64,000 nucleotides of DNA from Nepenthes gracilis. Its lineage: Eukaryota > Streptophyta > Magnoliopsida > Caryophyllales > Nepenthaceae. The position numbers were made by a program, and so were the translations under genes. The stretch's first letter is position 1; each line of letters opens with the position of its first letter. Positions 1 through 64,000 of this stretch are shown piece after piece. The notes beneath the pieces were generated by a model. It saw nothing but the letters and a program-made list of their open reading frames with translations, searched no databases and was not told where the DNA came from. The stretch spans positions 19,018,021 through 19,082,020 of the forward strand of contig BSYO01000014.1 in the NCBI GenBank assembly GCA_033239525.1. Reading direction: 5' to 3'.

Positions 1-672
1 GTTTTGTACTTCTATACAGTTTCATCCATGCGAGTTTCCTTATCCATCATTGTTGAAATCATTATTGGTGAATACCCTTCCTTTTCATTCAAACACTTAA
101 AAAGCTGTTCATTTAATTTGGAGCCTCTTCAAATTAGATTGCAAAAAAAAAAAAACCCCTCACAATGTTCGCCACAACCATATCTAACATCCATCAAATT
201 TCATGCAGGTCCACTATACCAAACTCCCTCACACGCACCCTCCAAATCCACTCATGACTTTCACGCAATAGAAGGTCCCTTGCACCATTCCTTCGCCACA
301 ACATTGCCTAGTTATCGGCACATTAGCATCCGACGTCATCTCGACATCCATACAGTAAAAAAATCTATTCTTATTGAGATAATTTTCGATGGTACAAATT
401 ATAACCAATAGGTTTCAACCATGACAATATTTCTAAAAATGAAAAAACTCCGGCGTTATATCTCTGCTAGCCTCACTCCATGGAAAAAGACATCTACCAA
501 ATCCACTGCTTATGTAACTAATCGCTTGGAGGACTAGGAAAGCATCCAATGCAAAACCTTCTCTCGGTTCATCAACATATCCATCCCATCCATTTACAGC
601 CATCTTCCAATACTCTAGAATCCAAGGCTGCATGAGACTTTCTCGCAAATCAATATTAACTACATCACCCAC
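1..672 (-). pseudogene. Unidentified coding-like remnant
   Basis: On the minus strand an open stretch from 672 to 433 encodes about 79 residues with protein-like composition (segments such as QPWILEYWKMAVNGWDGY and EGFALDAFLVLQ). Reading on through a stop, the next codons also look protein-like. I do not recognise the family and see no start context, splice sites or second conserved motif. It may be a decayed exon or a transposase remnant. The plus-strand reading of the same stretch looks like noise. Low confidence. Confidence 0.2.
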
Positions 673-1959
673 GCATCAATTGCGATCCAAATAGCAAGCA
701 AACTCTATCAAATGAATTAAGAATAGAAATTGGCCATATCAATCAACAGTGATGGCTTCGGTTGGGTGGTTTTATTTATGGTTATTTTCGGTTGGAATTT
801 CTCCAACTGGGACTCAAATTTGAAAGAATCTTAATATTGGGCATTCTTTTGAGTCTCCGGTGAGAAAAAAATGGCCTGAAGATAAAGGCTGCTACAACGT
901 ACCATGAATATTTATCAAGTATAAAATCATGCTAACTCTTTCGATTTTCATTTGTTGTGCACTTTTTGTATCTATAAAATAGTTTCTTGATGATAATGTA
1001 CATTTTAAACTAATACTGGTTTGGATGGATAGCCAAAATTTTAATGGAAAATTCTTTATGAAATGGTATGATTTTACTTGTTGAATTTTGGATTATTTAT
1101 TTACGCATCTTACTTCGAATGACTAAGTTACCTGAAAATTTATTCGATTTTAATGCGAGAATGAAAGACTGAAGTGGTTCAGCATATCAACGTCTAAAGA
1201 GGGGTTGCACATGCATAAGTAGGTAGTAGTGGTAGGAGCGCCTAATAAGTCTCTTGTCTACCAATAATAAAGGGTTTGTAGAAGTAGTTTTTATTTCCGG
1301 TATTTGAATTTCAAAGTTGGCGTTCTGTAGATTTGTCCCATGTAAGAAAGAGGAAGAGAACCTTTGTATTATAACGTGTAAATGTTTATAGTTATGTTCG
1401 AGACTTTGCCAACCAATGTTGCAAAATTTAGATTTTGCATTATAACTTGGCCTTTGTATTATAACTTTGTATTATATATATATATATATAATATTTCTAT
1501 CGATATTTTTTTATCGACTTATAACTTATAAAAAAATTTAGATTTGATATATTTAACAATAATATGTATTATTTAATATATTTGATATCAATATAATTAC
1601 AATTAATACTGACATCAATATTTTTATTTATAGCTAACACTCCTTTCTTCATCTCCCTTGACACTCTCCTCAAATGGTTTGCATTTTTCCTCTCGTTCTT
1701 TTCTATCTCTTTTTAAGTGAAAAATTGAGAGGTCCAGGGGAAGTTGTGAGGGGTAGTTCAATTGGGCTGATCTTATTTTTCTCAAATAAAAAACAATAGC
1801 ATAGACAAATTGCTCTTTTATATTTTTAGAAGGATCATGATTATTATCAATGGATGATAATCATAGATGATATTAAGTACGTTAAACATTGATTTTCAAA
1901 AGTTTATTTCAAGATATTTGATCAAATTTTTGAGAGATGCATATTAATAACCAATGTTA
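673..1959. other. AT-rich intergenic sequence
   Basis: No open frame, RNA gene or terminal repeat is visible. A short TA microsatellite lies near 1475-1490. The sequence becomes Copia-like from about 1960. Confidence 0.5.
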
Positions 1960-2260
1960 CATTCGCAATCACTAAAGCTAGATTTATTGCGATGACTAAA
2001 ACTAGTAAGAAAACGCTGTAAATAAGTAAATTTATTCAAGTAGTCAGCTTATAACAAGATCAGTACATGTTACTTTATAATAATCAAAACGTCATTTATA
2101 TTTATAAGAACTGATAGTTTTATTTTAGATTGAAGCACATTAATATGAGATATCACTAGGTGAAAAATACTCTTGATTCAAAATTGTTACACACTTGATA
2201 AAATTAGTACTAAAGATAATGAATCAGATATAACAACTAAAGTGATGCAAAGATTAAATC
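1960..2260 (+). pseudogene. Copia RNase H 3'-end remnant
   Basis: The plus strand carries heavily mutated codons collinear with the end of a Copia RNase H. From about 1965 there is a decayed form of the AEYIA-TEACKE region, then the SAI...SKH region. Near 2200 is the best-preserved piece (KISTKDNESDITTKVM), which matches the KINIEDNGADMMTKIL tail of intact element A. A purine-rich stretch follows at about 2320. Many stops and frame changes are present. It is the 3' end of an old plus-oriented Copia copy, and no LTR boundary is resolved. Confidence 0.55.
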
Positions 2261-3368
2261 TTGCAGTGTGTCGATATATTATTGGGAAGGTGATAGTCCC
2301 ACAAGGTCGTAAGCAAAATATTATTGGGATAGGTCATTCTTTTGCAAATCTTATATACTTTTTTTACATATATTTTTTTATTATTATTGAACCTCACTTG
2401 ATGCATATCTGATAAGTATATTAGACAGAATGTTTATACTTGATGTATACATAAATAATACATTTACACGGGCAAAGTTTGCCCATGGCAATGGAACATT
2501 GGATTTGGGGCTAGAATGGTGGATTTGGTGGATCTAGCATTTGAATGGAGGACTTGGTGTTCAAACACCAGCCACTGGTATAAATTTAATGTTTTTATTC
2601 CAGAACAGTTATGTAAGTGCTTTCAAAAACATTTTGAATGCCAAATTGGGAGGGAGAAAGGGTGAATAGGAGGATGGAGAATATTTTGCTAACCATTTGG
2701 ATTTTGAATCACATTTCGATTTCTGCTATTCTAGCTTATGTTATTATAGTTATTGTCCAAAACATTTTACCAATAATTTTATCTAATTCGTTCTCTTATT
2801 ATTTATTTATCGGTTTTTCATTGTTTTGTGATGAAAGCAAAGGTGATTTTATCTAATTTATTACAATTAGACTCGTATATAGTGAAGATATTTTAGAAAT
2901 AAAATTTCATATTTTTCTCCTCATTCTTAAAGGAGATTTATACCAACAATTTTGTATTTCTTTAATTTATTATTATCAATTGTATAAATTTATTAGCATC
3001 TTGACTTCTTATGAATTTGAACAAAGAATTCGACAATCGATTATTATAGCGAATTGTTCTAAATTTTATGTGGGCAAAGTTTCGGTGGACCGACCCTGAC
3101 ATGTAATGCGCCCAATGACAAAGTTGTTCCTGTACATAGAACCTTGAACAAGAAAATGTAAAAGCAGTAGCTAAATGTTAAGGAGCAACATCAATTAATA
3201 ATAAACTTTTCATAATCGGAGGAAGTTGTTTAACTATGCTCCTCCTGCATAAGCATATACTTTGTATCGGTTCAATTGATGGTACAACGTTTTCATCTTA
3301 GCCGTGAAAAACTTTTACACTCGTTTGTTTAACCAGGACCGAACCGGCTGCCAACTCAATTATAGCCG
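2261..3368. other. Intergenic, no recognised feature
   Basis: AT-rich sequence, possibly including the decayed 3' LTR of the Copia remnant to its left. No gene, RNA or clear repeat boundary could be supported. Confidence 0.4.
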
Positions 3369-3691
3369 TTAGATGGGACCCAAATGGATAAACTTTTCAT
3401 TAAGTAGCATGATAAAAACCTCTGCCATTGCAGCATCACCATCACTGATTTTGAACAGGCCATTCACCATGATTGAAGGGATTCGGGTGGATACAGAAAG
3501 TACTGCTAAAATCAAAGCAAACTGTGTCAAAACAGCGGCAATACCGAGGCTGTCAAAAGCAGGAGACACTGAGCTTTTCCCTTGCCAGTAAATACGACAA
3601 CAATCAATAAACTCAAAAGGGCGATTCCAAGGTAGTAATACATTTCGCTGCAAGATAGCTCTATGAGGATTATCTTAAGGCCTTCCGCCAT
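3369..3691 (-). pseudogene. Unidentified membrane-protein-like fragment
   Basis: An ATG at 3689-3691 on the minus strand opens a frame beginning MAEGLKIILIELSC, followed by a hydrophobic segment (YYYLGIALLSLLIVVVF) typical of a membrane span. After a frame change near 3585 a second frame continues with another hydrophobic run (LTQFALILAVLSV), then MVNGLFKISDGDAAMAEVF, and stops at 3369. The two frames together read like about 105 residues of one small membrane protein broken by a frameshift or a missed short intron. The family is not recognised. An LTR-like segment of opposite orientation begins about 4 bp upstream of the ATG. Confidence 0.3.
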
Positions 3692-3694
3692 CTC

Positions 3695-4373
3695 TGTCTG
3701 TCTATCTCTTACGCCTCCTTTATGGACGAGGACTTTGTTTGAGGCGTCATGATCGAGAGAATTTGGACGAGGACTCCATCCACGCGTCCGTTGGCTTATT
3801 CTCTCATTAATGATCTGCGGCATCAATAAATGCGGGCAGACTGCTGTTGCAGTCTGATTGGAAGTTGGTGGCGGCCACAACTTCCAAGGTGTTGCAGGCC
3901 TGCCAGGCGTGCGCCTGGCAGGCGGCCTGGCAGGCAACATGCCCTGCCACCCTGGCGCTAGGGTGGCTGGGTAGCCTCATAGGATGGTGAATATATATAT
4001 ATTTATTTACATGTATATATATATATGTGTAGAGATCATTTAATGTGGGTGTGAAAGGTTGGTGAGTTGTGGTGTGTGCCTTTGTGAGCAACCACTTTGT
4101 GAAATTTGGGAGAGAAACACTTAGTGAGGAAAAGTTGTACACTTGAGATTGTTTTTCTTTAGTTTGAGCTTGTGTAGCTAACACTTGTAAACAATCCTTT
4201 TATAGTGTATTCTTTCATGGTTTTTCCCTTGCTTACAGAAGGGTTTTCTACGTTAAAATCGTGTGTTCCCTCTCATATTTTTCTCTACCTCTCTCGCCCG
4301 TCCGAGAGCCTTTGCTCTCTGTTTCTGTCCGAGCGTTGTGTCCGCTCGGCCTTCCGCGCGTTTTGCTCTAACA
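3695..4373 (+). mobile_element. LTR-like segment related to element B
   Basis: Plus-strand sequence collinear with the reverse complement of the element B LTR. Shared blocks include the GTCTGATTGGAAGTTG region near 3855, the TTGTAAACAATCC...TAGTGTATTCTTT region near 4187 and the GTCCGAGAGC region near 4305. It starts TGTCTG and ends CTAACA. No internal retrotransposon sequence adjoins it, and the 5-base flanks do not match. It may be an old solo LTR with decayed duplication or a truncated LTR. The left boundary is uncertain. Confidence 0.5.
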
Positions 4374-4630
4374 ATTAGCACGTTCTCAAATTCCAACCAA
4401 TATATTGTGCTTATTTAGACATTAAAATATTTACCATGAGAGAAATCTGTTTGCTTGCTTGCACGGTCGATTTCTACGGATGAGATGCTATATGCCAATT
4501 CTTATATAATATTATGATTGTGATATCAATGGATTTTAGAACCAGTCAGCATTAGGTTGACAAGTGTAATGGTAATTGGACCTCAAGATGCCTTCCATAG
4601 ATATTTAAAAAACCGCTAGCCATGTATCGG
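4374..4630. other. Short spacer, target side of element B
   Basis: AT-rich sequence with no gene. Its last five bases, ATTTG (4631-4635), are the left copy of the target-site duplication of element B. Confidence 0.5.
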
Positions 4631-4635
4631 ATTTG

Positions 4636-5408
4636 TGTTGGCGCAAAACGGAAGACACGGTGATCGGGCGGACGGATCACTTGGACGGCAACAAAGTAGA
4701 GCTCTCAGACGGACAGCCAAAAGTAGAAATAGAAAAACGAGAGAAACACACAGGAGATTCTAACGTGGAAAGACCCTTCTCAGCCAAGGAAAAAACCACC
4801 AAAGAATACACTACAAAGAATTGATTGTTTACAAGAATGTTAACTACACAAAGCACAAACAAAGGAAAAATAATCACAAGTGTATATCTCTCAATCTCTC
4901 TCTAAAAAGTGTCTCTCTCTATCTTTACAATAAGACTTGCCCACAACTCTCTCAAAGCATGCTTCAAGTGATTGTCTCTCATACTTCACGGTACTCTATC
5001 TCCAACAAGGGCACAAGCCTATATATACACATGAGGCCTAATGGTCGGTTAGTTACCCTAGCAGTAGGATAGTAGGACCACGCCTCCTAGGCCAGTCATG
5101 ACAGGTGCATGCCCGACGTGTTAGAGTGGTAGGCCTGACACCCTTGAAAGTTGTAGCCGCCTCAACCTCCAATCAGAGTGGGTCAACTGCCCACCTGCAA
5201 AACGCGGTTACAGTAGGCCTACGGAGAGAGAAAGTCAACGTCTAGGCTTTCAGAGTCATTGTCCATGTCCTCAACTACCTCTCGGACATGTCTCCTTCAA
5301 CGAGTCCTCGTCCGTCTTGACAGACTTCTCAGACCACTCCAAAAGTCTGCGTCCATTTTCCCCTTTTGAGTCCGCGGACAAAAATACCACGAAGGGAGTG
5401 ACCGAACA
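4636..5408 (-). repeat. 3' LTR of element B
   Basis: The 773-bp direct repeat partner of 8690-9465. It starts TGTTGG and ends ACCGAACA, immediately followed by the reverse-complemented polypurine tract. Confidence 0.92.
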
Positions 5409-5430
5409 AACTTCCCCTCACGACCGAGTG
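5409..5430 (-). promoter_or_regulatory. Polypurine tract of element B
   Basis: On the minus strand GAGGGGAAGTT directly precedes the 3' LTR. This is where plus-strand DNA synthesis would be primed. The same tract is seen in elements A and C. Confidence 0.75.
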
Positions 5431-5674
5431 GGAGTGAAGTTAGTTAGATCGACAATGTCACAACAAGCTTCCAGCATTCCCTTTGGCAAAACTTTGGTTA
5501 ACATGTTTGAGCATTGCCATCCGACCGGACCTTTCCAATTGATAGCTGCCCATCATAAAAAACGTCTCTCACCCAATGATATCGTACGTCAATGTGCTTT
5601 GACCTGGAATGGAATGAGGAGTTTTTACACAAGTGAATGACACTTTGGCTATCATGGAGGACCCCGTACGTTTC

Positions 5675-5935
5675 TTACCTTAGACCCAACTCTTTGACGA
5701 ACCTTTTCATCCAAAGCATTTCTTTGCAAGCCTTGGTCACGGCAATGAACTCTGCCTCCATAGTCGAGAGAGCGACGCATTTCTGCAACTTGGACTGCCA
5801 GGAGATTGCCCCTCCCACAAATTTTACCAAGTATTCGAACGTTGATTTTCGATAATCAACATCCTCGGCCATATCGGCGTCCGTGTACCTAACCCGCTGA
5901 AGCTTCTCTCCTCCAAACTGCAAACCCATCTTCAA
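5675..5935 (-). pseudogene. RNase H fragment of element B
   Basis: Minus-strand frame with the Copia RNase H signature: YTDADMAEDVDYRKST, then ISWQSKLQKCVALST and MEAEFIAVTKACKEMLWMK. It corresponds to the domain that removes RNA from the RNA-DNA hybrid during reverse transcription. The usual SDADMAGD region is altered to TDADMAED, and the frame is cut off from the upstream RT piece by stops. Confidence 0.85.
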
Positions 5936-6135
5936 AGTCCTACGAAGATATCTGAAAATCTACTTTACCGCAGACCAATGCTCCATCCCTGGGTTTGAGA
6001 GAAAACGGCTCATAAGACCAACCGCATTAGCAATGTCCGACCACGTACACAGGCCGTGTACATCAGACTACCAACGGCCGAGGAGTAAGGTATCTTACTC
6101 ATGCGTGCCTTTTTAGTGTCCAAATACGGATACTG

Positions 6136-6613
6136 TTACTTGCTCAGCCTAAAATGGTTGGCCAGAGGGGTACTAACAGGTTTGGAGCTTTCCATGTTGA
6201 ATCGCTGAAGCACCTTTTCAACATAGCCTTCTTGGGACAGCCAGAGCTTCCTGTTCCTTCGGTCGCAAAATATTCTGATTCCTGGAATATGCTTCGCCAG
6301 TCCGCGGTCCTTCATGAAGAAAGACTGCCCCAATTGCTCTTTCAGCTCCTTGATCCGAGCACTGTTCTGCCCCAATCGTCTCATCATTGTTGCCGGCCAT
6401 TCTTGGTCCGCCGTCTGCGGACTCAAGAGGTACTGGACGGACAGCTTTAACATCAACTCTGTCCGTCCGGGAAGTATTGGGTTGAAACTTCTTCTCTTTT
6501 CCAATATCCTCGATGGTCTCTTCCTCAACGAAGACTACATCTCGAGACCGGACCAGCTTCTCTTCTATTGGGTTATAGAATCTATACCCAAGTTCGTCCT
6601 CGTCGTAGCCCAA
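6136..6613 (-). pseudogene. IN C-terminus joined to RT thumb in element B
   Basis: Two overlapping minus frames. One (6613-6218) has the integrase C-terminal region (GYDEDELGYRFYNP, VRSRDVVF) and runs into the acidic linker (ESADGGPRMAGNNDE). The other (6528-6136) has RT sequence that in element A lies after the catalytic motif (KELKEQLGQSFFMKD, KLWLSQEGYVEKVLQRFNM). The intervening RT palm with its paired aspartates is absent, so about 0.75 to 0.8 kb has been deleted near 6390-6400. Confidence 0.8.
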
Positions 6614-6727
6614 AAAGATGCATTGCTTCGTCTTTGGCTATTACTTGCTCCTCTCATCTCTCGGAACATGAACAAAGGTCTTACAGCCAAATGTCCGAAG
6701 ATGGCTATAAGCTGGTTCCTTCCAGGT

Positions 6728-7009
6728 CTAAATCCTTTCTGGGACTTTCCCATCTAAAGTCTTACTGGGAGACCGTTTGATCACTTGGGCGGCCGCCTTC
6801 AAGGCCTCGGCCCAAAAAGATCCCGGAAGCCTCGCCTCGGACAACAAGCACCTGACCCTTTCCATCAGGGTGCGATTCATCCTCTCAGCCACACCATTCA
6901 ACTGTGGCATTTTCGGTGGAGTCTTCTGATGTTTGATGCCGTGAGCTCTGTAATAGGTATCAAAAGTCCCAATGTACTCTCCACCGTTGTTGCTCTGAAC
7001 GGCCTTCAA
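6728..7009 (-). pseudogene. Integrase core fragment of element B
   Basis: Minus-strand frame with the second half of the retroviral-type integrase core: AVQSNNGGEYIG (usually SDNG, so the second catalytic Asp is Asn here), then QLNGVAERMNRTLMERVRC with the catalytic Glu, and SFWAEALKAAA. The Asp loss alone would inactivate integration. It is homologous along its length to residues 551-640 of the element A polyprotein. Confidence 0.85.
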
Positions 7010-7077
7010 CTTCTTCCCGGTCTCATGCTCAACGAGGACATGAAATTGCTCAAAGATTCCTACGACCTAATCCTTGG

Positions 7078-7470
7078 TCATAAGCGGGAACACCCACAGC
7101 TTCCTCGAGCAATCGTCAATGAATGAGACAAAATATTGTGCTCCCCCAAAAGACCTTTCCGGGAGGGGACCACACACCTCTGTGTGGACGAGCTCTCCTC
7201 AGACCTTCTGGATGACGCGTCTCCATGAAAGAAGACTTTCCGTTGCTTCTCCGCCATACAGTAAGAGCAAGTCCTCGGCCGTTCTTCATTTAACTTTGGG
7301 ATGAGACCCTTCTTGGCCAGATGACTCATACCCCTCTCACTCATGTGCCCAAGCCTTTTATGCCACAGGCCCGAGGATTCCACACATCTTGTGGCATTCA
7401 CCTCTGCCACCTCAGCCGTGGCTTTCAACGCATAAAGGCTTGAGGTCTTTCCTCCTCGGGCAACCATCAT
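7078..7470 (-). pseudogene. Pre-integrase zinc-binding region of element B
   Basis: Minus-strand frame carrying the HHCC-type zinc-binding segment that precedes Copia integrase: LWHKRLGHMSERGMSHLAKKG, then TCSYCMAEKQRKVFFHG. The two His and two Cys ligands are preserved. After HGDASSR the frame shifts and integrase continues in another frame, so the polyprotein is broken here. Confidence 0.85.
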
Positions 7471-7789
7471 GGATCCCTTCTTCAGCTTGAAACTGTCGTC
7501 ACAAAAGACGCTGCAGTAGCCTTCATCATCAAGCCGTCCTACTGAAAATATTCATACGAATATCCAGGACATGTCGGACGTCCCTCAAAATCAGTCGGGC
7601 TCCATTGTTTGTCATCAAGGAGACATCGCCTCATCCAATGATCTCGGACATCTCCATGTTTCCCATCTTCAACACTCCTGGGGTACTTGGAGTGTAAGTG
7701 GAGAACAGCTTTCTCCCGGAGGTGACGTGTATGGATGCGTCAGAATCTACCACCCAGTCAGAAGCCTACTCAGCTACGCTCATAGAGTC

Positions 7790-8659
7790 CTAAAACTCGC
7801 AGGCCAAATGGAGGTCACCTCCTGTGACAACAGAGACCGAGAACTCTTCCTCGCCATGTCTCTTTTTGGCCCTTTCTTTTCTAGCGTTTTCATACTTCCA
7901 CTTGTAACAAAATCTTTTGATGTGACCCTTCTTACCATAATGATGGTACTCCATTTTCTGGTACTGAGAACGTGACTTACTTTGCCCTTTGTCTTCAGAC
8001 TTTGGGCCACGTCCTCGGCTCCTTCCCCTAAATTTGGTGACAAGGACCTCAGAGTGTTGAGAGGTAGACGTACCCTGAGACCGCCGTCTCATCTCCTCAT
8101 TCAGCACAACTCCTTTAGCCATCTCCCAAGTGACCACGCCGTCAGGAGCTGTGTTGGCAATGGTGATCCTCATGACCTCCTATGAGTCCAGGAGGGTTGC
8201 CAGGAGCCAGAGTCCGAGCACATCATCCTCAAATTTGATTCCCATGCCACATAGCTAGTCCACACAGCCCTGAAATTCGCTCAGGTGGTCGGCGACAGAT
8301 GAGCCGTCCTTGTACCGAATCTGCATTAGCCTCATCAAGTGAAAGATTTTGTTATTGCCGATCTTGGAGGCATAGAGCTTTTGTAATTTCTCCCAAAGAT
8401 CCTTGGCATTCGTCTCTCCCCAAACGTGGTTGTACACGTCATCGTCCATGAACTGCCGGATGTAACCGCACACTTGCTTGTACTCCAACACCCACTCCTT
8501 GTCCATTTTTGTTGCCGGCTTTTGTATGGCAAAAACCGAATTGTGCATGGACTTCACGAAGAGCAATTCTGACATCTTGCTCTGCCAAGTGTCAAAGTTG
8601 GTTCCATTTAAGCAAGTCATTTTGCTTCCTACCTCCATAGCAGCCAGCAACAAGGTCAC
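7790..8659 (-). pseudogene. Gag of element B
   Basis: 8659-8255 encodes the N-terminal capsid-like part (MTCLNGTNFDTWQSKMSELL, LWEKLQKLYASKIGNNK, SSVADHLSEFQGCVD). It continues in another frame at 8173-7790 through the nucleocapsid region. The zinc knuckle, C-x2-C-x4-H-x4-C in element A, reads EYHHYGKKGHIKRFC here, so two Cys ligands have become Tyr. A frameshift separates the halves. The ATG lies close to the primer-binding site, as usual for Copia. Confidence 0.8.
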
Positions 8660-8676
8660 CGTTCAAAGAACCACGT

Positions 8677-8687
8677 CTCTGATACCA
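8677..8687 (-). promoter_or_regulatory. tRNA-Met primer-binding site, element B
   Basis: The minus strand reads TGGTATCAGAG two bases inside the 5' LTR. This complements the 3' end of plant initiator tRNA-Met, the usual Copia primer. Confidence 0.85.
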
Positions 8688-8689
8688 CT

Positions 8690-9465
8690 TGTTGGTGTAA
8701 AATGGAAGACACGGTGACCGGGCGGACGGATCACTCAGACGGCAACAGAGTAGAGCTCTCGGACGGATGACCAAAAGTAGAGATAGAAAAACGAGAGAAA
8801 CACACACAAGATTTTAATTTGGAAAGACCCTTCTCAACCAAGGAAAAAGCCACCAAAGAATACACTATAAAAAATTGATTGTTTACAATAATGTTAGCTA
8901 TACAAAGTCCAAACAAAGAAAAAATAATCACAAGTGTATATCTCTCAATGTCTCTCTAAAAGGTGTCTCTCTCTCTATCTTTACAGTAAGGCTTGCCCAC
9001 AGCTCTTTCAAAGCATGCTCCAAGTGATTGTCTCTCACACTTCACGACACTCTATATCTAGCAAGGGCACAAGCCTATATATGCACATGAGGCCTAGTGG
9101 TTGGTCAGCCACCCTAGTAGTAGGGTGGCAGGACCACGCCTCCTAAGCCTGTCATGGCAAGCGCACGCCCGACGTGCCAGAGTGGCAGGCCTGATACCAT
9201 TGGAAGTTGTAGCTGTCTCAACCTTCAATCAGAGTGGGTCAACTGCCCACCTGCAAAACGCGGCTACAGCAGGCCTATAGAAAGAGAGAGTCAATGCCTA
9301 GGCTTTCATAGTCCTCGTCCATGTCCTCAACTACCTCTTGGACATGTCTCTTTCAACGAGTCCTCGTCCGTCTTGACAGGCTTCTCGGACTACTCCCAAA
9401 TTCCACGTCCATTTTCCCCTTTTGAATCCGCGGACAAAAATATCACGAAGGAAGTGACCTCAACA
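8690..9465 (-). repeat. 5' LTR of element B
   Basis: A 776-bp direct repeat partner of 4636-5408, ending CTCAACA next to the right target duplication ATTTG. Confidence 0.92.
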
Positions 9466-9470
9466 ATTTG

Positions 9471-9989
9471 TGTGTCACAATTAGTACCCTTAAGTACCTC
9501 TCTCTCATTACTCTTGATAATGGATGGGCTGTCATATCCATTAACTATAGAAAAAACAACCCCTAAATATGCATCAGTTGTTAGAATCATCCCATATTTA
9601 CGCATGATTTATTCCAAGTACCCTTGAGATTATCTTTGGAAAATATATGTTTTTGAATTTCTTACATATGGTTAGTGTTTTAAAATAATATTTGAAATTT
9701 CGAGGAATGAATAAGAACAAGATTGATACGTGTGGGTCACCACACCTTGAATTTTTGTTGCCTACTCTCTTCATGTTTCAACTCTAACAATCATGGCAGA
9801 AGGCAGTACCATTATCACATGCGTGGAAGCATATGAAAATCCTTTATCTTTGTTCCTTTGCAGCATCTGTTGAGTTATGTGTTACTCTCGTGTGGGCTCA
9901 TATCTATTTGACATGTTGTTCGGTGGTTCGAATGAAGACACATGGATCCTGTACTGATATTGAGGATTGCAATATTCACATGCACTATG
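9471..9989. other. Spacer without recognised gene
   Basis: Continuation of the sequence into which element B inserted. No coding or repeat signal could be supported. Confidence 0.4.
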
Positions 9990-10462
9990 AGGCGGTGAAA
10001 ACAATAAGTTTGCGCTCGAGCTGCGCCTAAGGGGCACCTGAAGCGCCGATTCCAAAAGGGGTGCACTAAAGAAGAATCTGAAGTGCTGAACCAACTGGCT
10101 TCCACGCCTAAGGTGTGCTCGATGGGTGCTCGAGAACCAGTTCACAGTATAAAAATGTACTTGCACGTTTTAGAGTAAACCGCTTACAATTTTGAAATCT
10201 AAAGAACGCCGACTTTGAGAAAAAAAAAAGAAAGATAGATAAAATTGAGAAGATGAAGATTTAAACAACCAATTGAGCTCCGAATTATATTTCAATCTCC
10301 GCTGACCTTGGGTACGATATTCTTGAAATTAAGAAAAATGTTTACCGATTTTATTTTTTTACTTTCTTCTTCTATTCTTTACAGTTTTGACTTATTTGTG
10401 ATAAAATATTGTAACCTTATATTTGATAGTTTGTGTAATCGAACTTATTGTACAGTAGATAT
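9990..10462 (+). repeat. LTR fragment related to element H
   Basis: Collinear by eye with the H LTR (36690-37140). It has a GC-rich block of GGGGCACC-like motifs, then CAGTATAAAAATG (a TATA-like box also present in H as a diverged form), a purine-rich stretch and CTTGGGTACGATATTCT. It is cut by the solo LTR at 10463 and seems to resume after 11823. Divergence is high, so boundaries are approximate. Confidence 0.4.
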
Positions 10463-11350
10463 TGATGCGTACATGGATCCGACTTCGAACAGATTCGGAT
10501 TCTTCGGGATGGTTTGAACCGGCTCCATTCACCGAGTGCGAATCCTGCACACCACTAAAGCAAACGAGAGGTCAGCGTTTACGGCGGGATGTAATCCCAC
10601 CGAAAACACTCCGACGCTCAAGTCAGTAAACAGCCTTCAATTGAAGGAACTGATAGAGAGTGAAAGCGATAGGAGAGGGGAAAGGAGTGTCTCGTTCCAG
10701 ATGTCAGAAAGACGCAAGTCCTTTCTCGTATCTGGATGGTGGGAAGGCAGAGAACGTGTGTAAAGACCTGTTCGTTGCCTTGGAGATGGATTGTGTTTGA
10801 GAGTTTGGCTACTGGGAACCAGAGCTTGTTTCTCAGAGCACTTAGGGTTTTTCTCTGTCTTAGCTTGAAGAAAGCTTGAAGAAAGAGAGAGAGAGTCTGT
10901 TCGTATGCCAGTGTTCAAGAGAGCGTGTATGAAAGCCTCAATGAAAGCGTCAATGAAAGCGTGCCCTGGATGCTGGATCCAGGGCCTCTTTTATGGCAAA
11001 GATGGTGATCTTCCTCTTTTGGAAGGAATTATCGTTACTATGATCTGCGGCCGGCCTTCCTTCTGGAGGCCGATGCTGGTTGCCCAATTGTGGAGGATTG
11101 TTTCCTTCTGAGGCAGTCAACCACTTTCCAAGTTAGCTTCCTTCCTTACCGTTGAGGTTCCTTGGCTGGCAAGGAGTTGGAAGGATTTGGCGCCTTCCTT
11201 ATTTGAAGGGCACCAATCTTGCTGATATTCCCTCTGAGATCGGGGAATATCCTTGAAAGATCGTGGTTGGCCTTGTTATGACTGATGGGCCTAAACGGGT
11301 CAGGCCCGTTACTGTTAGAAAGCTTTTCGAGGCCCAATGTGCAAAGCGTG

Positions 11351-11376
11351 GACGGTCAACGCCTGGGTTGACCGTC
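11351..11376. promoter_or_regulatory. Inverted W-box pair 1 in solo LTR
   Basis: GGTCAAC, a 6-bp spacer, then GTTGACC. Each arm contains the TTGACC core bound by WRKY factors in plants. Binding is inferred, not shown. Confidence 0.5.
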
Positions 11377-11500
11377 TGCGTGTGTGTTGGCCGCCCTTAT
11401 GAAGGGCGTCCGTCGTTGGCTTCCATTTGGGCTATGGGTCTGAGTGAGTCAGGCCCATTACTGTAGAAGGGCCTCGTTTGGGCCCAGCATGTAGGGAGCA

Positions 11501-11526
11501 GACGGTCAATGTCTGAGTTGACCGTC
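11501..11526. promoter_or_regulatory. Inverted W-box pair 2 in solo LTR
   Basis: GACGGTCAAT, a short spacer, then GTTGACCGTC. Same palindromic layout as the pair at 11351, with one arm changed from CAAC to CAAT. Confidence 0.45.
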
Positions 11527-11645
11527 AGCTTGTTGGCCGCCTTCCTGGAGAACGAAGGGAGAGCGGCGGGCGACCAACTGATGGGCTGTGGGACAGAATG
11601 GAATAGGCCCATCACTGTTGCAAAGCCTCTAAAGGCCCAACAAAC

Positions 11646-11666
11646 TGGTCAACGCCGGGTTGACCG
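11646..11666. promoter_or_regulatory. Inverted W-box pair 3 in solo LTR
   Basis: GGTCAAC, a 5-bp spacer and GTTGACC. Confidence 0.45.
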
Positions 11667-11692
11667 TTTGTGAGCAAGTCGGCCGCCTGGAT

Positions 11693-11715
11693 GGTCAACG
11701 CTAACGTTGACCGTC
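11693..11715. promoter_or_regulatory. Inverted W-box pair 4 in solo LTR
   Basis: GGTCAACG, a short spacer and CGTTGACC. A further tandem GTTGAC...GTTGACC follows at about 11766-11787. Confidence 0.45.
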
Positions 11716-11823
11716 CTTGGGCCTTTTGGTTCCTGGGCCCGTCTTCTTACTGGGCCGCTAGAAACGTTGACTGGGCTTCTGTTGACCTTTCTTTGGGCCA
11801 GCCCATCATTGGTGTACCCATCA

Positions 11824-12399
11824 GATATAATTTGGTCAAATCGTCCTATAATTTTTCTCCCTCATTCTAAAGAAATTTTTTCGCATAAAAATTAGGTGTT
11901 CTTCATTATTTATAATTATTATTTAATTATTGTGTGTTATTGATTGATTCCTCATGGTACAAATAAGCAGTCTGGAGCTCAACAGCATCTACATCCATGT
12001 TGAATGGTACACCAAAATTTAACCACTTTAAAGTCAAGAACAAATTTCTACAAACATATCAAACTACTGTACCATTGTTTGGACTATTGAAGAAACAAAA
12101 ATTATCAATAATAGACAAGTAAAGCATGCAAAAAATCAATACATAAATTTTACATGGATATTCCTTATGAATCAAAAAGTGAATTTATAGGACTTCTAAT
12201 TCATATAAAATCTACAATGATTGTGAGAACAGATACACAAACCTCAATACCTCATTTGGTTTTACTACAACTTTAATAAATTAAGGTTAATAAAATTATA
12301 GGTGATAGTTTGAAGAGAACCACTGACTAAATTAATTTCCAAAACAACAAATTAAATAACATGTCTAAAGATTGTGAAAGTTGAAATGATATTTAGAGC
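11824..12399. other. AT-rich sequence after solo LTR
   Basis: The first 150 bases resemble the 3' part of the H-type LTR (runs such as AAAGAAATTTTTTCGCATAAAAATTA). The rest may be the diverged start of the D1 LTR. No gene is visible. Confidence 0.3.
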
Positions 12400-12840
12400 C
12401 CAAATATTTGGCAAATTTTTTTTCTTTTCTCTCTTTCTTTCTCAAACTATCGCCAACGGTATATAAAATGCCTCACAATGAATAACTTAAAGATCGCATA
12501 TGGCTTTAAATTAGGCGTTGACATTCGAACGTCAAAGTGAAAATCTACCTAGGTGCATGAACGCAAGACAAATGCACATTAAGCACAAGAATCACCCAAA
12601 AACTACTAGAATCAACACATAAGCATCTATCATGGCGACCCTCATGCACAAGTGCTAGTACTACACATGCATGTGCGTTCCCACATGATGCTCCATCTAA
12701 CCCTTTCCCTAAAGAACCTCATTCGCTCTAGCATTCATCGTGCAAACCTTCACTAAGCTTCATGTAGCCAGCTAATAAGTCAAAAAATGTATATATGTAA
12801 TAGGTATGAGACTCAAAAGGAATTAACACATACTAATAAA
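12400..12840 (-). repeat. Diverged 3' LTR part of Copia D1
   Basis: This resembles the distal half of the D2 LTRs: a pyrimidine-rich TCTCTTTCTTTCTC stretch, then the region ending TAGGTATGAGACTCAAAAGGAAT, which matches 15390-15420 and 22700-22735. A polypurine-tract-like TTCCCTCACAATCTT (reverse sense) follows directly. The outer end of this LTR was not found. Confidence 0.5.
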
Positions 12841-14604
12841 CATTCCCTCACAATCTTATGGAGGCCAACAGCATTCCAATTATTTCTCAACATATCTCAA
12901 GCTTCTTTGTTTTCACCATTTTTGTCAAAGTATCTTACCTATTTTATATGTCTTGACCTTATTCAGTATCAATATTTTTAAATAAAATACATTCACACCT
13001 AATGATATTTCTAATTAATGTGCTTAGATTAGGTATGAAATGATGAGTTTTTGTAAAGATGAACTGTACTTTGGTTAATGCAAAGCAACACATATTTCTT
13101 TTAAAGTCAATCTCGTGGTAAACTTCTTCGTCCAAATCATCACCGTACTTCCTTCAGTAACATAATGAACTTGGCTTTCATATAGAAAGTATAACATACT
13201 TTTTACAATTTCGATTGGCAAAATATTGCTCATCACATAAATATGATCAAATACCCTGGAATGGACTTCTTAAATCAATATTTTTCGCTATGCCAGATTT
13301 TATAAAGTCGACCAAAATGAGCTAATCATTGCTGAAGCAGAAACATACTCTAAAAAATGCCTTAAAGATAACATAGGATACATTTCATCATGGATCAATA
13401 TTCCCTTTTGGATTCGAAATAAACTAGCTAACTGCTCCCACCATGTGTGTTATATCTAGCCTTATGCTCACATGATGTATATCAAATTATCGACCCCCAA
13501 AGTATAAGGAGGTTTATTCAGTTCAACCTTCTCCTTCAATGTGGAAGGCCTTTGCTGTGTACATATCTTGAAGCCATTGGCAAGAGGAGTCCCAATCAAC
13601 ATTAATTTCTCACATTGGAGCGTTGAAGCACATTTTTGTAAAAGCTCTCATGAAACATCCTTATCTTCTTCTCCTCCCGATTCTAAAAAAGTCTTACGTT
13701 GAAAATTTGTTTCACTAGTCCCGAGTCTTTCATAAAAAATACTTAATTGCTTTTTTAGCTTGTCAATTTGGAATGCACTCTTCCTAATGATGAGCATATC
13801 ATTTATATAGCGTAAAAGGATAATAAAATATCATTTCAAAAACCTTCTATGAAAACAAAATGATTTAAAATCGTACTTTTGACACCTTCCTTTAACATGA
13901 TATATTTAAATTTTTTATACCATTGCCTTGGAGCCGACTTAAGAACATTGAAGCTCTTCTTTAAATGGCACACTATGTGCTCCTTCCCAACTTTGAATTC
14001 TTTTAGTTGCTTTATATAGATCTTATCAAAATCAATATAGATGAGCGCCATTTGCACATCATGTTCTTCAACTTCAAGATCAAGACATGTCATCAAATCG
14101 AGGACTACATGAATAAAGGACACGTTTATCATCAGATAAAAAGTTCCCTCAAAATCAATGTGCTTATATAGATTGAAGTTTTTCACAATCAACCTTACTT
14201 TTTATTTTGGTTGTGGATTGTCGTATTCAAACTTTAATTGGTACACTAATTTATTTTTGAATGCCTACTTGCCCTTAAACAACTTTATCTCCTCAAACGT
14301 GTAATTTTTGTATAAGGATATCGTCTCATCTTACACTGCATCCATCTACTCCCGTTTGTAATCATCCTATATCGCTTCTTCAAAGCATTCCGACTCTCCA
14401 TCATTGATAAGTAATACATACTCATTCATCGATAGGAGAGTGGAAGAACATCAATCTCTCATAAATTGTCATTGTGAAATAGTCGTAAAATCATCTCATA
14501 GCATCTTTAGGAAAAGGTCATAGTGGTATCGGCATGGAACTATCAAAGGCACATGTTTTGCCTATTGATTACTAAATGTTTTGCAAGGCTACCAATGTAG
14601 CTAC
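12841..14604 (-). pseudogene. Copia D1 pol remnant, truncated
   Basis: Decayed minus-strand pol. RNase H similarity lies at about 13020-13290 and RT at 13680-14200. The best stretch (14192-13836) reads DLEVEEHDVQMALIYIDFDKIYIKQL and LKSAPRQWYKKFKYIM. The catalytic motif near 13795-13806 reads YINDM where active elements have YVDDM. The connection region follows to about 14560, then sequence stops at the D2 LTR. Gag, protease and integrase are absent, so D1 is truncated, either by deletion or by the D2 insertion. Confidence 0.7.
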
Positions 14605-15432
14605 TATTGGGTTTTGAACGCTTTATTTAACCCGTGAGAAGATGAATTGATAATACACAGCAAGATAATGATAATCACAAATAATAAGATACACAAAATT
14701 TTATGCAGAAACTTCTTTTAAAATAAGGGAAAAAAGCATTGGATTATAAGTCCTAAGAATATCTATTAAGTAATAAGTTTTAATTATAAAAATCTCCAAC
14801 AAATATAATGATATAATGCCCCATAATATTAAACCTAAATAATGAAGAGTACAAGAAGAAAGAGAAGAAATATAATTGATAAAAATATCCTTCATAATAA
14901 CAAGAACAATATATTCAAGGTCGGTGGAGAGTAGAATATAATTTGGGACTCAAATGAATGAACAAATATTTCTCTTTTCTCTTTTTTCTCTCTTTCTCTT
15001 ACTTTTCTCACTGTATCAACGCTCAATAACTCAAAAATACCAAAGAATAACTCTAAAATTACATCATGATAATTTCATATAAGGAATGGTGTATCAGTGT
15101 CTATTAAGTACACATCAAGTGCAAGCCCACTATGTAATCTGTGAATGAATGCCCCTCAGGTGCAGAATACTCTAGATAAAATGCACATGTGTGCCTCTCA
15201 TGGGCACATCAGATGCCTTCAATTCGGATAAAATACACATGTGTGCCTCTCAAGTGCTCATCGAGCACCTCCATTTAAGACAAATAGCGGACATGTGCAA
15301 ATTAGAAGCCTGTCATATTCCACTCAACAATTATTCCTCCGATCATGCCAAACTCATGCGTCATTATACATATTACCGAACAATGTATCAAATAGATATG
15401 AGATTTAGAATGGAATGACTCATAACTCAACA
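14605..15432 (-). repeat. 3' LTR of D2
   Basis: Begins TATTGGGTTTTGAACGC (first bases decayed from TGTTGGG) and ends ACTCAACA. It is homologous to 21921-22752 along its length, including a GC-richer block of GTGC-type motifs near 15110-15310. Confidence 0.75.
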
Positions 15433-15449
15433 AATTTTTCCTCATGATC

Positions 15450-16417
15450 ATATAGAGGCTATCATTATCCCAACTACAATTTAACAAGTTTTAAGCTTTT
15501 TCCATTTCATTATTTGGGTTATCATGTCATACCCATGCTCCTCGATTCTAATCTTATTAAGTGTTAGTAACTTTGAATTAATAATATTCCTCACCTAATA
15601 ATATCTAGTATCAATACGCTTTAATCGGGAATGAAATAATGAGTTTCTACAAATGTGAATAACATTTTAATTATCACAAACTAGCACATATCACTCTTAT
15701 TTAAAGTTGAATCTCACATAAATTTTATTATCCACAGCAACTCCTTACTTCTGTCACTGCAATATATTTTACTTCAATGATAGAGAGAAATATATATATA
15801 TTTTTTCCATTTAGATTGCCACAAAATAGCTCCTCCCGCAAATATAATTAGGTACCTTGAGGTAGATTTTTGAAGGTCAATATCGTTAGCCATAACTGTA
15901 TTAATATATCTAACCAAAAATAGCTTGTCATTTTCAAAACACAAATATAATTTAAAAGTTTCTCAAAAATATCTCAATATCTATTTTATTACAGACTAAT
16001 ATTCCTTTCCTGGGTTAGAAATGAATTGGCTGGTTGTTTCAACTACATAAGTTATATCTAGCCTCGTACATACCATTGTATATATCAAATTGCTCACAAT
16101 CAAAGAATAAGGGATGTCTCATGCTTGCTTTTTCATCATTCGTAGGAGGGTATTTCTAAGTGCTCAACTTGAAGTGGTTGGGCAACAGGGTATTTACTAG
16201 CTTAGACTTCTTTTTATTAAAGCGTTGAAATACTTTTTTAATATAGCACTCGTGCGACATCTACAATTTTTTCGCATTTTGGTCATAAAATATTTTTGTA
16301 CCAATAATTTACTTTGTTGGCCCAATCTGTTATGGCAAAAGATTCCTAAGCTACTCCTACAACTCTACAATTCGAGAGGTATTTCATCTTATAATTAGCA
16401 TGTCATTTATATTATTA
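15450..16417 (-). pseudogene. D2 RNase H and RT C-terminal part
   Basis: Minus-strand decayed codons collinear with element A from the end of RNase H (about 15600-15800) to the RT thumb. At the right edge is the start of the catalytic motif, read as I-N-D-M (about 16401-16412) in place of V-D-D-M. The solo LTR insertion at 16418 cuts immediately beside this motif. No open frame of useful length survives. Confidence 0.65.
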
Positions 16418-18899
16418 TGTCTCAAATCTCGATCGCAAATTAAATTCCTAATCAAAATATTATTACTTAACCAATTAATCCACTAATTAATTTTTGAACG
16501 TCAATTCCATATCGATACCTTGACCGACTACAATTAAATTATTACAATTTTATACACAGGACCTGAATTAAGTGTCATGTCACATGTGGCTTGACATTGA
16601 TCCAAAAATATAACATCGGACCTTACGTAATGGATGATGCCAGCTCATTACATAATTAGAGTATACAAATACAAAAACGTAAATTATAAACACTACTACT
16701 AGACAGCCAACACACATACCGACAAACTATAAATATAAACTAAAATTGACATCTAATTATTGAACAACCGACAATTCTTAAACTAAATTATAACCTATTG
16801 CCTGGAATTAGAAACATCAACTTATTACATCACCCAGCACATTCTAAAGCTCTCCAAACTTAACATGATACATTAACCGAAACCGAACACCATAATATAA
16901 CTTTTAGACATTAAAACGCTGTCTGAAGGCCAACTACATCACAAACTATTGTATGAAATTGAAATTTAAGACGAACTCGCAATATTACCTACTATCTGAA
17001 AATATAAAACAATATTAAATATTGTCTGAAATAATATTATAAACCACAAATATAACAATCTAAATTTTTCATATTAGCCCATCCTTCAATCAAGTTCATC
17101 TGGCAAGAACTTGTGCATCTAATCTAAAGATGTTTGAAAACAACAATGAGGGAGTTAAGAGCTCAACAATGCACTATAATATATTAATAAATATTTATAT
17201 ATTATATTAAAACATAATGAACAAACTATAGAATATGATCGGATATAATAATATGATATTTTTATAATACTTATGCAAGAAATTCAATTTATACATCTCC
17301 AGGTTTTTTATCATGTTCTTAATCAATTTATATTATCAAAATATGTTTAATTCTTATTTTTCTTAGGAACTAATGCCAATAGGACTTATCGACTAAAGGA
17401 ACAAACAATTGAAGCCCGAATTATATATACTTTTACACAACCGAATGTCATACGTTTCTATTTAAGACTAAAAGGTGGGCTGTCTATATATCACCCAATA
17501 GATAAGGCCAAACGCCGCTTTTCACTCACGAATGATAAGTTTGAATATCGATATGTCATTATAATATATTAAGATATGTCATAATATACTATCCGTTAAA
17601 TTATATCCATAGTCCAATATAATTTTTTAAAAAAACTCTATACTTTTCTTCTTAATACATAATTTTCTCACTCTTGGAGAAAATGATTATATTTTTTAAC
17701 TTAATTGCATAGTTTTTCTTCAATCATTCTTTAATTTTATGCTTGACATTCTATAAAACTTGGCTATGATAAAATTATAAGGAATGAAATGTTAAATTAA
17801 CCATTTAATGTGAAAAATTCAGCAAGTATATACAAAATTTAGCATGTATATAGAATTTATAAAAATTTTGGAATATGTAGGTTCAATTATGTGTATTATT
17901 AAGTTCATATAACCCATATATGTGATATTTTTAAGTATGTGAAATCAAATATACGAATTTAATGTGTTTAATGATCAAAGTTCAACAAGATAACAGCAAA
18001 ATCAATAACACGCAGAATTTTAGCTTAAGAACATAATGCAGAATAATTTACATGATTTTCAGAACGCTACATGAATTTCTAGAACATATACCAGCATTTT
18101 TCAAACATGCAAAAGTATTATCCATAAAATTAAACATGCAGGGATAGTAAACCAAAAATTCAGACCATGCATGAAGATGATTTGCAGTTTTTAGAACATA
18201 TATACATTATACTTAAACTTACGAATAAATTATCATGAAATCTTGCTAAAATATCATGAAAAACTTACATGTATACTCAATACAAACATGTTAACTTCAA
18301 AATTATAATTTAGATAAGTATTAGAATAAGAGCACTCAAGAGATTTGACAAAAAACAGCAACAAATGAAATAGGAGTTTAGAGTGTACTTGCCTTCACTT
18401 CAATTTATCCAAATTCTCACTTGAATCAACTAAATTTCGAGTTCCTTAGCCTTCTCTCTCTTCTCCTCGATTAGTTCTCTCTCTAGACATAGAAAATGCT
18501 AAACAAATAACAAAAATCAGCTCATGTGTCATATTTATACAACAGTGCGCTTGCACGCAGAATCAAGTGCGCGTTATGCATTGAGCACAAGTTCATTATG
18601 CCCAAGCGCAGCTCAAGCGTGCCTCAAGTGCAAAGCTATTGCCAATGACCGCTCGAGTGTCCCTCGGGTGCACATCAAATGTGAGCAATCTGCTAATCAA
18701 GCACTCGTGCGTTGGTCAAGCGCTCCTCATGCGTTGACCCACGAGTTTTGGTGCTCAAACGCAAGTTGGGCCTCCATCAGGTACTGAACTGGTCTAATTT
18801 TGACTCTTTATCTTAATTTTTCACATTCTTTGACCTCAATTCTAATTATATTAGTTTAATAATTCAAGATTATCATTAATCAAAAACTTGAGCCTTACA
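16418..18899 (-). mobile_element. Solo LTR, about 2.48 kb, inside D2 RT
   Basis: On the minus strand the segment begins TGTAAGGCTCAAG and ends GAGATTTGAGACA, so it has TG...CA ends with a short imperfect inverted repeat. D2 RT sequence is continuous on either side when it is removed. A TATA-like TATAAATA lies on the minus strand at about 18531-18538, followed downstream by a purine-rich leader. This looks like an LTR promoter. There is no coding content. The ends resemble long-LTR Ty3/Gypsy elements, which is inference. A clean target duplication is not resolved. Confidence 0.65.
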
Positions 18900-19400
18900 C
18901 ATATATAGTAAAAAAATGACAAAATCGTATTTCAAAAATCTTTGGATAAAAATATAATGGTCCAAAATAAAATTTTGGTAGCCTTAACTCACTATTATGG
19001 ACTCAAACTTCTTATATTATCTCGGGACTTACTTTGACCCGTAAAGACTTTTTTCAATCAGTATACTAGAAGATCCTTCCCCTCTGCTTGGAATCTCTCT
19101 GACTGCTCCATATAAATTTCTTTCTTTAAATCACCAAAGAGAAAAACCGCCCGCACATCTAGTTGTTCAATTTTCAAGTTAGGGATTGTGGCCAATCAAA
19201 GAACCATTCGGATAGAAGAGAACATCACAATTGGAGCAAAGATCTCCTAAAAGTCAATAGCCTTCTACTAGTTAAAGCCTTTCCCAATCAATCTCACTTT
19301 GTATCTTAATTGTGGGTTGTTCTTCTTGTTCTTCAAATGAAAAATCTACTTATTCATCAAACCTTGTTTTCTCTTTGGTATCTTAATCAACTTAAAAGTG
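18900..19400 (-). pseudogene. D2 RT N-terminal part
   Basis: The RT reading resumes to the right of the solo LTR. The complement of 18915-18960 matches the segment just upstream of the catalytic motif in element A. 19085-19290 matches the MEQPEGFE, MDVRTTFLHGE and FAPVVKM regions. Multiple stops. Confidence 0.6.
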
Positions 19401-20640
19401 TAGTTTTCTTGCATTGATTTTATTTCATCTTGCATGGCATCCATCTACTTCGATTTATGCTTATCCTCCATTGCTTTATCAGGACTTTCAAGCTCTCCAT
19501 CATTAGTAGACAACACATATTCATCAGTCAATACATAAGAGAAGGGTTTTCAATTTCTCATGGATTGTCAGAGTAGGATGCTCTTGGCAAGTCCAATAAT
19601 AACATAATGTGCAGTATCATCCACTCCATTAAGAGTTGGAGTCTCATGATCTTTTCCTTCGACATCACCTTGATCACTGTTTTAATTTTGAATCGGCATC
19701 GATGCTAAGGATTTATGATTCATATCACAAAGCCGGCAATTATTGTTCTTGGAAATAACTTTCTTCACTTGGTTACTATCCTTAATAATCACATATTCAA
19801 CAGGCACCATATCCCTTGACCTCACAAACTTCTTTTTTGTCGGATCAAAAAATCGATAGCACAACTTGTCTTTCCCGTAATCGAGAAAAATGCATTGTCT
19901 TATCTTAAACTAAAGCTTGGACCTCTCATCTTTTGGAATGTGGGCAAATGATGTACATCCAAATACATACAAATAGTCATAAGAAGCCTCCTTTTTGAAC
20001 CACACCTTTTCTAGTATTTCACCATTTAATGGGCTACTCGGTGAGAAGTTAAGTACGTGTGCCACAATATTCTAAACTTCCCCCTAAAATGAACTAAGGA
20101 GCTTCGCCTCCGAAAGTATATAACGAACTCTCTCAATCTACATTTTGTTTATTGTCTCGGCCACACCATTCAATTACAGTATCTTTGATAGAGTTCTTTG
20201 GTTACGAATTCTGTTGGTCCAATAATATACATCAAATTCTCAATATATTCCCCTCTATTCTCACTCCAGATGTATTTCAACTTCTTCCCTATTTGTCTCT
20301 CAACTGAAGCATGAAATTGTCTAAAGATATCAAGAATTTGATCCTTCGACTTCAAGGAATATATCCACAATTTTTTCAAACAATTATTAATAAACATAAT
20401 AAAAAAAAAGTGCTCATCCAACTTTCTTCACTTTGAGAGGGCCGCATATATCGGTATGGGGTAAGTGCATGAGTTTTTATGAAATTAAACTCTTCATTGT
20501 TTCTATACCATGTAATGAATACAAGTTTTTAACTTTACTACCTTCACGCTCCAAAAGAAATTCTTATTGACTAGGCAATTTAGCCTCTTTTCATTCATGT
20601 GGCCTAATCGACTGTACTATAAGTCTAAAAACTCATGCTT
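19401..20640 (-). pseudogene. D2 integrase and linker remnant
   Basis: The frame at 20421-20170 reads FINNCLKKLWIYSLKSKDQI, then YIWSENRGEYIENL. The second catalytic Asp of integrase (SDNG in element A) is replaced here by SENR. The integrase C-terminus (YRFFDPTKKKFVRSRDMV) is at 19864-19682. The catalytic Glu region lies in between and is heavily mutated. Non-functional. Confidence 0.7.
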
Positions 20641-21915
20641 CAAGGCACGTGTATATCTCCAATTAAAATTAAGGCTTGCAATACATACAAGATGGAAATC
20701 TTCTTGTCCCAAGTCCCTACTAGAGATCCTCTAATTAGCTTCCATGCGTATTCATAAAAGGTGTTGTAGAACCCTTCATTGTCAAGTTTGCTTGCCAAAA
20801 TACTATTCAGCCGACTATATTTATACATCCCTCAATAATAACTTAGTTTCATTACCTGTAATCAAATACACGTCACCACAACCTACAATTTAGGACGCAC
20901 CCATATTTTTCATCTTTAACACTCTGAATTAATTGAGAGTGCAAGATATGAAAAATTCTTTTCTTGATGTAACATGTAATGATGTGTTGTTATCAATTAC
21001 TCAATTTGTCACATGATCTATTAAGGTGATTGCTTCTTCTTCTTTATAAACTAAGAGAAGATCGGGTTTAATAACAATTGAGATTCTTTTCTTATCTCAA
21101 GACTCTCAACCTTTTTCTCATTCTCATCAATATTTTCACGCTTCCACTTGTAATAGTAATTTTTTGTGTACCCCTTTTTCTTGCAGTTGTGGAATTCATA
21201 GTTTTGATATCTTGATCTTGACTTGTTTCAACTCTTCTCATGGGATTTTGGGTCTCATCCTTTTTTTCTTTTTCATAACTTTAAGACTGGTATTTCAGAA
21301 TGTTAGAAAGTGGTGCCTTGTAATCATCTTCTCATCTACTCATCCAACATAGCACCTTTCACTATCTTTAGGGTCACCACACCATTAGGAGCGGTGTTAA
21401 CATTAGTGATTTGTATCCCTTTCCATGAATCTAATAGCGTGGTCAACAAGTATACGGCTAGCAACTCATCATCAAATTTAATATTAATGTCACTCAATTG
21501 ATCAACACATCCCTAAAACTCATTTAGATGATTGACTATAGGAGTATCTTTTATATATCTCACTTGTATAAACTTCATAAAGTGATACAATGTATTATTA
21601 TTGGTCATCGAAGCATTTATCATTTTAAATTTCTCCCACAATAATTTTGCATGTATTTTAGTTTGAATATTATCATCAACAAATTGTCAAATGTAGTCAT
21701 AAATTTGTTCATACTCTAAAACCCATTCTTCATTGGATTTTGATTCGGGCTTTTAAGTAGTAAATACCGAAAGATATATTATTCTAACAAATAATAAATC
21801 CTTCATTTTTCTCCTCCAAATATTATAGTTTGAGTCATTCAAGCATATCATTATATTTCCACCATCCATTTGTCTAAATAAATTTTAAAACGATAATAAC
21901 AACTGGTCTTTGATA
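20641..21915 (-). pseudogene. D2 gag and protease remnant
   Basis: The stretch 20828-20640 matches the post-protease segment (LDNEGFYNTFYEYAWKLIRGS). Further right, decayed nucleocapsid (about 21110-21190) and capsid-like sequences (about 21440-21880) follow in Copia order up to the primer-binding site. There are numerous stops. Confidence 0.6.
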
Positions 21916-21920
21916 ATACT

Positions 21921-22752
21921 TGTTAGATTTTAAACGCCTTTTTGACCCATGAGGAGATGAATTGATAATACATAATAAGATAATAATAATCATAAATAAT
22001 TAGGCACATGTAAAATTTTATTTGAAAACCCTTTTAAAATAAGAAAAGAATTACAAGACTATAAATTCAAAAAATATCAACTAAGTGGTGAATTTTAATT
22101 ATAAAACTTCCAACAAATATAAGGATACAATACCTTATAGTAATAAGGCCAAAGAATAAAGAGTGCATAACAAAAGAGAAGAAATATGATGGATAAAAAA
22201 ATCCTTCATGATGACAAGAATAATGTTCTCAATGTCAGTGAAAAATGAAATACAATTTAAGATTCAAACGAATGAGCATATATTCTACTTCTCTCTTTCA
22301 ATTTCTTTCTCTTTCTCTTGCTTTTCTTACTATGCCGTCACTCAATAATTCAAATACTGCAAAAGAATAAACCTAAAATTGCATTAGGATAATTTTATAT
22401 TAGGAGCGACACACTAGTGCTTGTTAAATATGTATCAGGCACGAGCCCACTGTACAATCAGTACATAATTGTCCCTCAACTGTTGAACACTATGGATAAA
22501 ATACACATGTGTACTTCTCAGGTGTATATCAAGTGCCTCCAATTTGGACAAAATGTGCATGTGTCCCTTTTAGGCGCTAATCAGGTATCTCTATTTTAGA
22601 TAAATAATACACATGCATAGATCAGATGCATGTTATGTGTCATTCAATAATTTTTCCCCCGATTAAGCCAAGGTTCATACATTATCGTGTCTGCTATCAA
22701 ATGTTATATCAAATAGATATGAGACTCATAAGGAAGTGACCCACAACCCAAC
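21921..22752 (-). repeat. 5' LTR of D2
   Basis: Begins TGTTAGATTTTAAACGCC next to a degenerate primer-binding site and ends near CCCAACT. It is the direct repeat partner of 14605-15432. Confidence 0.75.
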
Positions 22753-23640
22753 TGTTGTCAACTCAAAAGCATTGAGTTTTGGGATGCTGGTATGGCTTGC
22801 ATATTCCATTAATAATCACATCTTAGTATCCTTTTTCTTTGCTTTGCTTGGTGTTGAAATTATGGGCATGATTATGGATCATTTGTTAGCAATGGAGCAT
22901 TGGTGTGCCACTGCTTTTAGGGAGTTGGAGTGGTACGTTCTGAGTTGGACTCAATATCTTTCTATCCTCATGCTAAGTATAAGGCCATAGGAGGCTTAGA
23001 AAAGTTAGATGGAAGTTGCGCCGGTGGAAAGTAGTTTGTAGGCTGAAGAGCATGATTGTTTTTCTTCGGAACAGGAAAGGTCCTAGTTTCTATGTTGGTA
23101 AGGTGGATGCATTAAATGATCTTTGCAAAATGCTCGGGAAGGTGAAAGATGACGTTTATGGTAGCATCCATGACATGGAGAAGGTTTGAAGAAATTTACT
23201 GAGGAAGACGGATGTAGTTGGCATCCATAATGAAAATCCTTGATATATCCTTGGCCAAAAGGACCATCCTGGGGTGCCAAATGAGTAATAGGACCTTTGA
23301 GACCTGCTCTAGGAAGGTTGATGCAAAACAAATAGATGAATTGTTGGTTGACATAGACACCCTCAATAGGGTGTTCGATTAGTGCTTTAGTGAGGTTGAG
23401 GTAGCCAAGGAGGCTGAGGTAGCTAAGGTCTAATATTCACACCTGCTGGAATTATGGAAGCTTCTCCAATCTGTGGAGAATGAAGGCATGCTCTTATCAT
23501 GGTTTTTGAGGGGTTGAACATTCAAAAAGTTTTGGTCATTCAACTGATTCTTTCTTATTGTGTTGAATTCCAAGACAATCTAAAAAGGAGATCAGAGGTT
23601 TGATCAATGACTTTTGTGATCAAGTTTTAGGCCTCCATAG
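22753..23640. other. Unidentified coding-like debris
   Basis: Short plus-strand stretches look protein-like, for example CRLKSMIVFLRNRKGPSF and FYVGKVDALNDLCKMLGKVK near 23040-23150, and VEVAKEAEVAKV near 23395-23430. Stops interrupt all frames and the family is not recognised. The last bases (CATAG at 23636-23640) are the left target duplication of element E. The end also matches the start of the tandem repeat that resumes at 27505. Confidence 0.3.
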
Positions 23641-24796
23641 TGTTGGCCCAGAAAGGATTAGACAGATACGAATACTTTAAACTTATTAAGGCAAATGGCC
23701 AATTAGACGGCAAACACTCGGATACATAAAGAATGGGAGACGGAGAGAAAGAACGCATAGTTTTACGTGGAAAACCCTTCACAAATCGAAAGGAAAAAAT
23801 CATGAGATACAAAGTCCGTAATAAGTCCACTATGTGAAAATTGGTTACAAAGAACTCCTGAAATGGAGTATCCGTTACACACCCAACTGGACAAAGAAAA
23901 ACCTCTCTAGAGTAAATAAGGGAACACTCCTTTTCACTCTCTATTTTTCTTCTTTCCTTCCTCACTGGTGGTACACTCATCTTTTTTTCTTTCACCCTCC
24001 TGGACTTTACTGCCGTGAGCTTTCCTCTGGAGACTTGACCGTCTCCCTTCTCTTATAGCTTCCGATCACTTGTGTCATATCTTGTGTGTCACCTTCATTG
24101 CATGCCTAACATGCATATTTATAAGGATCCTGCCTGGAAACCATCTACCAATAGGTAGGTTGCTTGTGGATAATCGCCTGTCACCAGCTCTGCAACTTAC
24201 CACCAATTTTTTCCACTAACTTTGCAACCTACCATCTACCAGACGACGCACGCCTGCAGTTCTGCAACCTGCTCTACAAAACCAACTGCTTGCTACGTCA
24301 GCTGCCACCATGTTCTCGGTCCTTGCTACCCTCAAGTCTAAGGACCATCAGCCGTTCTCTGTGCCCTTGGTCATCACAGAGTTCTCGGGTGTTCCTTGAT
24401 GTCTTCAGGTAATAACGACCTCAGACATTATCCTATCTCCTCGGTCGTTACTATGCAACCCATGTCCTCGAGTGTTTCCATACCAGTAAACTAATCGGTA
24501 AATTCTGTGCGCTTCATCAGTCGGCCTTTTGCCTCCTTGGCCATCAGCGCACTATCAGCCGTCTGTGCACCTTGGCCTTTTGCCTTCTTGTCCGTCCACA
24601 CACCTTGGCCCTCTGTGCTCTTTGGCCGTCCGTTTTACTGCCCATTCGACTCCACAAAGTCCTCATCCCTTTGTGGCAAAAAGTCCTCGAGCCTTTCTAC
24701 TGTAGCCATTCTACAGCACTCCACGCAAGTCCCATGCAGTATCCGATGACGTCTCCAATTTGTTGAGCACCCACAAGGAAATGACCAGACCCAACA
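23641..24796 (-). repeat. 3' LTR of element E
   Basis: Begins TGTTGGCCCAG and ends CCCAACA, 1156 bp. Contains repeated GGCC-rich motifs around 24500-24660 that are also in the partner LTR (around 27200-27340). Confidence 0.88.
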
Positions 24797-25149
24797 AACT
24801 TTCCCTCGCGACCTTGTGGGGGAAAACCTTCGTCATTTTCTAGCGACCGTCATCTGCTGCCTTCCGACAGCTTCCCCTTAATTGGGACTCTAGCATTAGC
24901 CTCCGCAAGCCTAAATGACACCTTCCTCTGTTCTATTGAGTTTGGAGTAATTCCACTCCCCTTCAGCTCCTTTACTGCAGACGTATCATTCTTCATTACA
25001 CTCCACTTTGGCAACCTCATCCTACCACTTTGACCAATACCTCTTTGGTCACCTTTACATTTTTCTTGGCAACACAGGCCTTCATCAAGTACTGTCCTGA
25101 TCTCCTGCTTCCCCTTACCATAAATGAGACGCCTTTGGTGAGCTTCCAC
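24797..25149 (-). pseudogene. Novel C-terminal tail of element E
   Basis: Minus-strand frame ending at 24850, with LPKWSVMKNDTSAVKELKGS, then NSIEQRKVSFRLAEANARVP and a stop. In autonomous Copia elements the integrase zinc-binding region would be here. The same tail is readable in element H (36400-36560), including KELKGS/KEKLKGS and QRKVSFRLAEA/WKKVSFKLVEA, also followed by a stop, about 60-70 bases and the polypurine tract. Function unknown. One frameshift separates it from the protease frame. Confidence 0.65.
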
Positions 25150-25383
25150 TGGCCGCCACTAAACCTCGTCTTGAAACCTTCCTTATCAAGCTTCTCGATT
25201 GAAACCACATTCAACCTCAAATCTGGGGCATGTTGCATGCCCTTCACCACGAGCTTGTTCTTGTTGGTTGTCGGCACTGTTACCCATCTTCAATACTCCG
25301 TGGCCAACGGGCGTATAGCTCGTGAAGTGGGACTTCATTGGTGTCGCATGGTGTGAGGCCCCATTGTCCATCACCCAACTCAT
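25017..25383 (-). pseudogene. Protease region of element E
   Basis: The frame at 25383-25186 starts MSWVMDNGASHHATPMKSHF, which corresponds to the Copia aspartic protease active site (D-S/T-G-A). The serine or threonine is Asn here, so the triad reads D-N-G. A second frame at 25277-25017 continues with LVVKGMQHAPDLRLNVVS, the segment after the protease. The shift between frames shows decay. Confidence 0.75.
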
Positions 25384-25389
25384 CTAATG

Positions 25390-26280
25390 GCATGGCCGGC
25401 TCTATACTTCTCCTGTGTAGACAACAAGGAGGTTTCTATAGAAAGCTATAGTCTCCTGATCATTATGATGATTAGGTCTCTCCACATGATTGCTTCTGTC
25501 CTCCTACTTTCTCTACGAACAGTCCCTCTTTATGTGGTTTTTCTTACCACAAAAGAAGCACATCATCTTCTCAAGTTAGCTCCGACTGTTGCTCATCTCC
25601 ATTTTGCCACGTCCATCTTGTTCCCTCAATCTTCCTCATCCCCGAATGCTGGTTGTCATTAGCAAATTCGGCCGAGAGCTTGAGGCCTCACCGCTTTTCC
25701 TCCACCTTGACCCGTTCATAAGTAGGGAAGTTATGACCCTGACCAGTCTCAGCGTGTCTTTCCCGAACAGCAATGTTATGATAATATAATCGTACGAGGC
25801 CGGCAAGGACGTCAGCAACACTAACACTTTATCTTCTGCCTTGATCTCCTCACCAAGGGCCGACATCTACGTTACTAATTAGTTAAACTCGTCCAAGTAC
25901 TTCTCAAAGCACTCTCCTTCAGACAACCACAGACCATAGAACTGCTTCTTCACAAGCAGTTTGGTTGTTAAGGACTTAGACTTATACCAACTCTCAAATT
26001 TCTCTCAGAGCTTCACTAGATCTGACAGATCGAGGACCTCCTACAGTGTTATTTGCCAAATGAAATTAAATAGTACAGTTGGCAAGATCCCTCCTATCTT
26101 GCTACTCGTCCTCGGTTAGGTTATCTAGCTTCTCCTCCCTTTTTTAAAGAGGTTTTACCGTTCATTCCCTGGTCAAAATATTCCTTACCCTTTCCTACTA
26201 AAAGATAAAATTATTTTACCATTGAAGTACTCCACACTGAACGACATATTCTTCACCGACGACGCTATCCAAACAATGGT
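25390..26280 (-). pseudogene. Gag of element E
   Basis: Decayed minus-strand gag. The best frame (25866-25636) reads MSALGEEIKAEDKVLVLLTS, then PASYDYIIITLLFGKDTLRL, collinear with residues 138-177 of the element A polyprotein. Upstream pieces (about 25900-26250) match the capsid N-terminus. Several stops and shifts. Confidence 0.75.
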
Positions 26281-26291
26281 TCACAACCTAT

Positions 26292-26302
26292 CTCTGATAC
26301 CA
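26292..26302 (-). promoter_or_regulatory. tRNA-Met primer-binding site, element E
   Basis: TGGTATCAGAG on the minus strand, two bases from the 5' LTR. Confidence 0.85.
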
Positions 26303-26304
26303 CT

Positions 26305-27504
26305 TGTTAGTCCAGAAAAGATTGGAAAAATACGAACACTACAAACTTATTAAGACAAACGGCCAGTTAGACAGTAAACACTTGGACACACCCAAAATGG
26401 GAGACAGAGAGGAAGAACACACAATTTTATGTAAAAAATTTTTCACAAATCGAAGGGAAAAAAAATGTGACATAAAGTTCACAACAAGTCCACTATGTGA
26501 AAATTGGTTATAAAGAACCCCTGAGATGGGGTACCTGCTACACACCCAGCTGGACAAAGAAAAACCTCTCCAGAGTAAATAAGGAAACTCTTCTTCTTTT
26601 CACTCTCTGTTTTTTTCTCTCCTTCCTCACTGGTGGTGCACTCCTCTCCTTTTCTTTCACCATCCTGGACTTCACTGCCGTGCGCTTTCCTCTAGAGACT
26701 TAACCGCCTCCCTTCTCTCACAGCTTCTGGTCACTTGGGTTGTGTTTTGTGTGTCACCTTCACCGCATGCCCACCATGCATATTTATGAGGATCCCGCCT
26801 AGAGACTATCTACCAATAAGTAGGTTGCTTGTGGATAATCGCCTGCCACCAACTCTATAACTTACCACCAACCTTGCCTACTAACTCTGCAACCTGCCAT
26901 CTGTACGGATGTCACACACCTACAGTTCTGCAACCTGCTTTGCAAAGCCTGCAAAGCCAATTGCTTACTACATCAGCTGCACGATGTCCTCAGTCCTTGC
27001 TACCCTTAAGTCCGTGAACCATCAGCCATTCTCTGTGCCCTTGGTCATCGTAGAGTTTTTGAGCGCTCCTTGATGTCTTCAAACAATAACAACGACCTCG
27101 GATATTATCTTATATCCTCGGTTGTTACTGTGCAACTCATGTTCTCGAGGGTTTTCATAACAGTAAACCAATCGGTAAATTTTGTGCGCTTCATCAGTCG
27201 GCCTTTTGCCTCATTGGCCGTCCGCACACTATCGGTCATTCGTGCACCTGCCTTTTGTCTTCTTGGCCGTCCGCGCACCTTAGCCTTTTGCCTTCTTGGC
27301 CATCCACGCACCTTGGCCATCCGCGTTCCTTGGCCGTTCGCTTTGCTGCCTGTCCGACTCCGCAAAGTCTTCCTCCCTTTGCTGCATAAAGTCTTCTAGT
27401 ATTTCAATTGCAGCAAGTTTGTAGCACTACACACAAGTCCTATGCGACCTCCAATGACGTCTCCAATTTGTTGAGTATCCATTAGAGAATGACTAGATCC
27501 AACA
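26305..27504 (-). repeat. 5' LTR of element E
   Basis: 1200-bp partner of 23641-24796, ending ATCCAACA beside the right CATAG duplication. Confidence 0.88.
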
Positions 27505-28145
27505 CATAGTGCTTGGGATGTTGTATGGTTGGTTGGAGCATAGATGCACATGAACCTTTATGGATTCTTTAGTAGATTATGGAGGCTTTCCTATGACTAA
27601 GTTGAAAGATCTCATAGCATTTGGGACTTCGTATGCTTAGCTAGAGCACGGGCAAATTGGAAACTCTATTGGTTCCTTGGTAGGTCAAATAGGCTTCCCA
27701 TGTGACCAAGGTTAGGGCCCTCATATCACTTAGGATTTTATTTACTTAGCTATAGCACAGTCGTAAGGGTATCTTTCCTGGCACCATGGCAGGTCGGGAA
27801 GACTTTGCTAGTAATTAAGTTTAGAGCTGTCAGAGTTTGGGACTTCATTTGCTTTGCTAGAGCACAAGCATTAGGACACATTTCTTTTACCTTGGCGGGT
27901 CAAGGAAGTTTTTCATGTCTAAGTTTAGGGTTCCCGAAACATCTAAATCTTGTCAACTTGTCCGAAGTGCAAGCGCATGGATACCTTTCTTAGTACATTG
28001 ATTGGTTTGGAAGGCTTCACTTGTGAAGGGTTTAGGTTCCTTATAGCACTCAGGACTTTGTCTGCTTGGCCAAATCATAGGCGCATAAGCAATTTTAGAT
28101 GAGGAAGCATCTCTAACCCACCTCTTGATTGCCCTTGACCTTCTT
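27505..28145 (+). repeat. Imperfect tandem repeat, period about 108 bp
   Basis: Six diverged units can be aligned by their shared start (CATAG-CTTGGGACTT-type), a middle GCTAGAGCACAAGC-like block, a CCTTGGCAGGTC-like block and an end AAGTTTAGGG. Unit starts are near 27505, 27613, 27722, 27831, 27935 and 28042, so spacings are 104-109 bp. The period equals 36 codons, but no open frame spans the units. Element E inserted at the start of the first unit. Origin unknown. Confidence 0.65.
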
Positions 28146-28906
28146 GGCAATGCATGAATTGGGGAATTTCATCTTCCTGTGAGGGATGCTCATCCTACAT
28201 AAGTTGATGTTGTAGACTAATGATAGGTCTACCACTATAAATGTTACAATTTTTTGTAAATGTCTTTGGATTGACCCACCCACCCACCGTCTGATTTTTG
28301 GGTCGGTGTGGCCTTTAATGTGAACTAGTTTACTATCAAGTTATATAATGGGCAATCAACCTACCTTAAATCTAGTTTGACTTGCTAAATATCTTGTATG
28401 TATCAAAATTAGGAGTATACATGTAATTTATATTATGAATAAAACTCTCATCAAAGTCAAAATATGAAAAGATTACATGAGACAAATTGTTGTTATCAAA
28501 TCGGAATGCATTTTTCTCCATCCTCTTTTTCTTATTGTGACTAGGCCTTCTTAGAGGGCAATTCTAGTTTTGGGCAGCTAGGCCTTCTGGAAGATTAGGT
28601 GGAGATCATGTTAATTACTCTCATTGCAACTCCATTGTGATGTGAGGTTGCTTTGAGAATGCATGCAATAGAATCATAGAAACTAACTGTAGGTGGAGTT
28701 TTTTATTTCTTCTATTAATGACATGTTAGCACAATGTAAGATCACTTTTATCAAAGCATGGACATCACACATTTAAGTCCTAACTCGTCCTTTTAGCAAA
28801 GTGGGGACGAGGCCACAAATATCAAACTTCTCCAAACTCCACAACATGGAGCCTTATACACCAGACGGTTTGGTGATTAAGAATGTCCAATAGTCATCCT
28901 TCTTAC
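28146..28906. other. Spacer without recognised gene
   Basis: No gene, RNA or repeat boundary could be supported before the H LTR starts. Confidence 0.4.
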
Positions 28907-29346
28907 TGTTGGGTTTTAGTTACTCCATTATGGGTACAATAACAAACAGATAGTTATTAAAAAGTTATGCGATATTTCTGTAAGGTGATATTTCTGTTTG
29001 TTATTATGGGTACAATAACAAATAGATAGTTATTAAAAAGTTACGCAATATTTCTGTAAGGCACGCAACTAGCGCCCAAGTGCCAAAGGTAGTGGCACCA
29101 GCATTTGAGGTGCACCCGAGGGCGCCCGAGGGGCCAATTCACTGAAGGGCACGCTCGAGGCATGCCTAAGGGTTGCTTGAGTGCCAATTATGGTGGCACT
29201 CGAATGTAGCTCACAATATAAAAACACGTGCTTTGCATTTTTAGAGTATTTTAAAATCAAATTTCACACAAGGAGTACCACATAAAGAGAAAGAAGGGAG
29301 AAAAGAGAGAAGAGGAAGAGGTTCGGCATTCGATTGAGGTTCGATT
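28907..29346 (+). repeat. 5' LTR of element H, first part
   Basis: Starts TGTTGGGTTTTAGTTACTCC. It contains a local duplication of about 70 bp (28927-28998 repeated at 28999-29060) that is absent from the other LTR. Its last bases, CGATT (29342-29346), are the target duplication of element A. Confidence 0.75.
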
Positions 29347-30063
29347 TGTTGGGAAAGAGCGGCGGAATACTTTCCCGATTCAATGAAGCAACAAAGAAGA
29401 GGAATAAAGAATGAACAATGAACACAAGATTTTACGTGGAAAACCCTTTTCAATCAAGGGAAAAATCACGGGACAATCAGTCCACTAAAACGTATTTCAC
29501 TATATGAGATTTAGGAGACAACAGTAGAGAACACAGAGAAATCGAAGAGCACCCTTCACCGTTTTTCTCTTCTTCTCTCATACATCAATCAAAAACCTAT
29601 TTCACGCACAGAAACTAGGTTTTTTCATCTTCCTATCACATATCACGTAAGGATAGAATTAATCCTTTCCTACAATAAGAATATTCCTGCCAGAAAAACC
29701 GCCTTCAGCGTAACTGCCTGAGATCACATATCTCCAAGAAATCTGCTGAGTTGGCATCGAACAGAATTTCTAAAACGTGCAGCCAGCTGTAGGCCGTTTG
29801 TGTTCTTTACGACCGGTCAACACTTCTGTTGACCGTCTTAGTAGTTGTCCTCCAGGATTCTCCAAAGAACCGGTTAACTTAACCTCCAAGACGGTTAACA
29901 TCGAACCGGCCATGTTAGCCGCCAATCCGGTCAACTCCCCATTGACCGTCTGAAGCCTTGCTCACCAATCCGGTCAACTTTTTGTTGACCGTCTGAGCCT
30001 TGCCCGCCAGACCGGTCTAGTTCTCAGTTTACTAGAACTTCTTCACGGGAGTGATCCCCAACA
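29347..30063 (-). repeat. 3' LTR of element A
   Basis: 717 bp, TGTTGGG to CCCAACA. Three inverted GGTCAAC/TTGACC pairs lie at 29812-29993. Confidence 0.95.
29812..29993. promoter_or_regulatory. Cluster of inverted W-box pairs in A LTR
   Basis: Three palindromic pairs in 180 bp: 29812-29837 (GGTCAAC...GTTGACC), 29927-29950 (GGTCAAC...ATTGACC) and 29971-29993 (GGTCAAC...GTTGACC). Two of them recur unchanged in the other LTR. TTGACC is the WRKY W-box core, so stress-responsive control is plausible but inferred. Confidence 0.5.
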
Positions 30064-30091
30064 AACTTCCCCTCACGACCGTGAGGAAGTT
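30064..30091 (-). promoter_or_regulatory. Polypurine tract in an inverted repeat
   Basis: The tract GAGGGGAAGTT (minus strand) abuts the 3' LTR. It lies within a 28-base imperfect palindrome whose arms AACTTCC and TCACG pair with GGAAGTT and CGTGA, leaving a 2-base bulge. The pol stop codon (30073-30075) is inside it. The same palindrome is present in element C at 58939-58966. Confidence 0.6.
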
Positions 30092-33000
30092 GGATCCATT
30101 AGCCCGGCTTTCTTGCAGCATACTTCATTCTTCCCTCTTGGTAGAATCTTAGTCATCATGTCTGCCCCATTGTCTTCAATATTGATCTTCTCCAGTGATA
30201 ACAGACCAGCCTCTAGCACGTCCCTTATCCAATGGTACCATACATCAATGTGCTTGGATCTCGAGTGAAATGAAGAGTTCTTACAGAGATGTATTGCACT
30301 TTGACTATCACAGAATACAGTGTACTTCTCCTGTTGAAGACCCAATTCTTGAACAAATTTCTTCATCCACAACATCTCCTTGCACGCCTCTGTAATTGCA
30401 ATATATTCGAACTCAGTTGTGGATAGAGCTACACACTTTTGTAGCTTGGATTGCCAAGAGACTGCTCCGCCCGCAAAGGTTACCAAATAACCCGATGTAG
30501 ATTTGCGTGAGTCAATATCTCCGGCCATATCCGCATCTGAATATCCCACCAACTATGGTTTGGCACTTCCAAGACATAAACACTTCTTGGTGGTTCCTCG
30601 AATGTATCGCATGATCCATTTAACTGCGGACCAGTGCTCCTTGCCCGGATTCGATAGAAAACGACTAACAGTCCCAACGGCATGAGCTATGTGCAGTGCA
30701 GTACATACCAGGGAATACATTAGACTTCCCACGTGAAGAGTAGGAAACGTCTTTCATGTATCTTTTCTCGTCATCTGAAGACGGACATTGACGAGTGCTC
30801 AATTTGTAATGATTTGCCAAGGGTGTGTTCACAGGCTTCGACTTGTTCATGTTGAATCGCTGAAGCACTTTCTCAAGGTAGTTTTCTTGAGACAACCACA
30901 ATCTTTTTGCCTTCCGATCGCGTACAATTCTAACTCCCAGAATTTGTTTCGCCGATCCAAGATCCTTCATGAAAAATGACCGTCCAAGCTGCTCCTTCAG
31001 CTTCTTTATCCGGTCAACATTTCGTCCAACTATTAACATGTCATCCACATATAAGAGAAGGATGACAAAATCATCATCAGCAAACCTCTGCACAAATACA
31101 CAGTGGTCACGAGTAGTCCGCCGGTATCCTTGGCCGGACATAACAGACTCGAACTTCTTGTACCACTGCCGAGGAGCTTGCTTTAAGCCATATAGACTTT
31201 TCTTCAAGCGGCTGCATGTTTGTTCCTTTCCTTTAGCCTCAAAACCTTCGGGCTGTTCCATATAAATCTCCTCCTCAAGTTCTCCATGGAGGAATGTAGT
31301 TCGGACATCCATTTGCTCCACCTCAAGGTCCTGGGCGGCAGCCAGGCCCAGTACCACTCGTATGGAGGACATTTTCACTACCGGAGCAAATATCTCATCA
31401 AAGTCAATTCCTTTTCGTTGTCCGAATCCTTTCACCACCAATCGAGCCTTGTATCTTGGCTCCTTGATGTTCTCGTCCGTTTTTACCCGAAAAACCCATT
31501 TGTTTTTCAGTGCTTTCTTCCCCTTGGGAAGTGTAACGAGATCAAAAGTATGGTTCTCATGAAGGGAACTCATATCATCCTTCATGGCCTCCAACCATTT
31601 CTCCTTGCCTTCTCTGTTCATAGCCTCTTCATAATCTTTAGGCTCACCGGCATCAGTCAGCATTACATATTCACTGGAGGACAGACGAATGGACGGTCGT
31701 CTATTTCGGGAGGATCGTCTAAGAGCGACTTCTTCGGCCGGCTGAGGCATGACTTCAGTCTGGTCATCGTCAGGCACCATGTCCTCTCGAGTATTTTCAA
31801 CTGCCTCATAACCTCCAGTCCGGTCAACTGTTTGTTGACCGTCTGAATCAGTTTCTGATACAGGACGGACATCTTCAATACTCACTTTGTCCGTCTGTTT
31901 ATCATTACAATTTGCAACTTCTCGCTGATATGTCTCGATCGTCTCATTCTCAGCAAATGTGACATCTCTTGACCGGACCGGTTTCCTAGTAACAGGGTCA
32001 TAAAATCTGTAACCCAGTTCGTCCTCTCCATAGCCCAGAAAGACGCATTGCATCATCTTTGGCTCCAGTTTCGTCCTTTCATCTCTTGGAATGTGTACGA
32101 ACGCTTTACATCCGAACACTCGCAAATGATCATAGGACGGTTCTACACCTGTCCATATCTTTTCTACCACTTCACCCATCAGTGGCTTGCTTGGCGACCT
32201 GTTGATAATGTAAGCCGCCGTCCGGAGTGCTTCTGCCCAAAATGATGCCTTCAGTTTTGCTTCAGAGAGCATACAACGTACTCTTTCTAAAAGCGTACAA
32301 TTCATCCGTTCGGCCACTCCATTCAACTGTGGAGTCTTTGGTGGTATTTTCTGATGCCTAATACCATGCAACCGGCAGTAGGCATCAAAAGGCCCCAAGT
32401 ATTCGCTGCCGTTATCACTACGGACAGCCTTCAGCTTCTTCCCTGTCTGACGCTCCACAAGAGCATAAAACTGTTCAAAAATACTAAGGACCTGATCCTT
32501 GGTCTTTAGTGGGTAAACCCACAACTTTCTTGAACAGTCGTCAATAAAGGAAACAAAATACTGAGCACCACCGATTGATTTTTCTTTGAACGGACCACAC
32601 ACGTCTGTGTGAACAAGCTCTAAGAGCTCCGCCTTTGGGCCGGAAGAGTCTCCATGAAATGAGACTCTCCTTTGTTTGCCAGCCAGGCAATGAGGACACG
32701 TTTTTATCCCGTCGTCTTTAGTTCCTTTGATTAGGCCCTTCCTGGCCAAGTAGGACAAACCCTTTTCGCTCATGTGGCCCAACCTCCTGTGCCACAAATC
32801 CTCTGTCTCCTTACAGATTGCAGCATTTACATCTCCGGCCATGGCACGGACCTCCATCACATACAGACCGGAGCACTTTTTCCCTCTCGCTGCAACAAAA
32901 GACCCTCTGGTCAACTTCCATTCACCTTCACAGAAGGTGTTGCAATAGCCCTCATCATCTAGCCGACTGGCAGAGATGACATTCAGACGAATGTCAGGAA

Positions 33001-34081
33001 CGTGATGCACATCCTTCAACAATAGCTTCGTGCCATTATTTGTGACCAAAATAATATCTCCTCTGCCTACAATAGGGGAAATTCCTTTGTTACCCATCCT
33101 AATTACTCCCAAATCTCCTGAAGTATAGGATGTATATAATTCCTTCCGAGACGTGACATGTAGAGTAGCACCCGAATCAATCACCCATCCAAATTCCAGA
33201 TCTGTCAAGTTTGCCACCTCTCCTTGACACGTCAACAGGAGATCACCACTTGTGACTATTGAGACGGAGGACGTATCCTCGCCGTGTCCTTTGTCACTTT
33301 TCTCCTTCTCTGCATTTTCTCGCTTCCATTTGAAGCAATGCTTCTTAATGTGGCCCTTTTTGCCACAATGATGGCATTCCAAATTTTGGTATCTGGAACG
33401 TGATTTGCTGCGACTCTTTTCTCCCGATTTCTGGTGGCAACCTTTGCTTCTTCCCCTGGATTCGGTCACCAGGACCTCAGAATGAGAAGATAATGAGGTT
33501 CCTTGCGACCTCCTGGACTCATTCATGAGCAGTGAGGCAATGACCTCATCCAACCTCAAAGTGTCCTTGCCAAACAGCAGAGTTGTAACAATATGGTCAT
33601 AGGAGGCCGGTAGTGAAGCCAACAGGACCAGCGCCTTGTCCTCCTCCTCTATCTCTTCATCAAGCGCAGACATCTGCGTCAATATCCGATTAAACTCATC
33701 CAAGTGTTTCTCGAAACTCCCTCCTTCAGATAGCCGTAGGCCATAAAACTGCTTCTTCACGTGTAGTCTGGTTGTCAGTGATTTGGACTTGTAACGACTT
33801 TCTAACTTCTCCCAAACCTCTGTCGGATCAGTTAAGCCAAGGACTTCTTGGAGAGTGTTGTCTGCCAGACACAGTTTGATGGTGCAGTTTGTAAAATCTC
33901 TCTTGTCTTGCCATTCATCGTCAGTCAGATTTTCAGGTTTCTCGTCCTTCTTCTTCAGTGCCTTCACTGTCCCTTCCCTCGTCAGAATATTCTTCACCCT
34001 CTCTTGCCAGAGGATAAAGTTTCCCTGCCCGTTAAACTGTTCAATGTTGAACGGCAGATTTTTCGACAACGAAGATGCCAT
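30073..34081 (-). pseudogene. Gag-Pol polyprotein of element A, two lesions
   Basis: The ATG at 34079-34081 opens 1138 codons to 30665. Domains: capsid-like gag (1-230); zinc knuckle C236-C239-H244-C249; aspartic protease D302-S-G; integrase HHCC zinc site H431, H436, C462, C465; integrase core D493, D556, E591; RT with D925 and YVDDM at 1011-1015. A frameshift near 30731-30735 ends this frame early. In the other frame a TAG at 30553-30555 precedes the RNase H part (YSDADMAGD, CVALSTTEFEYIAI), which stops at 30073. All catalytic residues I can check are intact, so it is a recently disabled copy. The product would package RNA and make and integrate cDNA. Confidence 0.93.
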
Positions 34082-34104
34082 TGAAAATAAAGTTTACAAC
34101 CTGT

Positions 34105-34115
34105 CTCTGATACCA
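34105..34115 (-). promoter_or_regulatory. tRNA-Met primer-binding site, element A
   Basis: TGGTATCAGAG on the minus strand, two bases from the 5' LTR, complementary to initiator tRNA-Met. Confidence 0.9.
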
Positions 34116-34117
34116 CT

Positions 34118-34835
34118 TGTTGGGAAAGAGCGGCGGAATACTTTCCCGATTCAATGAAGCAACAAAGAAGAGGAATCAAGAATGAACAATGAACACAAGA
34201 TTTTACGTGGAAAACCCTTTTCAATCAAGAGAAAAACCACGGGACAATCAGTCCACTGAAACGTATTTCACTATATGAGATTTAGGAGACAACAGTAGAG
34301 AACACAGAGAAATCGAAGAGCACTCCTCCACCGTTTTTCTCTTCTTCTCTCATACATCAATCAAAAACCTATTTCACGCACAGAAACTAGGTTTTTTCAT
34401 CTTCCTATCACATATCACGTAAGGATAGAATTAATCCTTTCCTACAATAAGAATATTCCTGCCAGAAAAACCGCCTTCAGCGTAACTGCCTGAGATCACA
34501 TATCTCCAAGAAATCTGCTGAGTTGGCATCGAATAGAATTTCCAAAACGTGCAGCCAGCTGTAGGCCGTCTGTGTTCTTTACGATCGGTCAACACTTCTG
34601 TTGACCGTCTTAGTAGTTGTCATCTAGGATTCTCCAAAGAACCGGTTAACTTAACCTCCAAGACGGTTAACATCGAACCGGCCATGTTAGCCGCCAATCC
34701 GGTCAACTCCCCATTGACCGTCTGAAGCCTTGCTCACCAATCCGATCAACTTTTCGTTGACCGTCTGAGCCTTGCCCGCCAGACCGGTCTAGTTCTCAGT
34801 TTACTAGAACTTCTTCATGGGAGTGATCCCCAACA
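34118..34835 (-). repeat. 5' LTR of element A
   Basis: 718-bp partner of 29347-30063. Two W-box pairs are retained (34584-34609 and 34699-34722). In the third pair (34742-34765) one arm is mutated to GATCAAC. Confidence 0.95.
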
Positions 34836-34840
34836 CGATT

Positions 34841-35220
34841 TAAGCTTTATCTTTTGCCAAGGTCGAGTACGTTATTCCAGAGCGATTTTCTAAAATACAT
34901 TTTTGTTGGGTTGCTCTTATTTCTTATTGTACCATTTCTTGTGGATTGTTAGGTGTATTGAGAGACTGTAATCAATAATTCTTCGCTTGGAATTATAGTG
35001 AAAGGATTTTAAAGATAATTACTTATAACCGATACTTTTATAGTAGATTTGTTTAGAATTTATCATATTATTTTTTCTTAGTTGAAAAAGATTTTTCACA
35101 TTAAAAATGTTATACAATATTGTATTTTTCATACTCACGAGTTTGGTAGCTGACATTGACAAGAGATTTGGATTTTATTCCGCTACGTCGGGTTGCGTGT
35201 ATTCAGATTAAATCCCAATA
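34841..35220 (+). repeat. 5' LTR of element H, second part
   Basis: Continues the H LTR after element A. It matches 36985-37365 (AAGGT-GAGTACGTTATTCCAGAG region, TTGTGGATTGTTAGGTGTATTG region) and ends CCCAATA, followed by a degenerate primer-binding site (35222-35233). Confidence 0.75.
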
Positions 35221-35264
35221 AGTAATATCAAAGAAATGCTATAAAGCTATAATTTGATGGTATC

Positions 35265-35982
35265 AATATCGAGGAGTTTGCCATTCTATATTGAGCAATT
35301 TAATGGGCAAAATATTTTTATTCTTTAGTAAGAAATGGTGAAAAATATTTTGACCTATGAAAGAACGGTAAAAGTATTTCGAAGTAAGATAGATAAGTCG
35401 AAGAAGATGAAGGATGAGGAGTGGAAAGATTCGATGGATTTTACTAATTGCATGATTAAGTTGTATCTCACGGATCTAGTAAAGGTCTAGATGAAACATA
35501 AAAATCAGTATAAGTCCAAGTCCTTAATGATGAGGTTGCATATGAAGAAGAAATTCCATGGCCTACATTTGTCAAAAGGGAAAAATTTTGAAAAACACTT
35601 GGATAAGTTCAATTGGATTTTAATACAATTATCGACATTTGATAAAATGATCAAGGAAGAATACAAAGCATTAGTATTACTAACTTCTTTGTCGACCTTG
35701 TATGATTATATTGTTACGACGTTATTGTTTGAAAAAGATACACTCAACTTGAATAAGGCCATCGCTTCCTTATTTATAAATAAGTCAAAGCGAAGGAAAA
35801 ATGTTGAGGTTTCAGAGGAATCGAGGTTTTTGGTATCCACTAGCGGTCGGGGACATGAGAGGTCAAGGGATCGAGGCTGCAAATTAGAGGGTAGTAACAG
35901 TCGATCCAAGTTTCAAAATATAGAGTGCTTTCATTGCAGTAAGAAAGGACACATGAAGTGGGATTGCTCCAAGAGGAAATAG
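35265..35982 (+). pseudogene. Gag of element H
   Basis: Plus-strand gag with early lesions. The open part (35491-35982) reads KSKSLMMRLHMKKKFHGLHL, then EKHLDKFNWILIQLSTFDKM and STLYDYIVTTLLFEKDTLNL, ending in a zinc knuckle ECFHCSKKGHMKWDC with all four ligands. The upstream part (from about 35265) matches the gag N-terminus (FYIEQFNGQ-like) but contains stops. A stop at 35980-35982 follows the knuckle. Confidence 0.8.
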
Positions 35983-36104
35983 GAGAAGGGGGCGAAGGTG
36001 AGCATCAAGAGAGGAAGGATCGTGATGATAATAATCAGGCCTCTATTATTTCCTGTGAATACTTTCTGGTAGTCCATGCGGGGAAAACACAGAGCTTTCT
36101 AAGC

Positions 36105-36560
36105 TAGGAGATGAATTGGGTAATGGATAACGATTCTTCATACCATGTGATATCAAAGAAGTCCCTCTTCACCACCTATATGCCTAGAATTTATGGTTAA
36201 ATTTGATTTTAATTAGAAAACTTAATGAAGATGGTTTTTGCACACCATCTAGAAAAAGCCAATAGAAACTTACCAAAGGTACCTCAATTGTAGTAGGAAA
36301 AGTAAGCGATCAAGTCGTTACTTGATGAAACCCTCGATTACTAAGAATATAGCCAATGTGACCAATGGGGCATTGGTCAATGTGGTGGAAAGAGGAGGTC
36401 AATGAGGAGTGTAAGGGGGAGTGATTCTATTGCCAAGGAAAAGTTGAAAGGGAGTGAAAATACTCTAAGTTTGGTAGAGTGGAAGAAAGTATCATTCAAA
36501 CTTGTAGAGGCCGATGTCGAAATCCCATTTGAGAGGAAGTTACCAAATGGCAAGTGATGA
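36105..36560 (+). pseudogene. Protease site and tail of element H
   Basis: Near 36112 the frame reads MNWVMDNDSSYHVISKKSLF, the protease site with its glycine changed (D-N-D rather than D-T/S-G). The tail near 36440-36540 reads AKEKLKGSENTLSLVEW and KKVSFKLVEADVEIPFERKL. It matches the tail of element E and replaces the integrase of autonomous relatives. Stops lie between the pieces. Confidence 0.65.
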
Positions 36561-36610
36561 CGATTGCTGGTAAAGGCAAAGGGTCCCCTACAAGGTCGTG
36601 AGAAGAAGTT

Positions 36611-37365
36611 TGTTATGTTTTAATCACTCCCTTATCGATACGATAATAAATTAATAGTTATTAGAAGGTCATGTGATATCTGTGCAAGGCGCAGACGATG
36701 AGCTCCTGAGCACTGAATGCAAGGGCTCCACGCCCGAGTGGCACCGATTCACAAAGAGGCACACTTGAGGTGCACCCAAGGGGCACTCAAGTATCAATTT
36801 TAGTGGCACCTTTGTTCGATGTGCGCCTGACAAGTGTTCGAGCATGGCTTACAGTCTAAAAATGCGTCCTTTCTGTTTTAAGGAAATTCCAAAGTCAAAT
36901 CTTACACAAAGAACGTTGTACAAAGAAAGAGAAAAAAGAAAATAGAGAAAAAGAAGAAGTTTAGCATACAATTGAGGTCCGATTTAAGTTCTGTTCTTCG
37001 TCAAGGTTGGGTACATTATTCTAGAGCATGTTTTATAGAGCGTATTTTTATTTGATTACTCTTATTTCTCATTGTACTTTTTCTTGTGGATTATTAGGTG
37101 TATTGAAAGGTTGTAATTAACCATTCCTTACTCGAGATTGTAGTAAATAGATTTCGGATGAAAGTTACTTGTAACCGATACTTTTATAATAGATTTGTTC
37201 GAAATTTGTTTCGTGATTTTTCTTTTGATTAAAAAAAATTTATGTTAAAAATATTGTGTATTATTGTATTCCTTATATTTACGAGTTTAGTAGCTGACGT
37301 TTGATGGGGGATTTGGATTTTGTTTTGCTGTACCAAGTTGTATGTATTTGGGTTAAACCTCAACA
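36611..37365 (+). repeat. 3' LTR of element H
   Basis: 755 bp, TGTTATGTTTTAATC to CCTCAACA, preceded by the polypurine tract GAGAAGAAGTT. A GC-rich GGGGCACTC-type block lies about 100 bp before the transcribed-looking part. Confidence 0.78.
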
Positions 37366-37482
37366 CTCAACGGCCTGGAATATGATTTATATTCCAATAT
37401 CATCCCACAAGAGACAGATTGTTCAACTGAAAGTTCCCTAATTGCAACTGATGAGACAACTATTTTTTGGTGAGTTGGTGCG
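37366..37482 (+). pseudogene. LINE-like remnant, left part
   Basis: Left flank of element F. Removing F and one duplication copy lets this join 42033 onward in one frame at GAEARDHFFL, which resembles the zinc-binding zf-RVT segment near the end of plant L1-type LINE RT proteins. Confidence 0.4.
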
Positions 37483-38556
37483 TGTTAGGGTCATTTTTAT
37501 TATTGACATATTCCGTGACCATATGTACACTTATATCGATGTCGGGTTATGGCTTGTCAAAATACTGCATCAACACATATCCGTTGCTGTCCATTCCAAC
37601 TTTAAGGGGTACCACGCCTACCGTGAGCTATTCACCCGCTCAATCCCAAAATCCCGAAGTCTTGCGCTCTTCGTGTGCTCTCTACCCGCTCGAGCCCAAA
37701 ATCCCGAAGCCCCACACTCTCTGTGCGCTCTCTACCTACTCGACCCCAAAAATCCGAAACATTATGCTTGCTATGTGCTCGCCATGCGCTCGAGCACAAA
37801 ATCCAGAAAGGGCCCGCTCGCTACTCGCCCCCTCCGCGCTCGAGCGCCGTGGCAATGGCAACTTTTTGAATGCGATTTTTACGCCCTCTATAAATACTTG
37901 TCTTATAATTTTCAAACCCTAGGACTCTTGGCAGATGAATTTCGTGTCCCACTTGAAAAGAATCTTGTTCATACTCTATTGATCTTATTTCTTTTGAGAA
38001 AACCAAAAGCTACAACTTTAAACTTCATGTTCTAACAAGTTTTCTCTACATTTTCTCTTTACTGTTTAAACACTTCTATTCTTCTACCTTCGTTGGAGAC
38101 GTCGATACGTTGAAGGAGACCCGATCGTGTTTGGCAATTCAAGTTGCTCAAAAGAGAAGATTGACGTGAAGACCGAAAGATGTCCGGTTCCTTTGTTGCA
38201 AGCAAATCCAAGGAGTTCCTTGGTAGGGATCACAAGATGGGAGTAAGTCGGTTAGGTTAGCGCGTTGTTACCACCCGATCTATAAGTTGATTTTCATAGT
38301 GTATTGCTTCCCTGGCCGTTGAAACTCGGAGGGTTTTTCTCGATTACTGTGGGTATTGAGTTTTTCCTTCGTCACCAAAAATCGTATCTTTTTATTATTA
38401 TTTATGCTCATTTATATTTGGTATGCTAGTTCGTATCATTGGCATCTAGAAATAAATTTTCTTTATGTGTATTGAATATTTAAATTTTATTGCTTCCGCT
38501 ATTTTTATCGAGGTCGAAACTTGATTGTTCAATTTAGGACAAAAAGTCATTTTTCA
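37483..38556 (+). repeat. 5' LTR of element F
   Basis: 1074 bp. It contains three tandem CGCTCGAGCCCAAAATCCCGA-like blocks (about 37635-37800) and a TATAAATA box near 37890, giving a plausible transcription start region. Confidence 0.88.
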
Positions 38557-38598
38557 ATTGATATCAGAGACTCACCCCGATCCACGATCCCAATCTAG

Positions 38599-40440
38599 AT
38601 GCATACTAGTCAATCTTTGTCCGTTCCTCCCTTCTTTGATGTGAGTAACTATATCTATTGGAAGGTTTGGATGAGAACCTTTCTCAAATCAATGGATCAA
38701 CGTATATGAGCCAGTACTCAAATTGGGTGGACTCCACCCAAGAGTGGTGTTGAACTAAAAGTTCTGTCTTTATGGTCAAAAGAAGAACTTGATACTTGTA
38801 ACTGGAATAGTAAGGGGTTACATGCTATTTTTTGGCTATATCTTTCGATGAGTTTAGACGGATTTTAATGTACGAAACCTCTAAAGATGCGTAGGACATT
38901 CTTGAAGTCACTCATGAAGGTACTAAATTGGTTAAAAATTTAAAATTACAAATGCTCACCACTAGATTCGAAGAAATACGAATGACAAATGATGAGACAT
39001 TTGATGAATTCTATACGCAATTAAATGATATTGTAAATTTCATGTTTAATTTAGGAGAACGAATCCCTAAAAATAGAATTATTAGAAAAGTTTTGCGATC
39101 TTTGCTTAAACAATTTAGACCAAAAGTTACTGCGATTGAAAAAAGCAAAGATTTAGATAAATTAAAAATAGAAGAACTTGTATGGTCCCTTCAAACTTAT
39201 GAGCACATATTACCACAATCAAGAAAGAATAAATCAATTGCTCTAAAATCAAGTAGGGAAGAGAGAAACCGTGATTCCGATGAAGAATCGTGTAGCAATG
39301 ACGATTTTTTCTTATTTGTTAAGAATTTTTAAAAATTTTTGAAGAAAAATAATTTTTCATCAAACAAATTTGATGTGGATTTAAAATGTTCACCTGAATT
39401 TGAGAAGAAAGATTGACGTGAACTCAAGGAATTCAAATCAAAAAATACTCAAGGAGTTCAATGCTATGAGTGTAAAGGGTTTGGCTACTATCGGACTGAA
39501 TGCCAAACCTTAAATGCTAACAAGGTCAAGCTTCTAAAGCTAATGTGACCTTAAGCGATGACGAAGAAGAAGATGTTGAAAAATGCTTGAAGATGGCTCT
39601 GTTAACATGGCCTTTATGACCTCAATGTGTGGTAATTTAGTAGAAAATTTTACTCAATCTGATGACTCTAAGAATGAGTCAGAAGCTGAATTTGATGGAT
39701 TTCAATAAGCATATAATAAATTGTTTAGGGAATACTTAAAAATAAAGAAGTTAAATAGAACCTTAAATAGTAGGATCATAAATTTTGAAAAAAAAAAATA
39801 AGCTCAACAATTCGAATTAGATACTAAAATTCAAGAAGTTGAGAATCTGAAAACTTATTTACTAAACAAATCACAACTCTAGAATCTGAACTTGAAGCTA
39901 CTAGAAATGATTTGAAATAATTTTTAAATGGGTCTAAAAAATTAGATCATGTGCTCAGGTTGAAAAAAAATTAGTAGAAATAAACATGATTTGGGGTATG
40001 TTGAGAATATTTTTTAAAATGGCGTGAAATCTAAAACTATTTTTATTCCCGCCATAAAAATTTAACACCAAAATGCTAAAACATCTAAAATCACTAAGCA
40101 AACGCATTGACGTGTGGATAATAGATTTAACTCACATCATTTGGCTGATCCGTATAGCCTAAAAGTCATGAACATACCCACAAAGTCTCTACTAGCTTGT
40201 CATGCTTGTGGAAAGATTGGCCACATTCGTCCCCACTACTATACTATGAATTTTTCATACAACCAAAGATAAGAGTTAAAAATGAATAAACTTGTTGATC
40301 ACATTCAGACATTAAATAAACAAGTAAAAAGATTGAATAAGAAAATAAATTCAGTGAGACAAGTATGGGTCAAGAAAAGTGAGTTTCATTACCCCTTAGC
40401 CATTCGTGACAAAAATAGAGAGACCTGTTTCACTTTGATA
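38599..40440 (+). pseudogene. Gag of Sirevirus-like element F
   Basis: The ATG at 38599 opens a broken frame (SVPPFFDVSNYIYWKVWMRTF). The longest open part (38928-39332) reads LQMLTTRFEEIRMTNDETFD, then EFYTQLNDIVNFMFNLGE and IIRKVLRSLLKQFRPKVTAI, typical of the UBN2-type Copia gag. Zinc knuckles follow at about 39457 (CYECKGFGYYRTEC) and about 40200 (CHACGKIGHIRPHYY, last Cys lost). The end near 40365 reads RQVWVKKSEFHYPL, where protease would follow in complete Sireviruses. Several stops and shifts. Confidence 0.8.
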
Positions 40441-40625
40441 GGGGGAGATTAGGGAAGACGTGATTATTTATGTTAGGAAAAGCCTTGTTATTTTTGTGAA
40501 GGGGAGAACATGTTTCACTTTGATAGGAGGAGATTAGGGGCGACGTGATTATTTATGTTAGGGGGGACCTTGTTATTTTTATGAAGGGGAGTGCTTCTTA
40601 GATTTTTGTGAGGGGGAGTGCTTCT
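40432..40625 (+). promoter_or_regulatory. Multiple polypurine tracts of element F
   Basis: Purine-rich motifs recur at about 40439 (AGGGGGAGATTAGGGAAGA), 40498 (GAAGGGGAGAA), 40526 (AGGAGGAGATTAGGGG), 40582 (GAAGGGGAGTGCTTCTT) and 40608 (GAGGGGGAGTGCTTCTT), partly as local duplications. The tract used for priming (AAAGGAGGAGAT) abuts the LTR at 40950. Confidence 0.65.
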
Positions 40626-40950
40626 TATATTTCTGTACTCCTTATATTTCATTCCTTTTATTACTATATATTAGTTTTTTACTTCTATTGTTATCATTTT
40701 ATATTATGCCTTTGTGGTACTAACCCTATTTGACCAGACAATTCAGTTACAGTATTGAAGCGGTAGTCACAACATCGACCCAGCAGTGCTAGTGTAGATC
40801 TATACATTTTCTTATTATATCATTTATATTTCTCATTAGGCGTAAATTTTTATGTACACGGACTCTATCTCGGTGGTGTCTGAACCCGTGCTTCTATTGT
40901 ATTTATTTTATTTTTTTGGGTTTTGTCACGGAATTGTTAAAGGAGGAGAT

Positions 40951-42032
40951 TGTTAGGGTCATTTTTATGATTAGTATATTCCGTAACCATATATACTCTT
41001 GTATCGATGTCGGGTTATGACTTGTCGAAATACTGCATCAACACATATCCGTTGCTGTCCGTTCCGATTTCTAAGGATACCACACCTACCGTGAGCTCTT
41101 CACCCGCTCGAGCCTAAAATCCCGAAGTCCGCGCTCTCTGTGTGCTCTCTACCCGCTCGAGCCCAAAATCCCGAAGCCCCGCACTCTCTGTGCGCTCTAT
41201 ACTTGCTCGACCCCAATAACCCGAAACATTGTGCTCGTCGTGCGCTCACTATGCTCTCGAGCACAAAATCCAGAAATGGCCCACTCGCTGCTCGCCGCCT
41301 TCGCGCTCGAGCGCCGCGGCAACGGGAAACTTTTTAAATGCGATTTTTGTGCTCTCTATAAATACTTATCTTATAATTTTTAAACCCTAGGACTCTTGAC
41401 AGATGAATTTCGTGCCCCACTTGAAAAGAATCTTGTTCATACTCCATTGATCTTACTTCTTTTAATAAAACAAAAAGCTACAACTTTAAGCTTCATGTTC
41501 TAACAAGTTTTCTCTATATTTTCTCTTTACCGTTTAAACACTTCCATTCTTCTACCTTCGCTGGAGACGTTGGTACGTTGAAGGAGATCCGATCGTATTC
41601 GGCAATTCAAGTGGCTCAAAAGGGAAGATTGATGTGAAGACCGGAAGGTGTCCGGTTCTGTTGCCGCAGGCAAATCCAAGGAGTTCCTTAGTAGGGATCA
41701 CAATACGGGAGTAAGTCGGCTAGGTTAGCGCGTCGTTAACACCCGATCTGTAAGTTGATTTTCATAGTGTATTGCTTCCTTGGCAGTTGAAGCCCGGAGG
41801 ATTTTTCTCAATTACCGTATTACCGTGAGTATTGAGTTTTTCTTTCGTTATAAAAAATCGTGTCTTTTTATTATTATTTATATTCGTTTATATTTTGTAT
41901 GTTAGTTAGTATCATTAGTATCTAAAAATAAATATTCTTTACATGTATTGAATATTTAATTTTTACTACTTTTGTTATTTTTATCGGGGTCGAAACTTGT
42001 TTGTATAATTTAGGACAAAAAGTCATTTTTCA
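40951..42032 (+). repeat. 3' LTR of element F
   Basis: 1082-bp partner of 37483-38556, preceded by the polypurine tract and followed by the GTGCG duplication. Confidence 0.88.
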
Positions 42033-42320
42033 GTGCGGAAGCTAGAGACCATTTCTTCCTCATTAGTGCAAACAAAGACGGCATTTGGATGGCTATTCAG
42101 AAAGAAATGACACTTCAAAAACCGGTTTTGCCTGATCAGTGGACCTCCATTGCTGTCAATGAGCCTTCAAAGGCCAAAGCAGAAGATTTCTCATCCCGTG
42201 GTTAATGTTGGCTGCAACTATTTATTTTTGGATGGAGAGGAATATCAGACTCCATGAAGAGGGGCTTTTCGTGGAGATTCTCAAGTTTAAAGGTCTGGGT
42301 CATTCTGGCAAATGTCAATT
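42033..42320 (+). pseudogene. LINE-like zf-RVT remnant, right part
   Basis: One frame reads AEARDHFFLISANKDGIWMA, then IQKEMTLQKP. After a frame change near 42190 comes PWLMLAATIYFWMERNIRLH. This order (RDHLFF-like, VW/IW-like, AATIYxxWxERN) is typical of the C-terminal zinc-binding region of plant L1-type LINE RT proteins. Two Cys ligands are not recognisable. Element F inserted between the two halves. Confidence 0.5.
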
Positions 42321-43508
42321 ATATATGACTGGACTCATCACGTGATGTACGCTATTACTTGGACAGTCTCCGTCTGTGGTTGCTGAACTTATTTCCTGGG
42401 TATACTTGTAGTTACACGTGGTAGTACTTTCACGTTTTTCTTTTTTTTTTCTTTTAAAAAATAGTCTAGAGTTGAATCTGTTAGATACATAGCAATTTAT
42501 AGAAAATATCAATCACTACTCCAAAAGATTTTATTGAAAATATAACTTATGACCTTCTTAAACCAAACCGAAAAGCCAAACGGGCCCTCAATCTTGATTC
42601 CTTTTAATTTTCTTGCGTAGTTATCTTTTTCCTCCTATGAAGTTTTATTTTCCCTTCACTTGTCACCCATTAGCTTAAAATCTTATACATATTGGAGGAT
42701 ATCTTTCCAAATGAAACCATACTCACCTAACAAAATATTGAACCTTATATTCCTAATGGGGTTCCCTATGTCACCTTTAAATTCCTTTCACCTGGCCCGA
42801 CACTAGTTCAAGGCAGATTTGTTCGTCGATCTCTGAGAAACGACACTCAAATACCTTACCAATCAAGCTGGCTAACAACCACAAATCTAGGTTCTTTACA
42901 TATTGCAAGAAAGTCAGGTGGGAATCAATCAACATGCGCATCCTTACAGCCACCAACATATAGATAAAATTCATATTCATATTCAAATTCTTTTGCTTGC
43001 CCGCAAGTTATCCCCCTTTGTGCAAGGTTCTGGTTATAATGCACATCTCTTTCACTTTCTTCCGATGCCTCGCCTTTTATCTTCAATTTTTTCATCTTTC
43101 TTCGAATGAGTTGTCTTCTCTTTTGTGAAAATTATGGAGCTTTGGACATACTTTTTCTTAATTTCCTCTTGAGAAAATCCTTTGCCTTTTGCAAATCAAA
43201 GCACCAGATAGTCATCATCAATCAGCTGCCACGGTTTCCCACTCTCTGTAATTGCTGTAAACTTGAGAAAAAGATGCTAAAAGCAAAAGGCAAAAAGAAT
43301 ATTACAAAGCTTCGGAGATTGCTTGCAAATTACACTTTCACAAACGGTTGACATTGCTGAATAATAATCATCAATCTATTTGGTTTCGGCCATTCTCAAC
43401 CGTTACAGAGCACAAGCTAAATCTGTGGTGCAGAATCTTCTGGAAGACTTACCTTGCTCTCTTATAGTAGGGGAATTAAGAACAATCAGAAGAAGAAAAA
43501 AAAAAAGC
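42321..43508. other. Intergenic, downstream of NAC gene
   Basis: No coding region or repeat boundary could be supported. Short open frames here lack conserved motifs. The part nearest 43508 is expected to hold the NAC 3' untranslated region. Confidence 0.45.
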
Positions 43509-44451
43509 CTACATGCAAAGACTGGTCTCAACCTGAACAAAATCATGAGGAGGAGAATCAGGTTGTAGCGGAGCTAAATCAAAGCTCTCTTCCGTCTTAT
43601 AATCAATGTAACTCGGTCGATCAGTTCCCAGATTGCAATCTTTCTTTCCGTCAGAAGTGATAATTCCATGATAACCATGCTTCCTTTTCCTCTGAAATAT
43701 GAGGCAAGCAACCCAATCTTCAATTTCACCATTTGGGTTCTACACAAAAATTCATAATTTAACCCTGGTAAGTAGAAGAAGAAATCAAAAGTTGAAATCT
43801 TGAAATGGTTAAATTTACATCAGCGTGCAGTTACCCGAGTTGAGCTGGAGTCCAAGAGGCGATATTCATGCATAGCCCAGCGAGTCCTACAGCCATTGGG
43901 ATACTGCCCTTGGTAGAAAGCCAAGGACTCCCTGTTGCCCACGATTTGGTTTCTTCCAGAGTCCAAAATTTGCTTGCCCTTCCCAATAAAGCTCCAATAC
44001 CCAGAACTTGTGGGTATGATTTTGCTGCATTTCATTTTGCAGAAGAAGTGCCTTTTCTCGCTCGGATCACCTAGACTCAGATGACAAAATAAGAACCCAC
44101 AAAAATAGTTCAAAGTCAAAATGGTTGGCCAATAATGCAACAAGGGCACCATAGATCTACCAGACTTTAGATGCCATTGGGGAAAAAAAAACATATGTTA
44201 AGAGTTGATTCTTGCATTAAAATCACGGAGGCGTAAAAACTTTTAGAGGGAAGAAAGAGGAGGAACAAACCAGGCACAACCCAAGGGTCAGAGTGGAAGA
44301 CATTGAAGTCAGGGATGACAGAAGCAGGTAAAGGGAGAGAGAGAGCCTTGCGCTTCAAGTAGTGAACGAGAAGCTCTTCATCTGTGGGACGGAATCTGAA
44401 ACCAATGGGCAGTTTCATTCCTCCATAACTGAAAAGTCCTTGCTTCTCCAT
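43509..44451 (-). CDS. NAC-domain transcription factor, 215 aa, three exons
   Basis: Model: exon 1 44451-44271, exon 2 44070-43835, exon 3 43739-43509, with GT-AG introns (200 and 95 bp) and a continuous frame. The product would be a nuclear DNA-binding regulator. NAC subdomain A is at residues 14-36 (LPIGFRFRPTDEELLVHYLK), B at 43-61 (PDFNVFHSDPWVVPG), C at about 69-96, D at about 100-132 (GRNQIVGNRESLAFYQ, then MHEYRL) and E at 140-160 (NPNGEIEDWVACLIFQRKRK). The ATG at 44449-44451 directly precedes subdomain A. The intron positions after subdomain B and after MHEYRL are typical of the family. In subdomain C the usual WKATGxDK segment reads WSFIGKGK, and the C-terminal region is short (about 55 aa). 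It looks nearest to short NACs of the VNI2/ANAC083 or XND1 type, which is inference. Only intact host gene seen. Confidence 0.88.
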
Positions 44452-44545
44452 CCGCACAAAAGAGAGAAACTCTAGCTTTTCCACTCTCCCTCTTAGCAAA
44501 ATTTTGGATTTTAACTCGAGAAAATTGAGGCGGCCAGTTTGGGAT

Positions 44546-44553
44546 CTTTATAG
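44546..44553 (-). promoter_or_regulatory. Candidate TATA box of NAC gene
   Basis: CTATAAAG on the minus strand, about 95 bp upstream of the NAC start codon. This would give a short 5' untranslated leader of about 60-70 bases. A second TATA-like site (CCCGTTTATAGG) lies about 20 bp further upstream. Confidence 0.5.
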
Positions 44554-44554
44554 T

Positions 44555-46195
44555 AGCACCATCCTATAAACGGGAGAGAGACAGAGAGGGAATCAGAGAA
44601 AAGAGGGGTTGTGGGCCGAAGACAGAGGTCAAAGGAAGGGTTCTTTGTGAATCCGAAAAGGTGGTGAGATTTGTGTCTCATAGCAGTTGTCTTCTGGCTG
44701 AAGAAATTAGAAATTCCCATTAAAAGAAAGCAGCTTCTTCTAGCCCGACTACAAGGACGCTAGGCAGATTTTTTTTTTTTTTAATTAAAAGAAACTATAA
44801 TTTAGATCGTTTTTTAAATTAAAATTTTGATAAGTTACTTGGGAATGTGTTATGTACTCGTCAATAGTCTTCGAAGATCACTCACTAAATTTATAGGGCT
44901 CTTTAATTCACCAATGACAGTTGTGGTACCTCATCTTTCAAACACCATTAAAAGTAAAAACTCTCGTGCCGTCCTACCGCCTCTTAAAATTAAAGAATAT
45001 ATTCAGACATTATTGTTAACCCTATTACCCCTATACACATATTATTTTCTATTATTATTTTTTTGTTACTACACATGGACATATTATTGTCAGTAAGTTG
45101 GTTAGCATGCTGCGCCTAAGATGTATAAATACATCACCACTATTTATCAATGAAAAGAAAGAATATTACTCTCTCTATTTTACTATCCCTACATCTCTCT
45201 CATCTCTGCTCTTCTCTCTCTCGATTCCCCTTCTCCTTTTCCCTTCTTTCCTTAATTCCCTTTCTCTGTTCTCTGTCTCTCCCTTACCATCGTATGTATC
45301 TCCTCTCTCCTCGATTCCTCCTTTACCAGGACTCATCTTCCCTCAACAATCTCTATGCTTTGCCGTCGATCTTCCACGTGAGACCATGGAGCACGTATTA
45401 GAATGGATCATGCTGTATTTATCAATCTTGTATTTCTGGAAGATTAATTTATAGAATCATTATAAATTTATATTTTTAAACTATGATTGTTTGTAAATTA
45501 ATTTTTAAAATTATTTATTATTATATAATCACTAAGATGAGCTATTAATAAATAAGATAAACTTATTATACTAACCAATGAGAAGTAGGTTCATGTAACT
45601 AGTATTGTGGGCGTTTTATGAAAAAGTAGAAAATTTTCATTACAAAACGAGGTTTTTAAACTAGCTTAACCAAAATACTCTTGTATGGGAATTTATTTAC
45701 ATTTGTATCTAGAGCTCTCTCATGAGATATGTTCAATTGATCATTTAACTTGAGACTATCAGACAATTCTAAGTTTATATTACTAATGTGTTTAATGATT
45801 AATGTATTTTGGTATTATTTATACACTCTAAAGTTTTATGGAGATGAATAAATAATCAGTAAAGAATCCATTGCTCTAAGCAAGAAGTTGTGCCTTATAC
45901 ACATATCTGCCTTAGGAAAGTTATGAATCATAAAAGAAATTTTTTATTCAATTAATTAAATCACGTCGCCGGAGTCACGACATAAATAAATAAATAATTT
46001 AGGTGTTTGACATTTTCCTGCCGTAAGATTGGAGGATATGGAATAATTTGTTTACATATTCATTTGATTGATAGTTGATCTCCAACATCTAGGCAATCAT
46101 AACGTAATATTAGTTGTGACTCATAATATACAAAAGCAATTGGTCAGTTTACATGGTTAATCTTAAAGAAAAATAAAATAGTTTAATTTAACTAT
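44555..46195. other. Intergenic, upstream of NAC gene
   Basis: Contains the NAC promoter region, a T-rich run near 44769-44781, a pyrimidine-rich stretch at about 45160-45350 and then AT-rich sequence. No other gene or repeat boundary was recognised. Confidence 0.45.
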
Positions 46196-46327
46196 TGATG
46201 GGTACATCAAAAATGGGCTGGCTCCACAAAAGTCAAAGGCCCAAGACGACGGTCAACACTCTAACGGCCCAATTGGAAACCGAGCCCAAGAGCTGAAAAG
46301 CCCAAGGCGGTCAACCATAGCACCTTG
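46196..46327 (-). repeat. Truncated LTR related to the 10463 solo LTR
   Basis: It begins TGATGGGTACATCAAAAATG and continues with GGGCTGGC and GACGGTCAAC motifs, matching the reverse complement of the 3' end of the solo LTR at 10463-11823. Only about 130 bp remain. The other end abuts gag-like sequence. Confidence 0.6.
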
Positions 46328-46395
46328 TATAAGCTTCACCATAGCACCTCTGTTGCAGCATACATGGATGAGTTCGAGACACTCTCTATTCAAAT
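46328..46395 (+). pseudogene. Gypsy-gag-like stretch, left of element G
   Basis: The frame reads YKLHHSTSVAAYMDEFETLS, then IQ, like the SVAEY-x-EFE-x-L region of Ty3/Gypsy gag proteins. The last five bases are the CAAAT target duplication of element G. With G removed, the same frame continues at 54621 into the ECA3-like copy. It is too short for certainty. Confidence 0.45.
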
Positions 46396-49309
46396 TGTGA
46401 CGACCCGAACTCGAGTCACTTGGCCCAGTTCAGACCGATCATGATAAAACTTAAAATTTCAATCATCATCATAAATTCAATATCATAATTATAATTCCCA
46501 TAATAAATTCATTCAAGATAATGAATATATACAATATTATTATCCTGCAATTACAACCCTAATAACATATCCAAATAAAACCTTGATCGATGAACTGTCT
46601 CTAGAACTTCTTCCCACGAGCCTTTATCTCTACTATCTTCTCTATATTGAATTTTTGTAACTAAAGTAGGATCCAACGGTCCACACTATATAATCAACTC
46701 AATCTGGAGCCAAGAAAATATAATGGTGAACCAAAACCCAACAAGTGATATTAATAAAAAATACTTAATAAATAATAAATATCTTGGATATAATGGTTAC
46801 AACATTTTTATAATAATCTAACTATATCCGAGAAGCCACAACACATCGTAAACACGACTTCAATCAAAAGCAAGATAGGTCTCCCTGTACCCTTATATGA
46901 TAACGATAACAAAATTGTCAATAACATGCGAAAACTCCACAGAATCCGACATCAGGAGATATGCGGGGGTTTCCTGGTCCGAATGTCAGTGTAAACAACC
47001 TGAATATCAAATACCGATAAATAACATGAATTTCACTGAATCTGAATATTGTAAAATCTGACACATAGATTCTACCGAATATAAATCATGGATTTCACAA
47101 AATCCCAAACTCATGAGGTATGAACAATAACGAATATCATAATAAATATCCTTGGACCTTATTCTGCCACCGTGAATTAAATGCTACATTTTATACCCCC
47201 AACGGTTGGGTAAGTGCAATGAGGTTATCCATGATATCTAATTACCCCTACAGTCCTCTTAGAGGCTGTACCCATAGCATGTCGATATCATCTGTGATAC
47301 TTATCGCTAAATGATATCCCTGATATCATCTCTTATAATGGTCACATGGTTATAAGCATCAATCTTCAATAAACAATATACCTCATTATCACCATGATAC
47401 AAAAATCAGTATCGGATAAGTGTAGACCAATCTAAGGTACCGTAACCTCTCATTCAACTAGATACCTTAGTATTTTTATACGCTCTCCTTAACATTGATC
47501 GTAAGAAACTAATAATTTAACTACTCACGCAATCAAGATAACACAAAGAAGGCTTTACAATTTTAATGAAAGAATTGTCGCTTGGTGCTGACAATGACCG
47601 TACACACACAATCAAGACCAACACAAAGGAATTTATCATGGAATGATGAAAGAATAAACAAGAACCAAGAATAACATATTTTGACCAATTTAACTGGTTC
47701 TTCCATTTTGTCCCGATAAACAAAATCTTTTACTAAGGCCAAAATTTAATTACCACATTTGATTTATATTGTCCCAAAAATTCATGTACTGATTCCCAGA
47801 CAAGATGGTATAATACTTCAGTCATCTTATATTAATGAACCCGTACTCTCATATATTCATCATTACCATAACATATCAATATTTACTTCACTAGAAAATT
47901 ATGTCCATATATATATATATCAAATTGACAAACCTGCCAAACTCACACATGAACATATATATCAATAATTAAATAAATATATATATATAGGTATGTATGC
48001 ATGTATTTGTATGTGTATATATTTGTATATTTATACGTAAGTGATGTATATATATATATATACACCCACGGCTGTTCTCTCCCTCTCTATCCGCATAGTA
48101 GCAGCCCAACAGTAATTCACACACGCGCACATACACATACGCGTACATATACCTCACGTATGCCATATAATTATACATACTCATTCATTTGCCACTTCGT
48201 CACCGTCCTCGCCCAATGTACAGTCTTCGGTCAGTCCAAACAGGGCGTAGTGCTCTGTTCTTCACTTCCTTTTCGATTCTCAACAAAACTACAAACTTTC
48301 ATCAAACCGCATGAAAAATAATTATTTAATTCCATGATTCCAAAATTTTCAAGCCTCAATACATCATGAACCTCTCAAAATTTCTCGTTTTCCCACCGTC
48401 CCGAGCCAAAGACTCTGTTTCCCTTTTTTTCTTTTTTTTTTTTTTCAACAGTTTTCACCGAATCTCCTCATATAACCAATTTCAATTAGCATCATGAAAA
48501 TTGAGGGAGGGAATAAGCGAAGTTGTAAGCAAGAAGATAAATGACAATAAAAATGGAATCACTTGCAATAGAGAAGAATGACATTAAAGGAAATTCACTT
48601 TCCTACTTTACACGGTTACAGCAACACAGCTAGGGTTAGTGGCATCACTAGCTTCAGCACAACTCAACAGCGGCTTCGAATAGTCATAGAGACTTTCTCC
48701 GGCACTGATTAATCGATGGCGACTGCAATAGTAAATGTGGCCTGGTCTCCATCTCTCTAATTTCGTCCGTAATCACAACTGAAGAAGGAGCAGAAGAAAA
48801 GGAGGCAACGATTTTAAAAAGGCTATGAGGGAAACTGAGAGGAGAAAAATGGGGCTGGGACTGAGAGGAAGAAGGGAACGTGGCTGATCGGCAGGAAGAG
48901 TCCTCTTCGCCACACAAATCGGCCGATGCTTTCTTCATCTCTCCTCTCATTCTTCGTTCTTTTACTTCCCCTTTTCCTTCATTTTTTTTACATATTATTA
49001 TTATTATTATTATTATTTTATTCTATTTACTTTTATTATTATTATTATTATTATTTTATTATTTATTATTATATTCATAATTAATATTTTATAATAATGT
49101 ATTATAATTATTATTTATTGCTAATTGTTATTAATATTTATTAGAATATATTTTACTCCAATTTATTATTATTATTATTTATTATTATTTATTAATTATT
49201 TTATACCCATTATTATTTATAATAATTATTAATATTAATATTTTAAATTATTTATTACTATATTAATTCAATTATTATATAACCCGAGTTAAACTATCGG
49301 GATGTTACA
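46396..49309 (-). repeat. 3' LTR of element G
   Basis: 2914 bp. It contains a TTA-rich microsatellite block at about 48990-49080 and a TA-rich block at about 47900-48060, both near the LTR end that would be upstream in transcription. Confidence 0.9.
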
Positions 49310-51669
49310 ATCTTCCTCTTTTAAAAGAATTTCACTCTTGAAATATAGGTCTTGATATTCTTTCATAAGGAACCATCTCTATTGGAATCAAACATGCATC
49401 AAACATTTACTCATTTCAAAACCAACGGCACATAATTGCAACATGCAATAGGTCATAACACACTACTGAAATATTACTATTAAAGGGGTCTGTTTCTACC
49501 TAGTATTTACATAAATCGTGTCCACAATCTTTCTGATCTTCAACGTTCTTACAGTCAACTAATAATTGCATTACCCATTTATGACAGCCACACTTGTCGC
49601 CCCAATACAATTCCAATACAACCATGGTATATAATTTGAATCGTTAATTTAAGCACTAGCATCCACTTCATTGTACCAAGTCATTCACCTCAATAATAAT
49701 CCCGTCGATCAAAATTTTAACCGTCCTACAATCTAAGCCTGCTCTTGATTGTCCCATATAGGTCAATTCTACAACTCATCCTTAATCGCTCTTATTGAAC
49801 TCTCCGAATCCTTAATATAGTCATCCAAAAATATTATATAAATTAGTAAATTTTCAACCTCCAAGTATATCAATCATAAATCGGTGGTTAATCCTTACCG
49901 GTATAAACTTGATTGACATCATATTTCAATATTGCATCATAACCAAATAGAATTCCAAAGTTACATATCTAACCATCTCTAAAGGATACAATCCAAAGTT
50001 ATAATTATTTTTATAACCTTCAACTAATATTATCGTCTTCTGACTCATACAATAACCATCTCAAATTTAAATTCTACTAGTGGGTTCTTCTAGACTAAAT
50101 TCTTATTAAAAAAATAACTACTAAAAATTAGATTTTTAAGTTTTAATACCCAAAATTATAATTTTCACTGATCTAGATTATGAATTAAATTTTTTTTTTG
50201 AGTCGGTCTCCTTAATTGTTAGCTTTAACTTTTTAAAGTTATAAAATACTTTCTTCCAAATAGAACAGTTTTAGAATGTCATTGTCTCCAATAAACAAAA
50301 CTCAAACCTTAAAATTTATCAAAACCGTACCTCCTCGAATTTTATATAATGATTCTCTAATTTTGACATCTTTCCTACAATCCTGCAATTTCTTAATTAA
50401 TTTCAATCCCAAATTATAACAAATCCCATGAATGAATTTCATATATAATATTTACACTTTACTCCAAACAATTTCCTCTAAAATATTACTACTCTACCTT
50501 AGAGACTTAAGATAATTTTTTTTATAGCAAATCTTCGACTCTCTATAGTTGTTCCCCTACTTTGATTATAATTCTTGAATTCTTCCATAGTATATAGTTA
50601 GGCTTGATGACGACAAACACGATCGTTATTATTATTGTAGCATTAGCCCCTTAAATTCCATTGTTGCCATCCAATGAGGTCTTTGGAGTTGATGTAATTC
50701 ACTGAGTTAGCTAAATGGAGAAGCTGATCCCTCACACGATATTTGCATGCAGCACATTTGAAAACCTCTGAACTGATAATGATGTCTCTACTTGATGATT
50801 CATCATACTCCATTGTAGATATGACGGCTCCAGATCATCAACAACTAACCTAAATAGATGGCTGATGTGTAACATGTCAACAATCGGGGTTGAAACCCTC
50901 CTAATCGAGAATGATGGAAATTCTACTTGATCCTACGATTGTCGCCGGTCGAACAGAGTTGGCATCTTCTTCTTTGGCATACGACAATGCACGACGCATA
51001 GCATTAGGTTATGAGAAATCCGTAAATCTTTTGTCGCTTATAATTTAAAAAAGGTGATGGATTGATCTCGTAATATGTAGCAATAGACTTTTGTGGTCCT
51101 CTTCTCTTGAATAGTTGAACGATAGAATTTTGCACAATCACCGCCTGAGATCCGCAAGTCAATGTATTGAAAGCTTGTATTATAAACTGAACTACTCCGT
51201 AGGACTGCCATTATGAATTTTATAGGAGTCTCATATGCTCGTATTTTATTATCTCGACAACCTGTAAAATAAAAAAAGAATTTAAAACCTAACCTATACT
51301 AGTACTCTGGCCTACCAATTTTTACCTAATCCTAAAATATCCTAGACCCTAGACCCAAAATATATGATACATTCCACGACTTAAAATCGACCACGATTTT
51401 TTAAGTCCTCAAGGAAGCGTTATAAAATTCTTCTTGATTTAGAACAATCCCTGATATATTAAAATTTTGAACCACTTAGCGAAATCAAATTTCAAAACAC
51501 CAAGTCTTGAAAGTCTTCCAAAATACATACTATTCTTGACCCAGACCTAATTTATTAGAAATAAATCTAAATGCACCAATATCATTGAATTGTCTAATAT
51601 CCTCAAATATTATCAACTCCAAAAATCCTCAAGTGTTCACACAAAACCTTAATTCTCTGATACCATAAC
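49310..51669 (-). other. Non-coding interior of element G
   Basis: No frame longer than a few dozen codons and no recognisable gag, protease, integrase or RT motif on either strand. Its ends carry the polypurine tract and tRNA-Met primer site. If expressed it would act as RNA only, mobilised by another element. Confidence 0.7.
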
Positions 51670-53265
51670 TACGACGACTCGAACCCGAGTCACTCGACCA
51701 AGTTCAAACCGATCACAATAAAACTTAAAATTTCAATCATCATCATAAATTCAACATCATAATTATAATTTCCATAATAAATTGATTCGAGATAATGAAT
51801 ATATACAATATTATTATCCTACAATTACAGCCCCAATAACATATCCAAATTAAACCTTGATCGATGAACTATCTCTAGAACTTTTTCCCGCGAGCATTTA
51901 TCTCTACTATCTTCTCTATCTCGAATTTCTGTAATTAAAGTAGGATCCTATGGTTCATACTATGCAATCAACTCAATCTGGAGCCAAGAAAACGTAAGGG
52001 TGAACCCAAACCCAGCAAGTGATATTAATCAAAAACACTTAATAAATAATAAATATCTCGAATATAATGGTTGCAACATTTCTATAATAATCTAACTATA
52101 TTCGAAAAGCCACAACATTTCGTAAACACGACTCAAACCAAAAGTAAGATAAGTCTCCCCAGACTCTTATATGATAAAGATAACAAGATTGCCAATAACA
52201 TATGAAAACCTCTCAGAATCCGACATTAGGAGATATGCAGGAGTTCCCTGGTCCGAGTATCAACGTTAACGACCTGAACATTTAACATCGATAAACAACA
52301 TAAATTTTACTGAATCCGAATATTGTAAAATCTGACACATAGATTCTACCAAATATAACTCGTGGATTCCACCGAATTCCAAACTCATGAGGTATGAACA
52401 ATAACGAATATCACAATGAATATCCTTGGACCTTATTTTGCCATCGTGAACCAAAGGCCACGTATTTATACCCCTAACGGTTGGGTAAGTGTAATAAGGT
52501 TATCCATGATATCCAACTACCCATACAGTTCTCCCAGAGGCTCTACCCGTAGCATGCCGATACCATCCGTAATACCCTTCGTCAAATGACATCCCTGATA
52601 TCATCTCCTATGATGGTCACGTGGCTATAAGCATCACTCATCAATAAACAATATACCTCATAATCACCATGATACAGAAATCAATATTAAATAAGTGTAG
52701 ACCATGATAAGATACTGTAACATCCTATTCGACTAGATACCTTAATAATTTCATATACTCTCTTTAACCTTGATCGTAAGAAGCTAATAACTTAATTACT
52801 CATGCAATCGTATAATACAAAGAAGGCTTTATAATTTTAATGAAAGAATTGTTGTTCGATGCTGATAATGATTATACATACACAATCAAGACCAACACAA
52901 AGGAATTTTTCATGGAACGATGCAAGAACAAACGAGAACTAAGAATAACATATTTTGACCAATTTAACTAGTTCTTTCATTTTGTCCCAATAAACAAAAC
53001 CTTTTATTAAGGCCAAAATTTAATTACCATATCTAATTTATAGTGTTGCAAAAATTCATCTATCGATTCCCAGACAAGATGGTATAATACTTCAGTCATG
53101 TTATATTAATTAACCCGTACTCCCATATATTCATCACTACCATAACATATCAATATTTACTTCACTATCAATCATGTCCATTTATATATATCAACTTAAC
53201 AAACCGGCCAAACTCATACATGAATATATAAATCATTAATTAAATATATATATCTATATATATTT

Positions 53266-53311
<46 letters not shown>

Positions 53312-54451
53312 CTTACATATAAATATACAAATATATATGCATACAAATATATACACAAACGTATACCCATGGCTGTGCTCTCCCTCTCTATCCGCACAGT
53401 AGCAGCCCAGCAGTAATTCACACATGCGCACATACACATACGCGTACATATACCTCACTTATACCATATAATTATACATATTAATTTGCCACTTCGTCAC
53501 CGTCTTGGCCTAATGTATAGTCTTCGATTAGCCCAAACAGGGCGCAGTGCTCTGTTCTTCCTTTCCTTTTCGATTCTCAACGAAATTACAAACTTTTATC
53601 CAACCGTATGAAAAACAATTATTTAATTTCATGGTTCCAAAATTTTCAAGCCTCAATACATCATGAACCCCTCAAAATTTCCTGTTTTCCCACCGTCCCG
53701 AGGCAAAGACATTATTTCCCCAATTTTTTTTATTTTTTTTCAACAGTTTCCATTGAATCTCCACATATACCCAATTTCAATTAGCATCATGAAAATTAAG
53801 GGAGGGAAGAAGTGGATTTGTAAGCAAAAAAGAGAAACGACAATAAAAAGGGAATCACTTGCAACAGAGGAGAATGACATTAAAGGGAATTCACTTGCCT
53901 GCTTTACACGGTTACAGCAATACGGCTAGGGTTAGTAGCATCGTCGGCTTCGGCACAACTCAACGGCTGCTTCGAACAGTCACGGCGACCTTCTCCGGCA
54001 CCGATTAATCGACGGCGACGAAAATAGTAACCGTGGCCTGGCCTCCCTCTCTCTGATTTCGTCCGTAATCACAATCGAAAACGGAGTAGAAGAAGAAGGA
54101 GGCAACGATTTTAAAAAGGGGATGAGGGAACCTAAAAGGAGAAAAATGGGGTTGGGACCGAGAAGAAGAAGAGAAAGTGGCTGATCGGCAGGAGGAGGAG
54201 TCAGTGCCACACATATCGGTCCGTGGTTTCTTCCTCTCTCCTCTCCTTCTTTGTTTTTTTGCTTCCTCTTTTCCATCATTTTTTTTACATATTATTATTA
54301 TTATTATTATTTTATTCTATTTACTATTATTATTATTATTTTATTTTTATTTATTACTATTATATTCATAGTTAATGTTTTATAATAATTTGTTATAATT
54401 ATTATTTATTGCTAATTGTTATTAATATTTATTAGTATATATTTCACTCCC

Positions 54452-54485
<34 letters not shown>

Positions 54486-54615
54486 TGTTACTTATTATTA
54501 ATTATTTTATGCCCATTATTAGTTATAATAATTATTAATATTAATATTTCAAATTATTTATTAGTATAGTAATTCTATTACTATATAACCCGAGTTAAAT
54601 TATTGGGGTGTTACA
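51670..54615 (-). repeat. 5' LTR of element G
   Basis: 2946-bp partner of 46396-49309. It contains a longer TA microsatellite (53269-53306) and TTA runs at about 54288-54340 and 54455-54485. Confidence 0.9.
53269..53306. repeat. TA microsatellite
   Basis: About 19 uninterrupted TA units inside the 5' LTR of element G. The matching place in the other LTR has only short TA runs. Confidence 0.9.
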
Positions 54616-54620
54616 CAAAT

Positions 54621-56435
54621 GCCAGTGCTTCCTCAAGAGAGTAGTACATCGTTGTTGAAGTTGGTCTTAAAGCAATTCGATGATTTGCTTGTAAAGATAA
54701 TGATTGCTGCTGCCTTTAGTTCATTCTTTTTGGCAATGGTTAATGGAGACACAGGCTTGACGGCATTTTTGGAGCCCTCGGTTATATTGATGATACGGGC
54801 TGGAAATGCAGCAATAGGGGTCATTACAGAAACAAATGCTGAGAAGGCTATTGAGGAGTTACAAGCATTCCAAGCTGATGTTGCAATTGTTCTACATAAT
54901 GGTTGTTTTTCAATATTATTTACAACAGAACTTGTTCCAGGTGATATTGTAGAAGTTAGTGTGGGATGCAAAGTTCTAGCTAACATGAGAATGATTGATC
55001 TGTTAAGTGATTAATTACGTGTTGATCAAGCGATTCTCACAGGTACAGTTGTAGTGGCTGGTTGTGCAAGGGTCGTGGTTATCGGAGTTGGCTCTAATAT
55101 TGCCATGGGCAGCATACGTGAGTCAATGTTAAGAACTGAAGATGAAGTGACACCATTGAAAAAGAAGCTGGATGAATTTGGTATATTCCTAGCCAAGGTT
55201 ATAGCAAGTATATGCGTGCTGGCGTGGCTTGTAAACATTGGCAACTTCCATGATCCTTCTCATGGTGGCTTTTTCCGAGGAGTTGTTCATTATTTTAAGA
55301 TTATAGTTGCTTTAGCAGTTGCAGCAATTCCAAAAGGGCTCCTTGCTGTTGTCACCACGTGTTTGGCTCTTGGAACAAAACAAATGGCATGCTTGAATGC
55401 TATTGTTAGATCTTAGCAATCAGTAGAGACGTTAGGGTGCACAACAGTGATATGCAGTGACAAGACTGGAACTCTGACCACCAATATGATATCTATATCA
55501 AAGATATGTGCGTTCTACTCTCTGTACCCTGCTCCTGTTACTATTGAATATGGTGTGGGAGGAACAACGTATGCCCCAAAAGGTGTAATTTTTGATAATG
55601 CAGGAATGCAGCTTGAGCTTCCAGCTCAACTGCCTTGCCTTCTCCGCATGGCCATGTGCTCAGCCCTTTTCAATGAGCCATCCTACAATATAATCCAAAT
55701 AAAAGGGACTATGAAAAAATTGGCAAGTCAACTGAAGTAGCACTTCGTGTACTAGTAGAAAAGGTCGGTCTTCCTCGATTCGATTCTATGCCTTCAGCTC
55801 TACATATTCTTAGCAAGCATGACCATGCATCATACTGCAACCATCACTGGGAGAACCAATTCAAAAAGGTCTCTATATTAGACTTTTTTCGTGATCGTAA
55901 AATGATGAGTGTATTGTGCACCAGAAAGAAATTTGTAATTATGTTTTCGAAAGGTTCCCCAGAAAGTATAATGTCTAGATGCACAAGCATTTTGTGCAAT
56001 GAAGATGGTTTAATATTTCCATTAACTTTCAAAATTTCAGCTGAATTGGAGGTTAGATTTAACAGTTTTGCAGGAAAAAAAACTTTGAGATGTCTTGCTT
56101 TAGCACTCAATTGGATACCTGTGGGTCCATAGATGTTTGTATTTGAGGATGAGAAAGATCTTACACTTATTGGGTTGGTTGGGCTGCTTGATCCACCAAG
56201 AGAAGAAGTGCAAGATGCTATGCTATCATGCCTGAATGCTGGCATATTTGTTATAATTGTAACAGAGGACAACAAGGCTACAGCAGAATCATTTTGTTGC
56301 AAGATAGGAGCTTTTGATCACTTGGATGATTTTGTTGGATACTCTTACACTGCTTCTGAATTTGAAGAACTTCCAACATTACAGAAGACAATTGCATTGC
56401 AACACTTGGCTCTCTTTATGAGGGTTGAACCATCT
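54621..56435 (+). pseudogene. Processed copy of ECA3-type Ca/Mn P-type ATPase
   Basis: Intronless copy of part of an ER/Golgi-type P2A ATPase gene. It starts near KLVLKQFDDLLVKI and ends near FMRVEPS, lacking the N-terminus and everything after the middle P-domain. Readable landmarks: [64 protein letters not shown] (phosphorylated Asp codon 55459-55461 intact), ASYCNHHWENQFKKV and IGLVGLLDPPREEV. Lesions: stops at 55012, 55414 and 56130, a frameshift near 55680, an in-frame loss of about 34 residues at about 55042, PEGLP changed to PKGLL (55329-55343) and TGDN changed to TEDN (56262-56273). Plant ECA3 genes have many introns, so this came from mRNA. Confidence 0.9.
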
Positions 56436-56650
56436 CTTCCAGTTTTTGCCACCACGAAGCAACTTGTGAGATACAGCTTGGGCTCCGTTGCTCTCGGTTC
56501 TCTTGCTCTATCCTTCATTGAGTCCATCTGCTTTATATTTGAGTCAATTCGCCGTACACGTGAGGTTTCCTATACAGTCCCCAATGACTAGGTAAGGAAA
56601 GCAGTTTATCATTCTTTTCACTTTTCTTTGAAATGTAATTGGAGATTCCT
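56436..56650 (+). pseudogene. Choline-transporter-like (CTL) gene fragment
   Basis: It continues the ECA3 frame without a stop into KQLVRYSLGSVALGSLALSF, then IESICFIFESIRRTREVS. This is the conserved membrane and loop region of plant CTL/choline-transporter-like proteins (pattern YSLGS-ALGSL-SF-ESIR-ESIRR). A TAG at 56589-56591 then interrupts, where I expect a Trp or Ser-Trp, and the same frame goes on with RKAVYHSFHFSLKC. Only about 70 codons of the donor gene are present. Assigned by motif memory, not alignment. Confidence 0.65.
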
Positions 56651-57171
56651 CAGTCCAACCCATATTCAGACAGTAGCAAAGTTGGGCCAGGATGATCTGC
56701 AGTCTCAAGATGCTGCTGCTTAGCTTGAGTACTTTGAATCCAAGGCTTTTGAACAGCAAGAAGCTGCCAATGACAGATCTCGGAAGCCTGATGCATTGAT
56801 CACCAGCAACAGCCATCTAAGTGTTTCAGACTTACTCAATTACATAAACCCGAGTTCTGCTGATCATGGGAGAAATTCAACAACTTCAAGTGAAGTAAAT
56901 GAAACTGATGAATATGTACTTGCCACTGATGAAGCAAGTTTGCTGCTCCAGGTCCTTAGTCTCATATTCTAGAAAAGCACCGGCTTTCCTAGGTTGCTAA
57001 GAGCCCCTCAAGATTTGCAATTTATTAATTGTTCCATATTGAGAAATCTGATCGATTTTGCTCAAGTTTGGTTTGAAACAATTTCCGTCGGAGACGATGG
57101 ATGGCAGCCAGATCAATAGCCTAGATCCCGTTCCTATGGTCGTCATTTGAAGCAGCGACATCACTTTTCAA
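56651..57171 (+). pseudogene. CLU/TSS-type (clustered mitochondria-like) fragment
   Basis: Same frame as the CTL piece. It reads VAKLGQDDLQSQDAAA, stop, [16 protein letters not shown], then [15 protein letters not shown], matching the region after the TPR repeats of plant CLU/FRIENDLY/TSS-family proteins. Further on come GDDGWQPDQ, stop and PRSRSYGRHLKQRHHFSK, resembling the later DDGWQPVQRPRS region of the TSS branch. Stops occur at 56721, about 56970 and 57118. No introns are visible. The donor is a large cytosolic protein family linked to mitochondrial distribution or growth control. Confidence 0.8.
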
Positions 57172-57222
57172 AGATTATCCCTCATTCAACTTTGAGGATA
57201 AGGTTCTTTTGATGGAGAAAAT
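57172..57222 (+). pseudogene. Gypsy Pol C-terminal tail
   Basis: Out of frame with the CLU piece, this reads DYPSFNFEDKVLLMEKIML and a stop. It resembles the FPxFxLEDKV segment at the end of plant Ty3/Gypsy polyproteins, and is followed by a purine-rich run and then TG. This suggests that the captured gene fragments lie inside a Gypsy element. Confidence 0.5.
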
Positions 57223-57224
57223 AA

Positions 57225-57700
57225 TGTTATAGGCCCTTCTATTTTCTATTTTTTTGTTTTTTTTTTTCAGGTTTTCTGTTTCCTATTCCCCTTTTTGTTT
57301 TCTATTCCAACTGCTTTTTGTTTGCTTTCCTACTTTCTGTTTATGTTACATATGCCTTTGCTACAAGGGGCCACCGGGCATCTGCCTATTAGTATATATG
57401 TAGCCCATTACTATTGCGGTAGAAAGGAGAAAAAATATTTCCCTTCTTTTGGCTTCTTGATTCTTTCCCCTCCCTGACACATTAAGCCTCTCTCTCTTAG
57501 TCACGTTCCCTTTTCTTGTTCCTCTCTCAGAACCCTCTATTCTCCCTCTCCCTCACATCTGCTCCTCCCTATGTCTCACCCTTTTCCCTCTTTCCTCCTC
57601 TGTTGAACTCCTCTTCTCCGTCTTCTTCTCTGTTTTCACCTTCTTCCTCTGTTTGCCGTGGTCACCGCCTACTGTGCACGTAACAGTAGGTTATGATTCT
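57225..57700 (+). repeat. Possible 3' LTR of the Gypsy carrier
   Basis: The sequence starts TGTTATAGGCCC just after the purine-rich run and is strongly pyrimidine-rich to about 57650, with an untranslated-leader-like CTCTCTCT composition. No partner LTR or end was found, so this rests on position only. Confidence 0.25.
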
Positions 57701-58077
57701 AACGTTTTAGAACCATTATGATAACTATTAGTATATGGTGTAGTTGATATAGGAGTTTCTATAATGCAACAATCAAAATAATAATTCTAATCTCCTTCAC
57801 CTATAAAATGAAAAAAAAATAAGCCATAATTAAATTATATGAAATAAATTATACATATAAGGAATACTTTAAACTTAGAATAAATAAATAACAATTGATA
57901 AAATATTAGATCATTTCGTGTGTGAGATTGAGTATGAGAAAGTATAGCGAATTCCACGAAGAAAATGGGCGAGGAAGGAGCACTCATAGCTCTCAGGGAA
58001 GGGGTATTTTTATAATTTCAATTTTTTAAGAAAGGGGGAGGGGATGCACAATAATTGATAGTTGCAACCGACCGTTA
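57701..58077. other. AT-rich spacer
   Basis: No gene recognised. The last five bases, CGTTA (58073-58077), are the left target duplication of element C. Confidence 0.45.
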
Positions 58078-58938
58078 TGATGGCGGATAACGGACGACCT
58101 ACTGACCTGGATACAAGAACAATCGTTCTGTTGGCTGGAATGGACGGCCAATTGATAAAGCACATAAGTACTGTGAAGTGGAGGCAAGAAAAAAAAGAAA
58201 TGAACACCAAATACTTTATGTGGAAAACCCTTCTGAAATAAGGGAAAAATTACGGGACACTAAGTCCACAAAGGATCACTAGGTATGAGAACAAATTACA
58301 GGAGGCGAAAATAAGAACAGAGTAAAAGTAAACAAAATTTCTCACACTTTATTTTCACTCACAGCTCTCTTTCTTTTCACTTTCTCTTCTCTTTTTTTCT
58401 CACTATCACCTTCTTCTCTACTTATCTGGTGTCTTCTCTTTTGTTGAGTGTGCATATATACACATGTTCCTCACCATAGCTTAGCTTGGTGGTTGGGGCT
58501 CAACTTTCAAGGTCTGCATGTGTGCATACGTATGCCCTGTCCTGTAACAGGCGGCGCATGCCTGCTCCTGTAAACCGATCAGCCTTTGGAGTCCCAATAA
58601 TGACATCTACTAACTGTTTAATCGAGTAGATCAACTATACCCCTTTTGAAATTTGACAGTCATTCAGACCTTCTATATTCAGTCGGTCAACTCTATTGAC
58701 CGTCCTCTCATATTGGCCAGTCAATCACACCGTTGACCGGTCGAAACAGTTTATCCTGCTTCTTTAGCAGAGTTAGTCGTCTCACGACTTTTGTCGGTCA
58801 ACATATTGACCGACAGAGTTGACCATCAGAAGGTTCCAGTTAACATAGTTGACCGGGATTCCTTCCTCTTAGCACACACATCTGTTCCGTCCAAGACCCT
58901 TGGTCATAAGGATTTCCACATGGGAGTGATTCCCAACA
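58078..58938 (-). repeat. 3' LTR of element C
   Basis: 861 bp, TGATGGCGG (decayed from TGTTGGC) to TCCCAACA. Carries inverted GGTCAAC/TTGACC pairs at 58682-58704 and 58793-58814. Confidence 0.92.
58682..58814. promoter_or_regulatory. Inverted W-box pairs in C LTR
   Basis: GGTCAAC...ATTGACC pairs at 58682-58704 and 58793-58814, with further TTGACC cores at 58733, 58819 and 58850. The partner LTR keeps similar but mutated copies at 63583-63740. Confidence 0.45.
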
Positions 58939-59205
58939 AACTTTTCCTCACGACCGTGAGGAAGTTAAATCCATCATCCCGGCTAGTCTGCAATATGCTT
59001 CATTCTTCCCCTTCGGTAGAATCTTGGTCATCATATCTGCCACGTTTTCTTCAGTGTCAACCTTTTCCAGTGACAGTAGACCGGCTTCTAATACATCTCT
59101 CACCCAATGATATCGCACATCAATATACTTTGATCTGGAATAGAGTGAGAAGTTCTTGTAGAGATGAATGACACTCTGGCTGTCACAGAGTACCGCATAC
59201 CTTTC

Positions 59206-59724
59206 CTATTCAAGGCTCAATTCCTGAACGAACTTCTTCATCCACAATATCTCCTTGCAAGCTTCTGTCACGGTAATGTACTCGGCTTCAGTAGTGGAAA
59301 GAGCAATACATTTTTGTAACTTAGACTGCCAGAAAATTACCCCTCCTGCAAATTTCACGAGGTATCCTGAAGTGAACTTGCAACTGTCAATGCCTCCAGC
59401 CATATCAGCATCCGAGTAGCCCACCAATTGAGACTTGTCACTTACAAGACACAAGCACCTATTGGAAGTTCCTCGGATATATCTCATAATCCACTTTATC
59501 GCGAACCAATGCTCCTTCCCTAGATTAAACAAAAATTGGCTGACTATGCCAACATGTGCTATGTCTAGCCTGGTGCATACCAGGGCATACATGAGGCTTT
59601 CTACGGTTGAGGAGTAGGGAATGCCTCTCATGTATGCTTTCTCTTCGTTCGAAGATGGCAACTGGCGACTCCTCAACTTGTGATGATTTACAAATGGAAT
59701 GCTGACAGGCTTGGACTTATCCAT
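59206..59724 (-). pseudogene. RT C-terminus and RNase H of element C
   Basis: Open minus frame from MDKSKPVSIPFVNHHKLRS through YSSTVESLMYALVCTRLDIA to the RNase H motifs YSDADMAGGIDSCKFTSGY and CIALSTTEAEYITVTEACKE. It lacks the last part of RNase H, which lies past a stop at 59206. Confidence 0.88.
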
Positions 59725-60036
59725 ATTGAATCGTTAGAGCATCTTCTCAAAATAGTTTTCTTGAAACAACTATAGTCTCCTTGCCTCCCGATCGCGAATG
59801 ATTCTAATATCAAGAATCTGGTTTGCCAGTCCGAGGTCTTTCATAGCAAAGGATTGCCCAAGTTGCTTTTTTAACAACTTTATCCGGGTACTGTTTTGTC
59901 AAACAATCAGCATGTTGTCCATGTAATGGAGAATGATAATAAAATTGTCTTCTGAAAATCTTTGTATAAAAACACAGTGATCACAAGTAGTTCGCCGGTA
60001 TCCTTGACTAATCATGACTGATTTGAACTTTTTCTA
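59725..60036 (-). pseudogene. RT catalytic region of element C, mutated
   Basis: Between the two open frames, the complement of about 59918-59932 reads YMDNM, where element A has YVDDM. The second catalytic Asp is Asn, and a stop follows within a few codons. RT activity is lost. Confidence 0.75.
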
Positions 60037-61184
60037 CTACTGTCTTGGAGCCTGTTTCAATCCATACAGACTCTTCCTTAGACGATAGACTAGTTGCTCA
60101 TTCCATTTAACCTTGAACCTTTCATGCTGCTCCATATAGATTTTTTCTTTTAATTCACCGTGAAGAAAGGCTATCCGAACGTCCATCTGTTCCACTTCCA
60201 GATTCTGGGCGGCTGTCAATCCCAACACAACTCTTATGGAAGACATCTTCACCACTGGAGTAAAGATCTCATCGAAGTCGATTCCCTTCCGTTGACTGAA
60301 ACCTTTCACAACTAGCCGTGTCTTGTATCTCGACTGCATAGTGTCTTCGGACGTCTTCAGTTGAAAGACCCACTTGTTCTTTAAGGCTCTCTTCCCCTTA
60401 GGAAGCTTGGCTAAGTCAAATGTGTGATTTTTATAGAGAGAACACATTTCATCCTTCATGACTTCTAGCAATTTCTCATTATTCTGGTCCTCCATAGCCT
60501 CTTCATAAGTTTCAGACTCTCCGACATCAGTGAGCATAACATACTCACTAGGTGATAGATGGACGGACGACCGTCTGTTTCGTGAGGATCGTCTGACAGG
60601 CAGATCATCGGCCGGTTGAGGGATGACTTCATCCTGGTCTTCATTAGGAGTCATTATTTCCTCTCCATTACAATCGATCGCCTCAGGACCATTGTCCTCG
60701 TCTTCCAGAGATACCGGACGGACAACTTTGACACTTACGTTGTCTGTCAGCTCGCCATCACACTTGACTTTTCTACCAATGTCCTTGATCGTTTCATCTT
60801 CAACGAAGGTTACATCCCTTGACTGGACAAGTCTTCTACCAGCTGGATCATAAAATCTATACCCTAACTCATCTTTGCTATAGCCCAGAAAAGACGACTG
60901 CATCGTCTTTGGCTCCAACTTTATCTTTCATCTCTTGGGACATGGATAAATGTTTTACATCCAAACACTCGTAGATGATCATAAGATGGCTCTTTGTTCG
61001 ATCGTATCTTCTTCGGCACTTCATCCTTCAAGGGTTTACTGGGTGACCTATTTATGATGTAGGCTGCCGTCTTCAATGCTTCGACCCAGAAGTGTCCAGG
61101 AAGCTTAGCTTTGGAGAGCATGCACCGTATTCTTTCTAGAAGTGTGCGGTTCATCCGCTCAACCACTCCGTTCAACTGTGGCAT
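60037..61184 (-). pseudogene. Integrase core end, linker and RT start of element C
   Basis: 61184-60921 reads QLNGVVERMNRTLLERIRCM with the integrase catalytic Glu and ends RVFGCKTFIHVPRDER. After a shift, 60918-60037 gives the integrase C-terminus (GYRFYDPAGRRLVQSRDVTF), a variable acidic linker, and the RT fingers and palm (KNKWVFQLKTSED, EIFTPVVKMSSIRVVLGL, MDVRIAFLHGELKEKIYME), ending at a stop after LKQAPRQ. Confidence 0.88.
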
Positions 61185-61407
61185 CTTTGGAGGTGTTTTC
61201 TGATGCCTAATACCATGTGACCGGCAATAGGTATCAAAGGACCCTATGTATTCACTGCCATTGTCGCTTCAGACGGTCTTCATTTTCTTCTCCGTCTGTC
61301 ACTCAATAAGGGTATAAAATTGCTCAAATATACCGAGGACCTAGTCCGTGATTTTTAACGGATAGACTCAGTTTTCTGGAATAATCGTTAATGAAAGAGA
61401 TAAAATA

Positions 61408-62106
61408 TTATGCTCCACCAAACGACTTCTCTTTGAATGGTCCACTCACATCTATGTGGACTAGATTAAGCAGTTCTGCCTTTGGAGCGGACAATTCTCC
61501 ATGAAATGAGACTCCCTTTTGTTTGCCGGCTAAGCAGTGAGGACACGTCCTTAGTCTATCCTCCTTCACTCCGGCAATAAGGCCCTTCCTAGCTAAATGA
61601 TGCAGTCCACATTCACTCATGTGGCCCAACCTCCTGTGCCATAAATTCTCAATTTTCTTGCTGATTGCAGCGTTTATATCTCCGGCCATTGCGAACACCT
61701 TCATAATATACAGGCCAGAGTACCTTTTCCCTCTTACCACTATCAGAGATCATCTGGTAAGTTTCCACTCACCTTCACAGAAGGTACTATAATAACCTTT
61801 ATCATCCAACCGACCAGCTGAGATGATATTGAGCCTAATGTCAAGAACATGTCGAATATCCTTTAACATCAATTTCGTCCCGTTATTAGTAACCAGTACA
61901 ACGTCACCCTCATTAATAATTTGGGATGTTCCTTCGTTGCCCATCCTTATTACTCCAAAATCCCCTAGAGTATAGGATGTGAACAATTCCCTTCTTGATG
62001 TGGCGTGTAAGGTAGCACCAGAATCAATCACCCAGCCGGACTCCTCGTGCGTCAGATTTGCCACGTTATCTTCACATGTCAACAGGAGATCGCTTTGTGT
62101 GACCAC
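61408..62106 (-). pseudogene. Protease and pre-integrase region of element C
   Basis: 62106-61750 starts MVTQSDLLLTCEDNVANLTH and carries the protease site GWVIDSGATLHATSRREL, intact at D-S-G. 61740-61408 gives the HHCC zinc region LWHRRLGHMSECGLHHLARK and TCPHCLAGKQKGVSFHG, ending at a stop just inside the integrase core (GPFKEKSFGGA). The second integrase Asp region (about 61265) reads with a stop. Confidence 0.87.
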
Positions 62107-62109
62107 TGA

Positions 62110-62945
62110 GACGGAGGACTTATCCTCACTTCGTCCCTTTTTTCGTTTCTCCTTTTCTACGTTTTCTCGCTTCCACTTGAAGCATTACTTCTTAATGTGG
62201 CCTTTTTTGCCACAACGATGGCACTCAAGGTTTTGATACATTGAACGAGATTTGCTGCATCTTTTTACTGCAGGCTTCTGACTTCGTCCTCTACTCCGTC
62301 CCCTAGACTCGGTCACAAGTACTTCACAATGAGAAGACGTTGAGGCCCCTTATGACCGCCTTGACTCATTTATGAGTAAGGAAGTGATGACCTCATCCAA
62401 TTTGAAAGTGTTTTTTTCCAAACAGTAACATACTGACAATATGGTCATAAGAAGCTGGTAGAGAGGCTAGCAGCATCAATGCCTTGTCCCCCTCCTTGAT
62501 TATCTCATCAAAGGCAGACATCTGTGTTACGATCCTATTAAATTCGTCCAAATATTTTTTAAAGCTGTCACCTTCTGACAATCGCAGACCATAGAATTAT
62601 TTCTTTATATGTAGCCTGGTTGTCAAGGATTTAGACTTATATCGGCTCTCCGACTTTTTTTACACATCCGCTGGATTAGTCAAGCCAAGGACCTCCGGAG
62701 CATGTTGTCCGCCAGGCATAATTTGATAGTGCAATTGGTAAGATCTCGTTTATCTTGTCAGTTCTCCACTGATAGGCTTTCCGGCTTATCTTCCTTCTTT
62801 TTTCTTCGGTGCTTTGATTGTTCCTTCTCTAATTAAGATGTTCTTCATCCTTTCCTACTAGAGGATGAAGTTGCCCTACCCATTAACCTGTTCTACACTG
62901 CATGGTAAGTTCTTTGAGGATGATGACGCCATTCAGACAAAATTA
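62110..62945 (-). pseudogene. Gag of element C
   Basis: The best frame (62581-62393) reads MSEGDSFKKYLDEFNRIVTQ, then LMLLASLPASYDHIVSMLLF. Upstream decayed codons reach the start near 62930, next to the primer-binding site. The nucleocapsid near 62190-62240 matches the zinc knuckle but has a lesion in a Cys position and a stop. Confidence 0.8.
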
Positions 62946-62954
62946 TCAACCGGA

Positions 62955-62965
62955 CTCTAATACCA
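62955..62965 (-). promoter_or_regulatory. Mutated tRNA-Met primer-binding site, element C
   Basis: TGGTATTAGAG on the minus strand, two bases from the 5' LTR. One C-to-T change relative to elements A, B and E. Confidence 0.8.
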
Positions 62966-62967
62966 CT

Positions 62968-63832
62968 TGTTGGCAAACAACAGGCGGCCTACTGATCAGG
63001 ATACAAGAACAATTGCTCTGTTGGTCAGAATGGGCGACCAACTGATAAAACACATAAGCACTGTGAAGTGGAGGCAAGAGAAGAGAAATGAATACCAAAT
63101 ATTTTATGTAAAAAATCATTCTGACATAAGGGAAAAACAACGGGACACTAAGTCTACAAAAGATCACTAGGTATGAGAACAAATTACAGGAGGTAAAAAT
63201 AAGAACAGAGCAAAAGTAAACAAAGGCCCTCATACTTTGTTTTCACTCACAGCTCTCTTTCTTTTCACTTTCTCTCATCTATTTTTCTCACTATCACCTT
63301 CTTCTCTACTTATCCGCTATCTTCTCTTTTGCGGAGTGTGCATATATACACATATATATACATGTCCATTATCATAGCCGAGCTTGGTGGTTGGGGCTCA
63401 ACTTCCAATGTCTGCATGTGTGCATGCGCATACCCTATCCTGTAGCAGGTGACGCATGCCTACTCATGCAAACCGATCAGCCTTTGGAGTCTCAAGAATG
63501 ACATCTACCAACTGTCCAATCAGGTAAGTCAACTGTACCCCTTTTGAGATTTGACAGTCATTCGGACTTTCCATATTCAGTCGATCAACTCTGTTGACCG
63601 TCCTTTCATATTAGCCGGCCAATCACACCATTGACCGATCGAAGCAGTCTACTTTTTCAGCAGAGTTAGTCATCTCACAACTTTTATCGGTCAGTACATT
63701 GACCGACGGAGTTGACCGTTCAGAAGATTCCGGTCAACATAGTTGACCAGGATTCCTTCCTCGTGGCACACACACGTGCTTCGTCCAAGTTCCTTGGTCA
63801 CAAGAACTTCTACACGGAAGTGATCTCCAACA
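62968..63832 (-). repeat. 5' LTR of element C
   Basis: 865-bp partner of 58078-58938, TGTTGGCAAAC to CTCCAACA, followed by the CGTTA duplication. Confidence 0.92.
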
Positions 63833-63837
63833 CGTTA

Positions 63838-64000
63838 TAATTTAAAATAAAGACATCTATGTCATAGATTGTCGGTACATGGCTCAGTGCTTGACTTCGC
63901 ATGTCAATCTAAACAAAATAGCACGGTGTAGTCTAAAACTTTTAATAATACTTGATAAAATTTATTACTATTTATTGCATACCGTGCCGAACCAGGCTAG
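63838..64000. other. Right flank of element C
   Basis: About 160 bases of unrecognised AT-rich sequence up to the window end. Confidence 0.4.

Follow-up and report, generated by a model that had tools for sequence, protein, structure and literature searches.

The window (the whole stretch of 64,000 nucleotides that was analysed) very probably carries a copy of a non-autonomous Ty3/Gypsy-derived family in which pol was replaced by spliced host cDNA through template jumping, mobilisation in trans and reshuffling. The copy is dead. Its features are listed below.

45016..45396, plus strand: LTR belonging to the same family, placed upstream of the gag-like piece; it shares 67.7-77.2% identity with the 3' LTRs of nine siblings
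46322..46395, plus strand: what is left of the gag-like ORF of the element itself; the same 72-73 nt occur in C30 (86%) and C36b (90%)
46391..46395 and 54616-54620, no strand: target-site duplication CAAAT, two copies flanking element G
46396..54615, minus strand: non-autonomous LTR element G, with LTRs at 46396-49309 and 51670-54615
54621..56429, plus strand: captured cDNA of an ECA3/SERCA-type Ca2+ ATPase, spliced (donor exon blocks, NCBIfam and PDB matches)
55036..55048, plus strand: site where ECA3 has lost 87 nt in frame, between two occurrences of CAGGT in the spliced mRNA
55676..55677, plus strand: the single frameshift, one base missing against the ECA3 donor
56430..56637, plus strand: captured choline-transporter-like (CTL) cDNA (PF04515; donor exon match)
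56625..57157, plus strand: captured CLU/TSS-like cDNA, C2 donor exons from 56706 on, in frame with CTL
56941..57045, plus strand: foreign piece replacing donor CLU sequence, matching C16 and C3 loci
57166..57224, plus strand: C-terminal tail of Gypsy pol (FNFEDKV) with a polypurine-like tract (genome matches; tail of L049)
57225..57685, plus strand: 3' LTR of the capturing element (TGTTATAG...GTAACA), 79-81% identical to the C30 and C36b LTRs

The pieces of ECA3/SERCA, CTL and CLU/TSS are fused without introns over 54621-57157, in a single frame except for one 1-nt deletion and seven stops (7 per 849 codons, read with the frameshift corrected). A first-pass annotation of the sequence had proposed such a fusion of three families in one frame, with one frameshift near 55680 and several stops. 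The host donor genes confirmed this, and the missing base lies near 55677. The two joins it had called in frame are so: the ECA3-CTL join falls inside one 152-aa open piece, and the CTL-CLU join is in frame as judged by the donor's own frame. All three donors are present in the 752 Mb host assembly and bear introns, while the copies have none; therefore spliced mRNAs were copied. Donor introns inside the captured pieces, which would have spoken against the fusion, are absent for ECA3 and CLU in the window copy and for CTL in siblings. The joins are common to several copies, which argues against an assembly error at these points.

The alignment of 54644-56423 with one C13 gene revealed 17 exon blocks of 87-95% identity. 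The piece differs by 7.6% from this donor, which we take to be ECA3, and its SERCA type is given by NCBIfam and PDB matches. Its first identification stood, with the correction that the copy is 87 nt shorter than the donor; this deletion is common to the window, C25, C36a and C21. Exon skipping was considered as the origin of the loss and rejected, because the exon is 86 nt long, so that its loss by skipping would in itself have put the frame out; the 87 nt are accounted for exactly by a jump from CAGGT to CAGGT. The TGES motif is missing from the fusion, as is the later portion of the pump, both of which have functional roles. No relatives of the ECA3 piece were found in a scan of viral contigs.

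The CTL piece matched PF04515 with E=1.5e-7, and the exons of its intron-bearing donor (C6:2777322-2788014) at 84%; a CTL intron of about 1 kb is absent from C30, C36b and C28. The donor of the third piece lies on C2, is presumably CLU/TSS, and its introns are absent from the window copy. The start of the CLU piece and an internal deletion near 56670 are placed by weak peptide matches. A longer CLU piece in the sibling L037 gave TPR matches (6e-11) and a weak match to eIF3_p135 (0.0015, below the cut-off). For the CLU piece no PDB match was found, nor relatives in scans of viral and bacterial/archaeal contigs, and a text search with the Gypsy tail words and CLU peptides returned nothing of use. 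The CLU assignment was upheld with one exception: about 56941-57045 interrupts it and matches the C16 and C3 loci, and for this reason comes from a further source beyond the CLU donor.

The element's own parts were found on both sides of the fusion. The pol tail has at least 40 genome matches (40 of 70 candidates scored), and in the 2 kb of L049 that were scanned RNase H, Integrase_H2C2 and SH3_Tf2-1 precede the same tail. The DYPSFNFEDKV peptide read at first as Gypsy-like is thus the end of pol, although its frame in the window is not that of CTL and CLU. The stretch first called gag-like, a name we assume from its motifs, is element sequence, since C30 and C36b share it, and coordinate arithmetic places it in frame with ECA3 across the insertion of G, as claimed; Pfam scans gave no match to a gag model. 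Element G, noted earlier between this piece and ECA3, proved to be an unrelated minus-strand LTR element outside the fusion. Its LTRs are 87.5% identical (K2P 0.139), its PBS is tRNA-iMet-like (minus strand, 51655-51665), and it was inserted no more than about 25 nt from the gag/ECA3 join.

The window copy's own 5' LTR was sought and no proven sister was found, only the 3' LTR being secure. The LTR at 45016-45396 ends with GCACGTATTA and a PBS-like start, like those of the siblings, and is 70.8% identical to the window 3' LTR (K2P 0.387). Their alignment, weak at first, was matched in 0/300 dinucleotide shuffles and in 9/500 block shuffles, and its sub-pieces were not significant. As a sister of the 3' LTR it was rejected: it is a family LTR, but too divergent, and so probably not the sister.

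The window element belongs to a dispersed LTR family. A search of the host genome for further copies, as the first-pass annotation had suggested, gave dispersed siblings, nine of them with paired direct LTRs (K2P 0.090-0.205). C6b has TG..CA ends and a clean target duplication of 5 bp (GAGTT); C18a (TATAT, AT-rich) and C21 (TGTTA, which is also how the LTR itself begins) have doubtful ones, and in the other six of the nine none was found. The paired LTRs, TG..CA ends and 5-bp duplication of an LTR retrotransposon are all represented among the siblings. By eye, a PBS-like motif resembling AATGGTGCTCTCATTGAGAC follows the 5' LTR in 8/9 siblings, and a purine-rich stretch precedes the 3' LTR. Three-frame scans of 19 loci (Pfam limit E 0.05 in one scan, 0.01 in the others) gave host-gene matches in 16, pol in L049 alone and neither in two. 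About 14 donor families were detected, in sets differing by copy, including PGI, ABC1 kinase, K+ transporter, ALMT, ankyrin, BAH/Agenet, FKBP, permease, Sec16, raffinose synthase and H+-PPase. Several host fragments are fused within one LTR element, splicing being established for ECA3, CTL and CLU. Where both ends of a copy are covered, the captured DNA is flanked by the leader and the tail of the family.

The next host pieces detected after ECA3 in the window, C25, C36a and C21 are CTL, Ank_2, ABC1 and BAH, respectively. A single ECA3 capture, recognisable by the common loss of 87 nt, thus stands beside other neighbours in each of these four copies: pieces were reassorted between copies. In C30 and C36b the CTL-CLU pair also occurs, there with no match to ECA3. 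Divergence from the donors is 15.9% for CTL and 10.0-17.9% for CLU, against 7.6% for ECA3, and for this reason the three were probably taken up on separate occasions and later brought together. The earlier proposal that a Gypsy-type LTR element captured spliced mRNAs, fused them in frame and then decayed is retained; its single capture of three mRNAs by one element is not, given the CTL-CLU pairs without ECA3 and the unequal divergence.

The order of parts in the family is LTR, leader with remnant gag-like ORF, host pieces, pol tail and LTR. During reverse transcription its particles would have contained host mRNAs beside element RNA, and the structure suggests that the enzyme left element RNA for host mRNA, and later returned, where the two matched over a short stretch; the 87-nt ECA3 jump has such a match of 5 nt, CAGGT. 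An autonomous partner would have mobilised these chimeras in trans, and further jumps, from one co-packaged chimera to another, would have reshuffled the pieces. Less surely, chimeras with one long open frame may have amplified better, perhaps as their RNA escapes nonsense-mediated decay or as translation of Gag aids packaging; the old job of a host piece would then not be the reason for amplification. It may be speculated that membrane-protein mRNAs were favoured since particles assemble near the ER.

The frame of the joins bears on this last step. Of the joins between donors, 11/13 keep the frame (p=2.1e-4), and 7/7 do so where the pieces are at most 60 aa apart; joins to the tail are in frame at 6/15 loci, near chance, a count that leaves out C25. 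The join count excludes L040 ThiF (below the Pfam cut-off), BAH|Agenet (probably one donor), and L041 and L047, whose joins are the same as those of L040 and L046 with frames that now differ; the ABC1|K_trans join of L048 and L040 was counted once. Ank_2 in L045 and L052, Cation_ATPase in L046 and alpha-amylase in L051 (a miss) were counted despite sub-cut-off Pfam scores. The differing frames beside the joins in L047 and L041 are read as later indels. We consider evenly balanced the wider view that this Gypsy lineage would be a serial gene shuffler, taking pieces of spliced mRNA and trading them between co-packaged copies, of which only open-frame chimeras amplify. A gene-capturing LTR family without a frame filter, its in-frame joins a by-product of chance or sampling, is possible and rather unlikely: the joins number only 13 with two misses, the tail joins are near chance and amino-acid constraint is absent, but the three frames were scanned equally when the excess was obtained, and depletion of stops in a single frame extends across the joins in C36a and C21.

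Chimeric retropseudogenes made by a LINE and later taken up by an LTR element are very improbable. LINE template jumps are able to fuse three transcripts (PMC2104539), but no A tract was seen by eye at the joins of the window copy, and in the copies covered at both ends the captured DNA keeps its place between leader and tail. A host-domesticated fusion gene under selection is likewise highly improbable, even though the fusions are long and in frame and maize Bs1 is reported to be transcribed and translated (PMC13317346): the window copy has seven stops, a frameshift and no TGES motif, its differences from the donor fall equally on codon positions 1/2/3 (44/40/44), and among copies, too, the three positions differ little. 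As a test of selection on the fusion while mobile, the comparison among copies has little power, since they are nearly star-like. That the fusion protein, which was first thought to be encoded or encodable, was made or useful is unsupported; because codon positions diverge equally, the open frame rather than protein function may have been favoured. Capture by a DNA transposon or ordinary rearrangement deserves scarcely any credence: Pack-MULE and Helitron elements also carry gene fragments (PMC13317346), but 17 ECA3 exon blocks are joined intronless, the CTL intron is lost and LTRs bound the siblings.

Under the preferred reading of an LTR family refilled with spliced host cDNA, there is a route to large numbers of multi-domain ORFs, and such fusions could slip into plant gene annotations. 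How template switching to host mRNA works becomes testable from one genome, as does whether open-frame continuity, through RNA decay or packaging, selects the chimeras that spread. If the shuffler view is true, families of multi-domain fusion ORFs would form without selection on domain function.

Plant LTR elements are already known to capture genes, apparently mostly as counts or single cases in the available text of the reports; the present family has many members with several donors each, visible reassortment and an excess of in-frame joins. The nearest precedent is maize Bs1, an LTR retroelement with three host-gene segments, a proton ATPase among them, fused into a chimeric gene (PMC13317346). 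The present family differs as a different element with captures in 16/19 scanned loci, about 14 families in differing sets, and reassortment; the Bs1 donors (H+-ATPase, glucanase, xylan endohydrolase) also differ from those found here. In rice and sorghum, 672 and 1,343 host genes captured by LTR elements are reported, a count whose accessible text is silent on serial multi-donor fusion, reassortment and frame bias (PMC3726574). About 72% of retroduplicated NLRs in pepper lie in non-autonomous LTR elements without gag/pol potential, the focus there being one family, whereas unrelated gene fragments are fused here (PMC5664825). Magnaporthe LINE chimeras fuse several transcripts by template jumps, one being tripartite, but with LINE machinery and, in the portion available, no mention of captured coding genes (PMC2104539). 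Complex Triticeae LTR elements are ascribed to abnormal template switching during reverse transcription, which fused two parent elements there and would have fused host mRNAs here (PMC1950507).

The fusion in the window is genuine and belongs, in decayed form, to a family of LTR elements that capture genes. The stretch from 54628 to about 56435 was matched to SERCA-type Ca2+ ATPases by NCBIfam and PDB; family membership was tested, and the member is taken by us to be ECA3. The open piece at 56133-56591 gave Pfam matches to PF00702 (the ATPase part, weak) and to the choline transporter PF04515 (CTL; E 1.5e-7), and the third piece is presumably CLU. The genome search revealed the three unrelated donors proposed in the first-pass annotation, namely ECA3 on C13 (3459370-3484651), CTL on C6 (2777322-2788014) and CLU on C2. 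Seventeen ECA3 exon blocks matched window 54644-56423 at 87-95% identity with none of the donor introns, so the piece is indeed intronless. PF04515 is spread over several exons of the CTL gene, and an exon junction is crossed without its roughly 1-kb intron in C30, C36b and C28, which are sibling copies elsewhere in the assembly. The CLU gene matched exon by exon, its peptide agreeing with the window's frame; the intron check covered these three among all donor families detected. Sibling locus L037 matched TPR models and, weakly and below cut-off, eIF3_p135 (E 0.0015), as expected of a longer CLU protein.

The window DNA is that of a plant and full of nested LTR elements. The features around the fusion were as follows:
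29346-34835, copia element, LTRs 97.9% identical (the highest among the window LTR pairs listed), uninterrupted 1142-aa gag-pol frame on the minus strand
44167-44547, minus strand, NAC (NAM) domain exon
45016-45396, LTR of the capturing family
46196-46321, short repeat of a different kind, between that LTR and the gag-like piece, beginning TGATGGGTACA
46396-54615, minus strand, element G, bounded by 2.9-kb LTRs at 87.5% identity (K2P 0.139), primer site TGGTATCAGAG, target duplication CAAAT at 46391-46395 and 54616-54620
58078-63832, nested element, target duplication CGTTA, LTRs 84% identical, interior 72% similar to the copia element at 30044-34142

The NAC exon, close upstream, is likely an ordinary host gene. 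Element G is a non-autonomous LTR element; the longest piece between stops in its 2.36-kb interior measures 86 aa. Its insertion, at most about 25 nt from the gag/ECA3 join, divided the fusion, so that 46395 and 54621 were formerly adjacent; arithmetic on the coordinates puts the gag-like piece in one frame with ECA3 once G is removed, as had been claimed. The LTR at 45016-45396 is disfavoured as sister of the window 3' LTR, since the two share just 70.8% identity while the ECA3 divergence of 7.6% predicts about 85%; it is more likely the LTR of another family member or a recombination product. The short repeat recurs at window 11700-11823 (minus strand, 73%) and in locus L016 at 2698-2823 (86%). 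The sibling copies serve as a guide to the 5' end predicted for the window copy.

The captured pieces carry scars of their own. The ECA3 copy lacks 87 nt of its donor, including an 86-nt exon. CTCACAGGT and TTTTCAGGT lie 87 nt apart in the spliced donor mRNA (manual count), and a jump between both CAGGT copies reproduces the observed sequence exactly with the frame kept. In the CLU piece, weak peptide matches point to an apparent loss of internal sequence near 56670 that keeps the frame, and a stretch of about 105 nt (56941-57045) is foreign and matches C16 and C3 loci; L035 (5001-5093) and L036 (4964-5026) carry this foreign piece and gave no Pfam match where they were scanned. In L054 (1-2001) the order is H+-PPase, E1-E2 ATPase, H+-PPase, one gene interrupted by another, which suggests a jump out of the template and back. 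This interruption resembles the foreign piece within the window CLU.

The family is dispersed in the host genome, with at least 58 matches to the window query (best 40 of 93 candidates scored), at least 40 to the pol tail (best 40 of 70) and at least 61 to the C2 element (best 40 of 192). The search for other copies of the fusion yielded stretches that span ECA3-CTL-CLU at 83-85%, two of them on C18 and others on C24 and C6. LTR pairs were found in nine siblings (K2P 0.090-0.205). Perfect 5-bp duplications with TG..CA ends were present in three of these nine and in none of the other six: GAGTT in C6b is clean, TATAT in C18a lies within AT-rich DNA, and TGTTA in C21 is also the LTR's own start. 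Nineteen loci were scanned in three frames with stops written X: ten chosen by similarity to captured DNA or tail, six new loci by rank from the tail query and three from other matches. Host-gene matches were obtained in 16 of the 19, a non-random sample since the tail query is biased to the window's relatives.

Table. Pfam matches in the scanned loci
L037: CLU-like
L039: ATPase, BAH, Agenet
L040: ABC1, K_trans, ALMT, ThiF (weak)
L041: K_trans, ALMT
L042: FKBP, Xan_ur_permease
L043: CTL
L044: CTL
L045: ATPase, Ank_2
L046: PGI, ATPase
L047: PGI, CTL
L048: ATPase, ABC1, K_trans
L049: Gypsy RNaseH, integrase, SH3_Tf2-1 (SH3 frame ending in FPSFNLEDKV)
L050: Sec16
L051: Xan_ur_permease, alpha-amylase (weak)
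L052: raffinose synthase, Ank_2
L053: raffinose synthase
L054: H_PPase, ATPase

The three-frame scan gave no host-gene or pol match in L035 and L036, and about 2 kb 5' of ECA3 in the C25 element (L045 1390-3500) gave no Pfam match. Six detected donor families (ATPase, CTL, K_trans, ALMT, permease, H_PPase) are membrane proteins.

Joins between different donors were in frame in 11 of 13 cases against a chance of one third (p=2.1e-4); eleven of the 13 were located by Pfam positions, and ECA3-CTL and CTL-CLU complete the set. Both window joins, reported earlier as in frame, were thus scored, and neither is among the misses, which are H_PPase|ATPase in L054 and amylase|permease in L051 (amylase below cut-off). 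All seven joins with pieces at most 60 aa apart were in frame (p=4.6e-4). In C36a and C21 a single frame has the fewest stops nearly from leader to end. The join to the pol tail, by contrast, keeps the frame in 6 of 15 loci (C30, C36a, C2, C24b, C6b, L052) and out of frame in the window, C36b, C18a, C24, C21, L050, L051, L053 and L054; this manual count, blurred by later indels, is at chance level.

The 87-nt scar is common to the window, C25, C36a and C21. The next host piece detected is CTL in the window, ankyrin in C25, ABC1/K_trans in C36a and BAH/Agenet in C21, with more than 90 aa, where an additional piece may hide, separating it from ECA3 in the last two. A single ECA3 capture with four different neighbours needs inter-element recombination or repeated later joins. 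The window differs from its donors by 7.6% in ECA3 (128/1676 sites), 15.9% in CTL and 14.7, 16.7, 10.0 and 17.9% over four CLU pieces, and C30 and C36b carry CTL-CLU with no ECA3 match. CTL-CLU is probably older than the ECA3 capture, assuming that the actual parent gene still exists. The proposal that one element took three mRNAs holds for the spliced captures; CTL-CLU without ECA3 and the unequal divergence speak against one element having taken all three at once.

ECA3 differences between donor and window fell 44, 40 and 44 by codon position, and copy-versus-copy divergence was alike at the three positions in most pairs. One of ten pairs in set (i) favoured position 3 at p<0.05 (window-C18b, 0.049), and one of six in set (ii) gave p=0.02 in the direction opposite to a position 3 excess. 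Codon positions in donor-window ECA3 and in the copy pairs revealed no amino-acid-level constraint; the copies are nearly star-like, which leaves their comparison little power on selection during the mobile phase. The fusion contains one frameshift and seven stops, in accordance with the earlier reading of a single frameshift and several stops. The stops (65 expected per substitution per site) give d about 0.11, consistent with neutral decay; one frameshift, where the rate in G's LTRs predicts about three, is no clear argument either way. The ECA3 copy lacks the TGES motif and all beyond SERCA residue ~681, and this loss, given the roles we take the motif and the later pump part to have, excludes a functional pump.

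With a rate of 1.3e-8 per site and year from PMC5664825, and all change assigned to the copy, the ECA3 capture is placed at about 6 My, G at about 5 My and the siblings at about 3.5-8 My; slower-evolving plants would give older ages. In yeast, particle assembly starts when Gag is translocated co-translationally into the ER (PMC12786077). One idea is that membrane-protein donors may be linked to particle assembly at the ER.

The literature searched, with subscription papers including the Bs1 originals outside its scope and the absence hence weak, listed no report of a family that combines several donors, reassortment and an excess of in-frame joins; the kind of event is known from Bs1, and no description of this scale, reassortment and frame pattern was found there. 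LTR elements often capture genes in rice and sorghum (PMC3726574), and about 72% of retroduplicated pepper NLRs lie inside non-autonomous elements (PMC5664825). The clear precedent is maize Bs1, which transduced three host genes, a proton ATPase among them (PMC13317346), and is named also in PMC7264820 and PMC11963269.
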